A DNA stretch of 64,000 bases from Sphingomonas hankookensis (lineage in GTDB: Bacteria > Pseudomonadota > Alphaproteobacteria > Sphingomonadales > Sphingomonadaceae). The notes beneath the pieces were generated by a model. That model ran no database searches. It had not been told where the DNA came from and was given only the letters and a program-made list of their open reading frames with translations. Location: positions 434,001-498,000 of the forward strand of contig NZ_LQQO01000001.1 of assembly GCF_001619955.1 (NCBI RefSeq), written 5' to 3'. Each line of letters starts with the position of its first letter. The stretch's first letter is position 1. Position numbers and translations under genes: made by a program. This document shows, one piece after another, positions 1 to 64,000 of this stretch.

Positions 1-221
1 AGGCCGAGGACCGGTTCGCGGCGGAAGCGGCCGAGCTGCTGCGCAAGCGTGCGCTGGCGAACGAGTTCGAATCGCTGATCATCGTCGCCCCGCCCAAGAC
101 GCTGGGCGAGATGCGCAAACATTATCACAAGGCGGTCAGCGACAAGCTGGCCGGCGAACTCGACAAGGACCTGACCGGCCATCCGGTCGACCAGATCGAG
201 AAGCTGCTCGCCAACGCCTGA
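1..221 (+). CDS. Host-attachment family protein, C-terminal fragment
   Basis: The window opens inside this gene. The coding frame starts at base 3 and ends with TGA at 219-221, leaving 72 residues. The visible part contains a conserved-looking stretch (LIIVAPPKTLGEMRKHY) followed by a helical end that terminates in DQIEKLLANA. This resembles the C-terminal half of the family annotated as proteins required for attachment to host cells (Host_attach), whose biochemical role is poorly defined. The N-terminus lies outside the window, so length and start cannot be judged. A strong hairpin terminator follows immediately. The assignment is from family resemblance only. Confidence 0.65.
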   Translation, partial: AEDRFAAEAAELLRKRALANEFESLIIVAPPKTLGEMRKHYHKAVSDKLAGELDKDLTGHPVDQIEKLLANA

Positions 222-240
222 TGCCGAAAGGCCGGAACGG

Positions 241-279
241 AAAACGGGCCGCGCGGGGGTTCCACGCGGCCCGTTTTGT
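241..279. terminator. Rho-independent terminator, probably bidirectional
   Basis: A 13-bp perfect stem pairs 241-253 (AAAACGGGCCGCG) with 265-277 (CGCGGCCCGTTTT) around an 11-nt loop. The T-run lies on the + strand and the A-run gives a T-run on the - strand. It sits between the converging genes ending at 221 and 297, so it can end transcripts from both sides. Confidence 0.85.
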
Positions 280-296
280 CGTGCAATCGACCGGGA

Positions 297-1205
297 TCAG
301 GCGGCGTCGCTGGCCACCTTGCGCGCGAACCGCTTGCGCAGGACCAGCGCCGCGGCGGCGCCACCGAATAGCAGCAGCATCGGCGGGGCCGGCACCGGCG
401 TCGGGGGCTTGTCCGGCGGCGGGGGCGGCGGATAGCCGTTGGAGGACGACGAGGTGGACGAGCTGGTCGCCGAGGATGTCGAGGCGGACGATGCCGACGA
501 CGTGCTGGTGGATACGTTGCCGCTCGACGAGGTGGAGGTCGACGTCGAGACGTTGCCGCTCGAGGAGGTCGAGGTCGACACGTTCCCGCTCGACGAGGTG
601 GACGTCGACACATTGCCGCTCGACGACGACGAGACATTGCCGCTGGACGAGCTGGACACGTTTCCGCTGCTGCCGCCCGACGCGGACGACGTGCTGCTGG
701 TGCTCGACACGCCGCCGGTGCTGGTCGATGACCCACCGGCCGAGGTCGAGGTGGAGCCGCTCGTGCTGGAGGTCGACGATACGACGATCCCGCTCGACCC
801 GCCCGAACCGCCGCCGCCGAAGAAGCCGCCCGCGAAGAAGCCGCCGCCGATCCCGCCGCCGCCGGTGCCGCCGACCAGTACCGGGCCGGGGGCGAAGCCG
901 CCGCCCTGCATGACCGGCATGTCGGGGCTGGCAAAGGCGGGGGGCAGCGGCACGGGATCGGCTTGGCTGGCGACGGTCACGACGGTCGGTGCGCACACGG
1001 TCTTGGTCCGGGTGACGATGCGCTTCACGACTCGCTTGGGGGCCGGGCGCGCCGCGACTCGCTTCGTGATGACGCGTTTGGTGATGGCGCGCTTCGTGAT
1101 CTCACGATGTTGCGACGATTCGGCGACGTGCACCGCGCCGCCGCCGATGACGGCACCGCCACAGGCACATGCGCATAATTTCGCCAATGCCATCTTTACC
1201 GACAT
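297..1205 (-). CDS. Exported Ser/Thr-rich repeat protein with PEP-CTERM-like sorting tail
   Basis: This 302-residue protein is low in complexity. It has a short hydrophobic N-terminus, three copies of an ITKR-type repeat (about residues 36-49), a Gly-rich segment (about 100-139), then a Ser/Thr-rich region with tandem SSSGNVSTST-like units (about 180-238, DNA 492-668). The C-terminus is a Pro-rich spacer, PVPAPP, a hydrophobic helix (MLLLFGGAAAALVL) and the basic RKRFARK. That tripartite end resembles PEP-CTERM sorting signals, although the usual Pro-Glu-Pro is replaced by Pro-Ala-Pro-Pro. A GGAAGAG Shine-Dalgarno lies 7 nt before the ATG. I infer an exopolysaccharide-associated surface protein that could be glycosylated on Ser/Thr. 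No exosortase gene is in the window. Confidence 0.6.
   Translation of the reverse strand: MSVKMALAKLCACACGGAVIGGGAVHVAESSQHREITKRAITKRVITKRVAARPAPKRVVKRIVTRTKTVCAPTVVTVASQADPVPLPPAFASPDMPVMQGGGFAPGPVLVGGTGGGGIGGGFFAGGFFGGGGSGGSSGIVVSSTSSTSGSTSTSAGGSSTSTGGVSSTSSTSSASGGSSGNVSSSSSGNVSSSSSGNVSTSTSSSGNVSTSTSSSGNVSTSTSTSSSGNVSTSTSSASSASTSSATSSSTSSSSNGYPPPPPPDKPPTPVPAPPMLLLFGGAAAALVLRKRFARKVASDAA
492..668 (-). repeat. Coding tandem repeat (SSGNVSTST-type units)
   Basis: The reverse-strand frame encodes six back-to-back units built on Gly-Asn-Val-Ser followed by Ser/Thr runs, with unit length varying from 8 to 12 residues. Unit-number variation of this kind can change the length of the protein stalk between strains. 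Confidence 0.7.
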
Positions 1206-1553
1206 GCAGCACCACTCTTCCCAAAGAACCCCGACTACGTGCCCGAGAGCATCGCGCGGGTCCGTCCTGCATCACCAAGGCGAAAGAAACCGTAAAGTTC
1301 AAGCCAATGTGACCTATTCCCGCGGTCATATTTCTGAAATGCGCGCTACGCCAGCACTTCGCTACGGTTAACGTACCGTAAAGGGACGACGAGTCACACC
1401 GGTACGATACGGACCCGTCGGCGATGCGACGGGAACAATGTCCCATGTTCCGCAACGCTTGTGGAGCCGCCCCCCGCTCGATATAGGCGCGCGGGACAAG
1501 AGAGGGCGACCCCGCGGGCTTCGTAGAGGGACGCCCCTGGGTGGAGAATGGGG
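1206..1553. other. 348-bp intergenic region between divergent genes
   Basis: No ORF here has convincing coding character. It carries the promoters of the leftward surface-protein gene and the rightward dksA. Two inverted repeats stand out: TACGGT-TAACGT-ACCGTA at 1363-1380 and GGAACA-8 nt-TGTTCC at 1432-1451. The first contains the TAACGTACCGTAA motif that recurs near 4112-4124 and 44098-44113. Confidence 0.6.
1363..1381. promoter_or_regulatory. Candidate operator, recurrent TAACGTACCGTAA motif (site A)
   Basis: A perfect 6-bp inverted repeat TACGGT/ACCGTA flanks TAACGT. The string TAACGTACCGTAA (1369-1381) matches a site upstream of the lipid kinase/hemB pair at 12 of 13 positions and a site upstream of the nitronate monooxygenase-like gene on the opposite strand. 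The binding factor is unknown. Confidence 0.4.
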
Positions 1554-2021
1554 ATGGCCACGGTTTTGAGCGACACGAAACAACCTCTCGACATGCCACC
1601 GCCGCCGGCGAACGACGATGGCACCGGATATCGTCCCCATGCGGACGAACCGTTCATGAACCCCCGTCAGCAGGCCTATTTCCGGGCCAAACTGCTGGCA
1701 TGGAAGGACGCAATCCACCGCGAGGCGCAGGACACGCTGGCGCATCTGCAGAACGAATCGCTGCGCGAGGCCGACCTGACCGACCGCGCATCGAGCGAGA
1801 CCGACTTTTCGATCGAACTGCGCACCCGTGATCGCCAGCGCAAGCTGATCGCCAAGATCGAGGCGGCGCTGCGCCGGATCGACGATGGCGAATATGGCTA
1901 TTGCGAAGTCACCGGGGAGCCGATCGCGCTGGGCCGGCTGGAAGCCCGCCCCATCGCGACGATGACGGTCGAGGCGCAGAGCCGCCACGAACGCCAGGAA
2001 AAGGTATCGCGCGAGGATTGA
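1554..2021 (+). CDS. dksA: DksA-type RNA polymerase-binding transcription factor
   Basis: This 155-residue protein has the DksA/TraR layout: an N-terminal coiled-coil segment (about 45-110) and a C-terminal zinc-finger-like globule with GYCEVTGEPIALGRLEARP. DksA binds the RNA polymerase secondary channel and works with ppGpp in the stringent response. Only one of the four zinc-ligand cysteines of the E. coli protein is present here, which is common in alphaproteobacterial homologues. I start it at the second ATG (1554) because GGAG lies 8 nt upstream; the ATG at 1548 would have almost no spacing. A GC-rich hairpin follows the stop codon. Confidence 0.9.
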   Translation: MATVLSDTKQPLDMPPPPANDDGTGYRPHADEPFMNPRQQAYFRAKLLAWKDAIHREAQDTLAHLQNESLREADLTDRASSETDFSIELRTRDRQRKLIAKIEAALRRIDDGEYGYCEVTGEPIALGRLEARPIATMTVEAQSRHERQEKVSRED

Positions 2022-2033
2022 GCGCACGACAAG

Positions 2034-2058
2034 GCGCGGGGCCGGCAGGGCCCCGCGC
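2034..2058. terminator. GC-rich hairpin between converging genes
   Basis: A 10-bp perfect stem GCGCGGGGCC (2034-2043) pairs with GGCCCCGCGC (2049-2058) around a 5-nt loop, between the dksA stop and the stop of the leftward DUF465 gene. There is no T-run, so intrinsic termination is only probable. Confidence 0.5.
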
Positions 2059-2069
2059 AGGTCGTCGCG

Positions 2070-2225
2070 TTACAGCGCCGTCATCTCCTGCTTCACCATC
2101 AGCTTGCGCTTCTTCAGCGAGGACAGCAGCGCCTGGTCGGGGGAAGGACGCTGCGTTTCGGCGGCGATCTGACGATCGAGCGTCGCATGTTTCGCTTCGA
2201 GGGCGGTGAGGTGGGCAGACTGCAT
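2070..2225 (-). CDS. YdcH/DUF465 family mini-protein
   Basis: This is a 51-residue, all-helical, charged protein with the DUF465 signature of a short helical hairpin ending in LKKRKLMVKQEM. The function of the family is unknown. An upstream in-frame start (2354) exists, but the ATG at 2225 has a perfect AGGAGG 8 nt upstream and gives the usual family length. It is convergent with dksA and divergent from a second DUF465 gene at 2378. Confidence 0.8.
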   Translation of the reverse strand: MQSAHLTALEAKHATLDRQIAAETQRPSPDQALLSSLKKRKLMVKQEMTAL

Positions 2226-2377
2226 CGTTGCATCCTCCTGCTTGGCTGTTGGGGGAATGAATAGAACACAGCCGCCGACGATTGTCGCCATGCCGCGAGC
2301 GGCTTTTTCGACATGGCGTGCGAAAATGACCGACGGGCCGTTGCCAGCGGCCAAGCGCCAAGCGAGAGTGGACCGCG

Positions 2378-2575
2378 ATGGACGAATCGGACCTTGAACA
2401 GCGTCTGGGGCTGCTGCGGATCGAGCATCGCGACCTCGACGATGCGATCGCGGCGCTGGGCATGGCGGCGCAGGTCGACCAGTTGCAAATCGCCCGGCTG
2501 AAGCGGCGTAAGCTGCGCCTGCGCGACGAGATCGCGGCGATCGAGGACCAGCTGATCCCCGACATCATCGCCTGA
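2378..2575 (+). CDS. YdcH/DUF465 family mini-protein (second copy)
   Basis: This 65-residue protein has the same plan as its divergent neighbour: an N-terminal helix (EQRLGLLRIEHRDLDDAI), then a basic LKRRKLRLRDEIAAIEDQ helix. DUF465 proteins are abundant small helical proteins of unknown role in alphaproteobacteria. The two copies are clearly related but not close, so they look like old paralogues. The 152-bp gap between the two start codons must contain both promoters. Confidence 0.75.
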   Translation: MDESDLEQRLGLLRIEHRDLDDAIAALGMAAQVDQLQIARLKRRKLRLRDEIAAIEDQLIPDIIA

Positions 2576-2658
2576 ACCGCCCGGTTGGTTCGTTCAGGGA
2601 CGGTCGCGCGTCATCGGGCGCTTGTCGTCCGGCGGCAGGGCGTGGCATCCAGCGGATC

Positions 2659-3117
2659 ATGGGACCAGCCGGACACGGGGCGGACGTTCAACGCCGACTG
2701 ATCGATTCGCTGTACGTCGAAGCCATGCTGCTGGCCGACGAGGCGCGATCCTATTTCAACGATGCCGGACAGGCGGAACGCGCGCTGCTCGACCCGATGG
2801 CGCGGGTGGTGCTGTCGTGCGAATCGCTCAAGATCACGACGCGGCTGATGCACGTCATCGCGTGGCTGCTGACCCAGCGCGCGATCGATGCGGGCGAGAT
2901 GGCGCCGGACCTGGCCGAGGATCCGCTGCGCGCGCTGGCCACGTCGCCGGTGACCGAGGACGAGGTGCTGGAGACGATGCCGGCGGGGACGCAGGTGCTG
3001 ATCCGCGCCAGCCTCGACCTGTATCGCCGGGCGGAACGGATCGAGCGGTCGAAGACCAGCCCGCCGCCGGCCAGCCCGGCGCGGGCGATGTTCGAACGGC
3101 TGGCGATGCAGCTATAG
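2659..3117 (+). CDS. rcdA: RcdA-like cell-cycle proteolysis adaptor (DUF1465)
   Basis: The 152-residue product is a helical DUF1465 protein with the conserved segments MARVVLSCESLKITTRLMHV and AWLLTQRAIDAGEM. In Caulobacter this family is RcdA, which with CpdR and PopA delivers CtrA to ClpXP. The role here is inferred from family membership; CtrA, CpdR and PopA are not in the window. The ATG at 2659 lacks a strong Shine-Dalgarno, so a later start is possible. The 3' end overlaps the converging gene by 6 bp (3112-3117). Confidence 0.75.
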   Translation: MGPAGHGADVQRRLIDSLYVEAMLLADEARSYFNDAGQAERALLDPMARVVLSCESLKITTRLMHVIAWLLTQRAIDAGEMAPDLAEDPLRALATSPVTEDEVLETMPAGTQVLIRASLDLYRRAERIERSKTSPPPASPARAMFERLAMQL

Positions 3118-4059
3118 CGCCAGCCGGGTGCGGGCGGCGCGATATTCCTCCGCCATGCGCGCGATACGGTCGGCGGCGGGCAGGACGGCATCGACCGCAC
3201 CGATGCCCTGGCCCGCGCCCCAGATGTCCTTCCAAGCCTTTGCGCCGGACCCGAAATTCATCTTCGAGGCGTCGCTGTCGGGCAGGGCGTCGGGATCGAG
3301 GCCGGCGGCGACGATCGAGGCGCGAAGATAATTGCCGTGCACCCCGGTGAAGAGGTTGCTGTAGACGATATCGTCCGCCCGGCCGTCGACCACCGCCTGC
3401 TTGTAGGCGGCGACGGCATTGGCTTCGGCGGTGGCGATGAAGGGGGAGCCGACATAGGCGAGGTCGGCGCCCGCCGCTTGGGCCGCGAGCACCGCGCCGC
3501 CATTGGCGATCGCGCCCGACAGCGCCAGCGGGCCGTCGAACCACTGGCGAACCTCCTGCGTGAAGGCGAAGGGGTTCAGGCGGCCGGCATGGCCGCCGGC
3601 GCCGGTGCAGACGAGGATCAGGCCATCGGCGCCCTTTTCCACCGCCTTGTGGGCGAAGCGGTCGTCGATGACGTCGTGCAGCGTGATCCCGCCCCAGCCC
3701 TGGACGGCGGTGTTCAGGTCCTCGCGCGCGCCGAGCGAGGTGATGACGATCGGCACCTTCCATTTGGCGCAGGTCGTCAGGTCCGCCTCCAGCCGGTCGT
3801 TGGAGCGGTGGACGATCTGGTTGACCGCGAAGGGCGCGGCGGGGCGGTCCGGGTTGGCGCGGTCGTGGGCGGCCAGTTCCTCTGTAATGCGGTGGAGCCA
3901 TTCGTCGAGCTGCGCCTGCGGCCGGGCGTTCAGCGCCGGGAAGGAGCCGACGATCCCGGCCTTGCACTGGGCGATGACCAGATCGGGGCCGGAGATGATG
4001 AACAGCGGCGACCCGATGACCGGGATCGTCAGCCTGTCGAAGAGAGAAGGAAGCGCCAT
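3112..4059 (-). CDS. Nitronate monooxygenase (2-nitropropane dioxygenase) family FMN enzyme
   Basis: A TIM-barrel FMN protein of 315 residues from the ATG at 4059. It shows the family N-terminus (FDRLTIPVIGSPLFIISGPDLV), a Gly-rich phosphate-binding segment (CTGAGGHAG), and the later ANGGAVLAAQAAGADLAYVGSPF loop. Members oxidise alkyl nitronates such as propionate-3-nitronate using oxygen, or act as enoyl reductases; the natural substrate here is not known. An in-frame ATG 18 nt upstream is less likely because the family begins near the later Met. The recurrent TTACGGTACGT motif lies about 55 bp upstream. Confidence 0.85.
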   Translation of the reverse strand: MALPSLFDRLTIPVIGSPLFIISGPDLVIAQCKAGIVGSFPALNARPQAQLDEWLHRITEELAAHDRANPDRPAAPFAVNQIVHRSNDRLEADLTTCAKWKVPIVITSLGAREDLNTAVQGWGGITLHDVIDDRFAHKAVEKGADGLILVCTGAGGHAGRLNPFAFTQEVRQWFDGPLALSGAIANGGAVLAAQAAGADLAYVGSPFIATAEANAVAAYKQAVVDGRADDIVYSNLFTGVHGNYLRASIVAAGLDPDALPDSDASKMNFGSGAKAWKDIWGAGQGIGAVDAVLPAADRIARMAEEYRAARTRLAL

Positions 4060-4111
4060 ATGAGTTTCATAGCGCAACCGTAATCACTGTCCAGCGGCGA
4101 AAGTTGGCGAA

Positions 4112-4124
4112 GGTTACGGTACGT
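4112..4124 (-). promoter_or_regulatory. Candidate operator, recurrent motif (site B)
   Basis: The + strand reads GGTTACGGTACGT; on the - strand this is ACGTACCGTAACC, the same core as sites at 1369-1381 and 44099-44111. It lies 53-65 bp upstream of the leftward gene starting at 4059, within a 220-bp intergenic gap that otherwise shows nothing. Confidence 0.4.
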
Positions 4125-4279
4125 CGAAGTTTATAACGACCAGATTTCGTTGTTCTGCAATGACTTGCAGGGCAACTTCGGCGTGGAAGTCGACACTTGT
4201 GGTTCAATCGGTGCGTCGAGCGGTGCCGGGCAATGTCAAAGAGCCGGAACAGCATGCATGTTTCGGCCAAGTAGGAAAG

Positions 4280-5608
4280 TCAGCCGGTCACGACCTGATA
4301 GAGCAGCACCAAGTTGAGCACGATCACCGCCGCGCAGATGACCCATGCGGCCAGCGCCAGTACCGGGCGGTTGGCGAAGTCGCCCATCTTGCCCCGGTCG
4401 CCGGTGAAGCGGACCAGCGGATAGACGGCGAAGGGCAGCTGGAGGCTCAGCACGACCTGGCTGGCGATCAGCAGCTGCGCCGTGCCGCTTTCGCCATAGA
4501 GGCTGGCGACGATGACGGCGGGGACGATCGCGATCAGCCGGGTGACGATCCGGCGGATCCACGCCGGCAGGCGGATGTTGAGGAACCCTTCCATCACGAT
4601 CTGTCCGGCGAGCGTCCCGGTGATGGTCGAGTTCTGGCCCGAGGCGAGCAGCGCGACCGCGAACAGGATGCTGGCGGCACCGGCACCCAGCATCGGGGTC
4701 AGCAGCTGATAGGCGTCCTGGATTTCGGCGACGTCGGTGCGGCCCGCGGTGTGGAAGGTCGCAGCGGCGAGGATCAGGATCGATCCGTTGATGAACAGCG
4801 CGAGCATCAGCGCGACCGAGCTGTCGATCGTCGCCAACTTCACCGCCTCACGCCGACCCTCCGGCGTCCGATCGAAGCTGCGCGTCTGCACGATCGAGGA
4901 GTGCAGATAGAGGTTGTGCGGCATCACGGTCGCGCCGAGAATGCCGATCGCGATGTAGAGCATCGCCGGATTGGTCACGATCTCGGTTCGCGGGATCAGC
5001 CCCTCGGCGATCGCGGCGAGCGAGGGTTGCGCGAGGAACAGTTCCACCGCGAAGCAGCCGGCGATGATGATGAGCAGCGCGACGATGAACGCTTCCAGCT
5101 TGCGAAAGCCATATTGCTGGAGCAGCAGGATCAGCATCACGTCGACGGCGGTGATGCACACGCCCCAGACGAGCGGGATACCGAAGAGCAGTTGCAGCGC
5201 GATGGCGGTGCCGATGACCTCCGCAAGGTCGCAGGCGATGATCGCCAGCTCGCACAGCACCCACAGGACCCAGCGGATCGGCGAGGGATAATATTCGCGA
5301 CACGCCTGGGCGAGGTCGAGGCCGGTGACGATGCCGAGCTTGGCCGACAGCGATTGCAGCACCATCGCCATGATGTTCGACAGCAGGATGACCGACAACA
5401 GCGTATAGCCGAACGCCGAACCGCCGGCGATGTCGGTCGCCCAGTTGCCCGGGTCCATATAGCCGACCGCGACGAGATAGCCGGGGCCGGCAAAGGCACC
5501 GAGCTTGCGCCAGAACTGCCCGGCGCCGGCTGGAACCGGCACGGTGCGAAACGAGCCGGGCAGGCTGGGGCGCCGCTCGGGAGCGTCTGCGCTGGTCGGA
5601 GGGGCCAT
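4280..5608 (-). CDS. mntH: Nramp-family divalent metal (Mn/Fe) transporter
   Basis: This 442-residue multi-spanning membrane protein is a proton-coupled Mn(II)/Fe(II) importer. The Nramp signatures are plain: DPGNWATD in TM1 (about residues 52-59, metal-binding Asp and Asn) and MPHNLYLHS in TM6 (Met and His of the metal site). Eleven hydrophobic segments fit the family. It is the last gene of a leftward group with two ferritin-like lipoprotein genes only 24 bp and 20 bp apart, so the three probably form a metal-handling operon. No Mur/Fur-type site was recognised upstream of the operon. Confidence 0.92.
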
Positions 5609-5632
5609 GCGATACGCTCCCGAAATCAGACG

Positions 5633-6646
5633 TTAGACGGCGTTGCTGGTCTTCAGCGCGCCATTGACCCCCGCCGGGAAGAAGCCGCCGGCCGAGACCG
5701 AGGCGCGGGTCAGGTAATGGATGTTGAGCACCTGCGCCGGCAGGCGGCTGAAGGTCAGCGCGCTGCCGTCGGTCGGCACGATGTTCGACGCGTTGTTGAC
5801 CGGCTTCACCCCCTGATCGGTGTCGTTGGCACCTTCGAGGTCGTCGCGGGCCTTCGACAGGGCTTCGGTCGCATCGAGGATCGCCGGGGTGGCGATGCCC
5901 TTGCGATACAGCGCAGCGCGGATCAGGCCGGCATGATAGGCCTTGGCCGAGACCATGCCCGCAATCGCGTCGATGAACGCCGCGCCGGTCACGCCGGCGG
6001 TGATGCCGCGATAGGCGGTGACGGCGACGTCGGCGAACACGAACGCGCCGAGCATGACCTGTTCGTCGGTGGCATAGACGTCATAGGTCGCCGCCGTGCC
6101 GGTGATGAGCCCCGCCGTCCGGGCAAGGTTCGAGAAAGCGCTGGTCGCGGTGACGCCGAGGTCGATCGCCGGCTGGGCGATGACCGGGGTCCCGATCGTG
6201 CGGCGCAGCAGCGCGACCTGTGCCCGGGTGTCGGCGGCGATTTCGCGCGCGAACTGGCCGAGGACGGGATCGGCGAACACGCGCTGGCGCCCGCCGCTGG
6301 CGGCCCCGGCGGTGCCGGCTCCGGTCAGCAGGTCGGCGGACAGGCCGGCGCCGGTCGTGACGACGCTGAAATACTGCGCCTCGAGATAGGCGAGGTTCAG
6401 CGCGAAGTTCAGCACATCGGCATCGGTCAGCGGCGTCGAGGACGGCGTCGGCGTGGGCGACGTCGTTGCAGTCGGCGTGGGGGTGGGCGTCGGGGCCGGG
6501 TTGCTGTTGTTCCCGCCACAGGCAGCGAGCAGCGACGCGCCGGCCATGACGGCCGACACGCTGCCCGCGCTGCGCAGGAAGTCGCGGCGATCGGCGCGGC
6601 GGCTATCGTTGGTGTCGAGCACCGACAGGATCGATTCGTTGGTCAT
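5633..6646 (-). CDS. Ferritin-like TAT lipoprotein paralogue with a degenerate metal site
   Basis: A 337-residue paralogue of the adjacent 6667-7680 gene. It has a twin-arginine signal (RRADRRDFLRSAG), a lipobox (LLAAC), a Pro-Thr repeat linker (about 51-72) and a ferritin-like four-helix domain (PF13668 type). Compared with its neighbour the ligand positions are mostly lost: helix 1 E86 to A (E89 kept), helix 2 E140 to T, H143 to Q and E145 to A, helix 3 E to A205, and helix 4 E to K235 (H238 kept). A canonical di-iron or di-manganese site is therefore unlikely. I infer a structural or regulatory pseudo-ferritin acting beside the intact copy, possibly as a heterodimer partner. Confidence 0.8.
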   Translation of the reverse strand: MTNESILSVLDTNDSRRADRRDFLRSAGSVSAVMAGASLLAACGGNNSNPAPTPTPTPTATTSPTPTPSSTPLTDADVLNFALNLAYLEAQYFSVVTTGAGLSADLLTGAGTAGAASGGRQRVFADPVLGQFAREIAADTRAQVALLRRTIGTPVIAQPAIDLGVTATSAFSNLARTAGLITGTAATYDVYATDEQVMLGAFVFADVAVTAYRGITAGVTGAAFIDAIAGMVSAKAYHAGLIRAALYRKGIATPAILDATEALSKARDDLEGANDTDQGVKPVNNASNIVPTDGSALTFSRLPAQVLNIHYLTRASVSAGGFFPAGVNGALKTSNAV

Positions 6647-6666
6647 CTGGGTCGCTCCCGAAAGGC

Positions 6667-7680
6667 TCAGTTCGCCGCGCTGGACTTGATGGCGCCGTTG
6701 ACACCGGCGGGGAAGAAGCCGCCCGTCGTGACGGCGTTCCGGTTCAGATAGGCGATGTTGAGCACCTGTCCGGTGGTGCGGCCATAGGGGAGGCCGTTGG
6801 TGGAATCGAACGGCATGATGTTCGACTGGTCCTCGATCGGGCGCACGCCCTGATCGATGTCGCTGGCGCCGTCGAGATCGTCGCGCGCCTTCGAGATCGC
6901 TTCGGTCGAATCGATCAGCGTCGGGGTGGTCAGCCCGCGCATGTACAGTGCCGAGCGGATCATCGCCGCGTGATAGGATTCGGCGGCGAGGATGCCCGAC
7001 GCCGCCTGACGGATCAGCGCGTTGGCGATGCCGCCCATCGCGCCGCGATAGGCGGTGACGCCGACATCCTCGAACAGGAAGGCGGCGAGCAGGAAATTGT
7101 CGTCATTCTCATAGGGATCGAACGTCGCGCCCTGACCGATCAGGCCGGCGGCACGCGCGGCGTTCGAAAAGGCGCTGGTCGCGGTCGCGCTGATGTCGAT
7201 GTTCGGCATCGCGATTGCCCCGGTGCCCAGCGCGTTGCGCAGGAATTCGACGTGCGCCACTTCGTCCTGTGCGATTTCGCGGGCATAGTTGGCGACGATC
7301 GGGTCGCTCAGATTGGCCTTCTTGCCGCCGGTCACGGTCCCGGCGGTGCCGGTGCCGGTCAGCAGCGTGGCAGCCAGGCCGGTGCCGTTGGCGGCGAACG
7401 CATAGAATTGCGCTTCGAGATATTCGAGGTTCAGCGCGAAGTTCAGCACGTCGAGGTCGGTGAAACCGCTGCTGTTCGTTGCGGTCGGCGTCGGGGTCGG
7501 CGTCGGCGTGCCGCTGGGCGTCGGGGTGGGCGAGTTGTCGTCGTTGCCGCCGCACGAGGTCAGCGCGAGGCCGGTGCCGACCGCCGCCACCGCGCCAAAG
7601 GCACGGAAGAAGTCCCGGCGTTCCTCGCGTCGGCGCACCCGCGCGTCGAGGGCTGCAACCATCTGTGTCTCGTCGGTCAT
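6667..7680 (-). CDS. Ferritin-like domain TAT lipoprotein with intact ligand set
   Basis: This 337-residue exported protein begins with a twin-arginine motif (RREERRDFFRAFG), a hydrophobic stretch and a lipobox LTSC (Cys43), followed by a Pro-Thr linker. The ferritin-like domain retains likely metal ligands: E86/E89 (EYLEAQFY), E140 and H143 (DEVAHVE), E204 (FEDVGVTAY), and E234 and H237 (ESYH). Folded export by Tat fits a protein that loads metal in the cytoplasm. It is first in a leftward operon with a degenerate paralogue and mntH, so a role in envelope Mn/Fe storage or oxidative protection is a reasonable inference. The enzymatic activity is unknown. Confidence 0.85.
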   Translation of the reverse strand: MTDETQMVAALDARVRRREERRDFFRAFGAVAAVGTGLALTSCGGNDDNSPTPTPSGTPTPTPTPTATNSSGFTDLDVLNFALNLEYLEAQFYAFAANGTGLAATLLTGTGTAGTVTGGKKANLSDPIVANYAREIAQDEVAHVEFLRNALGTGAIAMPNIDISATATSAFSNAARAAGLIGQGATFDPYENDDNFLLAAFLFEDVGVTAYRGAMGGIANALIRQAASGILAAESYHAAMIRSALYMRGLTTPTLIDSTEAISKARDDLDGASDIDQGVRPIEDQSNIMPFDSTNGLPYGRTTGQVLNIAYLNRNAVTTGGFFPAGVNGAIKSSAAN

Positions 7681-7709
7681 CTACCGGTTCCCTTAAACCC
7701 TGGCGGCCC

Positions 7710-7730
7710 CGTTCCGTGGATGACGGAACG
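7710..7730. promoter_or_regulatory. Perfect 8-bp inverted repeat upstream of the ferritin-like/mntH operon
   Basis: CGTTCCGT (7710-7717) and ACGGAACG (7723-7730) form a perfect inverted repeat with a 5-nt spacer, 30-50 bp upstream of the operon's first ATG. It could be an operator or the end of the lacI-type transcript; the missing T-run argues for the former. Confidence 0.4.
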
Positions 7731-7815
7731 ACCCGGACCTCTCCTTCGATGATATGCGGGTCAGGCCGACCGACATATCGCTGTAGCGTGCTGTATTGGC
7801 TGTCGTGCCGCGATG

Positions 7816-8868
7816 CTACCCCCCAGCGACCGGCGGAGGCGCGATCGATTCCCGCAGGATCAGGCGGTGTTCGTGGGCGATGGTCGCCGGGACCGGCGTG
7901 CCGGACAGCTGATCGAGCAGCAACGACGTCGCGCTGACCGCCATGTCGAACACCGGCTGGCGCATGGTGGTGATGCGCGGCCAGGTGATGCGGGCGATTT
8001 CCGAATCATCGAACCCGACGATCGACAGGTCGCGCGGCACGTCGATGCCCAGTTCGCGCGCGGCCATCAGCGCGCCGACCGCCATGTCGTCGTTCTGGGC
8101 AAGGATCGCGGTCGGCCGGTCGGGCCGGTCGAGCAGGGTCCGCGCGGCGGCAAAGCCCGAATCGAAGGTGAACAGGCCGTCGATGACCCGCGTCGGATCG
8201 ATCCGAGCGCCGGCGGCGGCGAAGGCGTCGGCATAGCCGGTCATGCGCGCGCTGCTGGCGGCATGGGTCGGATCGCCCTTGATGATGCCGATGCGGCGAT
8301 GGCCCTGCGCCAGGACGGCGCCGGCGACTTCGGCCGCGGCGACCACGTCGTCGACGACGACGCCCGGCACGATATCGTCGAACTGGGTCGGCGAGATGCG
8401 GGCGAACGGCATCCCGATCCCGACCAGTTCGTCGAGGATGCGGCGGCTGTCGGATGCCGGCGGGGCGAGCACCACGCCGTCGATCGCGGCCGAGCGCAGC
8501 AGACCGACGACCTCATCCGCATGGTCGTTGACCGAACGCACCGGCAGCACGACCAGCCGGTAGCGTTCGCCGCGCAACCGGTCGAGCACGCCCATCTGCA
8601 GGTCGACGCCATAGCTGGGCGAGGGATTTTCATAGACCAGCCCGATCAGGTAGGAGCGTTGCCGCGCCAGCCCCTGCGCCATGATGTTGGGGTGATAGTC
8701 GAGCACGCGCACCGCTTCGCGCACCCGGTCGCGCACCGCATCGGTGACGTGCGGTTCGCCGTTCAGCACGCGGGACACGGTTTTCGTCGATACCGCCGCA
8801 TGGCGCGCGACATCGACGATGGTGATGCGCCGGGACGGGCGCGATCGCGGGGATTTCATGGGCGCCAT
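7816..8868 (-). CDS. LacI/GalR-family transcriptional regulator
   Basis: A 350-residue LacI-type repressor. The N-terminal helix-turn-helix and hinge are clear (TIVDVARHAAVSTKTVSRVLNG, then HPNIMAQGLARQRS), followed by a periplasmic-binding-protein-like effector domain with the usual ILAQNDDMAVGAL and VPRDLSIVGFDDS segments. Such regulators normally sense a sugar. The start is the ATG at 8868 or the in-frame ATG at 8859, with GGAGGA just upstream. No sugar operon is adjacent: it is followed leftward by the ferritin-like/mntH group and divergent from a PDZ gene, so its target is unclear. Confidence 0.88.
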   Translation of the reverse strand: MAPMKSPRSRPSRRITIVDVARHAAVSTKTVSRVLNGEPHVTDAVRDRVREAVRVLDYHPNIMAQGLARQRSYLIGLVYENPSPSYGVDLQMGVLDRLRGERYRLVVLPVRSVNDHADEVVGLLRSAAIDGVVLAPPASDSRRILDELVGIGMPFARISPTQFDDIVPGVVVDDVVAAAEVAGAVLAQGHRRIGIIKGDPTHAASSARMTGYADAFAAAGARIDPTRVIDGLFTFDSGFAAARTLLDRPDRPTAILAQNDDMAVGALMAARELGIDVPRDLSIVGFDDSEIARITWPRITTMRQPVFDMAVSATSLLLDQLSGTPVPATIAHEHRLILRESIAPPPVAGG

Positions 8869-8988
8869 CTTCCTCCACGCCGCCGCGCGCATGTCAACCT
8901 TCGCAGGTGCGAAGATGACGCGATCTTCATGTGCCGCCCATCCGCCGGACGCCCGGCATGGCGCAGGGTGGCGGCGAAGGAGGTGGCG

Positions 8989-9387
8989 ATGGACGCGATC
9001 GGGCGCAGGTCGGGAATGCCGGTACGCGGGATCGCGCTGAGCGGTCTGGTCGCCCTTGCCCTGGTCGGACCCAGCGTCCTTGCCAGCGGGCGGAGCGCAG
9101 TGACGGCCGGCGGCGCGACGCTGTCCGTTACCCAGGCGCCGGACGGGTTGATCGTCACCAGCCTGGAGACTGGTGGCGCCTCTGCACAAGCGGGGCTGCG
9201 CGTCGGCGATGTGATCGACCGGGTCGACGGATCGGGCGCGCCGACGCCGGACATGCTGCTGCGTGCGGAGGGCGACGGCGTCGCGCGCCTGCATGTCGCG
9301 GCAAGGGGTGACGGCGTGGGCCGCACGCTGATATGGCGGCGACCAACGGAGGGCCAAGGTGAAGATCCTGATCGTCGAGGACGATGA
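8989..9387 (+). CDS. Small exported PDZ-domain protein
   Basis: A 132-residue protein with a hydrophobic signal segment (about 13-32, ending VLASG) and a single PDZ-like domain containing LETGGASAQAGLRVGDVIDRVDG, the ligand-groove signature of HtrA-type PDZ domains. There is no protease domain. A perfect AAGGAGGT (8977-8984) precedes the ATG. The end overlaps the response-regulator gene by 29 bp in another frame, so the two are co-transcribed and probably translationally coupled. I infer an envelope accessory that binds protein C-termini and may inform the kinase encoded two genes later. Confidence 0.75.
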   Translation: MDAIGRRSGMPVRGIALSGLVALALVGPSVLASGRSAVTAGGATLSVTQAPDGLIVTSLETGGASAQAGLRVGDVIDRVDGSGAPTPDMLLRAEGDGVARLHVAARGDGVGRTLIWRRPTEGQGEDPDRRGR

Positions 9388-10042
9388 ACAAACCGCCAGC
9401 TATATCGCCAAGGGGCTGACCGAGGCCGGGTTCAACGTCGATCGCGCCACCAACGGGCGCGACGGGCTGTTCCATGCCATTGACGGCGGCTACGACTGTA
9501 TCGTCATGGACCGGATGCTGCCGCAGATGGACGGCATGGCGGCGGTCGCGGCGATGCGGGCCGCCGGGGTCGCTACGCCGGTGCTGATCCTGTCGGCCAT
9601 GGGATCGCCCGACGACCGGGTCGCCGGGCTGACCCAGGGGGCCGACGACTATCTGACCAAGCCGTTCGTGTTCGCCGAACTGCTCGCCCGCGTCCGGCTG
9701 CTGACCCGGCGGCAACAGGCGGGCGGGCCGGCGGTCGAGACGAAGCTCGTCTGCGACGATCTGGAGATGGATCTGCTTGCCCGGCGGGTGCGGCGGGGGA
9801 CGCGGGTCATCGACCTGCAACCGCGCGAGTTCCGGCTGCTCGAATATCTGCTGCGCCATGCCGGGCAGGTGGTGACCCGCACCATGTTGCTGGAGGGCGT
9901 GTGGGACTATCATTTCGATCCGGGCAGCAACGTGACCGACGTGCATATCAGCCGGCTGCGGCGCAAGATCGACGAGGGTGAGGAACGCCGGCTGCTGCAT
10001 ACGGTGCGCGGGTCGGGCTATAAGCTGGGAGCCGACGCCTGA
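9359..10042 (+). CDS. OmpR-family two-component response regulator
   Basis: A 227-residue regulator starting at GTG with GGAGGG upstream. The receiver domain shows the acidic pair EDD (residues 7-9), the phospho-acceptor Asp in MDRMLPQMDG, the conserved Thr/Ser region (ILSAMG) and Lys in TKPF. The C-terminal winged helix has the typical LQPREFRLLEYLLRHAGQVV and VHISRLRRKID segments. It overlaps the PDZ gene upstream and the predicted kinase start downstream. The layout resembles QseB/TctD-like systems; the stimulus is unknown. Confidence 0.92.
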   Translation: MKILIVEDDEQTASYIAKGLTEAGFNVDRATNGRDGLFHAIDGGYDCIVMDRMLPQMDGMAAVAAMRAAGVATPVLILSAMGSPDDRVAGLTQGADDYLTKPFVFAELLARVRLLTRRQQAGGPAVETKLVCDDLEMDLLARRVRRGTRVIDLQPREFRLLEYLLRHAGQVVTRTMLLEGVWDYHFDPGSNVTDVHISRLRRKIDEGEERRLLHTVRGSGYKLGADA

Positions 10043-11385
10043 TCCGGTGGAGCCGGTCGGCGACGCTGCGCTTTGCCGCGCTGGTGTTCGCGTTGCAGAT
10101 TGCCGGGTCGGCGGTCGTGCTGTTGACGGTCCGGTCGATTACCGAAAAGCAGCTGACCGCCAATGCCACCGACGAGGCGGGGCGATTGCGCGCGACGCTG
10201 CTGGACGGATGGGCGTCGGGCGGGGTCGACCGGCTGGTGCGCGTCGCCGAGGCGCGGCTGGACCGGAGCGACCGGCCGCAATCGGTCGTGCTGGTGATCG
10301 GGCGCGACGGGCGGGTGCTGGCGGGCAATGTGGCGGCATGGCCCCCGAATGTCGTGATCGGACCGCCATCGACCATCGAAATCTTTCGCGTGGCGCGCAG
10401 CCAGCCGGAGGCGATGCGGGTGATCGGCACCGTCCTGCCCGATGGGACGCGGCTGCTGACCGGCCATGTGATCGAGGGCGAGCTGGCGTTCGTCGGCGCG
10501 ATGGAGGCGGCGATGGTCGCGGCGATGGTCGTCGCGCTGCTGCTGGCCGCCCTGGCCGGATGGGCGGCGGCGCGGCTGATCGCGGCGCGGCTCGGGCGGA
10601 CGGCACAGACGGTGGCGGCGGTGACGGCGGGCGATCTGGCGCAGCGGGTCGCGCTGGACGGGGGCAACGACGCGTTCGAGGCGCTGGGCCGGTCGGTCAA
10701 TGCGATGCTCGACCGGATCGCGATGCTGGTCGGCGAGCTGAAGCTGGCGACCGATGGGCTGGCGCATGACCTGCGCTCCCCGCTGACCCGGCTGCGCGCG
10801 ACGCTGGAACGCGCGCTGGCGGCGGCGGAGAGCGAGGAGGGGCGGGTCGCGGTGCTGCGGGCGATGGATGAGGGCGACCGGTTGCTCGGGATGCTCGACA
10901 CCGCGCTGCGCATCACGCGGGCGGAGGCGGGCATCGGGCGGGAGGCGTTCCAGCCGGTCGACCTGTCCGCGCTGGTCGCCGATGTCGCCGACATGTTCGA
11001 ACCGCTGGCCGAGGACCGCGGGCTGGCGATCCGCGTCGTGGATGGCGGCGGTGTGACCGTTCCCGCCAATCGCGAAATGATCGGACAGGCGGTGGCAAAT
11101 ATGGTCGATAACGCATTGAAATATGGCGCTGGTGTTATCCGGGTCGGCGTCGAGCAGGCGGAGGGCAGCGTGGCGATCATCGTTGCCGACGATGGTCCGG
11201 GTATCCCACCCGACCGGCGCGACGATGCGCTGCGGCGCTTCGGGCGACTGGATGCGGCGCGGACCGAAAGCGGGGCGGGCCTGGGCCTGTCGTTGGTTGC
11301 GGCGGTCGCGCATCTGCATGGCGGCACGCTGGAGCTGGGCGACAATGCGCCGGGGCTGGTCGCGCGGATGACGATCGCCGTGTAG
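10039..11385 (+). CDS. Membrane sensor histidine kinase, probable CTG start
   Basis: The kinase has an N-terminal membrane helix, a sensor region of about 115 residues, a second helix (MVAAMVVALLLAALAGWAA), HAMP, a HisKA H-box (LAHDLRSPLTRL), and an ATPase domain with an N-box (NMVDNALKYG), DDGPGIP and GAGLGLSLV. It should phosphorylate the upstream regulator. The GTG at 10084 lies inside TM1 and has no Shine-Dalgarno. Extending in frame to the CTG at 10039 adds IRWSRSATLRFAALV, a normal basic N-terminus. That CTG overlaps the regulator's stop codon and has GGGAG 8 nt upstream, and no ATG, GTG or TTG lies between. The CTG start is inferred. Confidence 0.85.
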   Translation: MIRWSRSATLRFAALVFALQIAGSAVVLLTVRSITEKQLTANATDEAGRLRATLLDGWASGGVDRLVRVAEARLDRSDRPQSVVLVIGRDGRVLAGNVAAWPPNVVIGPPSTIEIFRVARSQPEAMRVIGTVLPDGTRLLTGHVIEGELAFVGAMEAAMVAAMVVALLLAALAGWAAARLIAARLGRTAQTVAAVTAGDLAQRVALDGGNDAFEALGRSVNAMLDRIAMLVGELKLATDGLAHDLRSPLTRLRATLERALAAAESEEGRVAVLRAMDEGDRLLGMLDTALRITRAEAGIGREAFQPVDLSALVADVADMFEPLAEDRGLAIRVVDGGGVTVPANREMIGQAVANMVDNALKYGAGVIRVGVEQAEGSVAIIVADDGPGIPPDRRDDALRRFGRLDAARTESGAGLGLSLVAAVAHLHGGTLELGDNAPGLVARMTIAV

Positions 11386-11387
11386 GG

Positions 11388-11693
11388 TCAGGCGAGGCGG
11401 TGCGGGGTCGGGTCGCCGCGTTCGGCGACCAGTTGTCGATGGGCGATGGTCAGGCAGTCGCGATAGGACGCGGTCACGGAGTCGATTTCGGTGCCGGCAA
11501 GTTGCGTGACATGGGCGAGGGCGGCGTCTTCCGCCATGGTGGCCACCAGCGAGGCAGCGACGGTTTCGTCGAGGCCGAGGCGTGACAGCAGCATGCGGGT
11601 GGCCCGGACCCGCATGCGAAATTCGAAGTCGAGCAGGCGCGCGGTTTCATGCTCCGCCTTCTTGCGCATCGCCCGGCCCAGATCGAATACCAT
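11388..11693 (-). CDS. Hypothetical small helical protein
   Basis: A 101-residue charged, helical, apparently soluble protein (AMRKKAEHETARLLDFEFRM near the N-terminus; no signal or membrane segment). I do not recognise the family. It ends 2 bp from the converging kinase gene, leaving no room for a terminator. Codon use looks like that of the neighbours, which supports it being real. Confidence 0.55.
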   Translation of the reverse strand: MVFDLGRAMRKKAEHETARLLDFEFRMRVRATRMLLSRLGLDETVAASLVATMAEDAALAHVTQLAGTEIDSVTASYRDCLTIAHRQLVAERGDPTPHRLA

Positions 11694-11810
11694 GAGCTAT
11701 CAGCTAGGATGCCGGGAGGACTCGGGCAAGGTGGCGGTCGATGCTCCAAGGGGCTGCCTTTGCCGTGCCGTATTTCGCGGGAACATTCCTTGACCGGAAG
11801 GAGACGGGCG

Positions 11811-12110
11811 ATGTGGGCGTTGCTTCTGTTGATGCAGGCGGGCACCGAACCGCCCGCGCGGATCGACCTGACGCCGCTGTCGCCCGAACCGAAATGCGGC
11901 AAGGCGGAAGACGACGGCGAGATCGTCGTGTGCGGCGAGCGCGACAGCCGCCGCTATCGCCTGAATGCCCCGCCCGCTGCGGCGGAAGAGCCGATGCGGG
12001 CGGAAGTGCGGATTGGTGACGCCAAGGCCGCGGTCGAGGGTGAGAGCGCGGCGCTGGGCAGCGGGATCACGATCCCACGACTGATGGTGCGGCTGAAGAT
12101 TCCCTTCTGA
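11811..12110 (+). CDS. Small exported hypothetical protein with paired-Cys IVVCG motif
   Basis: A 99-residue protein with a short hydrophobic N-terminus (MWALLLLMQAG) and the segment CGKAEDDGEIVVCGERDSRRYR. To my knowledge this paired-cysteine pattern recurs in small secreted proteins of sphingomonads without a known function; the two cysteines could form a disulfide in the periplasm. GGAAGGAG lies 7 nt before the ATG. It converges with the large glycosyltransferase fusion gene, with 2 bp between the stop codons. Confidence 0.65.
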   Translation: MWALLLLMQAGTEPPARIDLTPLSPEPKCGKAEDDGEIVVCGERDSRRYRLNAPPAAAEEPMRAEVRIGDAKAAVEGESAALGSGITIPRLMVRLKIPF

Positions 12111-12112
12111 CC

Positions 12113-15100
12113 TCACGCCGCCTCCACCCGGCCGCTGCGCTCCAGCTTTCCCCATCCGACCACGAACCCGCCGATCGCCGAGGCGATGGCGCGCAGCACG
12201 ACCCAGTACATGATCTGCCGGTACACCAGCCGCTGCGCGACGAGCAGATGGGCGGGATAGCGCGTCTTGTTGCCGTCGAGCCGATAGGCGATCCAGCCGC
12301 AGAAGACGTCGATCGCGGTGAAGCACAGCCAGTACAGGCCCATCTGCCCGACATCGCCGCTGGTCTGTGCCCAGCCATGCTGCGCGACGCGGACGGCCGT
12401 GCCGACGATCGACAGGATCAGCGCGAGGTCGATCAGCGGCGAGATGGCGGCGAAGAAGATCTGGAACAGCCATGCCTGGGGCAGGCCGATCCGGGCGAGG
12501 CCAGCGGGCTTGCCGGTCAGCAGCACGCGGCGATGCTTCCACAGGCATTGCAGCGTGCCGAACGCCCAGCGATAGCGCTGCTTGGCGAGCGCCTTGAAGC
12601 TCTCGGGCGCTTCGGTCCACGCGACGGCGCGCGGGTCGTAGGTGACGCGCCAGCCGGCGCGCTGGATGGCGATGGTCAGGTCCTGATCCTCGGCCAGCGT
12701 GTCCTCCGGATAGCCGCCGACCGCATCCAGTGCCGCGCGCCGCCAGGCACCGACCGCGCCGGGCACCACCGTCATCGCATCGAACCCGGCGAGTGCGCGG
12801 CGTTCGAGATTCTGCGCGGTGATATATTCGACCGCCTGCCAGCGGGTGACGAGGTTCACCCGGTTGCCGACCCGCGCATCGCCCGCGACCGCCCCCAGCT
12901 TCGGATCGGCGAACCAGCGCGCCAGCCGGGCGATGGTCGTCGGTTCGAACTGGGTATCGGCGTCCAATGCGATGATCACCTCGCCCTCCGCCTGCAACAG
13001 CGCGCGGTTCAGCGCCGCCGCCTTGCCGCCATTGGCGAGCGTCAGCAGCGTGACGCGCGGATCGCGGGCGAAGCGGTCGCGCACGACGGCGCTGGTGGCG
13101 TCCTTCGACCCGTCATCGGCGACGATCACCTGCAGCCCCGGATAGTCGCTGGCCAGCACCCGCGCGACCGAATCGGCGATTACCCGCTCCTCATTATATG
13201 CCGGGATGATGACCGAGACGCTGGGATGATAGTCGGGCGGGGTCGGGCGCGTCCGCCGCGACTGGAACCATGCCAGCGCCGCCATCAGCACCGCGCGCGC
13301 CATGCCGAGACCGATGGCGAGGTAGAACAGCCAGGCGAGGCCGACCGCAATCGCCGCCAGCACGATGAAGATGGCGACATCGGTGCGGACCGCCGCGAGG
13401 TCGCGTCCGGTCACCGCCGGCATCGCGACGGCGCGCGGCACGCCGACCAGCTGCGATGCGGTGACGAAGTGATAGCCCTTCGCCTTCAGGATCGCGATGA
13501 TTTGCGGCAGGGCATCGACCGTCTGCTGCCGGTCGCCGCCGCCATCGTGCAGCAGCACGACGTTGCGCGAACTGTCGGCGCTGGCGTCCTCGACCTGCTC
13601 CACCACCTGCCGCACGATCGCGTCGGTGCCCGGCCGCTGCCAGTCGTTGGGATCGACGTGCAGCCCGACGACGGTGTAGCCGAGGTCCTGCGCCAGCAGC
13701 GCGGGTGCGATTTCGTCCATCGTCGTCGGTTCGGCATCGCCGAAATAAGGCGCGCGGAACAGCGTGGTCGACCGGCCGGTATAGGCCTGAATCAGCCGCT
13801 GGGTGGCATTCAGCTCCAGCTTGGTCGTGCGTTCGCCGGTCGTGGCGAGGTTGGGGTGGGTGTAGCTGTGGTTGCCGATCTCGTCGCCATCGGCCACGAT
13901 CCGCTGCAACAGCGCCGGATGTTCGAGCGCGTTTTCGCCGACGACGAAGAAGGTGGCGGGCACCCCGGCCTTTTCCAGCGCGTCGAGGATCGGCGGCGTC
14001 CACGTAGCGTCGGGGCCGTCGTCGAAGGTCAGCGCGATCGCCTTCGGATCGGCGCTGCCGGTGCGCTGCACGACATAGGGGGTAGGGAGCGCGGTGTAGC
14101 GTTCGTCGGCGATCATGCCGTCGCGGTCGAATTGCAGCAGGCGGTGGCCATCCGTCGGGCGGCTGGTGATGCGCAGCACTTCGCCCGATCCCTCGACATC
14201 GACATTGACCGCGCTTCGCAGGCGGCCGAGCCGCGGCACGCGCCCGGCGGTGCGGAAGGCGGCGAAATCGTTCCAGATGCCGGCATCCTCGCTGCCCAGT
14301 CGCCACAGCGCGACATCGTCCAGCCCCAACCGACGCAGCGCCGCCAGTTCGTTCCAGCTGGTCGCGGCGTCGAGCATCCACAGCTGATGGCGGCTGCCGC
14401 GTTCGTCGTCATAGGTGAAGCCGGCATTGCCGCTCGACCGGTCGAAGCCGACCGGGGCCGATGAGTCGTGCGCGGCGAGCCAGGCTTCCTCGATCGAGAG
14501 CGCATCGGCGCCGCCATCGTGCCAGTCATAGGCATAGCTGCCGAGCGCCACGACCAGCTTGTCGCGACCGACCTGGCGAATGGCCTGTTCGACCTGATCG
14601 ACGAACCAGGGTTGCGACGCGATGGGGCCGGGGGTGCCGCTTTCCCAATGTTCGTCATAGGCCATCAGGATCACCCGGTCGGTGGCGCGGGCGATATCGG
14701 CCAGTCGCCATTCGGGATCGCCCGCCGGCGCGGTGACGGCGAGGATCGCGCCCTTGGGCAGGGCGGCGTGGAGCTGCGCGAGGAAGGCGGGATAGCGGGC
14801 GACCGCTGCGGCGGGCAGGCTTTCATAGTCCATGACCAGACCGGCGGCGTGATGCGCCTGCGCATAGCCGGCCAGCTGCGCCACCAAAGCCGCGCGGGCC
14901 TGCGGATCGGCCAGCATCTTTGCGGCCCCTGCGCCGTCCCAGTTTTCGTCGGTCAGGTTCTGCACCATCGGCAGCACCTTCGGCGCGTGGCGCGTGGCGG
15001 CCATGAGCTGTGTCAGGCGTGGATCGTCGATCGCATGGACCTGCTGCCCGACGACGGTGACGAAGGCCGGCACGACCCAGTCGAGGCCGGTCATGTGCCG

Positions 15101-15409
15101 CTGGAGCGACGACAGCCCGCCGGCGGTGTCGGGGACGTAGAAGCCGATGGTCAGCGGCGATCCCGGCGTCGGCGCGCTGGTGCGGGGCAGCCAGCGGCGA
15201 TGGTTCGCCAACCCGTCGTTGCGCGGCGCGAAGGCTTCGCCATGCCGCCGCGCGAAGGGCAGGGGCATGCCGAGCGTGCGCGGCGTCAGTACGAGTGTCG
15301 TCGCAAAGGCGATCGCCGCCAGCACGACCGCCAGGATCAGCAGCGCGACCCCGCGCCTCGCCCAGATGCCGCGCCGGCCGGTGGGATCGAAGAAGATGGG
15401 CTTGCTCAC
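12113..15409 (-). CDS. Trifunctional polysaccharide enzyme: GH18-like + NodB deacetylase + GT2 glycosyltransferase
   Basis: A 1098-residue fusion. After a membrane helix (about 17-42) comes a GH18-like barrel (about 85-390) with MDYE at 193-196 in place of the DxxDxDxE signature, keeping the catalytic Glu and the preceding Asp. Next is a NodB-type deacetylase (about 455-655) with TFDDGPD (461-467) and the metal ligands in NHSYTHP (513-519). A membrane stretch (about 675-715) precedes a processive GT2 domain with DDGS (765), DADT (816), EDQD (907) and QRYRW (944), then C-terminal membrane helices. I infer synthesis, deacetylation and trimming of a beta-linked N-acetylglucosamine-type exopolysaccharide, comparable to PgaB plus PgaC activities on one chain. 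Confidence 0.85.
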   Translation of the reverse strand: MSKPIFFDPTGRRGIWARRGVALLILAVVLAAIAFATTLVLTPRTLGMPLPFARRHGEAFAPRNDGLANHRRWLPRTSAPTPGSPLTIGFYVPDTAGGLSSLQRHMTGLDWVVPAFVTVVGQQVHAIDDPRLTQLMAATRHAPKVLPMVQNLTDENWDGAGAAKMLADPQARAALVAQLAGYAQAHHAAGLVMDYESLPAAAVARYPAFLAQLHAALPKGAILAVTAPAGDPEWRLADIARATDRVILMAYDEHWESGTPGPIASQPWFVDQVEQAIRQVGRDKLVVALGSYAYDWHDGGADALSIEEAWLAAHDSSAPVGFDRSSGNAGFTYDDERGSRHQLWMLDAATSWNELAALRRLGLDDVALWRLGSEDAGIWNDFAAFRTAGRVPRLGRLRSAVNVDVEGSGEVLRITSRPTDGHRLLQFDRDGMIADERYTALPTPYVVQRTGSADPKAIALTFDDGPDATWTPPILDALEKAGVPATFFVVGENALEHPALLQRIVADGDEIGNHSYTHPNLATTGERTTKLELNATQRLIQAYTGRSTTLFRAPYFGDAEPTTMDEIAPALLAQDLGYTVVGLHVDPNDWQRPGTDAIVRQVVEQVEDASADSSRNVVLLHDGGGDRQQTVDALPQIIAILKAKGYHFVTASQLVGVPRAVAMPAVTGRDLAAVRTDVAIFIVLAAIAVGLAWLFYLAIGLGMARAVLMAALAWFQSRRTRPTPPDYHPSVSVIIPAYNEERVIADSVARVLASDYPGLQVIVADDGSKDATSAVVRDRFARDPRVTLLTLANGGKAAALNRALLQAEGEVIIALDADTQFEPTTIARLARWFADPKLGAVAGDARVGNRVNLVTRWQAVEYITAQNLERRALAGFDAMTVVPGAVGAWRRAALDAVGGYPEDTLAEDQDLTIAIQRAGWRVTYDPRAVAWTEAPESFKALAKQRYRWAFGTLQCLWKHRRVLLTGKPAGLARIGLPQAWLFQIFFAAISPLIDLALILSIVGTAVRVAQHGWAQTSGDVGQMGLYWLCFTAIDVFCGWIAYRLDGNKTRYPAHLLVAQRLVYRQIMYWVVLRAIASAIGGFVVGWGKLERSGRVEAA

Positions 15410-15578
15410 GTGGCGGCGACCTCAATAACGACTGTGCCGGCCGCGTTACGGGATCGGGCCGCGCCGGGCGGTGAGCGCCACATGAATTTTTGGTCACGCG
15501 GGCAGGACGGCGCGTGATGCCGCTTTGCAACAGGTTGCGCATTCCGGATTATTGATGATCGATACGACCCGGCATGAA

Positions 15579-15606
15579 TTGACAGCCCCCCGACAAAGCA
15601 TAGGAT
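15579..15606 (+). promoter_or_regulatory. Sigma-70-type promoter of the autotransporter gene
   Basis: TTGACA at 15579-15584 and TAGGAT at 15601-15606 are separated by 16 bp. The predicted transcription start lies about 43 nt before the ATG at 15656. No operator was recognised in the remaining 246-bp gap. Confidence 0.5.
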
Positions 15607-15655
15607 GCCGCAATCACGGCGTTTTCCGGGCCGTTCGAAGTATAGGGGGATTTAC

Positions 15656-18600
15656 ATGGTACAGCGTCGATCGGCGGCTTTCCGCCGGATGGCTCGTTGC
15701 GCGTTGCTGACATCGGTGATGCCGTTCGCCGTGCAGGCACAGGCGCAGGAGCGTCCGACGGAGTCCGTCCATGCACCGCATGCCGGCACGATCTCCGCCG
15801 CACCGGTGAGCGTTGCTCCGATCGGCAGCGCGCCGGTCAGTGTCGCTCCGCTGGGCATTGCGCCGGGTGGTGTGATGCCGGGCGGGTCGTCGGTCGACGA
15901 GCCGCAGGTCGTCATCAACCCGCCGGGCACGCCCACGACGGCACGCGACCCGAACGACATCACCGGCGTCGGGCAGATGTTCATCAATCAGGGCGGCGGC
16001 AGCCTGAGCCTGTGCACCGGCACGCTGGTCAACCCGCGCATGGTGATCCTGGCGGCGCACTGCATGAACACCAGTCCGGCCAGCGCCTATGGCACCGAAA
16101 CCGGCAACAAGCAGATGGCGTTCGGTTTCAAGGCCGATAACCTGCAGGGCGTGCGCGACTGGCTGTTCGGTAATCCCACGACCGGCGTGACCGCGTTCCG
16201 GTCGACCCCCGCCAATGCGATGTTCAACGTCAATCAGGTGTCGTACCTGACCGACTCGCTGAAGCCCGAAAATCGCGGCTTCCTGCAGGCCGACGTCGCC
16301 ATTGCGACGCTCGACACGCCGGCGGTCGGTATCCCGGCATGGGCGCTGCTGTTCTCGGCACTGCCCGCGCCGTCGTCGATCAACAACGCCACCGGCACCG
16401 GCTATCATGTCGTCATCACCGGTTATGGCCGCAACGGTACCGGGCTGAACGGCGATACCGGCGGGATCGATTATCGTCGTCGCGTGGCGGAAAATTATCT
16501 CGGCGCGCTGACCTCGCTCAGCGATGTCGACCTGTTCCTCTATGGCGACACGGCGCGGACGCTGAACCAGAACCTGTACATGACCGACCTCGACGATCCG
16601 CGTCGCGGCACGGCGTCGGCCAGCCGGTTCGACTTCAACCTGTTCAAGGACAATGCGCTTCCGAACGAAGGCATCACCGCCGGCGGCGATTCGGGTGGTC
16701 CGCTGATCCTCGACAAGACGTATAGCAAGCCGGTCGTGCTGGGCGTACTCTCGGGCGGCACGCGCTATTATGCCGCGCAGCCGTCGTCGTCCTACGGCAC
16801 GACGTCCTTCTATCAGCCGCTCTATCTCTATTGGGACTATATCGTCGCCTCGAACCCCTACCGCTATGTCAGCGCGAAGGCGGGCGATGCGAAGTGGACC
16901 GACGCGACCCATTGGCAGACCGAGCTCGACCCGAGCTATCAGGTGATCCAGAACGGCAAGCTGGTGAACGGCGTGCCGACCACCGCGGGCCAGGGTGAGG
17001 CCGGATCGGGCGGCGATTTCGGGCAGCTGTGCTTCGAAAGCGCGTCGAGCTCGATCTGCAAGGATTTGGCGACCGGCATCTATTACCAGAACGGCGTGGC
17101 GGTCGCGCAGGACCCGGTCGACCGCGGTCCCGCCGCGGTGGCGCGTGCCGCCGCGACTTTGGCCAACGGCCTGCCGGGTGCGACCAACTTCGTCCCCAAC
17201 AACACGAACCCGGTAAAGGCGTCGGGCATCGTCGGACGCTATTTCGACGTGACGCTCGGCGCGGCGGGTACCACGACGCTCGATACCAGCGTCACCATCG
17301 ACCGCCTGTCGATCGCCAACAGCCAGGCGCGGTTGAACGTCACCAGCACCGGCTCGCTCACCAGCCTGATCGAGATCAACCAGCTGAACGGCCAGACCAT
17401 CGTCGACGGCCGCGTGGCGACCGGCGGGGATTATTTCCTGCTGGGCGGGTTGCTCAGCGGTTCGGGCCGGGTCGATTCGCGCTTCCTAACGAGTGTCAGC
17501 GGCACGATCGCGCCGGGCACGATCGGGACGATCGGCACGCTGACCATCGGCGGCAACCTGATCCTGGCGTCGGGCACGCAGCTGGCGATCGACATCGGCA
17601 ACAATGGCGCGTCGGACAGGATCGCACTGGTCCGCAACGGCACCACCGACGGGCTGGCTAGCATCGGCGGATCGGTGCTGTTCAATCCGGTGGCGGGCAG
17701 CACGATCCGCTATAACGACAGCTACACGATCCTGACCGCCGCCGGCGAAATCCGTGGCCGCTTTGCCCAGCCGGGGGCGCTTAGCGCGATCCTGCGGCCG
17801 GTGCTGAGCTACACCGCCAACAGCGTGACCGCGCGGATCGATGCCGGCAGCTATGCGAGCGTCGTCGCGCAGACGCCGATCCAGACCGCCTATGCCCAAC
17901 TGCTCGACCAGAACCGCAGCAACTATGCGGCGGTGGCGGGCGCTTACGGCATTCTCGACCTGCAGAGCCAGGCCGGGATCCAGGCGTCGCTGGAGGGTCT
18001 TGCCCCGCGTAGCGAGACGACCAAGCGCGCGATCGGCACGGTGGCGATGGACAATGTCGCCCGCTTCTATCGCGAACGGCTGGCGGCGATCGATCCGGCG
18101 CAGCCGCTGGGTGGCACGCTGGCGGTGATGGGGCGGCCGAGCGATGTGGTGGTGGGGGCAGTGATGGCCCCGACCATGGGCGTCGCGGCACAGACCGATG
18201 CGTCGGTCACCTCGATCCGCGAGGGCGTGCTGCCCGACGATGCCAGTGCGTTCCTCGCGGGCGGCTATATCCGCGGCAGTTCGCCGGGGATGCCGGGCAC
18301 GAACCCGGCATCGGGTCGCGACGAGTTCGACGGCTTCTACATCGCGGGCGGCGTCGAAAAGGCGCTGTCGGATACCGCCGTGCTCGGCTTCGGCCTGTCG
18401 TACAGCGATGTCGACGGGCAGCAGCGCTTTGGCCAGCAGGCGCGCGGCGAGCTGATCCAGGGGACGCTGTACGGCAAGGTGCAGGCGCCGATGGGCGTCA
18501 CCGTCGATGCGCAGTTCGGTGCGGGCGTCTATCAGGCGCGCACCAGCCGTAACGTGACGCTGGGCACCACGCCCTTCACGCTGCGCGCCCGCGACAATGC

Positions 18601-19063
18601 GCTGGCGCTGTCGGCGGAAGTCGGCGCGGGCTATCTGTTCGGCACCGACCAGCTGCACATCGGCCCGCGCGTTGCGGTTCGTGCCAGCCAGCTGGGCTTC
18701 ACCCCGACGGTCGAAACCGGCGGCGGTCCGGCGCTGCGCTACGATGCAGACAACTACACCAGCCTCCAAGGCCGCGCCGGTGCGGTGCTCGACGGAGCGT
18801 TCGGCGGCTTCCGTCCGTTCGCCTCGGCCTATTATGTCCGGGAGTTCGAGGATCGCGCGGCGTTCTTCACCGCGAACTTCGCGAACGGCATCGGGCCGAG
18901 CGTGGCGTTCGCGCTGCCCAGCCGCGACGATGAATGGGGTGAGATCGGCGGCGGCTTCGCGTTCGGCAGCGACAAGGTCGAATTCTCGGTCGCGGCCGAC
19001 ACGACGATCGAACGCGACATCCGCAACCAGTCGTATCGCGGTACGGTGAAGGTGCGCTTCTGA
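15656..19063 (+). CDS. Trypsin-like serine protease autotransporter
   Basis: A 1135-residue type V secreted protein. The signal peptide ends near VQAQAQE; a short Pro-rich repeat follows (APVSVAPIGSAPVSVAPLG, about 50-68). The S1 protease domain has its triad in view: His136 (AAHC), Asp213 (QADVAIATLD) and Ser346 (GGDSGGPL). A beta-helical passenger (about 540-760) precedes the C-terminal barrel (about 860-1135), which ends in an aromatic Phe as outer-membrane proteins do. The chosen ATG has AGGGGGA 6 nt upstream; an ATG 51 nt earlier lacks one. Two hairpin terminators follow. The substrate is unknown. Confidence 0.88.
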   Translation: MVQRRSAAFRRMARCALLTSVMPFAVQAQAQERPTESVHAPHAGTISAAPVSVAPIGSAPVSVAPLGIAPGGVMPGGSSVDEPQVVINPPGTPTTARDPNDITGVGQMFINQGGGSLSLCTGTLVNPRMVILAAHCMNTSPASAYGTETGNKQMAFGFKADNLQGVRDWLFGNPTTGVTAFRSTPANAMFNVNQVSYLTDSLKPENRGFLQADVAIATLDTPAVGIPAWALLFSALPAPSSINNATGTGYHVVITGYGRNGTGLNGDTGGIDYRRRVAENYLGALTSLSDVDLFLYGDTARTLNQNLYMTDLDDPRRGTASASRFDFNLFKDNALPNEGITAGGDSGGPLILDKTYSKPVVLGVLSGGTRYYAAQPSSSYGTTSFYQPLYLYWDYIVASNPYRYVSAKAGDAKWTDATHWQTELDPSYQVIQNGKLVNGVPTTAGQGEAGSGGDFGQLCFESASSSICKDLATGIYYQNGVAVAQDPVDRGPAAVARAAATLANGLPGATNFVPNNTNPVKASGIVGRYFDVTLGAAGTTTLDTSVTIDRLSIANSQARLNVTSTGSLTSLIEINQLNGQTIVDGRVATGGDYFLLGGLLSGSGRVDSRFLTSVSGTIAPGTIGTIGTLTIGGNLILASGTQLAIDIGNNGASDRIALVRNGTTDGLASIGGSVLFNPVAGSTIRYNDSYTILTAAGEIRGRFAQPGALSAILRPVLSYTANSVTARIDAGSYASVVAQTPIQTAYAQLLDQNRSNYAAVAGAYGILDLQSQAGIQASLEGLAPRSETTKRAIGTVAMDNVARFYRERLAAIDPAQPLGGTLAVMGRPSDVVVGAVMAPTMGVAAQTDASVTSIREGVLPDDASAFLAGGYIRGSSPGMPGTNPASGRDEFDGFYIAGGVEKALSDTAVLGFGLSYSDVDGQQRFGQQARGELIQGTLYGKVQAPMGVTVDAQFGAGVYQARTSRNVTLGTTPFTLRARDNALALSAEVGAGYLFGTDQLHIGPRVAVRASQLGFTPTVETGGGPALRYDADNYTSLQGRAGAVLDGAFGGFRPFASAYYVREFEDRAAFFTANFANGIGPSVAFALPSRDDEWGEIGGGFAFGSDKVEFSVAADTTIERDIRNQSYRGTVKVRF

Positions 19064-19073
19064 TGGGTAGCAG

Positions 19074-19095
19074 CCGGCGCGTGTGAGCGCGCCGG
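19074..19095 (+). terminator. Short hairpin after the autotransporter gene
   Basis: CCGGCGCG (19074-19081) pairs with CGCGCCGG (19088-19095) over a 6-nt loop, 10 nt after the stop codon. The following T-run is weak (TCGTTT). Confidence 0.5.
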
Positions 19096-19113
19096 TCGTT
19101 TGCGTGAACGGAG

Positions 19114-19152
19114 AGAAGGCGGCGGTCCAGGTGGTCTGCCGCCTTCTTGTTT
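19114..19152 (+). terminator. Rho-independent terminator of the autotransporter gene
   Basis: AGAAGGCGGC (19114-19123) pairs with GCCGCCTTCT (19138-19147) around a 14-nt loop, followed by TGTTTG. It is the stronger of two hairpins in a row. Confidence 0.65.
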
Positions 19153-19261
19153 GCGCGCGGTAGGGTGCTGGGCGAACGGGATCGGGAGCGGGCCACCAGA
19201 TCGCTTCACCACCGCGGAGGTGATCGGCGGTCCCGACTTGTGGCGATCGGCGAGGAAGCGG

Positions 19262-19287
19262 GACCCCGGGTCAAGCCCAGGGTGACG
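19262..19287. repeat. Short intergenic palindromic repeat (ACCCCGG-TCAAG-CC type)
   Basis: GACCCCGGG-TCAAG-CCCAGGGTGAC is an imperfect hairpin. A related element (ACCCCGG-CTCAAGG-CCGGGGT) lies at 31637-31661, suggesting a dispersed repeat family. Confidence 0.5.
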
Positions 19288-19418
19288 ACGATATGGCGTC
19301 TTCGATCAGGAACAGCGCCGCAACGGGTGAATGCCACTGCGTCGAGCGCAGGATCGGCCGAAACGCGCCAGGCGTTCTGCTACGATGGGGAGGACCCTTC
19401 CGGCCGGTCTGGGGAGAA

Positions 19419-19494
<76 letters not shown>

Positions 19495-19508
19495 ATTCGC
19501 TGGACAGG

Positions 19509-19584
<76 letters not shown>

Positions 19585-19668
19585 GTCGCCTGGGCGATGG
19601 GGCGGGCCGGGCTGGCCGATCCGCCGTTGGAGCGGCGCCTTTAGCGAACCTTTGGCCCCACGCAAACC

Positions 19669-19694
19669 CTATTTTTCAGATTTCCGAAAAATAG
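19669..19694 (-). terminator. AT-rich hairpin after rodA
   Basis: CTATTTTTC (19669-19677) and GAAAAATAG (19686-19694) form a perfect 9-bp stem with an 8-nt loop, immediately after the rodA stop. The T-rich arm is part of the stem. It could end the mre operon transcript or be a processing signal ahead of the tRNA genes. Confidence 0.5.
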
Positions 19695-19696
19695 CG

Positions 19697-20833
19697 TCAG
19701 AACCGGACGCGATCACGATTCTCCCGGTCGATCGCCATCAGGATGCCGATGCAGCCGAGCACCGTCATCTGGGCCGATCCGCCATAGCTGACCAGCGGCA
19801 GGGGGATGCCGACGACCGGAGCCAGCCCCATGACCATGCCGAGATTGATCGCGACATAGAAGAAGATCGTCGTAGCGAGCCCGCCCGCGACCAGCTTCGA
19901 GAAACGCCCCTCCGCGCGGACGCCGACGCCGACGCCCCAGCGCACCAGCAGGATGAAGGCGGTGATGAGCAGCACGCCGCCGACCAGCCCCCATTCCTCC
20001 GCCATGGTCGCGAACACGAAGTCGGTATGCCCCTCGGGCAGATAGTCGAGATGGCTCTGCGTGCCGTTCAGGAACCCCTTGCCAAAGATGCCGCCCGACC
20101 CGATCGCGATCTTCGACTGGCTGATATGATAGCCGGTGCCGAGCGGGTCGCTTTCGGGGTTGAGGAAGATCAGCACGCGGTTCTTCTGATATTCGTGCAG
20201 CAGGAAGTTGAAGGCGAGCGGCGCGGCGATGGCGACGCCCAGCGCACCGCCGACGAACAGTCGAAGCGGCAGGCCGGCGAGGAACATCACCGTCAGGCCG
20301 CCTGCGGTAATCATCAGCGCGGTGCCGAGGTCGGGCTGAAGCATGACCAGCACGACCGGGATTCCCAGCATCGCCGCCGCCGGCCACACCGCACCGAAGC
20401 GACGTATCTCACCCGCCGGCAACAGGTCGTAGAAGCGTGCCAGAGCCAGCACGATGGCGGGCTTCATGAATTCCGATGGCTGTACCCGGATGAAGCCGAG
20501 GTCGAGCCAGCGCTGCGACCCGCCCTTCACCGCGCCGACCAGTTCGACCAGCACCAGCATCACGGTGATGACGGCATAGGCGGGCAGGGCGATCCCCTGC
20601 CAGAAGCTCATGCGGATGCGGGAAATGCCGATGGCCGCCAACAGGAAGATGGCGAAGGCCAGCCCCTGTCGCGACGCCCAGGGCTGTACGCTGCCGCCAG
20701 CCGCCGAGAAGAGGACGACCAGCCCGAACCCGCCGATCGCCAGCAACAGGAACAGGACGCGCCACGGCAGCTTCGCCAATGGTGCCGGAACGAAGCCCAG
20801 CCCGTGCGAGGTCGTCTGGTTGATGCGCTTCAT
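19697..20833 (-). CDS. rodA: RodA, SEDS-family peptidoglycan glycosyltransferase
   Basis: A 378-residue polytopic membrane protein of the FtsW/RodA/SpoVE family, which polymerises lipid II into glycan during side-wall growth. Family landmarks are visible: GGSQRWLDLGFIRVQPSEFMKPA, the QPDLGTA loop, and GKGFLNGTQSHLDYLPEGHTDF with the functionally required acidic residue region. It works with PBP2 (mrdA), whose gene it overlaps by 4 bp (ATGA at 20830-20833), and is the last gene of the mreBCD-mrdA-rodA operon. Confidence 0.95.
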   Translation of the reverse strand: MKRINQTTSHGLGFVPAPLAKLPWRVLFLLLAIGGFGLVVLFSAAGGSVQPWASRQGLAFAIFLLAAIGISRIRMSFWQGIALPAYAVITVMLVLVELVGAVKGGSQRWLDLGFIRVQPSEFMKPAIVLALARFYDLLPAGEIRRFGAVWPAAAMLGIPVVLVMLQPDLGTALMITAGGLTVMFLAGLPLRLFVGGALGVAIAAPLAFNFLLHEYQKNRVLIFLNPESDPLGTGYHISQSKIAIGSGGIFGKGFLNGTQSHLDYLPEGHTDFVFATMAEEWGLVGGVLLITAFILLVRWGVGVGVRAEGRFSKLVAGGLATTIFFYVAINLGMVMGLAPVVGIPLPLVSYGGSAQMTVLGCIGILMAIDRENRDRVRF

Positions 20834-22866
20834 TCGGTCCGTTCAGTCACGTTGGATTGGGCCACCGCGGTGTCGGGGGCGCTCTGGTTGGCGGCGGTGT
20901 CGACGACGTTGGTCGTCGCGCCCTCGACATCGGCCGGTGTCGCGGGAACGGTGGTGACCGGTGCGGTCTGTTCGGCCTCGAACGCCTTCCACTGTGCCGC
21001 CATCCGGGTCTGGACGTCGCCGCCCCATTCGCGCTCCAGCGGTTCGAGCCGGGCCATCGCCTTGTCACGGTCGAACAGCCATGAGAGAATGTCGCTGGCG
21101 ATCGGCGCGGCGGTATAGATATGGCCGGAATGCTCCAGCACGACCGATACGGCGTAGCGCGGCGCGGCGGCGGGGGCGTAGCCGATGAACAGCGAGTGGT
21201 CGCGCATCCGGAACGGGATCGCGCTATCACCCAGCACACCGGTGCGACGCTCCGCCATGGTAATGCGACGCACCTGCGCGGTGCCGGTCTTGCCGGCCAG
21301 CTGGATGCCCTCCGGCAGCCCCTGAAAGCGCGATCGGCCGGCGGTGCCGCCGCCATTGACCACCGCCCAGGTCGCTCGGTGCACCGTCGCCAGCATTTCC
21401 GGATCGATCCCCATCGAGGGCGCCGGCTTATGGGCGGTATCGAGCAGCAGGCGCGGCACGACCTCGCGCCCCTGCGCCAGTCGCGCAGCCATCACCGCCA
21501 GCTGCAGCGGGTTGCTCAGGACATAGCCTTGCCCGATCGACGCGTTGACCGAGTCGGCGACGGTCCATTTCTGCTTATATTTCCGCAGCTTCCACGCGCT
21601 GTCTGGCACGGTGCCATAACGTTGCGACTGGAACGGAAGCTCGAATTTCTGCCCCAGTCCCATCTGTCGCACGGTGGTCGCGAACGCGTCGTAGCCCAGT
21701 TCGCGGGCCATGGTGTAGAAATAGATATCGCAACTCTGTGCTACCGCCCCGATCAGGTCGAGCGGGCCATGGCCACCACGCTTGTGGCAGTGGAAGCGGC
21801 CGGTGCCGACCTGCAACACGCCCGAACAGGTGACGCGGCGGTGAGGATCGACGCCGGCCTTCATGATGGCAAGGCCGTGCATCGGCTTGACCGTCGATCC
21901 GGGCGGATACAGCCCCTGCAGCGTCTTGTTCATCAGCGGGATATGGTCGTCGCCCGACAGCATCTTCCATTCGAGCCGGCCGATCCCGTCCGAAAAACTG
22001 TTGGGGTCGTAGGCGGGCATCGACACCATCGCCAGCACGTCGCCGGTAACCGCGTCCATCACCACCGCCGAGCCGGAGTTCGGCCCCAGCCGGCGGGCGG
22101 CATATTCCTGTAGCCCGAGATCGATGGTCAGGCGGACATTCTTACCCTGCTTGTCGGGCCGCGTGTCGAGTTCGCGCACGATCTGGCCGCGCGCCGTCAC
22201 CTCGACGCGCTTGGCGCCCGCCGTCCCGCGAAGCTGCGATTCCAGCGTCTTTTCAAGGCCATCCTTGCCGAGTTTGAAACCCGGTGTGACCATCAACGGG
22301 TCGCGGGTTTCCTTGAACTGTTCGGCGGTCGCAGCGCCGACATAGCCGGTGATATGCGCGACCGCGGCGCCCGGTGGATAGCTGCGCGAAAAACCGCGGG
22401 TAGGCTGGACGCCGGGGAGTTCGGGCAGGCGGACGCTGACCGCCGCGAAGCGTTCCCAGTCGAGATTCTCGGCGACCTGGACCGGGGTGAAGTTGCCGGC
22501 GCGCTTCAGGTCGGTCTGGATGCGGGCCATGTCCTCCGGCGTCAGTGCCAGCAACTGCCGCAGTTCGCCGAGCACCCGGTCGCGATCCTCCAGCCGGTCG
22601 GGGATCAGGTCGACCCGGAAATCGGTGCGATTGTTGGCGATCGGCGCGCCGTGGCGATCGATGATCCACCCACGGCGGGGCGGGATCATGGTCAGGTTGA
22701 CGCGGTTGCTTTCGGCGAGGAGGTTATAGCGCTCGTTCTCGGCGACCGACAGCCATGCCATCCGCCCCGCCAGCACGACGCCCACCGCCACCTGCGCCCC
22801 GCCCAGCACCATCGCGCGCCTGGAAAAGCTGAAAGCCTGTGCGGCCTCGGTGACGATCCTGCTCAT
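20830..22866 (-). CDS. mrdA: Penicillin-binding protein 2, peptidoglycan transpeptidase
   Basis: A 678-residue class B PBP that cross-links side-wall peptidoglycan with RodA. It has one N-terminal membrane helix (VLGGAQVAVGVVLAGRMAWL), a dimerisation domain beginning near RGWIIDRHG, and a transpeptidase domain with SxxK as STVK (PPGSTVKPMHG), SxN as SCD and KTGT as KTGTAQ. The C-terminus carries an extra tail of about 60 residues rich in Ala, Thr and Val beyond the catalytic domain. It overlaps mreD and rodA by ATGA at both ends. Confidence 0.95.
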   Translation of the reverse strand: MSRIVTEAAQAFSFSRRAMVLGGAQVAVGVVLAGRMAWLSVAENERYNLLAESNRVNLTMIPPRRGWIIDRHGAPIANNRTDFRVDLIPDRLEDRDRVLGELRQLLALTPEDMARIQTDLKRAGNFTPVQVAENLDWERFAAVSVRLPELPGVQPTRGFSRSYPPGAAVAHITGYVGAATAEQFKETRDPLMVTPGFKLGKDGLEKTLESQLRGTAGAKRVEVTARGQIVRELDTRPDKQGKNVRLTIDLGLQEYAARRLGPNSGSAVVMDAVTGDVLAMVSMPAYDPNSFSDGIGRLEWKMLSGDDHIPLMNKTLQGLYPPGSTVKPMHGLAIMKAGVDPHRRVTCSGVLQVGTGRFHCHKRGGHGPLDLIGAVAQSCDIYFYTMARELGYDAFATTVRQMGLGQKFELPFQSQRYGTVPDSAWKLRKYKQKWTVADSVNASIGQGYVLSNPLQLAVMAARLAQGREVVPRLLLDTAHKPAPSMGIDPEMLATVHRATWAVVNGGGTAGRSRFQGLPEGIQLAGKTGTAQVRRITMAERRTGVLGDSAIPFRMRDHSLFIGYAPAAAPRYAVSVVLEHSGHIYTAAPIASDILSWLFDRDKAMARLEPLEREWGGDVQTRMAAQWKAFEAEQTAPVTTVPATPADVEGATTNVVDTAANQSAPDTAVAQSNVTERTE

Positions 22867-23363
22867 TCATCCTCGCTACCACCAAGTGCGGTACATAGCC
22901 TTGTGGCGGCCGGGAACAACGCTATCGATACGACGATCTGAAACAAAAGCACGGTATCGACCTGCGCCGACAGCCGGGTGGCAAAAGCTCGGCCGGCGAC
23001 GAGGCAGAGGGCGATCGACCCGCCGGCGAGCAGCCAGTCCTGCCAGAAATCGCGGGTAACGAGACGGGTATCGACCAGATCGAGCATCAACGAGCAAAGC
23101 TGCCACAACAGCACCGCACTGCCCAGCGGCTGGCCGCTCACCAGGTCGTCGAACAGGCCGAGCGGTGCTGCCGCCCAGACGGGCAGCGCGCCCGGTCGAA
23201 GCAGCCGCCAGCCGAGGAACATCAACAGGCCGAAGGGCGGCAGGAACGGCACGGTGGCGACGACCGGCAACAGCGTGACGAGCGAACCGGCGAGGATGCT
23301 CGCGACCGCCTTGCGCGTGAGCACGCGTTCGGCGCGACCGTCGTCGGGGCCGAGCAGCTTCAT
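22863..23363 (-). CDS. mreD: Rod shape-determining membrane protein MreD
   Basis: A 166-residue hydrophobic protein with about five membrane segments, including the MreD-like PFLPPFGLLMFLGWRLLRPG and the conserved GLFDDLVSGQPLG loop. MreD belongs to the elongasome and binds MreC. Identification rests on hydrophobic profile, the GLFDDL-type motif and operon position between mreC and mrdA, each of which it overlaps by 4 bp. Confidence 0.9.
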   Translation of the reverse strand: MKLLGPDDGRAERVLTRKAVASILAGSLVTLLPVVATVPFLPPFGLLMFLGWRLLRPGALPVWAAAPLGLFDDLVSGQPLGSAVLLWQLCSLMLDLVDTRLVTRDFWQDWLLAGGSIALCLVAGRAFATRLSAQVDTVLLFQIVVSIALFPAATRLCTALGGSEDE

Positions 23364-24259
23364 TCGGCGGCGGGCGTCGGGGTCGGCGTGGCGCTAGGGG
23401 TCGGGCGGGGAACCGGTGCGGGCAGGAACGCGCGCTCGACCAGTGCGAAATCCAGCCCGTCGGGTTCGGCGAACACACGGGCGGGTGCCACATCGCGCTG
23501 GCTGCGCGAGACGCGGGCGACCGGCACGCCCGGCGGATAGATGCCGCCGGTGCCCGAGGTGACGAAGACATCGCCGGCCAGCAGCGGCGCGTTGACGACG
23601 CCGGCGGTGCGGACCTCGACCATGCCGTTGCCGACGCCGGCGACGATCGCCGACAGTCCGTCGCGCGTGCGACGCACCGGCACGATGCTTTCGGGATCGA
23701 TGATCAGCAGCACGCTGGCGGTGTTGGGGCTGGTTTCGACGATGCGCCCGATCAGGCCGTTGGGTCCGCGCACCGGCTGTCCGCGCATCACGCCCTGTCG
23801 CGACCCCGCGTTAAGCGTCGCGAAGCGGCGGGTGCTGCTGGCCGAACTGTTGACCAGACGGGCGGTAATCACCGGAGCGGCCGACCGGTCGCGCAAGGCG
23901 AGGAGCGTGCGCAGCCGGGCGTTTTCGCGGTTCAGCAGCCGCGCCTGCATCAGGTAGCGGCGGGTCGCCTCCTCCCGCGCGCGCAGACGGCGGTTCTCCG
24001 ACACCGCGCCGAAATAGTCGCCGATCCCTGCGGGCACCGATGCCACTCCGTCCCACACCCAGTCGGCGCCTGAGGAAATCGGGGTCGTCGCCTCCCGCAT
24101 CGCCCCGCGCAGCGCGGAGAAGGCGCGGGGATCGATGATCGAGATCAGCAGCAGGATCGCCCCGACGAGCGCGCCGCTTGCCGCCAGCACGTACCCGGCG
24201 AACACCGTATATTGCGCCCGCCGCGAAAAGCCCGGACGGTGGTTGCGTGGCGGCGCCAT
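23360..24259 (-). CDS. mreC: Rod shape-determining protein MreC
   Basis: A 299-residue bitopic protein: cytoplasmic N-terminus, membrane helix (VFAGYVLAASGALVGAILLL), coiled coil (about 75-115, ENRRLRAREEATRRYLMQ), then the paired beta-barrel periplasmic domain with GSRQGVMRGQPVRGPNGLIGRI. MreC links MreB to the PBP2-RodA synthase. I use the ATG at 24259, preceded by GGGGGG, rather than the TTG three codons upstream. The C-terminal tail is a short Pro-Thr repeat (PTPSATPTPTPAAE). Confidence 0.92.
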   Translation of the reverse strand: MAPPRNHRPGFSRRAQYTVFAGYVLAASGALVGAILLLISIIDPRAFSALRGAMREATTPISSGADWVWDGVASVPAGIGDYFGAVSENRRLRAREEATRRYLMQARLLNRENARLRTLLALRDRSAAPVITARLVNSSASSTRRFATLNAGSRQGVMRGQPVRGPNGLIGRIVETSPNTASVLLIIDPESIVPVRRTRDGLSAIVAGVGNGMVEVRTAGVVNAPLLAGDVFVTSGTGGIYPPGVPVARVSRSQRDVAPARVFAEPDGLDFALVERAFLPAPVPRPTPSATPTPTPAAE

Positions 24260-24276
24260 GCCCCCCAATCCCTATG

Positions 24277-25443
<1,167 letters not shown>

Positions 25444-25457
25444 CTAGAGCGACCCCC

Positions 25458-27233
25458 ATGTCAATACGCCGTCTGCCCGAGCATCTAGTCAACCGCATCG
25501 CTGCGGGAGAAGTGGTGGAACGCCCCGCTTCCGCGCTGAAAGAACTGGTCGAGAACGCGATCGACGCCGGCGCCGGCCGCATCCTCGTCCGCCTGGCGGG
25601 CGGGGGCATCGATTTGATCGAGGTTAGCGACGATGGCTGCGGCATGGGGCCGGCCGACATGGCGCTCGCGTTGGAACGGCATGCGACCTCCAAGCTGCCC
25701 GACGACCGGATCGAAGCGGTCACGACGTTGGGTTTTCGCGGCGAAGCGTTGCCGTCGATTGCCAGTGTCGCGTGCCTGTCGATCGAGAGCCGCCCGGCCG
25801 GGGCGGAGGGGTGGCTGCGCACCGTCGACAATGGTGAGGTGGTCGAGGATCGCCCCGCCGCGGTCCCGCCGGGCACGCGCATTCGGGTCGAGGGGCTGTT
25901 CGCCCGCGTGCCGGCGCGGCGCAAGTTCCTGCGCTCGCCCCGGTCGGAATTCGCGGCCTGTGTCGATCAGGTGCGGCGACTGGCGATGGCGCGACCCGAT
26001 ATCGCTTTCACCCTCGAACATGACGGGCGCCGGATATTGGGCGTGCAGGCGGGCGAATCGCGGCCGGAACGCGTCGCGGCGCTGACCGATCGCGCGCTGG
26101 CGATGAACTCGGTCGGGCTCGACTGGGAACGCGAAGGGATGCGGCTGGGCGGCGTCGCCGGGCTGCCGACCTTCCACCGGGGCGTCGCGGACCATCAATA
26201 TCTGTTCGTCAATGGCAGGCCGGTGAAGGACCGCCTGCTGTCGGGCGCGGTGCGCGGTGCCTATGCCGAAATGCTGGCGCGGGACCGGCATGCGGTGGTC
26301 GCGCTGTTCCTCGATGTCGATCCCGACCTTATCGACGTCAACGTCCATCCGGCCAAGACCGAGGTGCGCTTTCGCGATCCGGCGGCGGCGCGCGGGCTGA
26401 TCGTCGGTGGCTTGCGGCGCGCACTCGACGAGGCGGGGTTTCGCGCGGTGCAGCGTCCCGCCGCCGATGCGATGGCGGCATGGACGACCGAGCCGGTGGC
26501 GCCGGTGACGGCCCCGGCAATGCCGTTGCCGCCGCTTGCCGAGACGAGCGTGTCCCCGGGCTTCGCCTTTCACGACAAGCGTCCGACGTTCTTCGCGCCG
26601 CCGCCCCAGGCGCGCGCTGAGGTGGCCGTCGAGCCTCCGCCGGCCTCGACGGAATTTCCGCTGGGCGCGGCGCGCGGGCAGGTCGCGCGAAGCTATATCG
26701 TGGCGGAGGCCGAGGACGGGCTGGTGCTGGTCGACCAGCATGCCGCGCACGAACGGCTGGTGCTGGAGCGGATGCGGGCGGCAATGGCGACGGGCGGCGT
26801 GGCACGGCAGGCGCTGCTGATCCCCGAAGTGGTCGAGCTGGACGAGATCGCGTGCGACGCGCTGGAGGACAAGGCGGAGGAACTCGCCGAATTCGGACTG
26901 GAGGTGGAACGGTTCGGCCCGCGCGCGATGCTGGTGCGTGCCGTGCCGGCGATGCTGGGGCAGGGCGACGTCATCGGCCTCGTCACCGACCTTGCCGACG
27001 AAATCCGCGCGCATGATGCCGCGCTGTCGCTGAAAGAGCGGATCGACCATGTCGCGGCGACCATGGCGTGTCATGGATCGGTTCGCGCCGGGCGGGTGTT
27101 GTCGGTGGTCGAGATGAACGCCCTGCTGCGCGAGATGGAGGTCACGCCGCATTCGGGCCAGTGCAACCATGGTCGACCGACGTGGATCAAACTGGCGCAT
27201 GGCGATATCGAGAAGCTGTTCGGACGGAAATAG
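25458..27233 (+). CDS. mutL: DNA mismatch repair protein MutL
   Basis: A 591-residue GHKL ATPase. N-terminal motifs are intact: ELVENAIDAGA (motif I), DDGCGM (motif II), and TLGFRGEALPSIASV (motif III). The C-terminal domain has the endonuclease signature DQHA(X)2E(X)4E as DQHAAHERLVLE and a QCNHGRPT box, so this MutL is probably a nicking endonuclease, as expected in bacteria without MutH. The ATG at 25458 matches the usual family start (SIRRLPEHLVNRIAAGEVVE). It is divergent from mreB and followed 11 bp later by a molybdenum hydroxylase subunit gene. Confidence 0.96.
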   Translation: MSIRRLPEHLVNRIAAGEVVERPASALKELVENAIDAGAGRILVRLAGGGIDLIEVSDDGCGMGPADMALALERHATSKLPDDRIEAVTTLGFRGEALPSIASVACLSIESRPAGAEGWLRTVDNGEVVEDRPAAVPPGTRIRVEGLFARVPARRKFLRSPRSEFAACVDQVRRLAMARPDIAFTLEHDGRRILGVQAGESRPERVAALTDRALAMNSVGLDWEREGMRLGGVAGLPTFHRGVADHQYLFVNGRPVKDRLLSGAVRGAYAEMLARDRHAVVALFLDVDPDLIDVNVHPAKTEVRFRDPAAARGLIVGGLRRALDEAGFRAVQRPAADAMAAWTTEPVAPVTAPAMPLPPLAETSVSPGFAFHDKRPTFFAPPPQARAEVAVEPPPASTEFPLGAARGQVARSYIVAEAEDGLVLVDQHAAHERLVLERMRAAMATGGVARQALLIPEVVELDEIACDALEDKAEELAEFGLEVERFGPRAMLVRAVPAMLGQGDVIGLVTDLADEIRAHDAALSLKERIDHVAATMACHGSVRAGRVLSVVEMNALLREMEVTPHSGQCNHGRPTWIKLAHGDIEKLFGRK

Positions 27234-27244
27234 GAAGTAGCGCC

Positions 27245-29422
27245 ATGAAGTTCACCGAAGCCGCCGGCGCCAACCCGACCGATGCGATGCGGGTGCTGGG
27301 ACGGCCGACCGATCGGATCGAAGGGCCGTTGAAGGTCAGCGGACGGGCAACCTATGCCGCCGAGTTCGCGGTGGCGGGGCAGGTCTATGGCGTGGTCGTC
27401 GGCACGACGATCGCGACCGGGCGAATCGTGTCGATCGACGCGGCGGACGCCTTGGCAGCGCCGGGCGTGCTGGCGGTGGTGACACACGAGAATGCCGGGC
27501 CGCTGGGTATCGGCGAGGATCACAAGGTGCCGATGCTTGCCGGGCCGCAGGTCGATCAACTCGGCCAGGCGGTGGCTTTGGTAGTGGCCGAAAGTTTCGA
27601 GGCGGCACGCGCGGCTTCGAAGCTGGTACAGGTCGACTATTCGGCGGCGGACGGTGCCTTCGATCTGGCGGACGCGGCCGCGCGCGGGGCGGACAAGCCG
27701 TTCCGGTCGAACGGACATGGCGATTTCGACCGTGCCTTTGCCGATGCGCCGGTGCAGGTCGATGCGACCTACACCACGCCCGATCATGCCCACGCGATGA
27801 TGGAGCCTTACGCGTCGATCGCGGCGTGGGAGGGTGACGCGCTGACGCTGTGGACCGCGAACCAGATGGTCGACTGGGCGGCACGCGACATGGCGAAAAT
27901 ATTGAAGATGCCGAAGGACAAGGTGCGGATCGTCGCGCATCATGTCGGTGGCGGCTTCGGCGGTAAGCTGTGGGTCCGTGCCGATGCGGTGTTGGCTGCC
28001 GTCGCCGCGCGGCAGGTTGGGCGGCCGGTCAAGGTTGTGCTGTCCCGGCCACAAATGTTCAACAACACCACGCACCGGTCGTCGACGATCCAGCGACTAT
28101 GGCTGGGCGCGGCGGCAGACGGGCGGTTGCAGGCGATCGCGCATGAAAGCTGGTCGGGCGATCTGCCCGGCGGCAGTCCGGAGGGTGCCGGCGCGCAGAC
28201 GCGGCAGCTCTATGCCGCGCCGAATCGTCGGGTGGTCGAATGGCTCGCCGAGCTGAACCTGCCCGAATCCAGCGCGATGCGGGCGCCGGGCGAGGCTGTC
28301 GGGATGATGGCGATCGAAGCGGCGATGGACGAGCTTGCCGAAAAGCTGGCGATCGACCCGGTCGAACTGCGCGTGCTGAACGATACGCAGGTCGACCCGG
28401 AAAAGCCCGAGCGCCGCTTTTCGCACCGCGATCTGATCGGGTGCCTGCGCGAGGGGGCAGAGCGTTTCGGATGGCGCGAGCGTAATCCGGTTCCGGGCCG
28501 GCGACGTGAGGGGCGCTGGCTGGTGGGCGTGGGCATGGCGGCGGCGTATCGCGGCAACATGGTGTTGAAGTCGGCGGCGCGGGTCGGGATTGCCGGCGAT
28601 GGCCGGGTGACGGTCACGACCGACATGACCGATATCGGCACCGGCAGCTATACGATCCTGGCGCAGACCGCCGCCGAGATGCTGGGCGTCGAGCTGGATC
28701 AGGTGACGGTCCGGCTGGGCGAATCGAGCTTCCCGGTGTCCGCGGGGTCGGGGGGGCAGTTTGGTGCGAACAGCTCGACGGCGGGGGTCTACGCCGCCTG
28801 CGTGGGGCTACGCGACCGGATCGCCGAGGCGGTCGGGTTCCACCCCGCGACGGCGCGCTTCGCCGAGGGCCGGGTGTGGTCGGGCAACCAGTCGGTCGCG
28901 CTGGGCGAGGCGGCGGGCGGTGCGGGAATCGAGGTTGAGGACCGGATCGAGTTCGGCGACCTGACGAAGAAGTTCGTGCAGGCGACCTTCGGCGCGCATT
29001 TCGTCGAGGTCGGCGTCGACGCCGATACCGCGGAGGTTCGCGTCCGCCGGATGCTGGGCGTTTTTGCCGCCGGACGCATACTGAACCCGAAGGCAGCACG
29101 CAGCCAGATATTGGGCGCGATGACGATGGGCGTGGGCGCGGCGTTGACCGAGGAACTGGTCGTCGATCCGCGGCTGGGCGGGTTCATCAATCACGACCTC
29201 GCCGAATATCATGTCCCGACCCATGCCGATATTCCGCATCAGGAAGTCGTGTTCCTTGACGAGACAGACCCTTATTCGTCGCCGATGAAGGCGAAGGGCG
29301 CGGGCGAGCTGGGCATTTGCGGCGTCGGCGCGGCGGTCGCGAACGCGGTGTACAATGCCTGTGGGGTGAGGGTTCGGGAGTATCCGATTACCGTCGACAA
29401 GGTGTTGGTGGGGTTGGAGTAA
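27245..29422 (+). CDS. Xanthine dehydrogenase-family molybdopterin-binding large subunit, unaccompanied
   Basis: A 725-residue molybdenum hydroxylase catalytic subunit of the PaoC/YagR type. Visible features include the aldehyde-oxidase a/b hammerhead start (IEGPLKVSGRATYAAEF), HHVGGGFGGKLWVRADAV (molybdopterin loop), SSAMRAPGEAVGMMAIE, and near the C-terminus KGAGELGICGVGAAVANAVYNA with the catalytic Glu. Such subunits normally need a 2Fe-2S and an FAD partner encoded alongside. Here mutL lies immediately upstream and a REP-like pair and aroG downstream, so the partners must be elsewhere or absent. The ATG has AGGAAG 7 nt upstream. Confidence 0.85.
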   Translation: MKFTEAAGANPTDAMRVLGRPTDRIEGPLKVSGRATYAAEFAVAGQVYGVVVGTTIATGRIVSIDAADALAAPGVLAVVTHENAGPLGIGEDHKVPMLAGPQVDQLGQAVALVVAESFEAARAASKLVQVDYSAADGAFDLADAAARGADKPFRSNGHGDFDRAFADAPVQVDATYTTPDHAHAMMEPYASIAAWEGDALTLWTANQMVDWAARDMAKILKMPKDKVRIVAHHVGGGFGGKLWVRADAVLAAVAARQVGRPVKVVLSRPQMFNNTTHRSSTIQRLWLGAAADGRLQAIAHESWSGDLPGGSPEGAGAQTRQLYAAPNRRVVEWLAELNLPESSAMRAPGEAVGMMAIEAAMDELAEKLAIDPVELRVLNDTQVDPEKPERRFSHRDLIGCLREGAERFGWRERNPVPGRRREGRWLVGVGMAAAYRGNMVLKSAARVGIAGDGRVTVTTDMTDIGTGSYTILAQTAAEMLGVELDQVTVRLGESSFPVSAGSGGQFGANSSTAGVYAACVGLRDRIAEAVGFHPATARFAEGRVWSGNQSVALGEAAGGAGIEVEDRIEFGDLTKKFVQATFGAHFVEVGVDADTAEVRVRRMLGVFAAGRILNPKAARSQILGAMTMGVGAALTEELVVDPRLGGFINHDLAEYHVPTHADIPHQEVVFLDETDPYSSPMKAKGAGELGICGVGAAVANAVYNACGVRVREYPITVDKVLVGLE

Positions 29423-29433
29423 ATCTATTGTCC

Positions 29434-29527
29434 GTCATTCCCGCGAAGGCGGGAATCCATACGCGCCAGCAGTTCGTTCTAAGCCGAAACGGTAGCGGCA
29501 ATGGATTCCCGCCTTCGCGGGAATGAC
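29434..29527. repeat. REP-like inverted pair (perfect 27-bp arms)
   Basis: Two 27-bp arms, 29434-29460 (starting GTCATTCCCGCGAAGG) and 29501-29527, are exact reverse complements with a 40-bp middle. Each arm contains its own small hairpin (TTCCCGC...GCGGGAA). The same family recurs at 42991-43204. It lies between the Mo-hydroxylase gene and aroG, which converge. Confidence 0.85.
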
Positions 29528-29588
29528 GAAGGAGAGGCCGAAACCGGTCGCTCTCGTCAGCCTGAAACAGGCCGGGATGACGGTGGGG

Positions 29589-30962
29589 TTACGCCGCTAC
29601 CTTGCGGCGCTCCGCCATCTCGTCGTTGAGCATCTCGGCCAGCAGAAATGCCAGTTCGAGGCTCTGCCCGGCGTTGAGGCGCGGGTCGCAGTGGGTGTGA
29701 TAGCGATCGGCCAGCGCCTGTTCGGTGACCGCGATCGCGCCGCCGGTGCATTCGGTGACGTTCTGCCCGGTCATTTCGGCATGGATGCCGCCGGCATGGC
29801 TGCCTTCCGCACGGTGCACGGCAAAGAAGCCGCGCACTTCGGCAAGGATGCGGTCGAACGGCCGCGTCTTGTAGCCGGTCGTCGCCTTCACCGTGTTGCC
29901 GTGCATCGGGTCGCACGACCACACGACCTTGTGCCCTTCGCGCTGCACCGCGCGGACCAGCTTGGGCAGTCCGGCTTCGATCTTGTCGTGACCATAGCGC
30001 GTAATCAACGTCATCCGTCCGGCGATGCGGTTCGGGTTGAGCGTGTCGAGCATGCGCAGCAGCGCGTCCGGCTCGAGCGTCGGGCCGCACTTGATGCCGA
30101 TCGGATTGCCGATGCCGCGCAGGAATTCGACATGCGCCGATCCGTCGAAGCGGGTGCGGTCGCCGATCCACAGGAAATGCGCCGAGGTGTCGTACCAGTC
30201 GCCGGTCAGTGAATCCTGCCGGGTCAGCGCCTGCTCGTAGGGCAGCAGCAGCGCTTCGTGGCTGGTGTAGAAGCTGGTCGCCTTCAGCTGCGGCACGCTG
30301 TCGGCATCGATGCCGCATGCCGCCATGAAGTCGAGCGCCTCGCCGATACGGTCGGCGACATCGGCATATTTCTTGGCCCAAGGCGACCGGCCCATGAAGT
30401 CATGGGTCCAGCGATGCACCTGATGCAGGTTCGCATAGCCGCCGGTCGCGAAGGCGCGCAGCAGGTTGAGCGTCGCCGCCGCCTGCGAATAGGCGCGGAT
30501 CATCCGTTGCGGATCGGGCACGCGGCCTTCGGCGGTGAAGGCGATGTCGTTGATATTGTCGCCGCGATAGCTGGGCAGTTCGACGCCATCGACCGTTTCG
30601 GTATCGGCCGAGCGCGGCTTGGCGAACTGTCCAGCCATGCGCCCGACCTTCACCGTCGGCAGCTTCGACGCGAAGGTCAGCACCACCGCCATCTGGAGGA
30701 TGACGCGGAAGGTGTCGCGGATGTAATTCGGATGGAATTCGGCAAAGCTCTCGGCGCAATCGCCACCCTGCAGCAGGAACGCCTTCCCCTCCGCCACCTG
30801 CGCCAGTTCGGCGGTCAGGTTGCGCGCTTCGCCGGCAAAGACGAGCGGCGGATAGCTGGCGAGCTGCGCGGTCGCGGCATCGAGCGCCTGTGCGTCGGGA
30901 TAGGTCGGGAGCTGGCGCGCTTCGGCGGATTTCCAGCTGTCGGGGGCCCAGATTGCGGCCAT
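29589..30962 (-). CDS. aroG: Class II 3-deoxy-7-phosphoheptulonate (DAHP) synthase
   Basis: A 457-residue plant-type (class II) DAHP synthase, which condenses phosphoenolpyruvate and erythrose-4-phosphate in the first step of the shikimate pathway. Landmarks are the N-terminal [34 protein letters not shown]-equivalent [22 protein letters not shown], and [22 protein letters not shown] near the C-terminal end. The start is the ATG at 30962 because homologues begin near WAPDSW; an upstream in-frame ATG at 30992 has no better ribosome site. It appears monocistronic. Confidence 0.95.
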
Positions 30963-31060
30963 GTCACATTCCATCCAAGTCGGTTCGGGCAATTCCCATG
31001 CGCGAAACGGACCGTTCGCGCAATGAAGGAAAGGTTCATCGCCCCGATCGACCGCTTCGA

Positions 31061-31501
31061 TCAGCCATAGCGATGCTGGAATTCCTCATGGTCCATGACG
31101 AGGTAGCGGATCGCGTCGATCAGCGCCCACGGCCCGGTGACGAAAAGCCCGACCAGCGTGCAGCTGAGCAGCAGCATGACGATGCCCGACCCCGTGCGAC
31201 CGAGATAGAAGCGGTGGACGCCGAGCGTGCCGAGGAAGAAGGCGAACAGCACGGCCGCGACCTTGTCCTTGCGCGGACGCCGGCGGGCCGGATCGGGGGC
31301 GGGGCGCGGCGCGACGGTGCCCGGCACATGGTAGATGCGCAGCGCGCGACCGTTCGAGACCTCGAAATCCACCTGCGCGCCGACTGCCGGGCCGATCCGG
31401 TCGGACCAGTCGTCGGGTTCGAACCAGTAACGCTGTCCATCGTCGCCGGCGATACGCCCTTCGCGTCCGTTCCGATCAACGCCCAGCACCTGTCCCCGCA
31501 T
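31061..31501 (-). CDS. TM2-domain membrane protein with N-terminal beta-barrel-like domain
   Basis: A 146-residue protein. The first ~60 residues ([19 protein letters not shown], then [11 protein letters not shown]) look like a small cold-shock/OB-like beta domain, followed by a basic linker ([10 protein letters not shown]) and a TM2 domain of two membrane helices with the family motif [19 protein letters not shown] and a DAIRYL-type end. TM2 proteins are of unknown function in bacteria. I start at the ATG at 31501, where homology to an ordered domain begins. Confidence 0.75.
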
Positions 31502-31636
31502 ATCGACCCCCGATGATTCGCGGGCAGGGGTATGAAGGCGAAGCGGGGCCGGGAGCAAGGGGTTAGGGCAGGTTGGTGAACCTCCGGCCGATATATGATC
31601 CGGGCGCGCGTCCTACCGCCCGTCGAGGAAGAAGCG

Positions 31637-31661
31637 TTACCCCGGCTCAAGGCCGGGGTGA
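31637..31661. repeat. Short intergenic palindromic repeat, second member
   Basis: ACCCCGGCTCAAGGCCGGGGT forms a hairpin (CCCCGGC...GCCGGGG) 8 bp from the cysS stop codon. It resembles the element at 19262-19287 and may double as a terminator. Confidence 0.5.
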
Positions 31662-31668
31662 GGGGCGG

Positions 31669-33108
31669 CTAGGTCAGCGTCGGGCGCCAATCCCAGCCGA
31701 GCGGGTCGCCGTCCATGACCTCGACCCCCGCCGCCATCAGTTCGTCGCGGATCGCGTCGCTCGCGGCGAAATCCTTGGCAGCACGGGCTTCCTTGCGGTC
31801 GGCCAGCCGCGACTCGATCGTCGCAGCGTCGATCGTAGCATCGGCCGGGCGGACGCGCAGGTCGGCGCGGTCGAGGGTGGCGAGGCTGAGCCCGAGCACC
31901 GCGTCGAAGTCGGCGAGCGCGGCGAGGCGGTCGGCGGGCGTCAGCTTCTTGTCGGCGAGCAGTTCGTCAAGCACCGGCAGGGCGCGCGGCGTGTTGAGGT
32001 CGTCGGACACAGCCGCATCGAGCCGCTCGCGATAGGCCGCCGCCTTGGCCGCATCGCCGTCGCCGCTCGCACGGCTGCGCAGCGCTGCGACGGTCATCAC
32101 CAGTCGCTTCAGCCGGGTCAGCGCCGCCAGCAGATTGTCAGGCGAAAATTCCAGTTCCGAGCGATACTGCGCCGACAGGCACATCAGCCGGTAGGCGAGC
32201 GGATGCACGCCGCCGTCGATCAGCGTCTGGAGCGTGGTGAAGTCGCCCTTCGACTTCGACATCTTGCCCGATCGTTCGACGAGGAAGTTGTTGTGCATCC
32301 AGAACGCCGCACCACTGTCGGCGCAGCCGCAATAGGCCTGGTTCTGGGCGATCTCGTTCGGATGGTGGATCTCGCGGTGGTCGATGCCGCCGGTGTGGAT
32401 GTCGAACGGCGCGCCGAGATATCTGATGCTCATGACCGAGCATTCGAGGTGCCAGCCGGGCGCACCCTTCCCCCACGGCGAATTCCATTCCATCTGGCGG
32501 CTCTCGCTCGCCGGAGTCTTGCGCCAGATCGCGAAATCCTGTGGATGGCGCTTGCCGGCGACGGGATCGATGCGGCCTTCGCCGGCATCGTCCTGCCCGC
32601 CGGCGAGTGCGCCGTAATGGGGAACGGTGGTGCTGTCGAAATAGAGCCCGCTGTCGATCTCGTAGCAATGCTCCGGCGCGATCCGTTCGGCGAAGGCGAT
32701 CATCTCCGCGATATGGTCGGTCGCGACCGACCAGCGGGTGGGATCGTCGATGTTGAGGTCGCGCAGATTGCGCTTGAATGCCTGCGTATAATGGGCGGCG
32801 ATGTCCCAGATCGACTGGGCGCGGGCCTTGGCCGCCGCTTCCATCTTGTCATCGCCGGCATCGGAGTCGGACGTCAGATGGCCGACATCGGTGATGTTGA
32901 TGACATGGGTGAGCGGATAGCCCTTCCATCGCAGCACGCGGCTGAGCGTGTCGGTGAACACATAGGCGCGCAGATTGCCGATATGGGCATAGTTGTAGAC
33001 CGTCGGGCCGCACGAATAGACGCGGACGCCCTTTGCCGGGTCGAGCGGTTCGAAACGCTGCGTACTGCGCGTCAGCGAATTGTGGAGCGTGAGCGGGGCA
33101 CCGTGCAT
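31669..33108 (-). CDS. cysS: Cysteinyl-tRNA synthetase
   Basis: A 479-residue class I aminoacyl-tRNA synthetase that charges tRNA-Cys. The HIGH motif reads HIGN (YNYAHIGNLRAYVF), KMSKS is exact (SGKMSKSKGDF), and zinc ligands are visible in SCGPTVY, HLECSVMS and DHREIHHPNE. The ATG at 33108 starts the canonical LTLHNSLTRSTQRFEPL; upstream in-frame codons look non-coding. A tRNA-Cys gene lies about 4 kb away at 37179-37252. Confidence 0.95.
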   Translation of the reverse strand: MHGAPLTLHNSLTRSTQRFEPLDPAKGVRVYSCGPTVYNYAHIGNLRAYVFTDTLSRVLRWKGYPLTHVINITDVGHLTSDSDAGDDKMEAAAKARAQSIWDIAAHYTQAFKRNLRDLNIDDPTRWSVATDHIAEMIAFAERIAPEHCYEIDSGLYFDSTTVPHYGALAGGQDDAGEGRIDPVAGKRHPQDFAIWRKTPASESRQMEWNSPWGKGAPGWHLECSVMSIRYLGAPFDIHTGGIDHREIHHPNEIAQNQAYCGCADSGAAFWMHNNFLVERSGKMSKSKGDFTTLQTLIDGGVHPLAYRLMCLSAQYRSELEFSPDNLLAALTRLKRLVMTVAALRSRASGDGDAAKAAAYRERLDAAVSDDLNTPRALPVLDELLADKKLTPADRLAALADFDAVLGLSLATLDRADLRVRPADATIDAATIESRLADRKEARAAKDFAASDAIRDELMAAGVEVMDGDPLGWDWRPTLT

Positions 33109-33180
33109 GGCGCGGCGTGTAGCGCGATGCGGCCCGTCTGCAAATCCGGGCTGTTCGCGGCGAAAAGCGCGGTCGGCCAT

Positions 33181-33205
33181 GGAACAGCGGGTGAACCCGT
33201 AGGTT
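33181..33205 (+). promoter_or_regulatory. Weak EcfG-type (general stress response) promoter candidate
   Basis: GGAAC (33181-33185) is followed after 16 bp by GGTT (33202-33205), one mismatch from the alphaproteobacterial EcfG consensus GGAAC-N16/17-CGTT. The downstream SRPBCC/dehydrogenase pair is of a type often found in general stress regulons. The predicted start site falls at the edge of the palindrome at 33215. Confidence 0.25.
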
Positions 33206-33214
33206 GGGGCTACT

Positions 33215-33236
33215 TCGAACATAAAATAATGTTCGA
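33215..33236. promoter_or_regulatory. Perfect palindromic operator candidate TCGAACAT-N6-ATGTTCGA
   Basis: Two 8-bp arms (33215-33222 and 33229-33236) are exact inverted repeats around the AT-rich spacer AAAATA. The site lies in the 190 bp between the divergent cysS and SRPBCC genes, 63-84 bp upstream of the latter's ATG. The symmetry and spacing are typical of a dimeric helix-turn-helix repressor site; no matching regulator is adjacent. Confidence 0.5.
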
Positions 33237-33298
33237 TCAATAGCTTATCATGGATCAACCAGTCGGGCCACTGGCCCGGCGGACGGGAGAGCATCGCC

Positions 33299-33871
33299 AT
33301 GGCCCAAGCCGAACTGCCCGGCGACATCGAGCGGGACGACGGACCCGCCTTCACATCGAAAGACCGGGAGGAACGCGGTCACGCGGCGCCGGAGGGCGAA
33401 TCGTCGGTTTCCGGCGTCGCGGTCACGATTAAACGGCCCGCATCCGAACTCTACGCCTATTGGCGGGACTTCGGGAACCTTGCCAGCTTCATGCTGAATG
33501 TCGAGGGCATCGATGTCATCGACCGCGAGCGATCGCATTGGCGCGTGGCCGGTCCCAACGGCACCTACGAATGGGACGCCGTCGTGACCGAGGATGTGCC
33601 GGACCAGCGCATCGGCTGGCGTGCCGAAGAGGCCGACGTGCCGAACAGCGGCTGGGTTTCCTTCGCGGACGCCGGCCCTTCGCGAGGGACGGTGGTTACG
33701 GCGATGATCGCCTATTCCCCGCCCGCGGGCATCGTCGGCAAGCTGGTCGCCAAGGTGACGCAGCAGGAACCGGCGATTCAGGCGCGGCGCGACCTGCGCC
33801 GGTTCAAGCAGCTGATGGAAACCGGCGAGATCGCGACGACCACGCCCCCCAACCGCGAACCCAAATCATAA
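33299..33871 (+). CDS. SRPBCC-family protein (polyketide cyclase/dehydrase-like)
   Basis: A 190-residue START-fold protein. The first ~38 residues are acidic and probably disordered; the SRPBCC domain follows ([27 protein letters not shown], then [19 protein letters not shown] and [19 protein letters not shown]). This subfamily is commonly encoded beside a zinc-dependent dehydrogenase, as here (10-bp gap). The ligand is unknown. GGGAGAG lies 7 nt before the ATG. Co-occurrence suggests a stress-related redox module. Confidence 0.8.
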
Positions 33872-33881
33872 GGAGCCGGCG

Positions 33882-35072
33882 ATGCGCGCACTTACCTGGC
33901 ACGGCAAGCACGACGTCCGCGTCGATACTGTTCCCGATCCCGAGATCATCAACCCGCGCGATGCGATCATCAAGATCACCTCGACCGCGATCTGCGGGTC
34001 GGACCTTCACCTGTACGACGGCTATATCCCGACGATGAAGGCGGGCGATATCCTCGGCCATGAATTCATGGGCGAGGTGGTCGAGACCGGCCCCAAATCG
34101 ACGTTGAAGAAGGGGCAGCGCGTCGTTGTGCCCTTCGTCATCGCGTGCGGCAGCTGTTATCATTGTTCGAAGCAGCAATATTCGGGCTGCGACAACGGCA
34201 ATCCGGCCGACAATCAGGACATTGCTCAGGAATTGTGGGGGCAGGTCGGATCGGCGCTGTTCGGCTACAGCCACATGACCGGCGGCTATCCGGGGGGGCA
34301 GGCGGAATATGTCCGCGTGCCGTTTAGCGATGTCGGGCCGATCGTGATCCCCGATGGCATCGAGGACGAGAAGGTACTGTTCCTGTCCGACATCCTGCCG
34401 ACCGGATGGATGGCGGCGGAAAATGCCGATATCGAGGACGGCGACATCGTCGCGGTGTGGGGCTGTGGCCCGGTCGGGCTGTTCGCGATCCAGTCGGCGC
34501 TGCTGATGGGCGCGCACCGGGTGATCGCGATCGATCACTTCCCGCACCGGCTGGCGCTGGCCAAGGGGCTGGGGGCGGAAGTCCTCAACTTCGAGGAAAC
34601 TGATATCTACGACGCGCTGATGACGATGACCGGCGGGATCGGACCGGACGCAGTAATCGACAGCGTCGGCCTCGAAAGTCACGGCATGTTCGTCGACAAT
34701 ATCGTCGATCAGATCAAGGCATCGACCTTTCTCGGCACCGACCGACCGCATGCGCTCAGGCAGGCGATCGTCGCTTGTCGCAAGGGCGGGCGCGTCTCGG
34801 TGCCCGGTGTCTATGGCGGGCTGATCGACAAATTCCCGTTCGGATCGATCATGGAGAAGGGGCTGACGCTGAAGACCGGGCAGACCCATGTCCAGCGCTA
34901 CCTGCCCGGGTTGCTCAGCGCGATCATGGAGGACAAGATCGACACGACCTTCATGATCTCCGACCGGATGGCGCTGGAGAATGCGCCGGAGGGGTATCGG
35001 AAATTCCATGACGAGCAGAACAGCTGCACCAAGGTCGTCCTGAAACCCGATTGGGAGCGGGCAGCGTCCTGA
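33882..35072 (+). CDS. Zinc-dependent alcohol dehydrogenase (formaldehyde dehydrogenase-like MDR)
   Basis: A 396-residue medium-chain dehydrogenase of the glutathione-independent formaldehyde dehydrogenase-like subgroup. Catalytic zinc ligands appear in AICGSDLH and GHEFMGEV; a structural zinc site has four cysteines spaced [15 protein letters not shown]. The Rossmann motif is [11 protein letters not shown], and the long insertion ([20 protein letters not shown]) fits this subgroup. It is co-transcribed with the upstream SRPBCC gene. The substrate is not predictable from sequence. A palindrome begins 2 bp after its stop codon. Confidence 0.88.
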
Positions 35073-35073
35073 A

Positions 35074-35092
35074 TTTGTAAAATCGTTACAAA
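35074..35092. promoter_or_regulatory. Palindrome TTTGTAA-N5-TTACAAA
   Basis: A perfect 7-bp inverted repeat (35074-35080 and 35086-35092, spacer AATCG), unusually AT-rich for this DNA. It lies 2 bp after the dehydrogenase stop and about 140 bp before a small ORF and aceA. It may be an operator for the following genes. Confidence 0.4.
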
Positions 35093-35097
35093 CTAAC

Positions 35098-35145
35098 AAT
35101 GCCCGGAGCGGTTCGCGACGACGTCGCGACACTGTTCCGGGCATT
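35098..35145 (+). terminator. Two-tier hairpin after the dehydrogenase gene
   Basis: AATGCCCGGA (35098-35107) pairs with TCCGGGCATT (35136-35145); inside, TCGCGACGACGTCGCGA forms a second stem. There is no T-run, so it may be a terminator or an RNA-level regulatory structure. Confidence 0.5.
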
Positions 35146-35230
35146 CGGTGCGTTTACGTGGGCCATCCTGTCATGTTCCTTACCTGACATCGGTGGCGAA
35201 TGGTTCGCCACCCGCGAAAGGGTGTGACGC

Positions 35231-35386
35231 ATGACCAACGAGCCGCAACGCAGCCGCGCGGTTTTCTCGACCGAGGATTTCGGCCTGCTGAAGGAAGCCG
35301 TCGGCGCCTATGTCCGGCAGATTGCGGAAGAGCCGCGGTCGTCGAAATTCTCCAACCTCTACCATCGCCTCGGCCGACTAAGCTGA
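35231..35386 (+). CDS. Small hypothetical protein upstream of aceA (51 aa)
   Basis: An ATG at 35231 opens a 51-residue frame ending TGA at 35384-35386. The product has a polar N-terminus followed by FSTEDFGLLKEAVGAYVRQ and an end SKFSNLYHRLGRLS, a composition like a real soluble helical protein rather than random frame. A GAAAGGG sequence sits 6-12 nt upstream. It lies 111 bp before isocitrate lyase on the same strand. I do not recognise the family; the coding call rests on composition and ribosome site. Confidence 0.55.
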   Translation: MTNEPQRSRAVFSTEDFGLLKEAVGAYVRQIAEEPRSSKFSNLYHRLGRLS

Positions 35387-35497
35387 GCACCGCGCGGGCT
35401 GGCACCGCGCATCGTCCACCATCCCGACCACGCCCCGCCGGCGCGACCGCTTCGTCGCCGGTGGTCGCCCCGTGCCGTCCGTACAGAAGGACCGACC

Positions 35498-37093
35498 ATG
35501 ACCTATCAAGAACAGGCGGCCCGTGCCGCATCGCTGATCCAGCAGCATCGCGGCACCTGGGACGGCATCGATGCAGACGCCGTCGCGCGGATGCGGTTGC
35601 AGAACCGCTTCCTCACCGGCCTCGACATCGCCCGCTACACCGCCGGCATCATGCGGCGCGACATGGCGGCCTATGATGCCGATCCGGCGGCCTACACCCA
35701 GTCGCTGGGGTGCTGGCACGGCTTCATCGCGCAACAGAAGATCATCTCGATCAAGAAGCATTTTGGCACGACCAAGGGGCGCTACCTCTATCTGTCGGGC
35801 TGGATGGTCGCGGCCCTGCGCAGCGAGTTCGGTCCGCTGCCCGACCAGTCGATGCATGAGAAGACGAGCGTGCCCGCGCTGATCGCCGAACTCTACACCT
35901 TCCTGAAACAGGCCGATGCGCGCGAGTTGGGGATGCTGTTCCGCGACCTCGACGGGGCGCGGGCCGAGGGCAATGCCGTCGAGGCGCAGCGGCTGAGCAA
36001 CGCGATCGATCAGTATGAAACCCATGTCGTGCCGATCATCGCCGATATCGATGCGGGCTTCGGCAATGCCGAGGCGACCTACCTGCTCGCCAGGAAGATG
36101 ATCGAGGCCGGAGCCTGCGCGTTGCAGATCGAGAACCAGGTCAGCGACGAAAAACAGTGCGGCCATCAGGACGGCAAGGTCACCGTTCCGCACGAGGATT
36201 TTCTCGCGAAGGTCCGCGCCTGCCGCTACGCCTTCCTCGAACTGGGCGTCGAGGACGGCATCATTGTTACCCGGACCGATTCGCTGGGCGCTGGGCTGAC
36301 CAAGCAGATCGCCTATTCGACCGCGAAGGGCGATCTGGGCGACCAGTATAATGCCTTCCTCGATTGCGAGCCGGTCGATGACGTTTCCGCGCTGCGCGGC
36401 GATGTGGTGATCGAGCGCGACGGGCAATTGGTGCGGCCGAAGCGACTGGCGTCGAACCTGTTCCAGTTCCGCGAGGGGACCGGTGCGGATCGCTGCGTGC
36501 TGGACTGCATCACTTCGCTCCAGAATGGCGCCGACCTGCTGTGGATCGAGACCGAGAAGCCGCATATCGAACAGATCGCATCGATGGTCGACCGCATCCG
36601 TGCGGTCGTGCCGAACGCCAAGCTGGTCTACAATAATTCGCCCAGCTTCAACTGGACGCTGAATTTCCGCCAGCAGGTGTACGACCGTTGGGTCGAGGAA
36701 GGGCGCGACGTGTCGGGCTATGACCGGGCGAAGCTGATGAGTGTCGACTATGACGCGTCGGAACTGGCGCAGGAGGCCGACGAGAAGATCCGTACCTTCC
36801 AGCGGGATGCGAGCGCGCGCGCCGGCATCTTCCACCACCTCATCACCCTGCCGACCTACCACACGGCGGCGCTCAGCACCGATAATCTGGCGCGCGACTA
36901 TTTCGGCGATGCGGCGATGCTTGGTTATGTGAAGGGGGTGCAGCGCCAGGAAATCCGACGGGGTATCGCCTGCGTGAAGCATCAGAATATGAGCGGGTCG
37001 GATATCGGCGACGACCATAAGGAATATTTCGCCGGAGAGGCGGCGCTGAAGGCGGGCGGCGCGCACAATACGATGAATCAGTTCGCCGCCTGA
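35498..37093 (+). CDS. aceA: Isocitrate lyase (long form)
   Basis: A 531-residue isocitrate lyase, cleaving isocitrate to succinate and glyoxylate in the glyoxylate shunt needed for growth on acetate or fatty acids. The catalytic cysteine motif is KQCGH (SDEKQCGHQDGKVTVPHEDF), the variant of the long Pseudomonas-type enzyme rather than KKCGH of E. coli. VPIIADIDAGFG and NNSPSFNW segments are also present. Malate synthase is not in the window. The preceding ACAGAAGGACCGACC contains AAGGA at a suitable distance from the ATG. Confidence 0.95.
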   Translation: MTYQEQAARAASLIQQHRGTWDGIDADAVARMRLQNRFLTGLDIARYTAGIMRRDMAAYDADPAAYTQSLGCWHGFIAQQKIISIKKHFGTTKGRYLYLSGWMVAALRSEFGPLPDQSMHEKTSVPALIAELYTFLKQADARELGMLFRDLDGARAEGNAVEAQRLSNAIDQYETHVVPIIADIDAGFGNAEATYLLARKMIEAGACALQIENQVSDEKQCGHQDGKVTVPHEDFLAKVRACRYAFLELGVEDGIIVTRTDSLGAGLTKQIAYSTAKGDLGDQYNAFLDCEPVDDVSALRGDVVIERDGQLVRPKRLASNLFQFREGTGADRCVLDCITSLQNGADLLWIETEKPHIEQIASMVDRIRAVVPNAKLVYNNSPSFNWTLNFRQQVYDRWVEEGRDVSGYDRAKLMSVDYDASELAQEADEKIRTFQRDASARAGIFHHLITLPTYHTAALSTDNLARDYFGDAAMLGYVKGVQRQEIRRGIACVKHQNMSGSDIGDDHKEYFAGEAALKAGGAHNTMNQFAA

Positions 37094-37178
37094 GCGGGAC
37101 GCGAACAAGATTGCGCGGGGCTGCGGCGATGCGGTGGCCCCGTTGCAATTTCCGGCAATGTAAGGAGGTTACTACCGT

Positions 37179-37252
37179 TGGAGGCGCGACCGGGAATCGA
37201 ACCCGGGTGCAAGGATTTGCAGTCCTCTGCGTCACCACTCCGCCATCGCGCC
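37179..37252 (-). tRNA. tRNA-Cys (anticodon GCA)
   Basis: A 74-nt cloverleaf on the - strand: acceptor GGCGCGA/TCGCGCC, discriminator T, encoded CCA, anticodon loop CTGCAAA giving GCA, and T-loop GGTTCGATTCC. It converges with aceA. Confidence 0.95.
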
Positions 37253-37421
37253 TCGATACGGTGGGAGGCGGGCATTTGCGGGGCGCGCGCGCCGGTGTCA
37301 ACTGCCGGAATGCAAATTATCCCCGCAGGCATCCTTGGCGGCGGGCGTCGGTCGCGATAGACAGCGGCGATCGCGCGATGTGTGTTGCGCGGCTAAAACA
37401 GTTGTGCGACAGGATTGCACC

Positions 37422-38093
37422 ATGACCGATTCGATCCCGACCCGTCCCGATTTCGATGCGATGCGCCATGCGATGGTCGTCAGCCAGTTGCGTACCAGCG
37501 CCGTCAGCGACGTGCGCGTCGTCAGTGCGATGGGCGAGGTGCCACGCGAAGTCTTCGTGCCGCCCGCGCAGGCGGAGGTCGCCTATCGCGACGCACCGCT
37601 GCCGCTCAGTGGCGACCGCGCGATCAACCCGCCGCTGATTACCGGTCGCCTGCTGACCGCCGCCGAAGTGCAGCCGACCGACCGCGTGCTGCTGGTCGGG
37701 GCCGCCATGGGCTATGCCGCCGCCGTGCTCGCCCGGCTGGCCGGTTCGGTCGTGGCGCTGGAGGAGGATGCCGCGCTGGCCGCCGCCGCGCGTGACGCGA
37801 TCGCGGACGCGACGGTGGAGGTGGTCGAAGGACCGCTCAATGCCGGTTGGGCGCAGGGTGCACCCTATGACGTCATCGTCATCGACGGCGCCGTGGAGTC
37901 GGTTCCCGACGCGATCGTCACGCAGCTGGCCCCCGGCGGGCGGCTGACCACCGGCATCGTCGATCGCGGCGTGACCCGGCTGGCACTGGGCCGTCGCACC
38001 GAGGGCGGGTTCGGGCTGGTCGATTTTGCCGATCTCGGCTGCGTCGAGCTGCCCGGTTTCGCCAAGCCCAAGACATTTCAGTTCGCAAGGTAA
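37422..38093 (+). CDS. Protein-L-isoaspartate O-methyltransferase-like protein
   Basis: A 223-residue SAM-dependent methyltransferase fold of the Pcm family, which repairs isoaspartyl residues. The N-terminal DFDAMRHAMVVSQLRTSAVSD and VPREVFVPPAQAEVAYRDAPLPL match Pcm. However, motif I reads LVGAAMGYAAAVLA where true Pcm has a GTGSGYQ-like loop, so SAM binding or specificity may differ. It is followed 7 bp later by a TolC-family gene, a pairing I recall from other sphingomonads. Function as a repair enzyme is therefore only probable. Confidence 0.75.
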   Translation: MTDSIPTRPDFDAMRHAMVVSQLRTSAVSDVRVVSAMGEVPREVFVPPAQAEVAYRDAPLPLSGDRAINPPLITGRLLTAAEVQPTDRVLLVGAAMGYAAAVLARLAGSVVALEEDAALAAAARDAIADATVEVVEGPLNAGWAQGAPYDVIVIDGAVESVPDAIVTQLAPGGRLTTGIVDRGVTRLALGRRTEGGFGLVDFADLGCVELPGFAKPKTFQFAR

Positions 38094-38100
38094 GGGACAT

Positions 38101-39672
38101 ATGCGGGGGGGGAAGTTCATTACCGGAGTCGCGGCGCTGGCGCTGCTGGCCGGGCCGGCGAATGCGGAAACGCTGCGCGAGGCATTGGCGCGGGCCTATG
38201 CCACCAACCCGCAGCTGACCGGCGCGCGGGCGAACCTGCGCGCGACCGACGAGGGCGTACCGCTGGCGCGCTCGCAGGGCCTGCCGCAGGTCACGACCCA
38301 GAGCTCGGTGATCGAGAACGTCATCACCCCGGCAAGCCGCGGCTTCACCCAGGCCCCACGCCAGGGCACCGTGCAGGTGCAGGTATCGCAGTCGCTGTTC
38401 GCCGGCGGGTCGGTGCGCAACAATGTCCGCGCCGCCGATGCGCGGGTCGATGCCGGCCGTGCCAACCTGCGCAGCACCGAGGCGAATGTCTTCACGCTGG
38501 TCGTCGCCGCCTATAATGACGTCATCCGCGACGAAGCGATCGTCCGGCTGAACCAGCAGAATGTCCGCGTGCTGGAAGTGAACCTCCAGGCATCGAAGGA
38601 CCGGTTCCAGGTCGGCGACCTGACCCGCACCGACGTTGCGCAGTCGGAGGCACGGCTGGCATCGGCGCAGGCGCAGTTGCGCAATGCCGAAGCGTCGCTG
38701 ATCCGCAGCCGCGAAAACTATGTCGCGACCACCGGTTCGCCGGCCGCGACGCTCGACACGCCGCCGGTGCTCCCCAACCTGCCGGTCGATCCCAATGCGG
38801 CGGTCGGGGTGGCGGTTGCGAACAATCCCGCGCTGATCGCCGCGCGTCGTACCAGCGATGCCGCCGGGTTCGACGTCAGCGTGGCGCGCGCCAGCCGGCT
38901 GCCGACGATCAGCGCGGTCGGTGGCGGCGGCTATACCAGCTTCCTCGGATCGGCTGAGTCGGTGAACGGCATCGTGTTGCAGCAGGACGGCGGTCAGGCG
39001 CAGGTCGGCGTGCAGATGAGCCTGCCGCTGTGGCAGAGCGGCCGTCCGAGCGCCCAGATTCGCCGGGCGCAGGCGCTGGAAGGCGCCGCGATCGAACAGG
39101 TGACGCAGGTCGAACGTACCGTCGTTTCCGACGCCCGCTCGGCCTTCGCCGCGTGGCAGTCGGCGCTGCGCGTGATCCAGTCGTCGGAAGTGCAGGTCGC
39201 GGCGAACCGCCTGTCGCTGGAGGGCGTTCGCGCCGAGAACAGCGTGGGCACGCGCACGATCCTTGACATCCTGAACGCCGAACAGGAACTGCTCAATTCG
39301 CAGGTCCAGCTGGTGTCGGCCCGGCGCGACGCCTATGTCGCGGGCTTCGCGCTGCTGGCGGCGATGGGCAAGGCCGAGGCACGCGATCTGGGCCTCGACG
39401 GTGGCGCGCTCTACGATCCGACGGTCAATTACAGCCGGGTGCGCAACAATATCTGGGACTGGAGCGGCGATCCCGCGCCGGTGCCGATCGCGCCCAGCAC
39501 GGTGAACAGCCCGGCGCAGACCCCGGTCGTCACCCGCGAACTCGATCCGTCGCTGCAGCGCAGCCCCAATCCGTACACCCCGACCCAGGGCATCGATGCC
39601 CCCAATCGGCAGGGCGGCGCCCCGCGCGCCACGCAGGGCGTTGACACGCCGCGCGCCAACCCCGACAGCTAA
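38101..39672 (+). CDS. tolC: TolC-family outer membrane efflux/secretion channel
   Basis: A 523-residue TolC-like protein with a signal peptide (about 1-22, ending AGPANA) and two tandem OEP repeats forming the trimeric barrel and alpha-helical tunnel (LREALARAYATNPQL at the first helix, ASKDRFQVGDLTRTDVAQSEARL in the first repeat, NRLSLEGVRAENSVGTRTILDILNAE in the second). It is the outer-membrane exit for type I secretion or tripartite efflux. The last ~90 residues are a Pro/Asn-rich tail. A run of eight G lies in codons 2-4. No inner-membrane pump is adjacent. Confidence 0.9.
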   Translation: MRGGKFITGVAALALLAGPANAETLREALARAYATNPQLTGARANLRATDEGVPLARSQGLPQVTTQSSVIENVITPASRGFTQAPRQGTVQVQVSQSLFAGGSVRNNVRAADARVDAGRANLRSTEANVFTLVVAAYNDVIRDEAIVRLNQQNVRVLEVNLQASKDRFQVGDLTRTDVAQSEARLASAQAQLRNAEASLIRSRENYVATTGSPAATLDTPPVLPNLPVDPNAAVGVAVANNPALIAARRTSDAAGFDVSVARASRLPTISAVGGGGYTSFLGSAESVNGIVLQQDGGQAQVGVQMSLPLWQSGRPSAQIRRAQALEGAAIEQVTQVERTVVSDARSAFAAWQSALRVIQSSEVQVAANRLSLEGVRAENSVGTRTILDILNAEQELLNSQVQLVSARRDAYVAGFALLAAMGKAEARDLGLDGGALYDPTVNYSRVRNNIWDWSGDPAPVPIAPSTVNSPAQTPVVTRELDPSLQRSPNPYTPTQGIDAPNRQGGAPRATQGVDTPRANPDS

Positions 39673-39691
39673 GCGTTCAGAGGCGATAGAG

Positions 39692-40246
39692 ATGAGGGTT
39701 GCGATGGGCGATATCAGCAACGAAACGTCGATGGAGGACATCCTGTCCTCGATCAAGCGGATCATCGCCGAAGAGGGCGAAGGATCGGCCCAGGCGTTGC
39801 GCGGGCGCAAATCGATTCGGACTGCGCAGCAGGTCCGCGACATCGACGACCGCGACGAGGTGCTGGAACTGAACCAGAGCGTCGCCGCGCCGCCGCCTCC
39901 GCCGTCGCGGGTCGACGCGATGCGGGCAGAGGCGATGCGCGCCGAACCGCCGCGTGTCGAGCGTGCCCGTGCACCCGAACCGGAGCCCGAACCCGTCGCC
40001 GCCGCGCCCGCGCCGAAGGTCGATCCGTCGATCGTGTCGGAACGTGCCGCCGAGGCGAGCCGCGGTGCGCTCGACCAGCTGTCGCGGCTGGTCGTGAAGC
40101 CGGAAACGCCAGGTTCCGATTCGCTCGAAGGGCTGGTGCGCGAGATGCTCAGACCGATGCTGCGCGAATGGCTCGATGCGCAGCTGCCCGGCATCGTCGA
40201 ATCGATGGTCGCGCGCGAGATCGCCCGGATCAGCGGGCGCGAGTAA
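39692..40246 (+). CDS. popZ: PopZ-like polar organising protein (DUF2497)
   Basis: A 184-residue protein with the two-ended PopZ architecture: a conserved N-terminal helix (SMEDILSSIKRIIAEE), a long acidic Pro/Glu-rich disordered middle (about 60-125), and a C-terminal oligomerisation region (LEGLVREMLRPMLREWLDAQ, then LPGIVESMVAREIARI). In Caulobacter PopZ forms a polar condensate anchoring ParB and cell-cycle proteins. Start codons at 39692 and 39704 are both supported by nearby purine-rich sites; 39692 is used. It lies between tolC and valS. Confidence 0.85.
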   Translation: MRVAMGDISNETSMEDILSSIKRIIAEEGEGSAQALRGRKSIRTAQQVRDIDDRDEVLELNQSVAAPPPPPSRVDAMRAEAMRAEPPRVERARAPEPEPEPVAAAPAPKVDPSIVSERAAEASRGALDQLSRLVVKPETPGSDSLEGLVREMLRPMLREWLDAQLPGIVESMVAREIARISGRE

Positions 40247-40306
40247 CGCCGCTCTCTTGCCCCCACTCTCTTGCAACGCCGCCGCATCCGCGCCATGCGG
40301 CGGTGC

Positions 40307-42982
40307 ATGAGCGAACTGCCCAAGACTTTCGACCCCGCCGCCATCGAAGCGCGCTGGTATGCCCATTGGGAACAATGCGGCCTGTTCCGCCCCGAGCGTC
40401 CGAACGCGACGCCGTGGACCATCGTCAATCCGCCGCCCAACGTGACGGGCAGCCTGCATATCGGCCACGCGCTCGACAATACGCTGCAGGATATTCTGGT
40501 CCGTCATGCCCGGTTGCAGGGCAAGGACGCGCGCTGGGTCGTCGGCACCGACCATGCCGGCATCGCGACGCAGATGGTCGTCGAACGCCAGATGAACGCG
40601 GCCGGGCAGAAGCGCACCGACTTCACGCGTGACGCCTTCATCGAAAAGGTCTGGGACTGGAAGGCCGAAAGCGGCGGGCAGATCACGGGGCAGTTGCGGC
40701 GCCTGGGCTGTTCGATGGATTGGGCCAACGAACGCTTCACCATGGACGAGGGCTTTTCGAAGGCCGTGCTCAAGGTCTTCGTCGAGCTGCATCGGCAGGG
40801 CCTGCTTTATCGCGACAAGCGGCTGGTCAACTGGGACCCGGGCCTCGGCACCGCGATCAGCGATCTCGAGGTGGAGACGCGCGAGGTCAGAGGGAGCTTC
40901 TGGCGCCTGCGCTATCCGCTCGCCGACGGATCAGGCTTCATTGAGGTCGCGACGACGCGGCCCGAAACGATGCTGGCCGACATGGCGGTCGCGGTGCATC
41001 CCGACGACGCGCGGTATACCGCACTGATCGGCAAGCAGGTGCGCCTGCCGATCACCGGTCGCCTGATCCCGATCCTCGCCGACGAACATGCCGACCCCGA
41101 GCTCGGGTCGGGCGCGGTGAAGATTACGCCGGGCCATGACTTCAACGATTTCGAGGTCGGCCGCCGCGCGGGCTTCGAGGCCCGCGACATGCTCAACATG
41201 CTCGATGCCAAGGCGCGCATCGTCCAGACCGCGGACGGCCTGATCCCCGACGCGTTCCTCGGCCTGTCGACCGCCGACGCGCGCAAGGCGGTCGTCGCGC
41301 GGCTGAAGGACGAAGGCGTCCTGATCCCGCATGTCGACAAGGACGGCGCCGAACACGACGCCGAGCCACGCACGATCCAGACTCCGTTCGGCGACCGTTC
41401 GGGCGTGGTGATCGAGCCGTGGCTGACCGACCAATGGTATGTCGATGCCAAGACGTTGGCCCAGCCGGCGATCGAGGCGGTGCGGTCGGGCGCGGTCAAG
41501 ATCGTGCCGAAATCGTGGGAAAAGACCTATTTCAACTGGATGGAGAATATCCAGCCTTGGTGCGTGTCGCGCCAGCTGTGGTGGGGGCATCGCATACCCG
41601 CGTGGTTCGCCGATGACGGTCGGGTGTTCGTCGCCGAGACCTATGAAGCGGCGCAGGCCGAGGCGGGCGAAGGCGTTGCGCTCAAGCAGGACGAGGACGT
41701 CCTCGACACCTGGTTCTCGTCTGCGCTGTGGCCCTTCGCGACCCTAGGCTGGCCGGAGAACACCGACCCGACGCTTGGCGGGCGCTACAGCAACGACGTG
41801 CTGATTTCGGGCTTCGACATCCTGTTCTTCTGGGACGCGCGGATGTTGATGCAGGGCATCCACTTCATGAAGGAGGTGCCGTTCAAGACGCTGTACCTCC
41901 ACGGGCTCGTCCGTGCCGCCGATGGCGCCAAGATGTCGAAGTCGAAGGGCAACACCGTCGATCCGCTCGGGCTGATCGATCGCTATGGCGCCGACGCGCT
42001 GCGCTTCTTCATGGCGGCGATGGAGAGCCAGGGCCGCGACATCAAGATGGATGAGAAGCGGGTCGAGGGCTATCGCAACTTCGCGACGAAGCTGTGGAAC
42101 GCGACCCGTTTTGCGCAGGCCAACGGCATCGGCGCATCAACGACGATCGAGCCGCCCCGGGCCGAGCTGGCGGTCAATCGCTGGATCATCGCCGAGACGA
42201 TCGAGACGGTGCAGGCGCTGGACCTCGCGCTCGCCGATCTGCGCTTCGACGGTGCGGCGAACACGATCTACCAGTTCACGTGGAGCCGGTTCTGCGACTG
42301 GTATCTCGAACTGATCAAGCCGGTGTTGCAGGGTGGGGCCGAGAGCGGCGAGGAAACGCGCGCGGTCGCCGGTTGGGTGCTCGACCAGATATTGGTCATG
42401 CTCCACCCGTTCATGCCGTTCATCACCGAAGAATTGTGGCACGCGCTTGGGGCACGGTCGAACGACCTGCTCGTCGCCCGCTGGCCCATGGCGGATGCGC
42501 GGGCGATCGATCCGGCGGCACGCGAGGAGATCGACTGGCTGGTCCGGCTGGTGAGCGAAATCCGCGCGGCGCGGACCGAGCTGAACGTGCCGCCGGGCGC
42601 GCGCCTGTCGCTGCATGTTCGCGATGCTTCGGGCGAGACGGCCGAGCGGTTGGCGCGACAGGGTGCGGTGCTGGCGCGGCTAGCGCGGGTCGATGCGGTT
42701 GCGGGCGATGCGCCGGCCGGTGGCGCGTTGCAGATCGTAGTTGACGAAGCGACCTTCGTCCTGCCGCTGGGCGACGTTATCGATCTCGATGCGGAACGCG
42801 CCCGCCTGACCAAGGCGATCGCGGCGGCGGAGAAGGAGCGCGATGCGCTCGCCGGGCGGCTGGGCAATGCGAGCTTCGTGGAGCGCGCCAAGCCCGAAGC
42901 GGTCGAAAAGGCGCGGGCGGACCATGCCGACAAGATGACCGAGGCGGCACGGTTGCACGCGGCGCTGGGGCGGCTGGGCTAA
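40307..42982 (+). CDS. valS: Valyl-tRNA synthetase
   Basis: An 891-residue class I synthetase that charges tRNA-Val. HIGH is present ([15 protein letters not shown]), KMSKS is exact ([14 protein letters not shown]), and the CP1 editing domain lies between ([19 protein letters not shown]). The C-terminus has the ValS coiled coil ([20 protein letters not shown]). The ATG at 40307 gives the canonical [17 protein letters not shown] start; upstream in-frame Met codons at 40271 encode a basic stretch not typical of the family. Confidence 0.97.
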
Positions 42983-42990
42983 GGTGCTTC

Positions 42991-43087
42991 GTCATTCCGG
43001 CGGAGGCCGGAATCCATGGATGGGGTGACGGCGGCGTTTCTGCCGTGAGCGCCCGACACAATGGATTCCGGCCTTCGCCGGAATGAC
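42991..43087. repeat. REP-like inverted pair 1 of the valS downstream cluster
   Basis: Arms at 42991-43017 (GTCATTCCGGCGGAGGCC...) and 43061-43087 are reverse complements with one mismatch. They are the same family as the pair at 29434-29527, with CCGGC replacing CCCGC in the inner hairpin. Confidence 0.8.
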
Positions 43088-43111
43088 GGGGTTTTTGTTG
43101 GCGACCCGCTC

Positions 43112-43204
43112 GTCATTCCCGCGAATGCGGGAATCCATAAACGCGACGGTTCGGTTCCATCGCTGGCGTCAGCGCTTATGGGTCCCCGCCTGCGCGGGGA
43201 CGAC
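43112..43204. repeat. REP-like inverted pair 2 of the valS downstream cluster
   Basis: A left arm at 43112-43138 (GTCATTCCCGCGAATGCG...) and a diverged right arm at 43178-43204 (ATGGGTCCCCGCC...) form a second inverted pair ending 1 bp from the stop of the leftward lipid-kinase gene. Together the four arms fill the 223 bp between valS and that gene. Confidence 0.75.
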
Positions 43205-43205
43205 G

Positions 43206-44090
43206 TCACTCTTCGACCGGCGCCATCACCTCGATGATCCCCGCCGCGATCTTCGCCATGACCGGCGTCTTCGCCAGCACCTCGCCATCGATTGAGATCG
43301 GCAGCGGCGGGTTGGTCTCGATCCGGAGCGACTGGCCGTGGAACGTCACGGTATCCACCCGGCGGGAGTCGAGCCGGAAGAAGCCGGCCGCCCAGTTGCG
43401 GGCCAAGCTGCGCTTGCCCTTGCCGCACACGACCTGAACGATGATCTCTCCGCTGTCCAACCGCGCTTCCTCGACCAGTTCGGTGCCGCCATGAAAGCGC
43501 CCGTTCGAGATGCGAACCTCGGTCGCCATCATCCGCTTGGCGCTAGCACCCTGGCCGACGATCAGCTCAAACGGATGGAACTTCGCGAATTGCAGCGAGG
43601 CCCAGGCGAGATAGCCGACCCGCCCGAACAGCTTCTTGACGCCATGCGGTACGGTCTTGGCGATCTGCGGCGACAGGCCGATTGCGGCGCAATTGGCGAA
43701 GTAATCGCCGTCGATCATGCCGAGGTCGATGCGGCGCGGCCGGCCTGTCTTCAGCACCTCCACTGCACCCGGAATGTCGAGCGGGATACCGAGCGTCCGG
43801 CAGAAGCTGTTGGCGGTGCCGAGCGGCAGCACGCCAAGAACGACGTCGTGCCCCAGCAGATAGTCGACCAGGCTGCTGATCGTCCCGTCACCCCCGCCCA
43901 GGATCACCATGTCCGGCTTGCGCTCCAGCGCGCGCTTCAGCGTCGGGACGAGCTGATCGGGGTCTTCGACGGCATGGGCGTCGACCTCGAACGCGGCGCC
44001 CTGCAAGGCGTGGCACGCCTGGGCGAACTGGTCCTGCCCGCTGCGTGACCGGGCGTTGACGATCATGGCGGCGGTGCGGATGCGGTTCAT
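43206..44090 (-). CDS. Diacylglycerol/sphingolipid kinase-family lipid kinase
   Basis: A 294-residue DAGK-catalytic-domain protein of the YegS/DgkB type, phosphorylating a lipid hydroxyl with ATP. Motifs: MIVNARSRSG (N-terminal), ILGGGDGTIS (nucleotide loop), LPLGTANSFCRTLGIP, and the C-terminal domain with ISIDGEVL. Sphingomonads make glycosphingolipids, so the true lipid substrate could be a sphingoid base rather than diacylglycerol. The ATG at 44090 fits the family length; upstream in-frame sequence is non-coding. It is divergent from hemB with a shared 83-bp promoter region. Confidence 0.88.
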   Translation of the reverse strand: MNRIRTAAMIVNARSRSGQDQFAQACHALQGAAFEVDAHAVEDPDQLVPTLKRALERKPDMVILGGGDGTISSLVDYLLGHDVVLGVLPLGTANSFCRTLGIPLDIPGAVEVLKTGRPRRIDLGMIDGDYFANCAAIGLSPQIAKTVPHGVKKLFGRVGYLAWASLQFAKFHPFELIVGQGASAKRMMATEVRISNGRFHGGTELVEEARLDSGEIIVQVVCGKGKRSLARNWAAGFFRLDSRRVDTVTFHGQSLRIETNPPLPISIDGEVLAKTPVMAKIAAGIIEVMAPVEE

Positions 44091-44097
44091 GGCGTCG

Positions 44098-45683
<1,586 letters not shown>

Positions 45684-45687
<4 letters not shown>

Positions 45688-47880
45688 CGATACCCGACCG
45701 GACCGCCGGCTGGCCAATCCGCTGGATCTTCATGACCACGATCCTCGCCGGATCGTTCCTGCTGTTCCTCGTGCAGCCGATGGTCGCGCGCATGGCGTTG
45801 CCGCAGCTGGGCGGCGCGCCGGCGGTGTGGAATTCGGCGATGCTGGTGTACCAGGCGCTGCTGCTCGGCGGCTATGCCTATGCCCATCTGCTCGGCAAGC
45901 TGATGCCCAAGGCGCAGGCGGCGGTGCATATTCTCGTCCTGCTCTGCGCGGCGGTGTGGTTGCCGATCGGAGTCAATTCGACTCCGACGCCGACCGGGGT
46001 AGAACCGGCGCTGTGGACGCCGTGGCTGCTGACCGCCTCGATCGGCCCGCTGTTCTTCGCCGTGTCGGCACAGGCGCCGCTGCTGCAACGCTGGTTCGCC
46101 TTTGTCTGTCCCGGCCGCGACCCCTATGCGCTCTATGCCGCGTCGAATGTCGGCAGCTTTGCCGGGCTGCTGGCCTAATCCGCTGCTGGTCGAACCTCTG
46201 CTGCCGGTTCGGGCGCAGAGCTGGGGCTGGAGCATCGGCTATGTGCTGCTGTTCGTGCTGGTGATCGGCTGCGGATGGCTGTTGCCGCATCGCCGTGAAC
46301 AGGCGGTCCCGCTGGACAAGGGCGAAGCACCGGGCACGCGGCGCGTGCTGCACTGGATCGTGCTGGCGCTGGTGCCGTCGGGACTGATGCTCGCGACCTC
46401 GACCTTCCTGACGACCGACATCGTGGCAGTGCCGTTGCTGTGGGTATTGCCGCTGGGGCTGTATCTGCTCAGCTTCACCGTGGCGTTCGCCGCGCGGCGG
46501 GGGCTGGCCGATGCAATCGCTCGCTACGCACCGATCACGATCCTCGTGTTCGGCGGGATGATGATCGGCGGGCATCACGACTTTCCGCTGCTCAGTGCAC
46601 TGGCCGCGCTGATGCTGCTGTTTGCGGTCTCGGTCACGCTCCATGCGCACATGTATGCGTTGCGGCCGGCGCCGGGTCGGTTGACTGGCTTCTATCTCGC
46701 CATGTCGGTCGGCGGGGCGTTGGGCGGGGTATTCGCCGGGCTGATCGCGCCGGTCCTGTTCGACTGGACCTATGAATATCCGCTGCTGATCCTGGCCGCG
46801 GGCATGCTCGCGCCGCTGCCGTTTCTGCTGCCGGCGACCCAGCGTCTGTGGGAAACGGGCGGGGTGAAGCTGCGCGTCGCGGTGATCCTGATCATCGGCG
46901 TGCTGGTCGCCATGGGTATGACCAATCCCGGCGGGATGCTCGGCGCCAAGCCCGATGCGGTCGCGTTTTTCGGGATCGTCGCGGTCGGACTGTTCGCAAT
47001 CGGTGCGCGCGCGCCGTTCGTCTTCGCGCTTGCCGCCGCGCTGTTCCTGTTCGGCGGCTATCGCGCGATCGCGTTGTCGCTGGAGCCGGGTGCGCGAACG
47101 CGGAGCTATTTCGGCGTCTACACGATCATGCGGGGGCAAGGCGTCAACGAACTCCAGCACGGCACGACGCTGCACGGTATCCAGCTGACCGGGTCGCCGG
47201 AGCGGGAACGGACGCCGACGACCTATTATGTGCGGGGCTCGGGCGTGGGTGAGGCGTTGCGCGCGGCCCCGTCGCTCTACGGCCCGGCGGCGCGGATCGG
47301 CATTGTCGGCCTCGGGACCGGGACGCTCGCCTGCTATGCGCAGCCGGGACAGCATTGGCGCTTCTATGAGATCGATCCGGTCGTAGTGCGGATTGCGCGC
47401 GACTCCGGTGCCTTCACCTTCCTGCGGCGTTGTGCACCCAGTGCGCAGATCGTAGTCGGCGACGCGCGGTTGAGCCTATCGCAGGAGCCGGCAGGCAACC
47501 TCGACCTGCTGGCGCTCGACGCCTTTTCGTCCGACGCCGTGCCGATGCACCTGATGACGCGCGAGGCGTTCGAGACTTACGGCCGGGTGCTCGGGCGGCG
47601 CGGGCTGCTGCTGGTCCATGTGTCGAACCGCTATCTCGACCTGGGCCCGGTCGTCGCGCGGACGGCGGGTGGATGGATGGCGGCGCAGCTGCCCTATCAG
47701 CCCAAATCATCCGACCCGGCCGAAACCGGTTCGCTGTGGATCGCGCTGACCCGCGATCCGGAAGTGCTGGGCACGCTGCTGACGTCGGGTGGGGATTGGG
47801 AACCGTTGCCAGTGACCGACACCGCGCCATGGACCGACGACTATGCGTCGATCCTGCCGGTCCTGCGCGCGCTGCAATAG
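45684..47880 (+). pseudogene. Fused MFS-like/spermidine synthase-like membrane protein, frameshifted
   Basis: The first frame (GTG 45684, GTGA overlap with the acetyltransferase) encodes membrane helices and stops at TAA 46176-46178 after NVGSFAGLLA. A second frame continues at once with PLLVEPLLPVRAQSWGW, then more membrane helices and a C-terminal spermidine-synthase-like Rossmann domain (IGIVGLGTGTLACYA, FYEIDPVV, VVGDARLSLS, LDAFSSDAVPMHL). Removing one A from the AA at 46177-46178 turns TAAT into TAT and restores a continuous protein of about 731 residues reading LLAYPLLVEPLL. Both halves keep coding character, so this is a recent frameshift or a sequencing error. Function unknown; not a demonstrated polyamine synthase. 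Confidence 0.85.
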
Positions 47881-48375
47881 TTATTTGAGGCGTGCGTTGA
47901 GCGACGCAATGGTGGCGCGCTGTTCGGTCGAGGCGGCGTTCGCCTTGGCCAGTGCGGCATCAAGCGCCGGGTAGGGCGGGGCGCCGGCCGCCGCCCGATC
48001 GATCGCTAGGCGTTCGAGTTCGGCCAGCGGCACGTCGATCGCCGTCCGTGCGACGTCCAGTTCGGCGAGCGCCACCTGCGCGCCCAGCCAGCGCTCGCTG
48101 CCCTCCGCGGTGCCCGCGGCGGCATTGACGGTCTTCCCTACCCGGGCCGCCGCCGCATCGAAGGCGCTTTTCGCGCCGGTGACCTCGCGGGTCAGCGTCG
48201 CGATCTTGGCGTCGAGCGCGGCGTCGGGCGTCGCCACCGGGACCGGGCGAACCGGTTCGGCCAGGCTGATCTTTTCGATCGGGCGCGGCAGCAGCGAGGG
48301 ATAATCCCCCGCCGGCGCGGCGCAGGCCGACAACAGGGCGGCGGGCAGGACGAGCGGGATCGCGGAGCGGGTCAT
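47881..48375 (-). CDS. Putative lipoprotein with coiled-coil character
   Basis: A 164-residue protein starting at the ATG at 48375. The signal peptide ends in a lipobox (LPAALLSAC), followed by a Pro-rich linker and an Ala-rich helical region (about 55-160) with regular heptad-like spacing (LDAKIATLTREVTGAKSAFDAA). I do not recognise a family. Its stop codon directly abuts the stop of the converging frameshifted gene. Confidence 0.65.
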   Translation of the reverse strand: MTRSAIPLVLPAALLSACAAPAGDYPSLLPRPIEKISLAEPVRPVPVATPDAALDAKIATLTREVTGAKSAFDAAAARVGKTVNAAAGTAEGSERWLGAQVALAELDVARTAIDVPLAELERLAIDRAAAGAPPYPALDAALAKANAASTEQRATIASLNARLK

Positions 48376-48458
48376 GGCCCACCGATACCCATGCAAAAAA
48401 ATTGACACAACGGGGTTGCCAGCCGGGGAGGTGGCCTGTAGCAGGCGACCTCCACCGG

Positions 48459-48535
48459 GCACCCGTAGCTCAGCTGGATAGAGCATCAGACTACGAATCT
48501 GAGGGTCGGACGTTCGAATCGTTCCGGGTGCGCCA
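48459..48535 (+). tRNA. tRNA-Arg (anticodon ACG), copy 1
   Basis: A 77-nt cloverleaf: acceptor GCACCCG/CGGGTGC, discriminator G, encoded CCA, anticodon loop CTACGAA giving ACG (A34 normally deaminated to inosine to read CGU/CGC/CGA). Identical to the copy at 48672. Confidence 0.95.
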
Positions 48536-48538
48536 TGG

Positions 48539-48580
48539 AAAACCCCGCCATGTCATGCGACTTGGCGGGGTTTTCTTTGT
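48539..48580 (+). terminator. Rho-independent terminator of tRNA-Arg copy 1
   Basis: AAAACCCCGCCA (48539-48550) pairs with TGGCGGGGTTTT (48563-48574), followed by CTTTGT. Confidence 0.85.
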
Positions 48581-48671
48581 CCGGACGGCATGACGTTCGG
48601 CGGCATGAAATTTCCCTGCCGAACCGACTTGCCAGACCGGAAAAGCCTCTCTAACAGGCGGCCTCCACCGG

Positions 48672-48748
48672 GCACCCGTAGCTCAGCTGGATAGAGCATC
48701 AGACTACGAATCTGAGGGTCGGACGTTCGAATCGTTCCGGGTGCGCCA
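48672..48748 (+). tRNA. tRNA-Arg (anticodon ACG), copy 2
   Basis: A 77-nt tRNA with encoded CCA, identical to copy 1 at 48459-48535. Confidence 0.95.
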
Positions 48749-48751
48749 TGG

Positions 48752-48793
48752 AAAACCCCGCCAGGTCATGCGACTTGGCGGGGTTTTCTTTGT
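48752..48793. terminator. Rho-independent terminator of tRNA-Arg copy 2, probably bidirectional
   Basis: The same 12-bp stem as copy 1 (48752-48763 with 48776-48787). The A-run on the left gives a T-run on the - strand, so it can also end the leftward GH43 gene, whose stop is 5 bp away. Confidence 0.8.
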
Positions 48794-48797
48794 CGGC

Positions 48798-50438
48798 TTA
48801 TCGTTGGTAGGCGTAGGGGCCGACGACCGTACCCGTGAACCCTCCCGCCATGCGCGTGCTGAGGAAGCGGATATCGACATCCTTGACCAGCGTAGTGCGC
48901 TTGCCACCGATTGCATAATCGACCGCCATCGTCCCGCGATCCGCGCGCAGCGTCAGCGTGACGGGACCCGTGCCGGTAAGCGGTGCGCTCGCCACCAGCT
49001 GCTCGGTGCCCTTGGCGCGGGTGTAGAGCGCGATCACCGGCTTGCCGGCGAGGCGGGTAATGCCGAAGAACAGATAGCTTTCGTCGCTCTGCATCGCGAC
49101 CAGCCCGGCGCGGTCGCCGTCCCGACGCGGCGAGAAGCGGACGGTCGTCGCCATCGTCGCGATATGATGCTGCTGACGCCGTCCGACAAAGCCGGGCACG
49201 CCATTCTGGTCGCCGATCGCCGCACCGCCATCGATCAGCAGGTCGCCGCCGGCAAGGCGATAGACGGGGGCCTTGGGCGTGCGGACGCCGATCCACTGCA
49301 TCGCGAGCTTCGAACCATCGAACTCGTCGACATAGCCGAAATCGCCGCTGGTCGGCAGCTTCGGCGCAGGCTGGCTCGGCAGTTTGGGGCGATCGGCGAC
49401 GAACGGTACGCGCTGTCCGGCAGGCAGGATCGTCGGCCAGCCATCCTTCCACGTTACCGGCAGCAGGAACGTCTCGCGCCCGATATTATAATAGTCGTCG
49501 CCATACGGTCGCACCGCGAGGAAGGTCGCCCACCAGTCGCCATTCTGCGTCTGCACCAGCTCCGCATGGCCCGCTGCCGAGATCGGGTCGGCGCGATCGT
49601 TCGGCAGGTCGCGCTGCGTCAGGATCGGATTGCCGCTCCACGGCACGAACGGCCCACGCAGTTCCTTCGACCGGAACACGACCTGCGAATGATTGACGCT
49701 CGTCCCGCCTTCGGCCGCGGTCAGATAATACCAGCCGTCCTTCCGGAAGATATGCGGTCCTTCGATCCACACCGGCTTCTTCGACAGGTCGACGCCGCCA
49801 TTGATGAGTTGGGTCGATTCACCCACCATCTTGCCCGCGCGCCAGTCATATTCCTGGATCCAGATCGCACGGTGGCCGTCATAGCGCGGCGGTTCGTTCG
49901 GTGCGCGGTTGTTGACGATATAGGCTCGGTCGTTCTCCCAATAGATCGATGGGTCGATGCCCTCGAACGGCAGCCAAATCGGGTTCGACCACGGGCCCTT
50001 AGGGTCCTTGGCGGTGATGACGAAGTTGCCGCGACACTGGACGCAGGTGTTGACGATGTAAAAGGTGCCATCGTGGTAGCTGATGTCCGGTGCGAAGACC
50101 GCTTCGGACACCCGCCGCCCGCTGAAATCCAGCTGTTCGGGCCGGTCGATCGCGTTGGCGATCTGCGTCCAGTTCACCAGGTCGCGCGAATGGAAGATCG
50201 GCAGGCCTGGATAATGGGCGAAGGACGACAAAGCGAGATAATAGTCGTCGCCCACCCGGATCACCGACGGATCGGGATAATAGCCCGACAGGATCGGGTT
50301 GCGATACTGGTTCGGACCCGGCGTGGCGCGCTCGACGCTGCGGCCGTCATAGGTGAAGCGGCTGAACCGGGCTGGCTCGGCCATGGCGGTGCCGATGCTA
50401 GCGGTCAGCAGCAGGCCGGTCATCAGGGTGCGGAACAT
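48798..50438 (-). CDS. Exported GH43 glycoside hydrolase (beta-xylosidase/arabinofuranosidase type)
   Basis: A 546-residue protein with a signal peptide (MFRTLMTGLLLTASIGTAMA). The five-bladed GH43 propeller shows the catalytic base Asp in YYPDPSVIRVGDDYYL, the pKa-modulating Asp in GIDPSIYWE and the general acid Glu in WIEGPHIFRKDGWYYL. A C-terminal beta-sandwich (about 355-546) follows, as in xylan-active members. It should act on xylose- or arabinose-containing side chains in the periplasm. It is the last gene in the leftward run of three glycosidases, starting 25 bp after the GH27 stop. Confidence 0.88.
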   Translation of the reverse strand: MFRTLMTGLLLTASIGTAMAEPARFSRFTYDGRSVERATPGPNQYRNPILSGYYPDPSVIRVGDDYYLALSSFAHYPGLPIFHSRDLVNWTQIANAIDRPEQLDFSGRRVSEAVFAPDISYHDGTFYIVNTCVQCRGNFVITAKDPKGPWSNPIWLPFEGIDPSIYWENDRAYIVNNRAPNEPPRYDGHRAIWIQEYDWRAGKMVGESTQLINGGVDLSKKPVWIEGPHIFRKDGWYYLTAAEGGTSVNHSQVVFRSKELRGPFVPWSGNPILTQRDLPNDRADPISAAGHAELVQTQNGDWWATFLAVRPYGDDYYNIGRETFLLPVTWKDGWPTILPAGQRVPFVADRPKLPSQPAPKLPTSGDFGYVDEFDGSKLAMQWIGVRTPKAPVYRLAGGDLLIDGGAAIGDQNGVPGFVGRRQQHHIATMATTVRFSPRRDGDRAGLVAMQSDESYLFFGITRLAGKPVIALYTRAKGTEQLVASAPLTGTGPVTLTLRADRGTMAVDYAIGGKRTTLVKDVDIRFLSTRMAGGFTGTVVGPYAYQR

Positions 50439-50463
50439 CGATCGCTCTTTCGTTGGCAGGAGT

Positions 50464-51813
50464 TCAGGCGCGGTCAAGGCGGAACAGCGCGGCGCCATGC
50501 GGCGGCACGTCGGCCTCGACCCGGTCGGCAACCGTCCCGATGTCCCGCCGGGCCCACAGGTCGCGCACCCGCACCGACTCGCGCAGGTCGAGCCAGCGCA
50601 GGTCGACGCCCGGCCGCGACGGCTTGTCGCCCGGATTGAACAGCGCGAGATAGGTCGACCCGGTTGGACTGCGTGCGGTCCAGGCGCGCATGCCGTCCTG
50701 GACATGCAGGGGGCGGTTGGCCGAACTGCTCTGGTTGACGGCGATGACCTCCGGATTGGTCAGCAGGTCGAGCGTGGCCGCGTCGAGATGGCGCAGGTCG
50801 CCGCCCATGATGAGCGGCGACCGGGCAATCGACCACAGCGTCATCAGCGTACGCTGTTCGGCCGGCGTGAACTTGGTGTCGCGCTGCCCTAGTGCCAGTC
50901 GGCCGAGCGGCAGCATGTCGGCATCGGGCCAGCCCCCGGGCCCCGCGAAACGCTGCCAATTCTCCAGGCGGACGAACTGCGCGTCGAGCAGTGGCCATTC
51001 GTCCCAGAAATCGTCGCTGATCCGCCACATCTGCGCATGCGCCCAGACATGGTCGGCACTGGCGAGCGGGGTTTCGCCCGGCGACAGGCTCAGCAGGATC
51101 GGGCGGCCGGAACGGCCGATCGCCTTTGCCGCCCCCTCGATCTCCGGCGCGTGCGAGTCATAGGGACGGCTCATATCGTCCATTTTGACCAGATCGACGC
51201 CCCAGTCGGCATATTGCGCGAACACGCTGTCGTAATAGGCCTGCGCAGCGGGATGGCGCATGTCGACGCCGTACATGTCGCTGTTCCACGAACAGATACT
51301 GGTTTGGTCGGCAATGTCCTGCGCGCGATACCGGGTGCCCAGGATCGGGAGGTTGCGCCGTACCGCTTCGCGCGGGATGCCGCGCATCAAATGGATGCCG
51401 AATTGCAGCCCCATCGCGTGCACCCGGTCGGCGATCGATCGAAAGCCCCGGCCATCGGCTGCGGACGGGAAGCGCTTGGGATCGGGTTGCAGCCGGCCAT
51501 ACGCATCCAGCACCGGCACTGCATCCGCGCGATAGGCATAGCCGGTCGCACCCGGTTCGTACCACTGGATGTCGATGGTGAAGATCGAATAGCCCGCCGG
51601 CAACAACCGGTCGCGCATGATCGTGGCGGTTTCCATCGCCTGCGCTTCGGTGATGGTCGTCGCGAAGCTGTTCCAGCTGTTCCAGCCCATCGGCGGTGTC
51701 TGCGCCAGCTTCGGCTTCTCCCGGGGCGCTGCCGTCGCGCCGACGGACCCGGCGAGAACCGGAACGGTGGCGGCGCCGACGAGAAGGCTGCGGCGGGTAA
51801 TGTCTGATGCCAC
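50464..51813 (-). CDS. Exported GH27 glycoside hydrolase (alpha-galactosidase type)
   Basis: A 449-residue GH27 protein. The family start TPPMGWNSWNSF follows a signal with a twin-arginine look (DITRRSLLVGAATVPVLAG). The nucleophile Asp is in DLVKMDDMSRP and the acid/base Asp in MWRISDDFWDEW; the C-terminal antiparallel beta domain ends the protein. GH27 includes alpha-galactosidases and beta-L-arabinopyranosidases, and the latter would fit the GH43 neighbours. I start at GTG 51813, which has GGAG 8 nt upstream; a GTG at 51852 overlapping the upstream stop lacks a ribosome site. Confidence 0.88.
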   Translation of the reverse strand: MASDITRRSLLVGAATVPVLAGSVGATAAPREKPKLAQTPPMGWNSWNSFATTITEAQAMETATIMRDRLLPAGYSIFTIDIQWYEPGATGYAYRADAVPVLDAYGRLQPDPKRFPSAADGRGFRSIADRVHAMGLQFGIHLMRGIPREAVRRNLPILGTRYRAQDIADQTSICSWNSDMYGVDMRHPAAQAYYDSVFAQYADWGVDLVKMDDMSRPYDSHAPEIEGAAKAIGRSGRPILLSLSPGETPLASADHVWAHAQMWRISDDFWDEWPLLDAQFVRLENWQRFAGPGGWPDADMLPLGRLALGQRDTKFTPAEQRTLMTLWSIARSPLIMGGDLRHLDAATLDLLTNPEVIAVNQSSSANRPLHVQDGMRAWTARSPTGSTYLALFNPGDKPSRPGVDLRWLDLRESVRVRDLWARRDIGTVADRVEADVPPHGAALFRLDRA

Positions 51814-51848
51814 GTCGGTTGCTCCGGTCAGTCGTGGAAGGAAGTCGC

Positions 51849-53411
51849 TCACCGCGCCGCGCGCAGCGTGAAGCGGTCGATGTCGAGATAGCCGTTACCC
51901 GGCTTGGCGTTGTAGCAGGACAGTACCATCTGCTGCCCCTGGAAGGTGCCGGTCCGCCACGCGAAGGCGAGGGGGAACGCCCCGCCCGCCGCCACCCAAC
52001 GCTTCCCGTCGCGACTGTACGACAGACGGCCTTGGTCGGTAGTGAAATCGAGGTCGAGACCGATCCACAGGGTCGACCCGGCAAAGGCTATCGGCGGTGC
52101 CCGATCCTTGACCACCGGCCCCGTCTCGGTACTTTCGATCACGTCCATCGCCAGCCGGGCGGCACCGCGATCGTCGCGGCTGACGGCGAGTGTCGCGCTA
52201 TATTGGCCGAACGTCCCGAAGCCGCAGCGGTCGCCGGCCGCGATACCGCTAATGTCCAGCTTCACCTCCGCCCGGCTGCGCGGACCCTGCGCCTTCTGCG
52301 TCAGCGTGTTGCGCGCCCGCCAGAGGCCGTCCGCCCGGGTCGGGCGCAGCCGAAGGAAGCCGGGCCGCTGGGTCAGCGACCAGCGTGTGTCGTCAGGATT
52401 ATGGTTCCATTGCCATTGCTGCCCCAGTTTCGCCGAGGAAAAGTCGTCGGACGTCGCCGGTTCGGCAAAGGGGAACCCCGCAATCGGCTTGGCCGCCCGC
52501 TCCGGCACGCGGCCCGGTGCGTCGGGCGTGCCCCAGACCGGCCAGTCGTCCTGCCAGAAGACGGGACTGAGGTTCGTCGTCCGTCCGATCGACCCGGCGT
52601 CGAGCATGACGAACCCGACCCATTTGCCGTCGGCGGTATCGACCAGCGCCCCCTGATGCCCGCCGCTGCGATCGTCGACCTGCGGCCGGGTTTCCCATGG
52701 GCCGTACAGGCTGTGGGCGCGCGACACGGTCAGCCCCAGCCGCCGGGGGATCGCGTTGAACAGATAATAATATTGCCCGCGCCGGATGATCTTCGACCCC
52801 TCGGCCCCGGCGTTGTAATGAACCTTGCGGTCGTCGACGACGCGACGCAGGCCGGGGTCGAGCTTCAGCAGGCGGATGGTGCCGTCCGAACCGATCGCGG
52901 TCGCGATATAGGCGGTGCCATCGGGTTCGATGAAAAGGCCGGGGTCGAATGCCTCCCGGTCCAGTTCGTTCATCACCCATGGGCCGCGTGGATCGCGCGA
53001 ACGATAGATGCGCGTGTTCTGCCCGACCGGCGTCACGGCCACATAGAACGTCCCATCGTGATACCGCAGGCTGGCGGCGAACAGTCCCCGCCGATAGGCG
53101 TCTTTGCCATTGTCCAGCCGATAATCGGGACGATCGTCCAGCCGGGGCACGACATGGCTGAACAGCCGCCAGTTTACGAGGTCCTTCGAATGCAGCAGCG
53201 TCAGCCCCGGCGCGTTGGCAAAGGTCGTCGTGACGAAGTAATAATCGCTGCCGACCCGGATGATGTCGGGATCCGGATAATCGGCGAACAGCAACGGGTT
53301 GCGATAGGTGCCATCGCCCTGGTCCGATCGCCAGACCTGCGCCGAAGCGGGGCCGCCCGCCGCCAATGCCATGGCCAGCACGGCCACGCCCGTCATCGTC
53401 CCGCCCCGCAT
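51849..53411 (-). CDS. Exported GH43 glycoside hydrolase (second copy, with C-terminal beta-sandwich)
   Basis: A 520-residue protein with a signal peptide ending GGPASA. Propeller residues are visible: base Asp in DYPDPDIIRVGSDYYF, Asp in EAFDPGLFIEPDGTAY and general acid Glu in GAEGSKIIRRGQYYYL. A concanavalin-like C-terminal domain (about 315-520) resembles that of beta-xylosidases. It differs strongly from the GH43 at 48798, so their specificities are probably complementary. The ATG at 53411 has AGGAGAG 7 nt upstream. It is first in the leftward glycosidase operon. Confidence 0.88.
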   Translation of the reverse strand: MRGGTMTGVAVLAMALAAGGPASAQVWRSDQGDGTYRNPLLFADYPDPDIIRVGSDYYFVTTTFANAPGLTLLHSKDLVNWRLFSHVVPRLDDRPDYRLDNGKDAYRRGLFAASLRYHDGTFYVAVTPVGQNTRIYRSRDPRGPWVMNELDREAFDPGLFIEPDGTAYIATAIGSDGTIRLLKLDPGLRRVVDDRKVHYNAGAEGSKIIRRGQYYYLFNAIPRRLGLTVSRAHSLYGPWETRPQVDDRSGGHQGALVDTADGKWVGFVMLDAGSIGRTTNLSPVFWQDDWPVWGTPDAPGRVPERAAKPIAGFPFAEPATSDDFSSAKLGQQWQWNHNPDDTRWSLTQRPGFLRLRPTRADGLWRARNTLTQKAQGPRSRAEVKLDISGIAAGDRCGFGTFGQYSATLAVSRDDRGAARLAMDVIESTETGPVVKDRAPPIAFAGSTLWIGLDLDFTTDQGRLSYSRDGKRWVAAGGAFPLAFAWRTGTFQGQQMVLSCYNAKPGNGYLDIDRFTLRAAR

Positions 53412-53621
53412 CTTCTCTCCTGACGACGGTGTCTGTTTGCCCGCTATTAGTCTGGGTATTGATGGAAGAAATTGCGGTCAACGGCTATTATCCACAGCGC
53501 TTGGTCGTCTGCCCCGGCCATCGGGCAAGTTCGTCCCGGTGGAGCATCGAAGCACGGTTTGACGACGGCTCCCGCCGTGCCTAGCGTATCGCTTCACTGG
53601 CGCGCGCAAATGCCCGCTCAA

Positions 53622-53637
53622 TATTGGTTATACAATA
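53622..53637. promoter_or_regulatory. Candidate GntR-type operator TATTG-GTTATA-CAATA
   Basis: A 5-bp inverted repeat with a 6-bp spacer in the 281-bp region between the divergent glycosidase operon and the GntR-family gene. It closely resembles the ATTGGTATACCAAT-type sites of the UxuR/ExuR group, which belong to the same FCD subfamily as the adjacent regulator. Part of it (TATACAAT) could instead be a -10 element. Confidence 0.4.
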
Positions 53638-53692
53638 CGATGGCGACATCGGGTGCTCGATGCGGATCGAAGCCGAGGACGAAGGAAACGAC

Positions 53693-54475
53693 GTGAACAC
53701 GGACAGCGCATTGGAGGAAGAAGACATCGTCGCCGCCGAGACGACCGGTGCGTTGGGCGATCACGCCGGATCGTCGCGCAAGGGATCGGGGCGACGCCTC
53801 CGCGGGGCAGTCGCGCATTATCTCGGCACGGCAATCGTGTCCGGCCGGATCGCGCCGGGGGAATTGCTGACCGGCGAAGTTGCCAATGCCGAGGCGCTCG
53901 ACGTGTCGCGCAGCGCCTATCGCGAGGCGGTGCAGGTGCTGACCGCCAAGGGGCTAGTCGAAAGCCGTCCGAAGATCGGCACCCGCGTCCTGCCGCGCCG
54001 CCGCTGGAACTTCCTCGACCCGATGGTCTTGGCGTGGGCGTTCGAGGGGGAACCGAACATCGCCTTTGTCCGCGGGCTGTTCGAACTGCGCTCGGTCGTC
54101 GAGCCGGCGGTGGCGCGACTGGCGGCCGAACGGCGTGACAAGGACGACATCAAGGCGCTGAAGACTGCGCTGGCCGGCATGCGTCGCCATACCCTCGCGA
54201 CCGAAGCCGGTCGGGCGGCGGACCGCGATTTCCACGATGCGCTGATCTTCGCCACCCATAACGAGACGTTCGTGGCGCTGAGCGCCAGTATCGGCGCGGC
54301 AGTGAACTGGACGACGCAGTTCAAACAGCGGCAGCGCGCGCTGCCGCGCGACCCGGTCCCCGATCACGCGCGGGTGTTCGACGCCATCGTGGCGGGCGAC
54401 GCACGGGCGGCGGAAGACGCGATGAACGCTCTGGTGACGCTGGCGCTGGAGGATACCCGCTCGGCGATGGGCTGA
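53693..54475 (+). CDS. FadR/FCD-subfamily GntR transcriptional regulator
   Basis: A 260-residue regulator with an acidic N-terminal extension, a winged helix (LRGAVAHYLGTAIVSGRIAPGELL, then EALDVSRSAYREAVQVLTAKGLVESRPKIGTRV) and an all-helical FCD ligand domain with ADRDFHDALIFATHNE, containing likely metal ligands. FCD regulators sense sugar acids or other carboxylates. It is divergent from the glycosidase operon and upstream of an esterase gene, so it probably controls the island. The GTG at 53693 has GAAGGA 5 nt upstream and is chosen; an ATG at 53660 is the alternative. Confidence 0.85.
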   Translation: MNTDSALEEEDIVAAETTGALGDHAGSSRKGSGRRLRGAVAHYLGTAIVSGRIAPGELLTGEVANAEALDVSRSAYREAVQVLTAKGLVESRPKIGTRVLPRRRWNFLDPMVLAWAFEGEPNIAFVRGLFELRSVVEPAVARLAAERRDKDDIKALKTALAGMRRHTLATEAGRAADRDFHDALIFATHNETFVALSASIGAAVNWTTQFKQRQRALPRDPVPDHARVFDAIVAGDARAAEDAMNALVTLALEDTRSAMG

Positions 54476-54562
54476 TCGCCGACCCGATCCGTACGCGCGG
54501 TGGCTGGCGCAGCTTCGCGGCCTTTGCCATGGTAGCGCTCACACGCGAATCGGGGAGAGGCT

Positions 54563-56521
54563 ATGCGTTCGGTCATGGGATGGGCGGCGGGTCTGACGGC
54601 CGCGTTGCTGGCGGGAAGCGCGCCGGCATGGGCGCAGGCAACCGCGCCCAGCTTGGCGAATATCTTCGGCGATCATGCCGTCCTGCAGCGTGATCGGCCG
54701 ATCACGGTCTGGGGCGATGCCACGCCGGGCGAAAAAGTGACCGTCCGACTGGCCGATCGCAGCGTCACTGCCGTCGCCGCCAAGGACGGCAAGTGGCGTG
54801 CGACCTTGCCGGCGATGCACGCGGGCGGTCCTTATACGCTGAGCGTCGGCGGGACGGCGGGTGCACCGGCGCAGCAGCTGTCCGACGTGCTGGTCGGCGA
54901 CGTCTTCCTGTGCGGTGGCCAGTCGAACATGGAATTCCAGGTTAGTCATGCGACTGGGCTGGAGGTCATTCCGTCGGCGAACGACGCCCAGTTGCGCTTC
55001 ACCACCATTCCGGACGTCAGCGTGCCGGCACCCGCCGCCGAACTGCCTGCGCGGGCGCAGTGGAAGGCGGTGTCGCCGGAAACCGTCAGCGATGCGTCGG
55101 CAGTCTGCTATTTCATGGCCCGATCGCTGCGTACGACCGAACAGGTGCCGATGGGCTTCATCGCCTCCGAATGGGGCGGCACGCGGATCGAAAGCTGGAT
55201 CAGCGCGCCGTCGCTCGGCAAGCTGCCGGGCTTTGCCGACCGGCTGGCGAGCGTGGCGACCTTCGGCTCCGATCCGGCGGCGGCGGTCGCGCGGGAGGGC
55301 GCCCGGCGGGAGGCGATCTGGGATGGGTTCGATCCGGCGGCAAAGAAGGAGCGGGCGTTCCGCGCTGCAACGTTCGACGATAGCGGCTGGGCGACGCTTC
55401 CCGCGGATGACGGGCAACTGCCCGCGGCCGACCGCGCCGGCCTTGAAGGCGTCGTGTGGTTGCGCACGACCATCGACCTGACGCCCGAACAGGCCGCGGC
55501 GGCCCGGCGGATCCAGCTGGGACCGATCGGCAAGTTCGACGAAACCTATATCAACGGCCGCTATGTCGGCGGCGGCAGCGTCGACTGGGTCTGGCGCAAT
55601 TACGAATTTCCGTCCGGCACGCTGAAGGCCGGGCGCAACGTCGTCGCGGTCCGCGTGGTCGGCGCGAACGGGCGGATGGCGATCACCAACGCCGGCAACC
55701 GCGCCATCGGCCTTGGCGATGGCGGCACGGTGCCGCTCAACGGTCCGTGGCGCTACCGGATCGGCAGCCGGATCGGGAATGTGCAGGTGCCGCCCGCGCC
55801 TTGGGAAGTCCCGAACAGCCTGACGACGCTCTACAACGGGATGATCGCTCCGCTCGCCGGCTACGGGCTGAAGCTCGCCGCATGGTATCAGGGGGAATCG
55901 AACGCCGGCGAGGCGAGGGCCTATCGCGGGCTGCTGACGACGCTGATGGCGGATTGGCGGCGAACCTTCGCCCAGCCGGACCTGCCCTTCTTCGTCGTGC
56001 AGCTGACCGCCTTTGGCAAGCCGCAGACCGTACCGGTCGATTCGGACTGGGCGGCGCTGCGCCAGGCACAGGCGGAGGCGGTCGCGGCCGACGCCCATGC
56101 CGGCCTGGGCGTGACGCTGGACGTCGGCGACCGGTTCGACATCCACCCGGCGCAGAAGAAGGTCGTGGGCGAACGCCTCGCCCGACTCGCCCGTGTCGTC
56201 GCCTATCGTCAGCCGGGCTTTCGCAGCGGACCGGAGGCGGTGGAGGCGGTGCGGCAAGCCGGCGATATCGTCGTCCGCTTCCGCAATGTGACCGGCGGGC
56301 TGCAACGCTATGGCGGCGCTTCGGCGATCGGGTTCGAACGGTGCGCCGGGACCATGTGCAGCTTCGTCGACGGGATGGTACAGGGCGACGCGATCGTGCT
56401 GCCCGGTGCCAACCGGCCGGAGGTGACGACGATCCGCTATGCCTGGTCCGACGCGCCGTTCGTCAACCTGTTCGATGGCGCCGACCTGCCAGCCGCGCCG
56501 TTCACGCTGCCGGTCCGCTGA
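54563..56521 (+). CDS. Exported SGNH-type carbohydrate esterase (sialate O-acetylesterase family)
   Basis: A 652-residue protein with a signal peptide ending AWAQA. The nucleophile Ser sits in FLCGGQSNMEF, the oxyanion segment is SEWGGTRIESW, and the Asp-His pair is in VGDRFDIHPAQKK, matching sialate O-acetylesterase/acetylxylan esterase family enzymes. A jelly-roll insertion (about 265-385, WVWRNYEFPSGTLKAGRNVV) interrupts the two halves of the catalytic domain, as in family members. Next to GH43 and GH27 genes it more likely de-acetylates xylan or pectin than sialic acid. GGGGAGAGG precedes the ATG. Confidence 0.85.
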   Translation: MRSVMGWAAGLTAALLAGSAPAWAQATAPSLANIFGDHAVLQRDRPITVWGDATPGEKVTVRLADRSVTAVAAKDGKWRATLPAMHAGGPYTLSVGGTAGAPAQQLSDVLVGDVFLCGGQSNMEFQVSHATGLEVIPSANDAQLRFTTIPDVSVPAPAAELPARAQWKAVSPETVSDASAVCYFMARSLRTTEQVPMGFIASEWGGTRIESWISAPSLGKLPGFADRLASVATFGSDPAAAVAREGARREAIWDGFDPAAKKERAFRAATFDDSGWATLPADDGQLPAADRAGLEGVVWLRTTIDLTPEQAAAARRIQLGPIGKFDETYINGRYVGGGSVDWVWRNYEFPSGTLKAGRNVVAVRVVGANGRMAITNAGNRAIGLGDGGTVPLNGPWRYRIGSRIGNVQVPPAPWEVPNSLTTLYNGMIAPLAGYGLKLAAWYQGESNAGEARAYRGLLTTLMADWRRTFAQPDLPFFVVQLTAFGKPQTVPVDSDWAALRQAQAEAVAADAHAGLGVTLDVGDRFDIHPAQKKVVGERLARLARVVAYRQPGFRSGPEAVEAVRQAGDIVVRFRNVTGGLQRYGGASAIGFERCAGTMCSFVDGMVQGDAIVLPGANRPEVTTIRYAWSDAPFVNLFDGADLPAAPFTLPVR

Positions 56522-56527
56522 CGGGTA

Positions 56528-56553
56528 GGCGGCGGGGCAGGCGCCCCGCCGCC
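56528..56553. terminator. GC-rich hairpin between converging genes
   Basis: GGCGGCGGGGC (56528-56538) pairs perfectly with GCCCCGCCGCC (56543-56553) over a 4-nt loop, between the esterase stop (56521) and the DUF4198 gene stop (56561). There is no T-run. Confidence 0.55.
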
Positions 56554-56560
56554 ATCCGCA

Positions 56561-57187
56561 TCACGGTACGACGAATGTGGTCGTGGCAATGTGATGCAGC
56601 TTGTCGACCGGGCCGCCCGCGACCCGCAGGCGGCCGGTTTCGACCTGTGCGCTGTTCAGCAGATAGCGGCCCTTGCCGGCAACGGGGACGTCCACCGCGC
56701 CATCGGCACCGGCGGTCAGCTCCACGCTCTTCCGGTCGGGCGCAATCAGCGTCATCTTGGCGCTGGCCACCGGCTTGCCGTTGTGGAGCAGGGCGAAGCG
56801 GTTCGCACCGGCGGACAACGGCGCGATCTCATAGGTCATGCGCGTGCCCGTCTCGCTGCGACCGGCGCGGGCGTAATAGACTACGCCTTCCTTCGCTCCG
56901 GCCTCGCCCCAAGGCTGGAAAACCGAATCGTCGGTGACGCGCACGTCGCCAGGCGCGACCGCCGCTTCGATATACCCTGCGCGACGTACCAGCGGCACAT
57001 TGGCCTGACCCACGATCTTGGGCGCAGTCAGGTTCTTGAACTCCGGATCGCCGCCGGCGGGCATCGCTTCGGCCGGTTCACCCAGATAGATGCGCGCCGG
57101 GCCGTTGCCGTCGCGCTCCACCCACACCTCATGCGCGTTCGCCGTTGCCGGCGCTACCAGCGCGATCATCAGGGCCAAACGTCGCAT
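56561..57187 (-). CDS. Periplasmic DUF4198-family protein
   Basis: A 208-residue exported protein. The signal peptide ends ATANA, and the mature chain opens HEVWVERDGNGPARIYLGEP, the start typical of DUF4198 proteins, which sit beside metal transport genes. The His near the mature N-terminus is a possible metal ligand. A KGRYLLNSAQVETGRL segment and a beta-rich C-terminus follow. It is divergent from a TonB siderophore receptor and shares a 125-bp promoter region with a candidate Fur box, so I infer a periplasmic role in iron uptake. AGGAGAG lies 5 nt before the ATG. Confidence 0.75.
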   Translation of the reverse strand: MRRLALMIALVAPATANAHEVWVERDGNGPARIYLGEPAEAMPAGGDPEFKNLTAPKIVGQANVPLVRRAGYIEAAVAPGDVRVTDDSVFQPWGEAGAKEGVVYYARAGRSETGTRMTYEIAPLSAGANRFALLHNGKPVASAKMTLIAPDRKSVELTAGADGAVDVPVAGKGRYLLNSAQVETGRLRVAGGPVDKLHHIATTTFVVP

Positions 57188-57225
57188 CAATTCTCTCCTG
57201 TTCTGCCCGATCTGCATAGTAATAA

Positions 57226-57240
57226 TGCGATTAGGTCGCA
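57226..57240. promoter_or_regulatory. Candidate Fur box TGCGA-TTAGG-TCGCA
   Basis: A perfect 5-bp inverted repeat with a 5-bp spacer, set in AATGCGATTAGGTCGCAATA, in the divergent promoter of the DUF4198 gene and the siderophore receptor. Its form resembles alphaproteobacterial Fur sites as I recall them; location before an iron-uptake module supports the call. Confidence 0.45.
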
Positions 57241-57312
57241 ATAGCGTTGCATTGTCCAAAATGGGCCGATAGAGAATGGCGATATTGAAAGCGAGTCGCA
57301 AAAGGGGTTGGG

Positions 57313-59526
57313 GTGAAGCATTCGGTACGATCGCGCGCGCTGATGGGGCTTGCCGCGCTGTGTCTTCCCGCGCTGCCGGCATGGGCGGAACCGGTGTCGA
57401 GCGAACGGGCGGCAGAGGACGATGCGGAGGATCAGCGCGGTGAGGAGATCATCGTCGTTGGCAAAAGCTATGGGCAGGCCGTTGGCAAGACGGTCACCCC
57501 GCTGAAGGATGTGCCGAACACCATCACCGTGATCGATCAGGAACTGATCCAGCAACGCAACCTGTTCACGCTGGAAGACGCGCTGACCGCCACCAACGGC
57601 GTCACCATCACCGGGATCAGCAGCGAGGACCCGTCCTATCTGTCTCGCGGTTTCACCATCAACAACTATCTGGTCGACGGCGTACCGACCTTTGCCTTCG
57701 GCTTTCCGGCGGTGGTGCCCGACCTTTTCCTCTACGACCGGGTAGAGGTGCTGCGCGGCCCGGCGGGGCTGTTCAGCGGCGCCGGCAATCCGGCCGGCAG
57801 CATCAACCTGGTGCGCAAGCGTCCGCTCGACGAACGTCGCGTTAGTGCGCTGGCGGGCTATGGCAGCTTCCGGAATTTCCGGGGGGAGGTCGATGTCTCG
57901 ACGCCGCTCGATCCGGTGTCGGGCATTCGTCTGGGCGCGATGGTCCAGGATCAGGATCAGTTCTTCGACGTGGCGCACCGTTACCGCTTCGCGGCGTTCG
58001 GTGTCGCCGACACCCGGATCGGCGACAACACGACGCTGACCGTCGGCGGCAATTACGACCTGTTCAAGCCCGCGATCCAGTCGGGCCTGCCCGGCATCAT
58101 CGGCGGCGCGGATGGCAGCGAAGGGCGGCTGCTCGACGTGGCGCGGTCGACCTATCTCGGCGCGGACTGGAACCGCTTCCGCTCGGAAAGCTGGTCGGGC
58201 TTCGTCGAACTGGCCCACCGCGTCAGCGACCGCTGGACACTGCGTGCGACGGGGCTGTTGAGCGACGTCGATCGCATCGACGTGTACAGCTATATCGGCA
58301 ACCAGCCGGTCACGCCAACCAACGGCGTCACCAGCCATATCGCCTATCGCGGCGACAGCACGATGCAGACGCGCTCGTTCGATTTCAACGGGGTAGGGAG
58401 CTTTCCTGCCTTCGGGCGCGAACAGACGCTGATCCTCGGCGCGGACTATCAGGCGAGCACGTCGACGTCGGCCAGTGCGCGTCGTTCGAACTATGCGACG
58501 ATCAACGTGTACGATCCGGTATCGCCGACCGAGCCCGATCTCGATCCCTATACGCTGGCGACCGGCAAGGCGGTCAACGGCAGCGTGACTGATGTCGAGC
58601 AATATGGCCTGTACGGACAGCTGCGACTAAGCCCGCTGGCCGGGCTGACGCTGGTCGGCGGCGGCCGCATGACGTGGTGGGACACCACGATCACGCTGAT
58701 CTCGGGGCAACTGGTCCGGGGGCTGCCCTCTACCTACAGCTTCGACGAACGCTTCACCCCCTATGCCGGGGTGGTGTGGGACGTCACCCGCGACCTCAAC
58801 CTCTATGCCAGCTATGCCGACAGCTTCACGCCGCAGGCGCCGGTCGGCGGGCGTATCCGTCCGGACGGTCGCGCGCTCGAACCGCTGATCGGCGAACAGT
58901 ATGAGGCGGGCAGCAAGCTCTCGCTGATGGACAAGCGCCTGCTGCTGTCGGCGGCGGTGTACCAGATCACGCAGAAGAACCGCGTCTTCAACGATCCCAA
59001 CCTCGACACGATCGTCTATCAGATCGGCAAGGTCCGCGCGCGCGGCGTGGAGGCGGAGGCGAGTGGCGAAATCCTGCCCGGCTGGCGGATCAATGGCGGT
59101 TACAGCTATACCAGGACCGAATATCTGGAGGACGCCAACCCCGTGCTGGAGGGCCTTAGCCTGCTGCCGGTGATTCCGGAGAATATGGTGAAGCTCTTCA
59201 CCAACTACGAACCGGTCGACGGACCGCTTGCCGGCGCCAGCATCGGCGCGGGGGTGACGTGGTTCGATTCGACCTGGGCCGGAAATCCGGCATTCTACAA
59301 TGCCAACGGCACGCTGCGCACGCGCTCCAGCATCGTCCGGCAGGGGGCCTATGCCGTTGCCGATGTCCGGGCCGGCTATCGTATCAACGATAATCTCTCG
59401 CTCGCCATCAACGTCAACAACCTGTTCGACCGCAGCTATTACGCCCGCATCTCGTCGACCGGACGAGGCAATTATTACGGCGCACCGCGGACCGTATTTG
59501 CCAGCATCCGGGCAACCTTGCCATGA
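57313..59526 (+). CDS. TonB-dependent siderophore receptor
   Basis: A 737-residue outer-membrane receptor of the FhuA/FhuE type starting at GTG. The signal peptide ends AWAEP; a likely TonB box is EEIIVVGKS (about 44-52). The plug domain follows (KDVPNTITVIDQELIQQRN, RVEVLRGPAGLFSGAGNPAGSINLVRK), then a 22-strand barrel ending in Pro (FASIRATLP). It imports a ferric siderophore. It is first in a four-gene chain with DUF3649, PepSY and DUF3325 proteins, joined by ATGA overlaps. Confidence 0.92.
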   Translation: MKHSVRSRALMGLAALCLPALPAWAEPVSSERAAEDDAEDQRGEEIIVVGKSYGQAVGKTVTPLKDVPNTITVIDQELIQQRNLFTLEDALTATNGVTITGISSEDPSYLSRGFTINNYLVDGVPTFAFGFPAVVPDLFLYDRVEVLRGPAGLFSGAGNPAGSINLVRKRPLDERRVSALAGYGSFRNFRGEVDVSTPLDPVSGIRLGAMVQDQDQFFDVAHRYRFAAFGVADTRIGDNTTLTVGGNYDLFKPAIQSGLPGIIGGADGSEGRLLDVARSTYLGADWNRFRSESWSGFVELAHRVSDRWTLRATGLLSDVDRIDVYSYIGNQPVTPTNGVTSHIAYRGDSTMQTRSFDFNGVGSFPAFGREQTLILGADYQASTSTSASARRSNYATINVYDPVSPTEPDLDPYTLATGKAVNGSVTDVEQYGLYGQLRLSPLAGLTLVGGGRMTWWDTTITLISGQLVRGLPSTYSFDERFTPYAGVVWDVTRDLNLYASYADSFTPQAPVGGRIRPDGRALEPLIGEQYEAGSKLSLMDKRLLLSAAVYQITQKNRVFNDPNLDTIVYQIGKVRARGVEAEASGEILPGWRINGGYSYTRTEYLEDANPVLEGLSLLPVIPENMVKLFTNYEPVDGPLAGASIGAGVTWFDSTWAGNPAFYNANGTLRTRSSIVRQGAYAVADVRAGYRINDNLSLAINVNNLFDRSYYARISSTGRGNYYGAPRTVFASIRATLP

Positions 59527-59837
59527 GTGCCGCCGGGCAGGTGCGCCATGTCCTGTGGCGGCGGGTCGGCGACAATGCGTTGCGGCTGATCGCTGCGCTG
59601 CCGGTCGGCTATGCGGTGGCGAGCCTATGGTCGATGGCGCTCGCCCGCATCCTGCCCGGTGATCCGGTACAGGCGACGATCGCCGCTGCGTTGATCGCGC
59701 TGGTCCTGTGCGCGCTGGCGGCGATGTGGGCCTATGCCGCGCGCAGCGGCTGGCGCGCGCTGTGGACCTTGGTCGTCGCGGGGGCAGTGGCCGGCGGAAT
59801 CTGCTGGGGATCGATCGCGGTCTGGGGACGGATATGA
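59523..59837 (+). CDS. DUF3649-type small inner-membrane protein
   Basis: A 104-residue protein with three hydrophobic segments (LIAALPVGYAVASLWSMALA, ATIAAALIALVLCALAAMWAY, LWTLVVAGAVAGGICWG). Small DUF3649 proteins are annotated as iron-uptake-associated because they sit between siderophore receptors and PepSY proteins, exactly as here. ATGA overlaps join it to both neighbours. The function is unproven. Confidence 0.75.
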   Translation: MSAAGQVRHVLWRRVGDNALRLIAALPVGYAVASLWSMALARILPGDPVQATIAAALIALVLCALAAMWAYAARSGWRALWTLVVAGAVAGGICWGSIAVWGRI

Positions 59838-61417
59838 GCAAGGGATTTCGTCAGTCGCAATCGACGCTGCATACCTGGTCGGGGCTGCTGCTCGGCTGGC
59901 TGCTGTTTGCGGTGTTCGTCGCCGGCACGTCGGCCTATTGGCGCGAAGCGCTGAACCGCTGGGCGCGGCCGGAACTCAGCCGGATCGATGATCGCGATCG
60001 GGTCGTGGAGGGGGCCGTCGCGTTCCTGTCACGCAAGGCGCCCGACGCACAGAGCTGGTTCATCACCGTGCCGACGACGCAAAGCGCCGGCGCCGATCTG
60101 TTCTGGGTGCCGCAGGCCAAGCCCGGCGAGGAAGGTCGTCGACGCGGGCGGCGTGACACCCGCGCCTTTATCGGCAGCGACGGGCAGGAGGGGACGGCGC
60201 GCGAGACGCGCGGCGGCGACTTCTTCTACCGCTTCCATTTCGACCTGCATTATATGCCGGTCTTCTGGGCCCGCTGGATCGTCGGCATCGCCGCGATGTT
60301 CATGCTGGTCGCGATCTTCACCGGCATCGTGACCCACAAGAAGATATTCCGCGACTTCTTCACTCTGCGACGCGGCAAGGGGCAGCGATCCTGGCTGGAC
60401 GGGCATAATGCAACCGCCGTCCTCGCGCTGCCGTTCCACCTGATGATCACCTATACCGGCCTCGTCACGCTGATCGCGATGCTGATGCCCTGGGCGATCG
60501 TCGCCAATTACAGCGACGAATCAAAGCTGTACGCTGCGGTCTTCCCCGAAGCACCGGCGGTCGAGCGGACGGGGCGCCCCGCGCCGCTGACCGATCTGGT
60601 CAGCGTGATCCGCGATGCCGAACGTCGCATGGGCGGAACGGCGGGCTATGTCACCGTCCTCAACCCCGGCGACGCCGCTGCGCGCATTTCGCTGACCCGT
60701 TCGGGCACGTCGATGCTGTCGGCGCGCAGCCCCAGCATCGCCTATGACGGTGTGACCGGCCGCATGTTGTGGCAGGCCCCGCCACCGGGCGGCGCGGTGG
60801 AGACGCAGGGCGTGATGGTCGGGCTGCACGCCGGCCGGTTCGGCGATTACCCGATGCGCTGGCTGTATTTCCTGTGCGGCATCGCCGGCTCGCTGATGGT
60901 CGCCAGCGGGTTGGTGTTGTGGACGGTCAAGCGGCGGGAGCGCCTGCCGAACCCGGCCCGACCGCCTTTCGGCTTCCGCGTGGTCGAGCGGCTGAATATC
61001 GGCTTCGTCGCTGGATTTCCGCTGGCGATGACGATCTATCTCTGGGCCAATCGCCTGTTGCCGACCAGCCTCGCCGCACGTGCCGATGCGGAGATCAACG
61101 CGATGTTTGCCGGATGGGCGGCAATCTTCCTCTACTCGCTGGCACGCCGGCCCGCACGCGCATGGGTCGAGTTGCTGGCGTTGCAGGCGGCGCTGCTGAT
61201 CGCGTTGCCGCTATACAACATCGTCGCCTTGCGCACCGGGCTGTTCGCGACGATCGGATCGGGCGACTGGGCATTGGCCGGCGCCGACCTGACCTTCCTC
61301 GCCCTTGGTGCCGGGTTCGGCTTCGCCGCGTGGCGGGTGCATCGCTATCGTCCGAAGGCCCGGCGGACCGCCCGCAATGCCGCTATCCTTCCCTCCAATC
61401 TGGCGCCAGCCGAATGA
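59834..61417 (+). CDS. PepSY-associated membrane protein (siderophore-linked reductase-like)
   Basis: A 527-residue inner-membrane protein with the PepSY-TM layout: an N-terminal helix (TWSGLLLGWLLFAVFVAGTSAY), a periplasmic loop, paired helices (ARWIVGIAAMFMLVAIFTGIV and HLMITYTGLVTLIAMLMPW), a second loop, and three to four C-terminal helices. His residues in membrane segments could bind haem. Such proteins are thought to help reduce or release iron from siderophores. A basic insertion (GRRRGRRDTR) lies in the first loop. It overlaps its neighbours by 4 bp each. Confidence 0.85.
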   Translation: MSKGFRQSQSTLHTWSGLLLGWLLFAVFVAGTSAYWREALNRWARPELSRIDDRDRVVEGAVAFLSRKAPDAQSWFITVPTTQSAGADLFWVPQAKPGEEGRRRGRRDTRAFIGSDGQEGTARETRGGDFFYRFHFDLHYMPVFWARWIVGIAAMFMLVAIFTGIVTHKKIFRDFFTLRRGKGQRSWLDGHNATAVLALPFHLMITYTGLVTLIAMLMPWAIVANYSDESKLYAAVFPEAPAVERTGRPAPLTDLVSVIRDAERRMGGTAGYVTVLNPGDAAARISLTRSGTSMLSARSPSIAYDGVTGRMLWQAPPPGGAVETQGVMVGLHAGRFGDYPMRWLYFLCGIAGSLMVASGLVLWTVKRRERLPNPARPPFGFRVVERLNIGFVAGFPLAMTIYLWANRLLPTSLAARADAEINAMFAGWAAIFLYSLARRPARAWVELLALQAALLIALPLYNIVALRTGLFATIGSGDWALAGADLTFLALGAGFGFAAWRVHRYRPKARRTARNAAILPSNLAPAE

Positions 61418-61665
61418 TCGCTCTCGCACTCGTCATCGCGCTCGGCGCGTTCGCTCTGCTCGCGCTCGCCAGTGACCGGCACCAGCATCGCTGGGACGGC
61501 ATCGGCATCGTCTGGCGGCGGCGCGGCGGATGGGTGCTGGTGGCGCTGACCTTCGTCACGGCCTTCGCCGCCTGGGGGCCGGTCTATGGCGCGATCGGCG
61601 GGATCGGGCTGCTGATGCTGGGGGCGGGGGCGAGTTTCCTCGCCCTCAACCTGACCCAGCGTTAG
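61414..61665 (+). CDS. DUF3325-type small membrane protein
   Basis: An 83-residue protein with two or three hydrophobic segments ([50 protein letters not shown]). DUF3325 proteins end iron-uptake operons that also carry PepSY and DUF3649 genes. It overlaps the PepSY gene by ATGA and the converging trmFO by 4 bp. Function unknown. Confidence 0.75.
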
Positions 61666-62981
61666 AGCGCCGCCGCCGCCCATTCCCCGAACGCATCGCG
61701 GGCGCGGGCGGTATACATCTTCTTGCGATCGGCTTTCTTGGTCCGGCCGGGGATCGGCGGCATCAGCCCGAAATTGACGTTCATCGGCTGATAGGTTTCC
61801 GCGACCGCCGCCCCGGTGATGTGGTGCAGCAACGCGCCCATCGCCGTCTCGACCGGCGGCGGGGCCAGTTCCTTGCCGGCCAGTTCGGCCGCGGCGAAAC
61901 GGCCCGCCATCAGCCCGACCGCCGCGCTTTCGACATAGCCTTCGCATCCCGTCATCTGCCCCGCAAAACGCAAATGCGGGCGGGTCTTCAGCCGGAGCGT
62001 CGGGTCGAGCAGCTCGGGCGAGCGGATAAAGGTATTGCGGTGCAGCCCGCCCAGTCGCGCGAACTCGGCATTCTCCAGGCCCGGGATCGTCCGGAACAAC
62101 CGCACCTGCTCGCCATGCTTCAGCTTGGTCTGAAACCCGACGATGTTCCACAACGTACCGGTGGCATTGTCCTGCCGAAGTTGAACAACAGCATGCGGCC
62201 AACGCCCGGTACGCGGATCATCCAACCCGACCGGCTTCATCGGGCCGAAGCGCAGCGTGTCGAGGCCGCGTTCCGCCATGACTTCGATCGGCATGCAGCC
62301 TTCGAAATAGGGCACATTCTCCCATTCGCGGAACTCGGCCTTCTCGCCCGCTAGCAGGCCGGCGTGGAAGGCTTCATACTGTTCGCGGTTCATCGCGCAG
62401 TTGATGTAGTCCTTGCCGTCGCCCTTGTTCCAGCGGCTCTGGAACCATGCCTGTTCCATGTCGATCGAATCGAAATGGACGATCGGGGCGATGGCGTCGA
62501 AGAAGGCGAGCGCCTCGGCTCCGGTCGCGCCGCCGATATCACCGGCCAACGCGGGGGCAGTCAGTGGGCCGGTGGCGACGATCGTCATGCCGGCATCGGG
62601 TAGGGTATCGACCCGTTCGCGGACGATGGTGATGTTGGGATGCGCTTCCAGCGCGGCAGTCACTCCCGCCGAGAAGCCGTCGCGATCCACGGCCAGCGCC
62701 GACCCCGCCGGGACCTTGTGCTCGTCGCCCTTCGCCATGATGAGCGATCCCAGCGCGCGCATCTCGGCATGCAGCAGCCCGACCGCATTCGATTCGGCAT
62801 CGTCGGAGCGGAAGCTGTTGGAACAGACCAGTTCGGCCAGGTCGTTGCCCTGATGCGCAGGCGTGTTGTCGCCGCCGCCACGCATTTCCGACAGGCGGAC
62901 CTTGGCGCCGGCCTCCGCCAACTGCCATGCGGCTTCGGAACCGGCGAGGCCACCGCCGATGATGTGAACGTCATATTGCAT
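61662..62981 (-). CDS. trmFO: tRNA (uracil-54-C5)-methyltransferase, folate/FAD-dependent
   Basis: A 439-residue flavoprotein that methylates U54 of tRNA to ribothymidine using methylenetetrahydrofolate. The FAD-binding GIGGG-like motif is [20 protein letters not shown]; the family signatures [25 protein letters not shown] and the catalytic Cys region ([15 protein letters not shown]) are intact, as is [22 protein letters not shown]. It appears monocistronic and converges with the iron-uptake genes. Confidence 0.95.
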
Positions 62982-63076
62982 GGCAGGCGTCTAGGCCGAT
63001 CAACGATAACGGGCAATGAACGTACGCCGCGGACCATCGTTTTATGGACAGGGTGCCGGCACGACGGGATGAACGC

Positions 63077-63508
63077 ATGAAAATCTACACGATCGGCTAT
63101 GAAGCGGTGACCATGGCGGAATTCGTCGCGGCGTTGCAGACTGCCGGGGTTCGCCGGGTCATCGATGTGCGTGCGCTACCACTGTCGCGCCGACCCGGCT
63201 TTTCGAAGTCGTCGCTCGCCGCCGAACTCGCGACGCACGACATCGATTATGTCCATCTGAAGGCGCTCGGCACGCCGAAACGTGGGCGCGACGCGGCGAA
63301 GAAGGGCGACGTCGCTACGTTGCGCGCGGTCTATGACGAGCAGCTCGAACTGCCCGAGGCTCAGGCACAGGCCGCGATCATGCTGGACCTGGCGGCGGAG
63401 ATGCCGTCGGCGCTGCTATGCTTCGAGCGGGAGCCGGCGCATTGCCACCGGACGTTGCTGCTCGAAGCGGTCGGGCAGGGGGCGGAGGTGATCGAGCTGT
63501 ACGCCTAG
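63077..63508 (+). CDS. DUF488 family protein
   Basis: A 143-residue protein of the DUF488 family, with the conserved N-terminus YTIGYEAVTMAEFVAALQ, the RVIDVRALPLSRRPGFSKSSL segment and the C-terminal CFEREPAHCHRTLLLEAV motif containing paired His/Cys. Function is unknown; the last motif suggests nucleic-acid or metal binding. The ATG at 63077 gives the canonical start; the upstream in-frame TTG/ATG codons add an unmatched extension. Confidence 0.85.
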   Translation: MKIYTIGYEAVTMAEFVAALQTAGVRRVIDVRALPLSRRPGFSKSSLAAELATHDIDYVHLKALGTPKRGRDAAKKGDVATLRAVYDEQLELPEAQAQAAIMLDLAAEMPSALLCFEREPAHCHRTLLLEAVGQGAEVIELYA

Positions 63509-63641
63509 ACCCTCCCCGGCACGGGGAGGGGGACCATTCGCAGCATGGTGGAGGCGGGTATCCCCATACGGAACGGTAGCGTTCGCGGGCATTCCCCTGC
63601 ACCATCGCCTCGGCGACGGTCCCCCTCCCCGCAGGCGGGGA
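63509..63641. repeat. CCCTCCCC-type intergenic repeat, inverted pair
   Basis: A left arm ACCCTCCCCGGCACGGGGAG near 63509-63535 and a right arm GGTCCCCCTCCCCGCAGG near 63619-63641 flank related CACCAT/ATGGTG segments. Each arm is itself a hairpin. This fills the gap between two converging genes. Confidence 0.6.
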
Positions 63642-63648
63642 AAGACCT

Positions 63649-63996
63649 TCAGCCCGTGATTGGCCGCTTCACCTTGCCGTCCTCATCCCGGTGCAGCGGC
63701 CCATACGCCACCACCGCGTTGAGCGGCAGTGGAGCATAGAGGTGCGGGAACAACTGACCGCCACGCGACTCCTCCCACTTCACCGCATCACCCAACGCCG
63801 CCAGATCGACTTCCGCCACATGCAGGTCGTCCTGCCCGGCGAAATGCTTGTCGACCGTTTCAGTTAACTGCTCGAAGGTCGATAGATGGACATAGCCGTC
63901 TGCCAGATCGACCGGCGCGCCGGCAAAGCTGCCATCGGCCTCCAGCGCCGCCATCTGCTCGGCGGTCAGCACCTTGAACGCGGTGGCTGGCGTCAT
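63649..63996 (-). CDS. DUF952 family protein
   Basis: A 115-residue protein with the DUF952 pattern: FKVLTAEQMAALEADGSFAGAPVDLADGYVHLSTFEQLTETVDKHF, then HVAEVDLAALGDAVKWEESRGGQLFPHLYAPLPL. The repeated His and aromatic residues are family hallmarks. Structure-based proposals suggest ADP-ribosyl or small-molecule binding, but the function is not established. The ATG is only 4 bp from the window edge; upstream context is not visible. Confidence 0.8.
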   Translation of the reverse strand: MTPATAFKVLTAEQMAALEADGSFAGAPVDLADGYVHLSTFEQLTETVDKHFAGQDDLHVAEVDLAALGDAVKWEESRGGQLFPHLYAPLPLNAVVAYGPLHRDEDGKVKRPITG

Positions 63997-64000
63997 TCCT

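Follow-up and report, generated by a model that had tools for sequence, protein, structure and literature searches.

Tandem ferritin-like PF13668 paralogues beside mntH in Sphingomonas, one with most of its metal ligands lost

The window analysed here, a stretch of 64,000 nucleotides from Sphingomonas hankookensis, contains a minus-strand locus in which a gene for a LacI-type regulator is followed by two paralogous genes, here termed A and B, and then by mntH (Table 1). The intergenic gaps are 20 nt between A and B and 24 nt between B and mntH. Both paralogues are 337 amino acids long and they are 51% identical (171 of 338 columns, E 3e-106); their scores against PF13668, 139.4 bits for A and 82.5 bits for B, exceed the curated cut-off of 24.7 bits. 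A twin-arginine motif and a lipobox are found in each, in agreement with the initial annotation of both as Tat-exported lipoproteins, the calls being made with regular expressions rather than with a signal-peptide predictor. mntH is the sole Nramp match in its own genome (E <= 1e-5). PF13668 has four matches in this genome. Two are A and B; the other two, at C1:370.8-372.4 kb, are likewise arranged in tandem and have intact metal sites.

Table 1. Features of the locus, given in window coordinates
Feature	Position	Strand	Remarks
LacI-type regulator	about 8883-7816	(-)	Pfam match
Element GCCAATACAGCACG upstream of A	7787..7800	(-)	
Gene A, PF13668 ferritin-like protein	6667..7680	(-)	Tat motif, lipobox LTSC, Cys43, intact di-metal residues
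Gene B, paralogue of A	5633..6646	(-)	Tat motif, lipobox LAAC, Cys43
B codon A86 (M1 Glu position)	6389..6391	(-)	
B codon T140 (bridging-Glu position)	6227..6229	(-)	
B codon K235 (bridging-acid position; E234 in A)	5942..5944	(-)	
mntH, Nramp Mn importer	4280..5608	(-)	NCBIfam PRK00701.1, 642.9 bits, cut-off 430

At positions 86, 89, 140, 143, 204, 234 and 237 (P0001), A has EEEHEEH and B has AETQAKH; numbered along B itself, the site is A86, E89, T140, Q143, A205, K235 and H238. The initial annotation had listed these residues for both copies, and the list proved correct when coordinates, strand and alignment were checked. That the residues missing from B are metal ligands is borne out by a solved relative, the tardigrade protein RvFeMP-1. 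Its M1 ligands are E51, E90, H93 and D162, and its M2 ligands E90, E132, D135 and D162 (PMC11616004). A weak phmmer alignment (E 0.11) places E86, E204, G207 and E234 of A on E51, E132, D135 and D162, a correspondence counted by hand with the chain numbering three below that of the paper; the matching of E140 and H143 to E90 and H93 is based on motif position. A further family member, DRB0118, has a glycine at the D135 position, for which an additional helix-1 glutamate may substitute (PMC11616004), and A shows this same pattern, with G207 plus E89. Given this mapping and the DRB0118 pattern there are six ligand positions, which A fills with E86, E89, E140, H143, E204 and E234, and of which B has lost five (A86, T140, Q143, A205 and K235), retaining E89 only. 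H237 is conserved in both proteins and is not among the ligands listed above for RvFeMP-1.

The predicted structures of the two proteins are alike. AlphaFold models of A and B (mean pLDDT 85.3 and 81.9) are good over the domain and have a four-helix ferritin-like fold like that of RvFeMP-1 (8kce), the sole PF13668 member with a solved structure found in our searches. 8kce is the best PDB match of both models (Z 18.2 for A and 18.4 for B, each with an rmsd of 2.0 over 164 residues), and the next-best protein lies about 5 lower in each case (Z 13.5 and 13.1). With the B model, Foldseek returned nothing at E <= 0.001 (best E 0.089); VIA-align, run on the Foldseek candidates, gave the clearer result. 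B belongs to PF13668 by descent and fold, and is not a FeMP by its site. Unlike RvFeMP-1 and DRB0118, which belong to the same Pfam family, B is without M1 and most of M2, and A and B form a tandem of predicted lipoproteins adjoining mntH, known here from sequence. The Mn/Fe role proposed for the pair at the outset is without support: RvFeMP-1 is a metabolite phosphatase, the tested family members are phosphatases, and the authors do not assign the native metal of RvFeMP-1, which was crystallized with Zn and Mg and is more active in vitro with Ni or Co (PMC11616004).

Matches to B are found in 219 of 295 genomes of the genus (E <= 1e-20, all paralogues counted). Seven close matches occur in a collection of named genomes, including S. 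panni, S. hankookensis and Leaf9, and another genome of the window's species (G052) has a match that is 100% identical. The ligand-less copy is kept as a lineage beside an intact copy and mntH, a point that the initial annotation had raised for checking: in 12 of the 14 sampled species of the A-B-mntH lineage the second gene has A86, T140 and K235, combined with E89 and A205 in eight species and with Q89 and E205 in four. In all 12, B is located between an intact A and mntH, and its open frame, Tat motif and lipobox are kept. These 12 genes form one clade in a quick tree (SH-aLRT 100) and so represent one evolutionary event, not twelve; the intact second genes of G187 and G138 are the nearest outgroups. 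Seven fixed changes separate the clade from intact second genes. Three are at metal ligands (E86A, E140T and E235K), each present in 12 of 12 clade members, with glutamate at the corresponding position in 117 of 117 other intact second genes; the rest are F92Y, which lies in the same helix as E86, A174L, A215I and I231M. G208, at the position of the catalytic Asp135, is replaced by A or V throughout the clade, and position 143 is Q in the window species and N in G124. From residue 75 on, 158 of 263 columns are invariant among the 12 B sequences and 184 among the 12 A sequences.

A gene with such a site could be a redundant duplicate that is being lost, under weak constraint and with no special partner role, its metal site having gone because A suffices. 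Median dN/dS values (Nei-Gojobori, pairwise, in sets of 6, 8 and 4 species) are 0.089, 0.193 and 0.128 for B and 0.147, 0.166 and 0.127 for A. Among five sister species, B lies at 0.07-0.11, as low as A in the same pairs (0.09-0.20), and this argues against ongoing loss, as do the features kept in all 12 species and the fixation of A86, T140 and K235. The window species itself leans the other way: B reaches a dN/dS of 0.22-0.27 in pairs that include it, and Tajima tests give chi-square values of 2.2-4.3 for B (up to 4.33, with two of five above 3.84) and of at most 0.25 for A. Because this B is evolving faster than those of its sisters and has lost His143, further decay in the window species is possible. 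Loss of the site also recurs elsewhere in the genus, even in both members of a pair. On balance it is unlikely that B is simply disappearing. The ligand-less copy is a lineage maintained by purifying selection; these data suggest that it is no broken gene and has been retained as a metal-free partner of A. A relaxed pseudogene confined to one genome, which had been named beforehand as the alternative, is rejected for the clade on account of its 12 species and low dN/dS; what stands of that alternative is the mild acceleration of the window's own B.

The wider sample comprised 120 regions from among the matches listed, the window and seven named loci, giving 128 loci and 272 proteins. As the regions were selected for their resemblance to B and to a further altered copy, the frequencies that follow are biased toward B-like and altered copies. 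Two copies are present in 120 of the 128 loci and four in the other eight, with one or three in none; the copies share one strand in every locus, and the median gap within pairs is 29 nt. By hand count, the number of matches is odd in 23 of 219 genomes, nine of which have at least seven. EEEHEEH is found in 233 of the 272 proteins. Among the 136 pairs, 105 are intact in both genes, 19 have an intact first and an altered second gene, four an altered first and an intact second, and eight are altered in both; these last mean that one intact site per pair is no general rule. A family search gave any match in 23 of 119 genomes, including the window's and one other member of the genus. Outside the genus there are tandem pairs in nine genomes, and 17 of their 18 proteins have EEEHEEH, the other being incomplete.

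In seven of the four-copy loci (L188, L193, L199, L204, L210, L214 and L058), two A-B pairs, both intact, follow one another on a single strand; L088, the eighth, has alterations in both members of its second pair. The pairs altered in both members (L185, L092, L194, L195, L201, L202, L206 and L088) often contain Lys or Arg, one example being EEKHERH with KKQHEES, and in such cases the entire pair may have gone metal-free. The record RPSH01000026.1 (L010), titled Bacillus sp. 2B10 N29, carries a Sphingomonas A-B-mntH locus with an MntH that is 96% identical, and is probably mislabelled or contaminated. Among the open-literature papers listed, judged by title and opening of the abstract, no description was found of a PF13668 tandem pair in Sphingomonas or of its link to mntH.

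In a careful tree of 60 rows, first and second genes lie on two sides of one branch, except for two rows, one a first and one a second gene, both from other genera. Forcing all first genes into one clade is not rejected (AU p 0.605), the constrained tree being 7.55 log units better, and the two halves of the tree mirror each other in the window lineage. From their sequences, first and second genes can be regarded as two old paralogue groups, and their strict pairing leads us to infer an A:B heteromer. It may be argued instead that A and B form no complex and are separate stress proteins kept together by co-regulation, B being a stand-alone structural protein. The general-stress motif bearing on this is that of EcfG, published for S. 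melonis Fr1 as GGAAC-N17-20-GTT (PMC6599016). Of 128 loci, 27 have a motif of this type no more than 100 nt upstream of their first gene, compared with 0.22% of random 100-nt stretches; eight of the 27 are among the 28 loci linked to mntH. Co-regulation alone could thus keep the genes adjacent. However, it is absent upstream of A from all 14 loci of the window lineage, whether the spacer is taken as N17-20 or N16-20, and no locus among the 128 has an unpaired copy. The split of the tree by one branch and its mirrored halves also speak for partnership, as do the relatives: helix 4 mediates dimer formation in RvFeMP-1, and for DRB0118 a dimer is indicated by native PAGE (PMC11616004). Separate action of the two proteins is accordingly judged improbable.

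Control of the window operon by EcfG was considered and discarded, as neither the window nor the 13 other loci of its lineage have the motif, though it is enriched across the genus. CAATACAGC, the core of GCCAATACAGCACG, is present in 14 of 14 upstream regions of the window lineage. The CAATACAGCA element upstream of A has one exact match in the genome and the reversed control pattern also has one, so that there is no regulon signal. No riboswitch or other RNA family reached its gathering threshold in positions 1-14000 of the window. Just upstream of A, at 7710-7730, the window genome has an inverted repeat, CGTTCCGT-N5-ACGGAACG, whose right arm is not conserved among the sister species compared.

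The paired genes differ in their signal motifs. Simple pattern rules assign both a Tat motif and a lipobox to 133 of 136 second genes. The 136 first genes divide into 112 with a Tat motif and no lipobox, 17 with both and seven with neither, so that 119 are without a lipobox. The 17 lipidated first genes are those of the 12 species with ligand-less B and of G187, G138, G167, G028 and G206. In the last three, an altered first gene (Q89, Q140; EQQHEEH) is combined with an intact second gene in an mntH-linked arrangement; their first genes group with window A in the careful tree (97/95) and not in the quick tree. An altered member is found in 15 of the 17 pairs with a lipidated A as against 16 of the 119 others, the 15 representing two events. 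This distribution fits a history in which A would first have acquired an anchor, after which the pair could do without one of its sites, the two lineages differing in the site concerned. A derivation from B of the first genes of G167, G028 and G206, which fall among second genes in the quick tree, was dropped because the careful tree places them beside window A; the constrained tree is not rejected.

The substitutions at the former metal sites show a bias toward Lys and Arg. Among the 114 that the 39 altered proteins have at five acid sites, 34 are to Lys or Arg (12 of the 34 being K235 of the clade). Three other Glu columns show 0 of 45 in these proteins and 0 of 144 in 250 intact proteins; the control columns are only three, and the counts, drawn from related sequences, are not independent events. 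Parsimony on a FastTree tree gives eight changes of the Lys/Arg trait and ten between intact and altered. Loss of the site appears from these comparisons to recur across the sampled genus, often with Lys or Arg entering. In 12 of 12 clade B proteins exactly one acid is left beside one Lys at the five acid sites. There is no general rule of exact charge neutrality: of the 25 altered types of site, nine have a net charge of 0 and 16 one of -1 to -4, and the claim is therefore limited to a bias toward Lys and Arg. Class Ie R2 proteins have a ferritin-like fold. The metal-free members of this class have three metal-binding glutamates substituted, one of them by Lys (PMC11846895), and the metal residues of ferritin L chains are replaced by a salt bridge (PMC4642653). 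By analogy, a Lys-Glu salt bridge may take the place of metal in the core of B.

The same lysine could instead point to a new, metal-free function of B, in which it would do chemistry or bind a ligand within a cavity that H237 and one Glu line. The invariance of K235, the four fixed changes outside the ligands, the replacement of G208 and the excess of Lys and Arg over the control columns are all compatible with this, and class Ie R2 offers a precedent in having kept its radical role after losing three metal-binding glutamates. On the other hand, G208A/V and E205A fill or neutralise the cavity, so that packing suits the site of B better than catalysis; His143 is lost in the window species, and the control columns are few and the sequences related. 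A new metal-free function of B is very doubtful.

In 28 of the 128 sampled loci, mntH immediately follows the pair on its strand; in one more it lies upstream, and a locus of another genus also has it downstream. No downstream mntH was found in 100 of the 128 loci; in three of these (L084, L102 and L181) its absence is not established, as less than 1500 nt follow. The coupling to Nramp import that the initial annotation envisaged is thus seen as conserved synteny only. MntH imports metal to the cytosol, and A and B are predicted to lie outside. The Tat pathway exports folded proteins, and this makes a link between metal import by MntH and the exported proteins possible. MncA, a Mn protein, sets a precedent for such a link in acquiring its metal before Tat export (PMC4192464).

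We consider it about an even bet that the locus encodes an A:B system of the envelope in which A has the sole metal site and B is a metal-free structural and anchoring partner. A and B would be old PF13668 paralogues that act together in the envelope, most likely as a dimer through helix 4 by analogy with RvFeMP-1. In most sampled Sphingomonas pairs, both proteins would have a di-metal site like that of the ferritin-like metabolite phosphatases, A being Tat-exported without a lipobox and B a Tat lipoprotein; B would then hold A at the membrane. In the mntH-linked window lineage, A would have gained a lipobox first and B would have lost its metal site afterwards, with E86A, E140T and E234K fixed and E89 or E204 retained. 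As A carries its own lipobox here, anchoring is a weak argument in this lineage. The chemistry would then fall to A, presumably as a phosphatase by comparison with its relatives, and B would be kept for its structure and for anchoring, with a Lys-Glu salt bridge holding its metal-free core together. MntH may raise the level of cytosolic metal, and A, folded before Tat export, would be loaded inside the cell. More tentatively, and with the balance somewhat against it, the genus as a whole may possess a two-subunit envelope system, with A usually unlipidated and B a lipoprotein, in which repeated Lys-driven switching to the metal-free state yields one-site heteromers; this reading includes a general-stress-type promoter in parts of the genus and mntH in parts. 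Such a system, if real, would be an envelope counterpart of H/L ferritin on the metabolite-phosphatase branch.

A parallel to a pair of this kind is found in the vertebrate ferritin H/L heteropolymers, in which a catalytic and a non-catalytic subunit share one fold and the residues replacing the metal ligands of L form salt bridges (PMC4642653). Those are real heteropolymers, whereas the A:B heteromer is a proposal; they also belong to another ferritin-like family and form 24-mer cages, and a cage would not be expected of A:B. The QSK and VPK variants of class Ie R2 resemble B in having lost three metal-binding glutamates, one to Lys, and in being still functional; R2e is a radical protein with a DOPA residue (PMC11846895), whereas B is without sign of radical chemistry. 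The bacterioferritin of Pseudomonas aeruginosa likewise brings two ferritin-like subunits of one genome, FtnA and BfrB, into one assembly, but this is a 24-mer iron-storage assembly with heme, and each subunit alone forms an iron core (PMC8945002).

In plants, Deinococcus and tardigrades, PF13668 proteins have been tied to the tolerance of desiccation and radiation (PMC11616004). The A/B lineage makes the question of heteromers among these proteins directly testable. Strictly paired members, of which one has lost its site and the other kept it, amount to a natural experiment separating catalytic from structural roles, and the replacement of Glu by Lys in B would add another case of a di-metal site turned metal-free.

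Two other genes of the window deserve mention. A 302-aa Ser/Thr-rich protein encoded at 297-1205 (-), for which Pfam and NCBIfam searches gave no match, has a C-terminal tail of VPAPP, a hydrophobic segment and Arg, which we take to resemble a PEP-CTERM-type sorting signal. At 12113-15409 (-), a 1098-aa fusion has matches to glycosyl hydrolase 18, polysaccharide deacetylase and glycosyltransferase 2, resembling PgaB- and PgaC-type functions combined within one chain.
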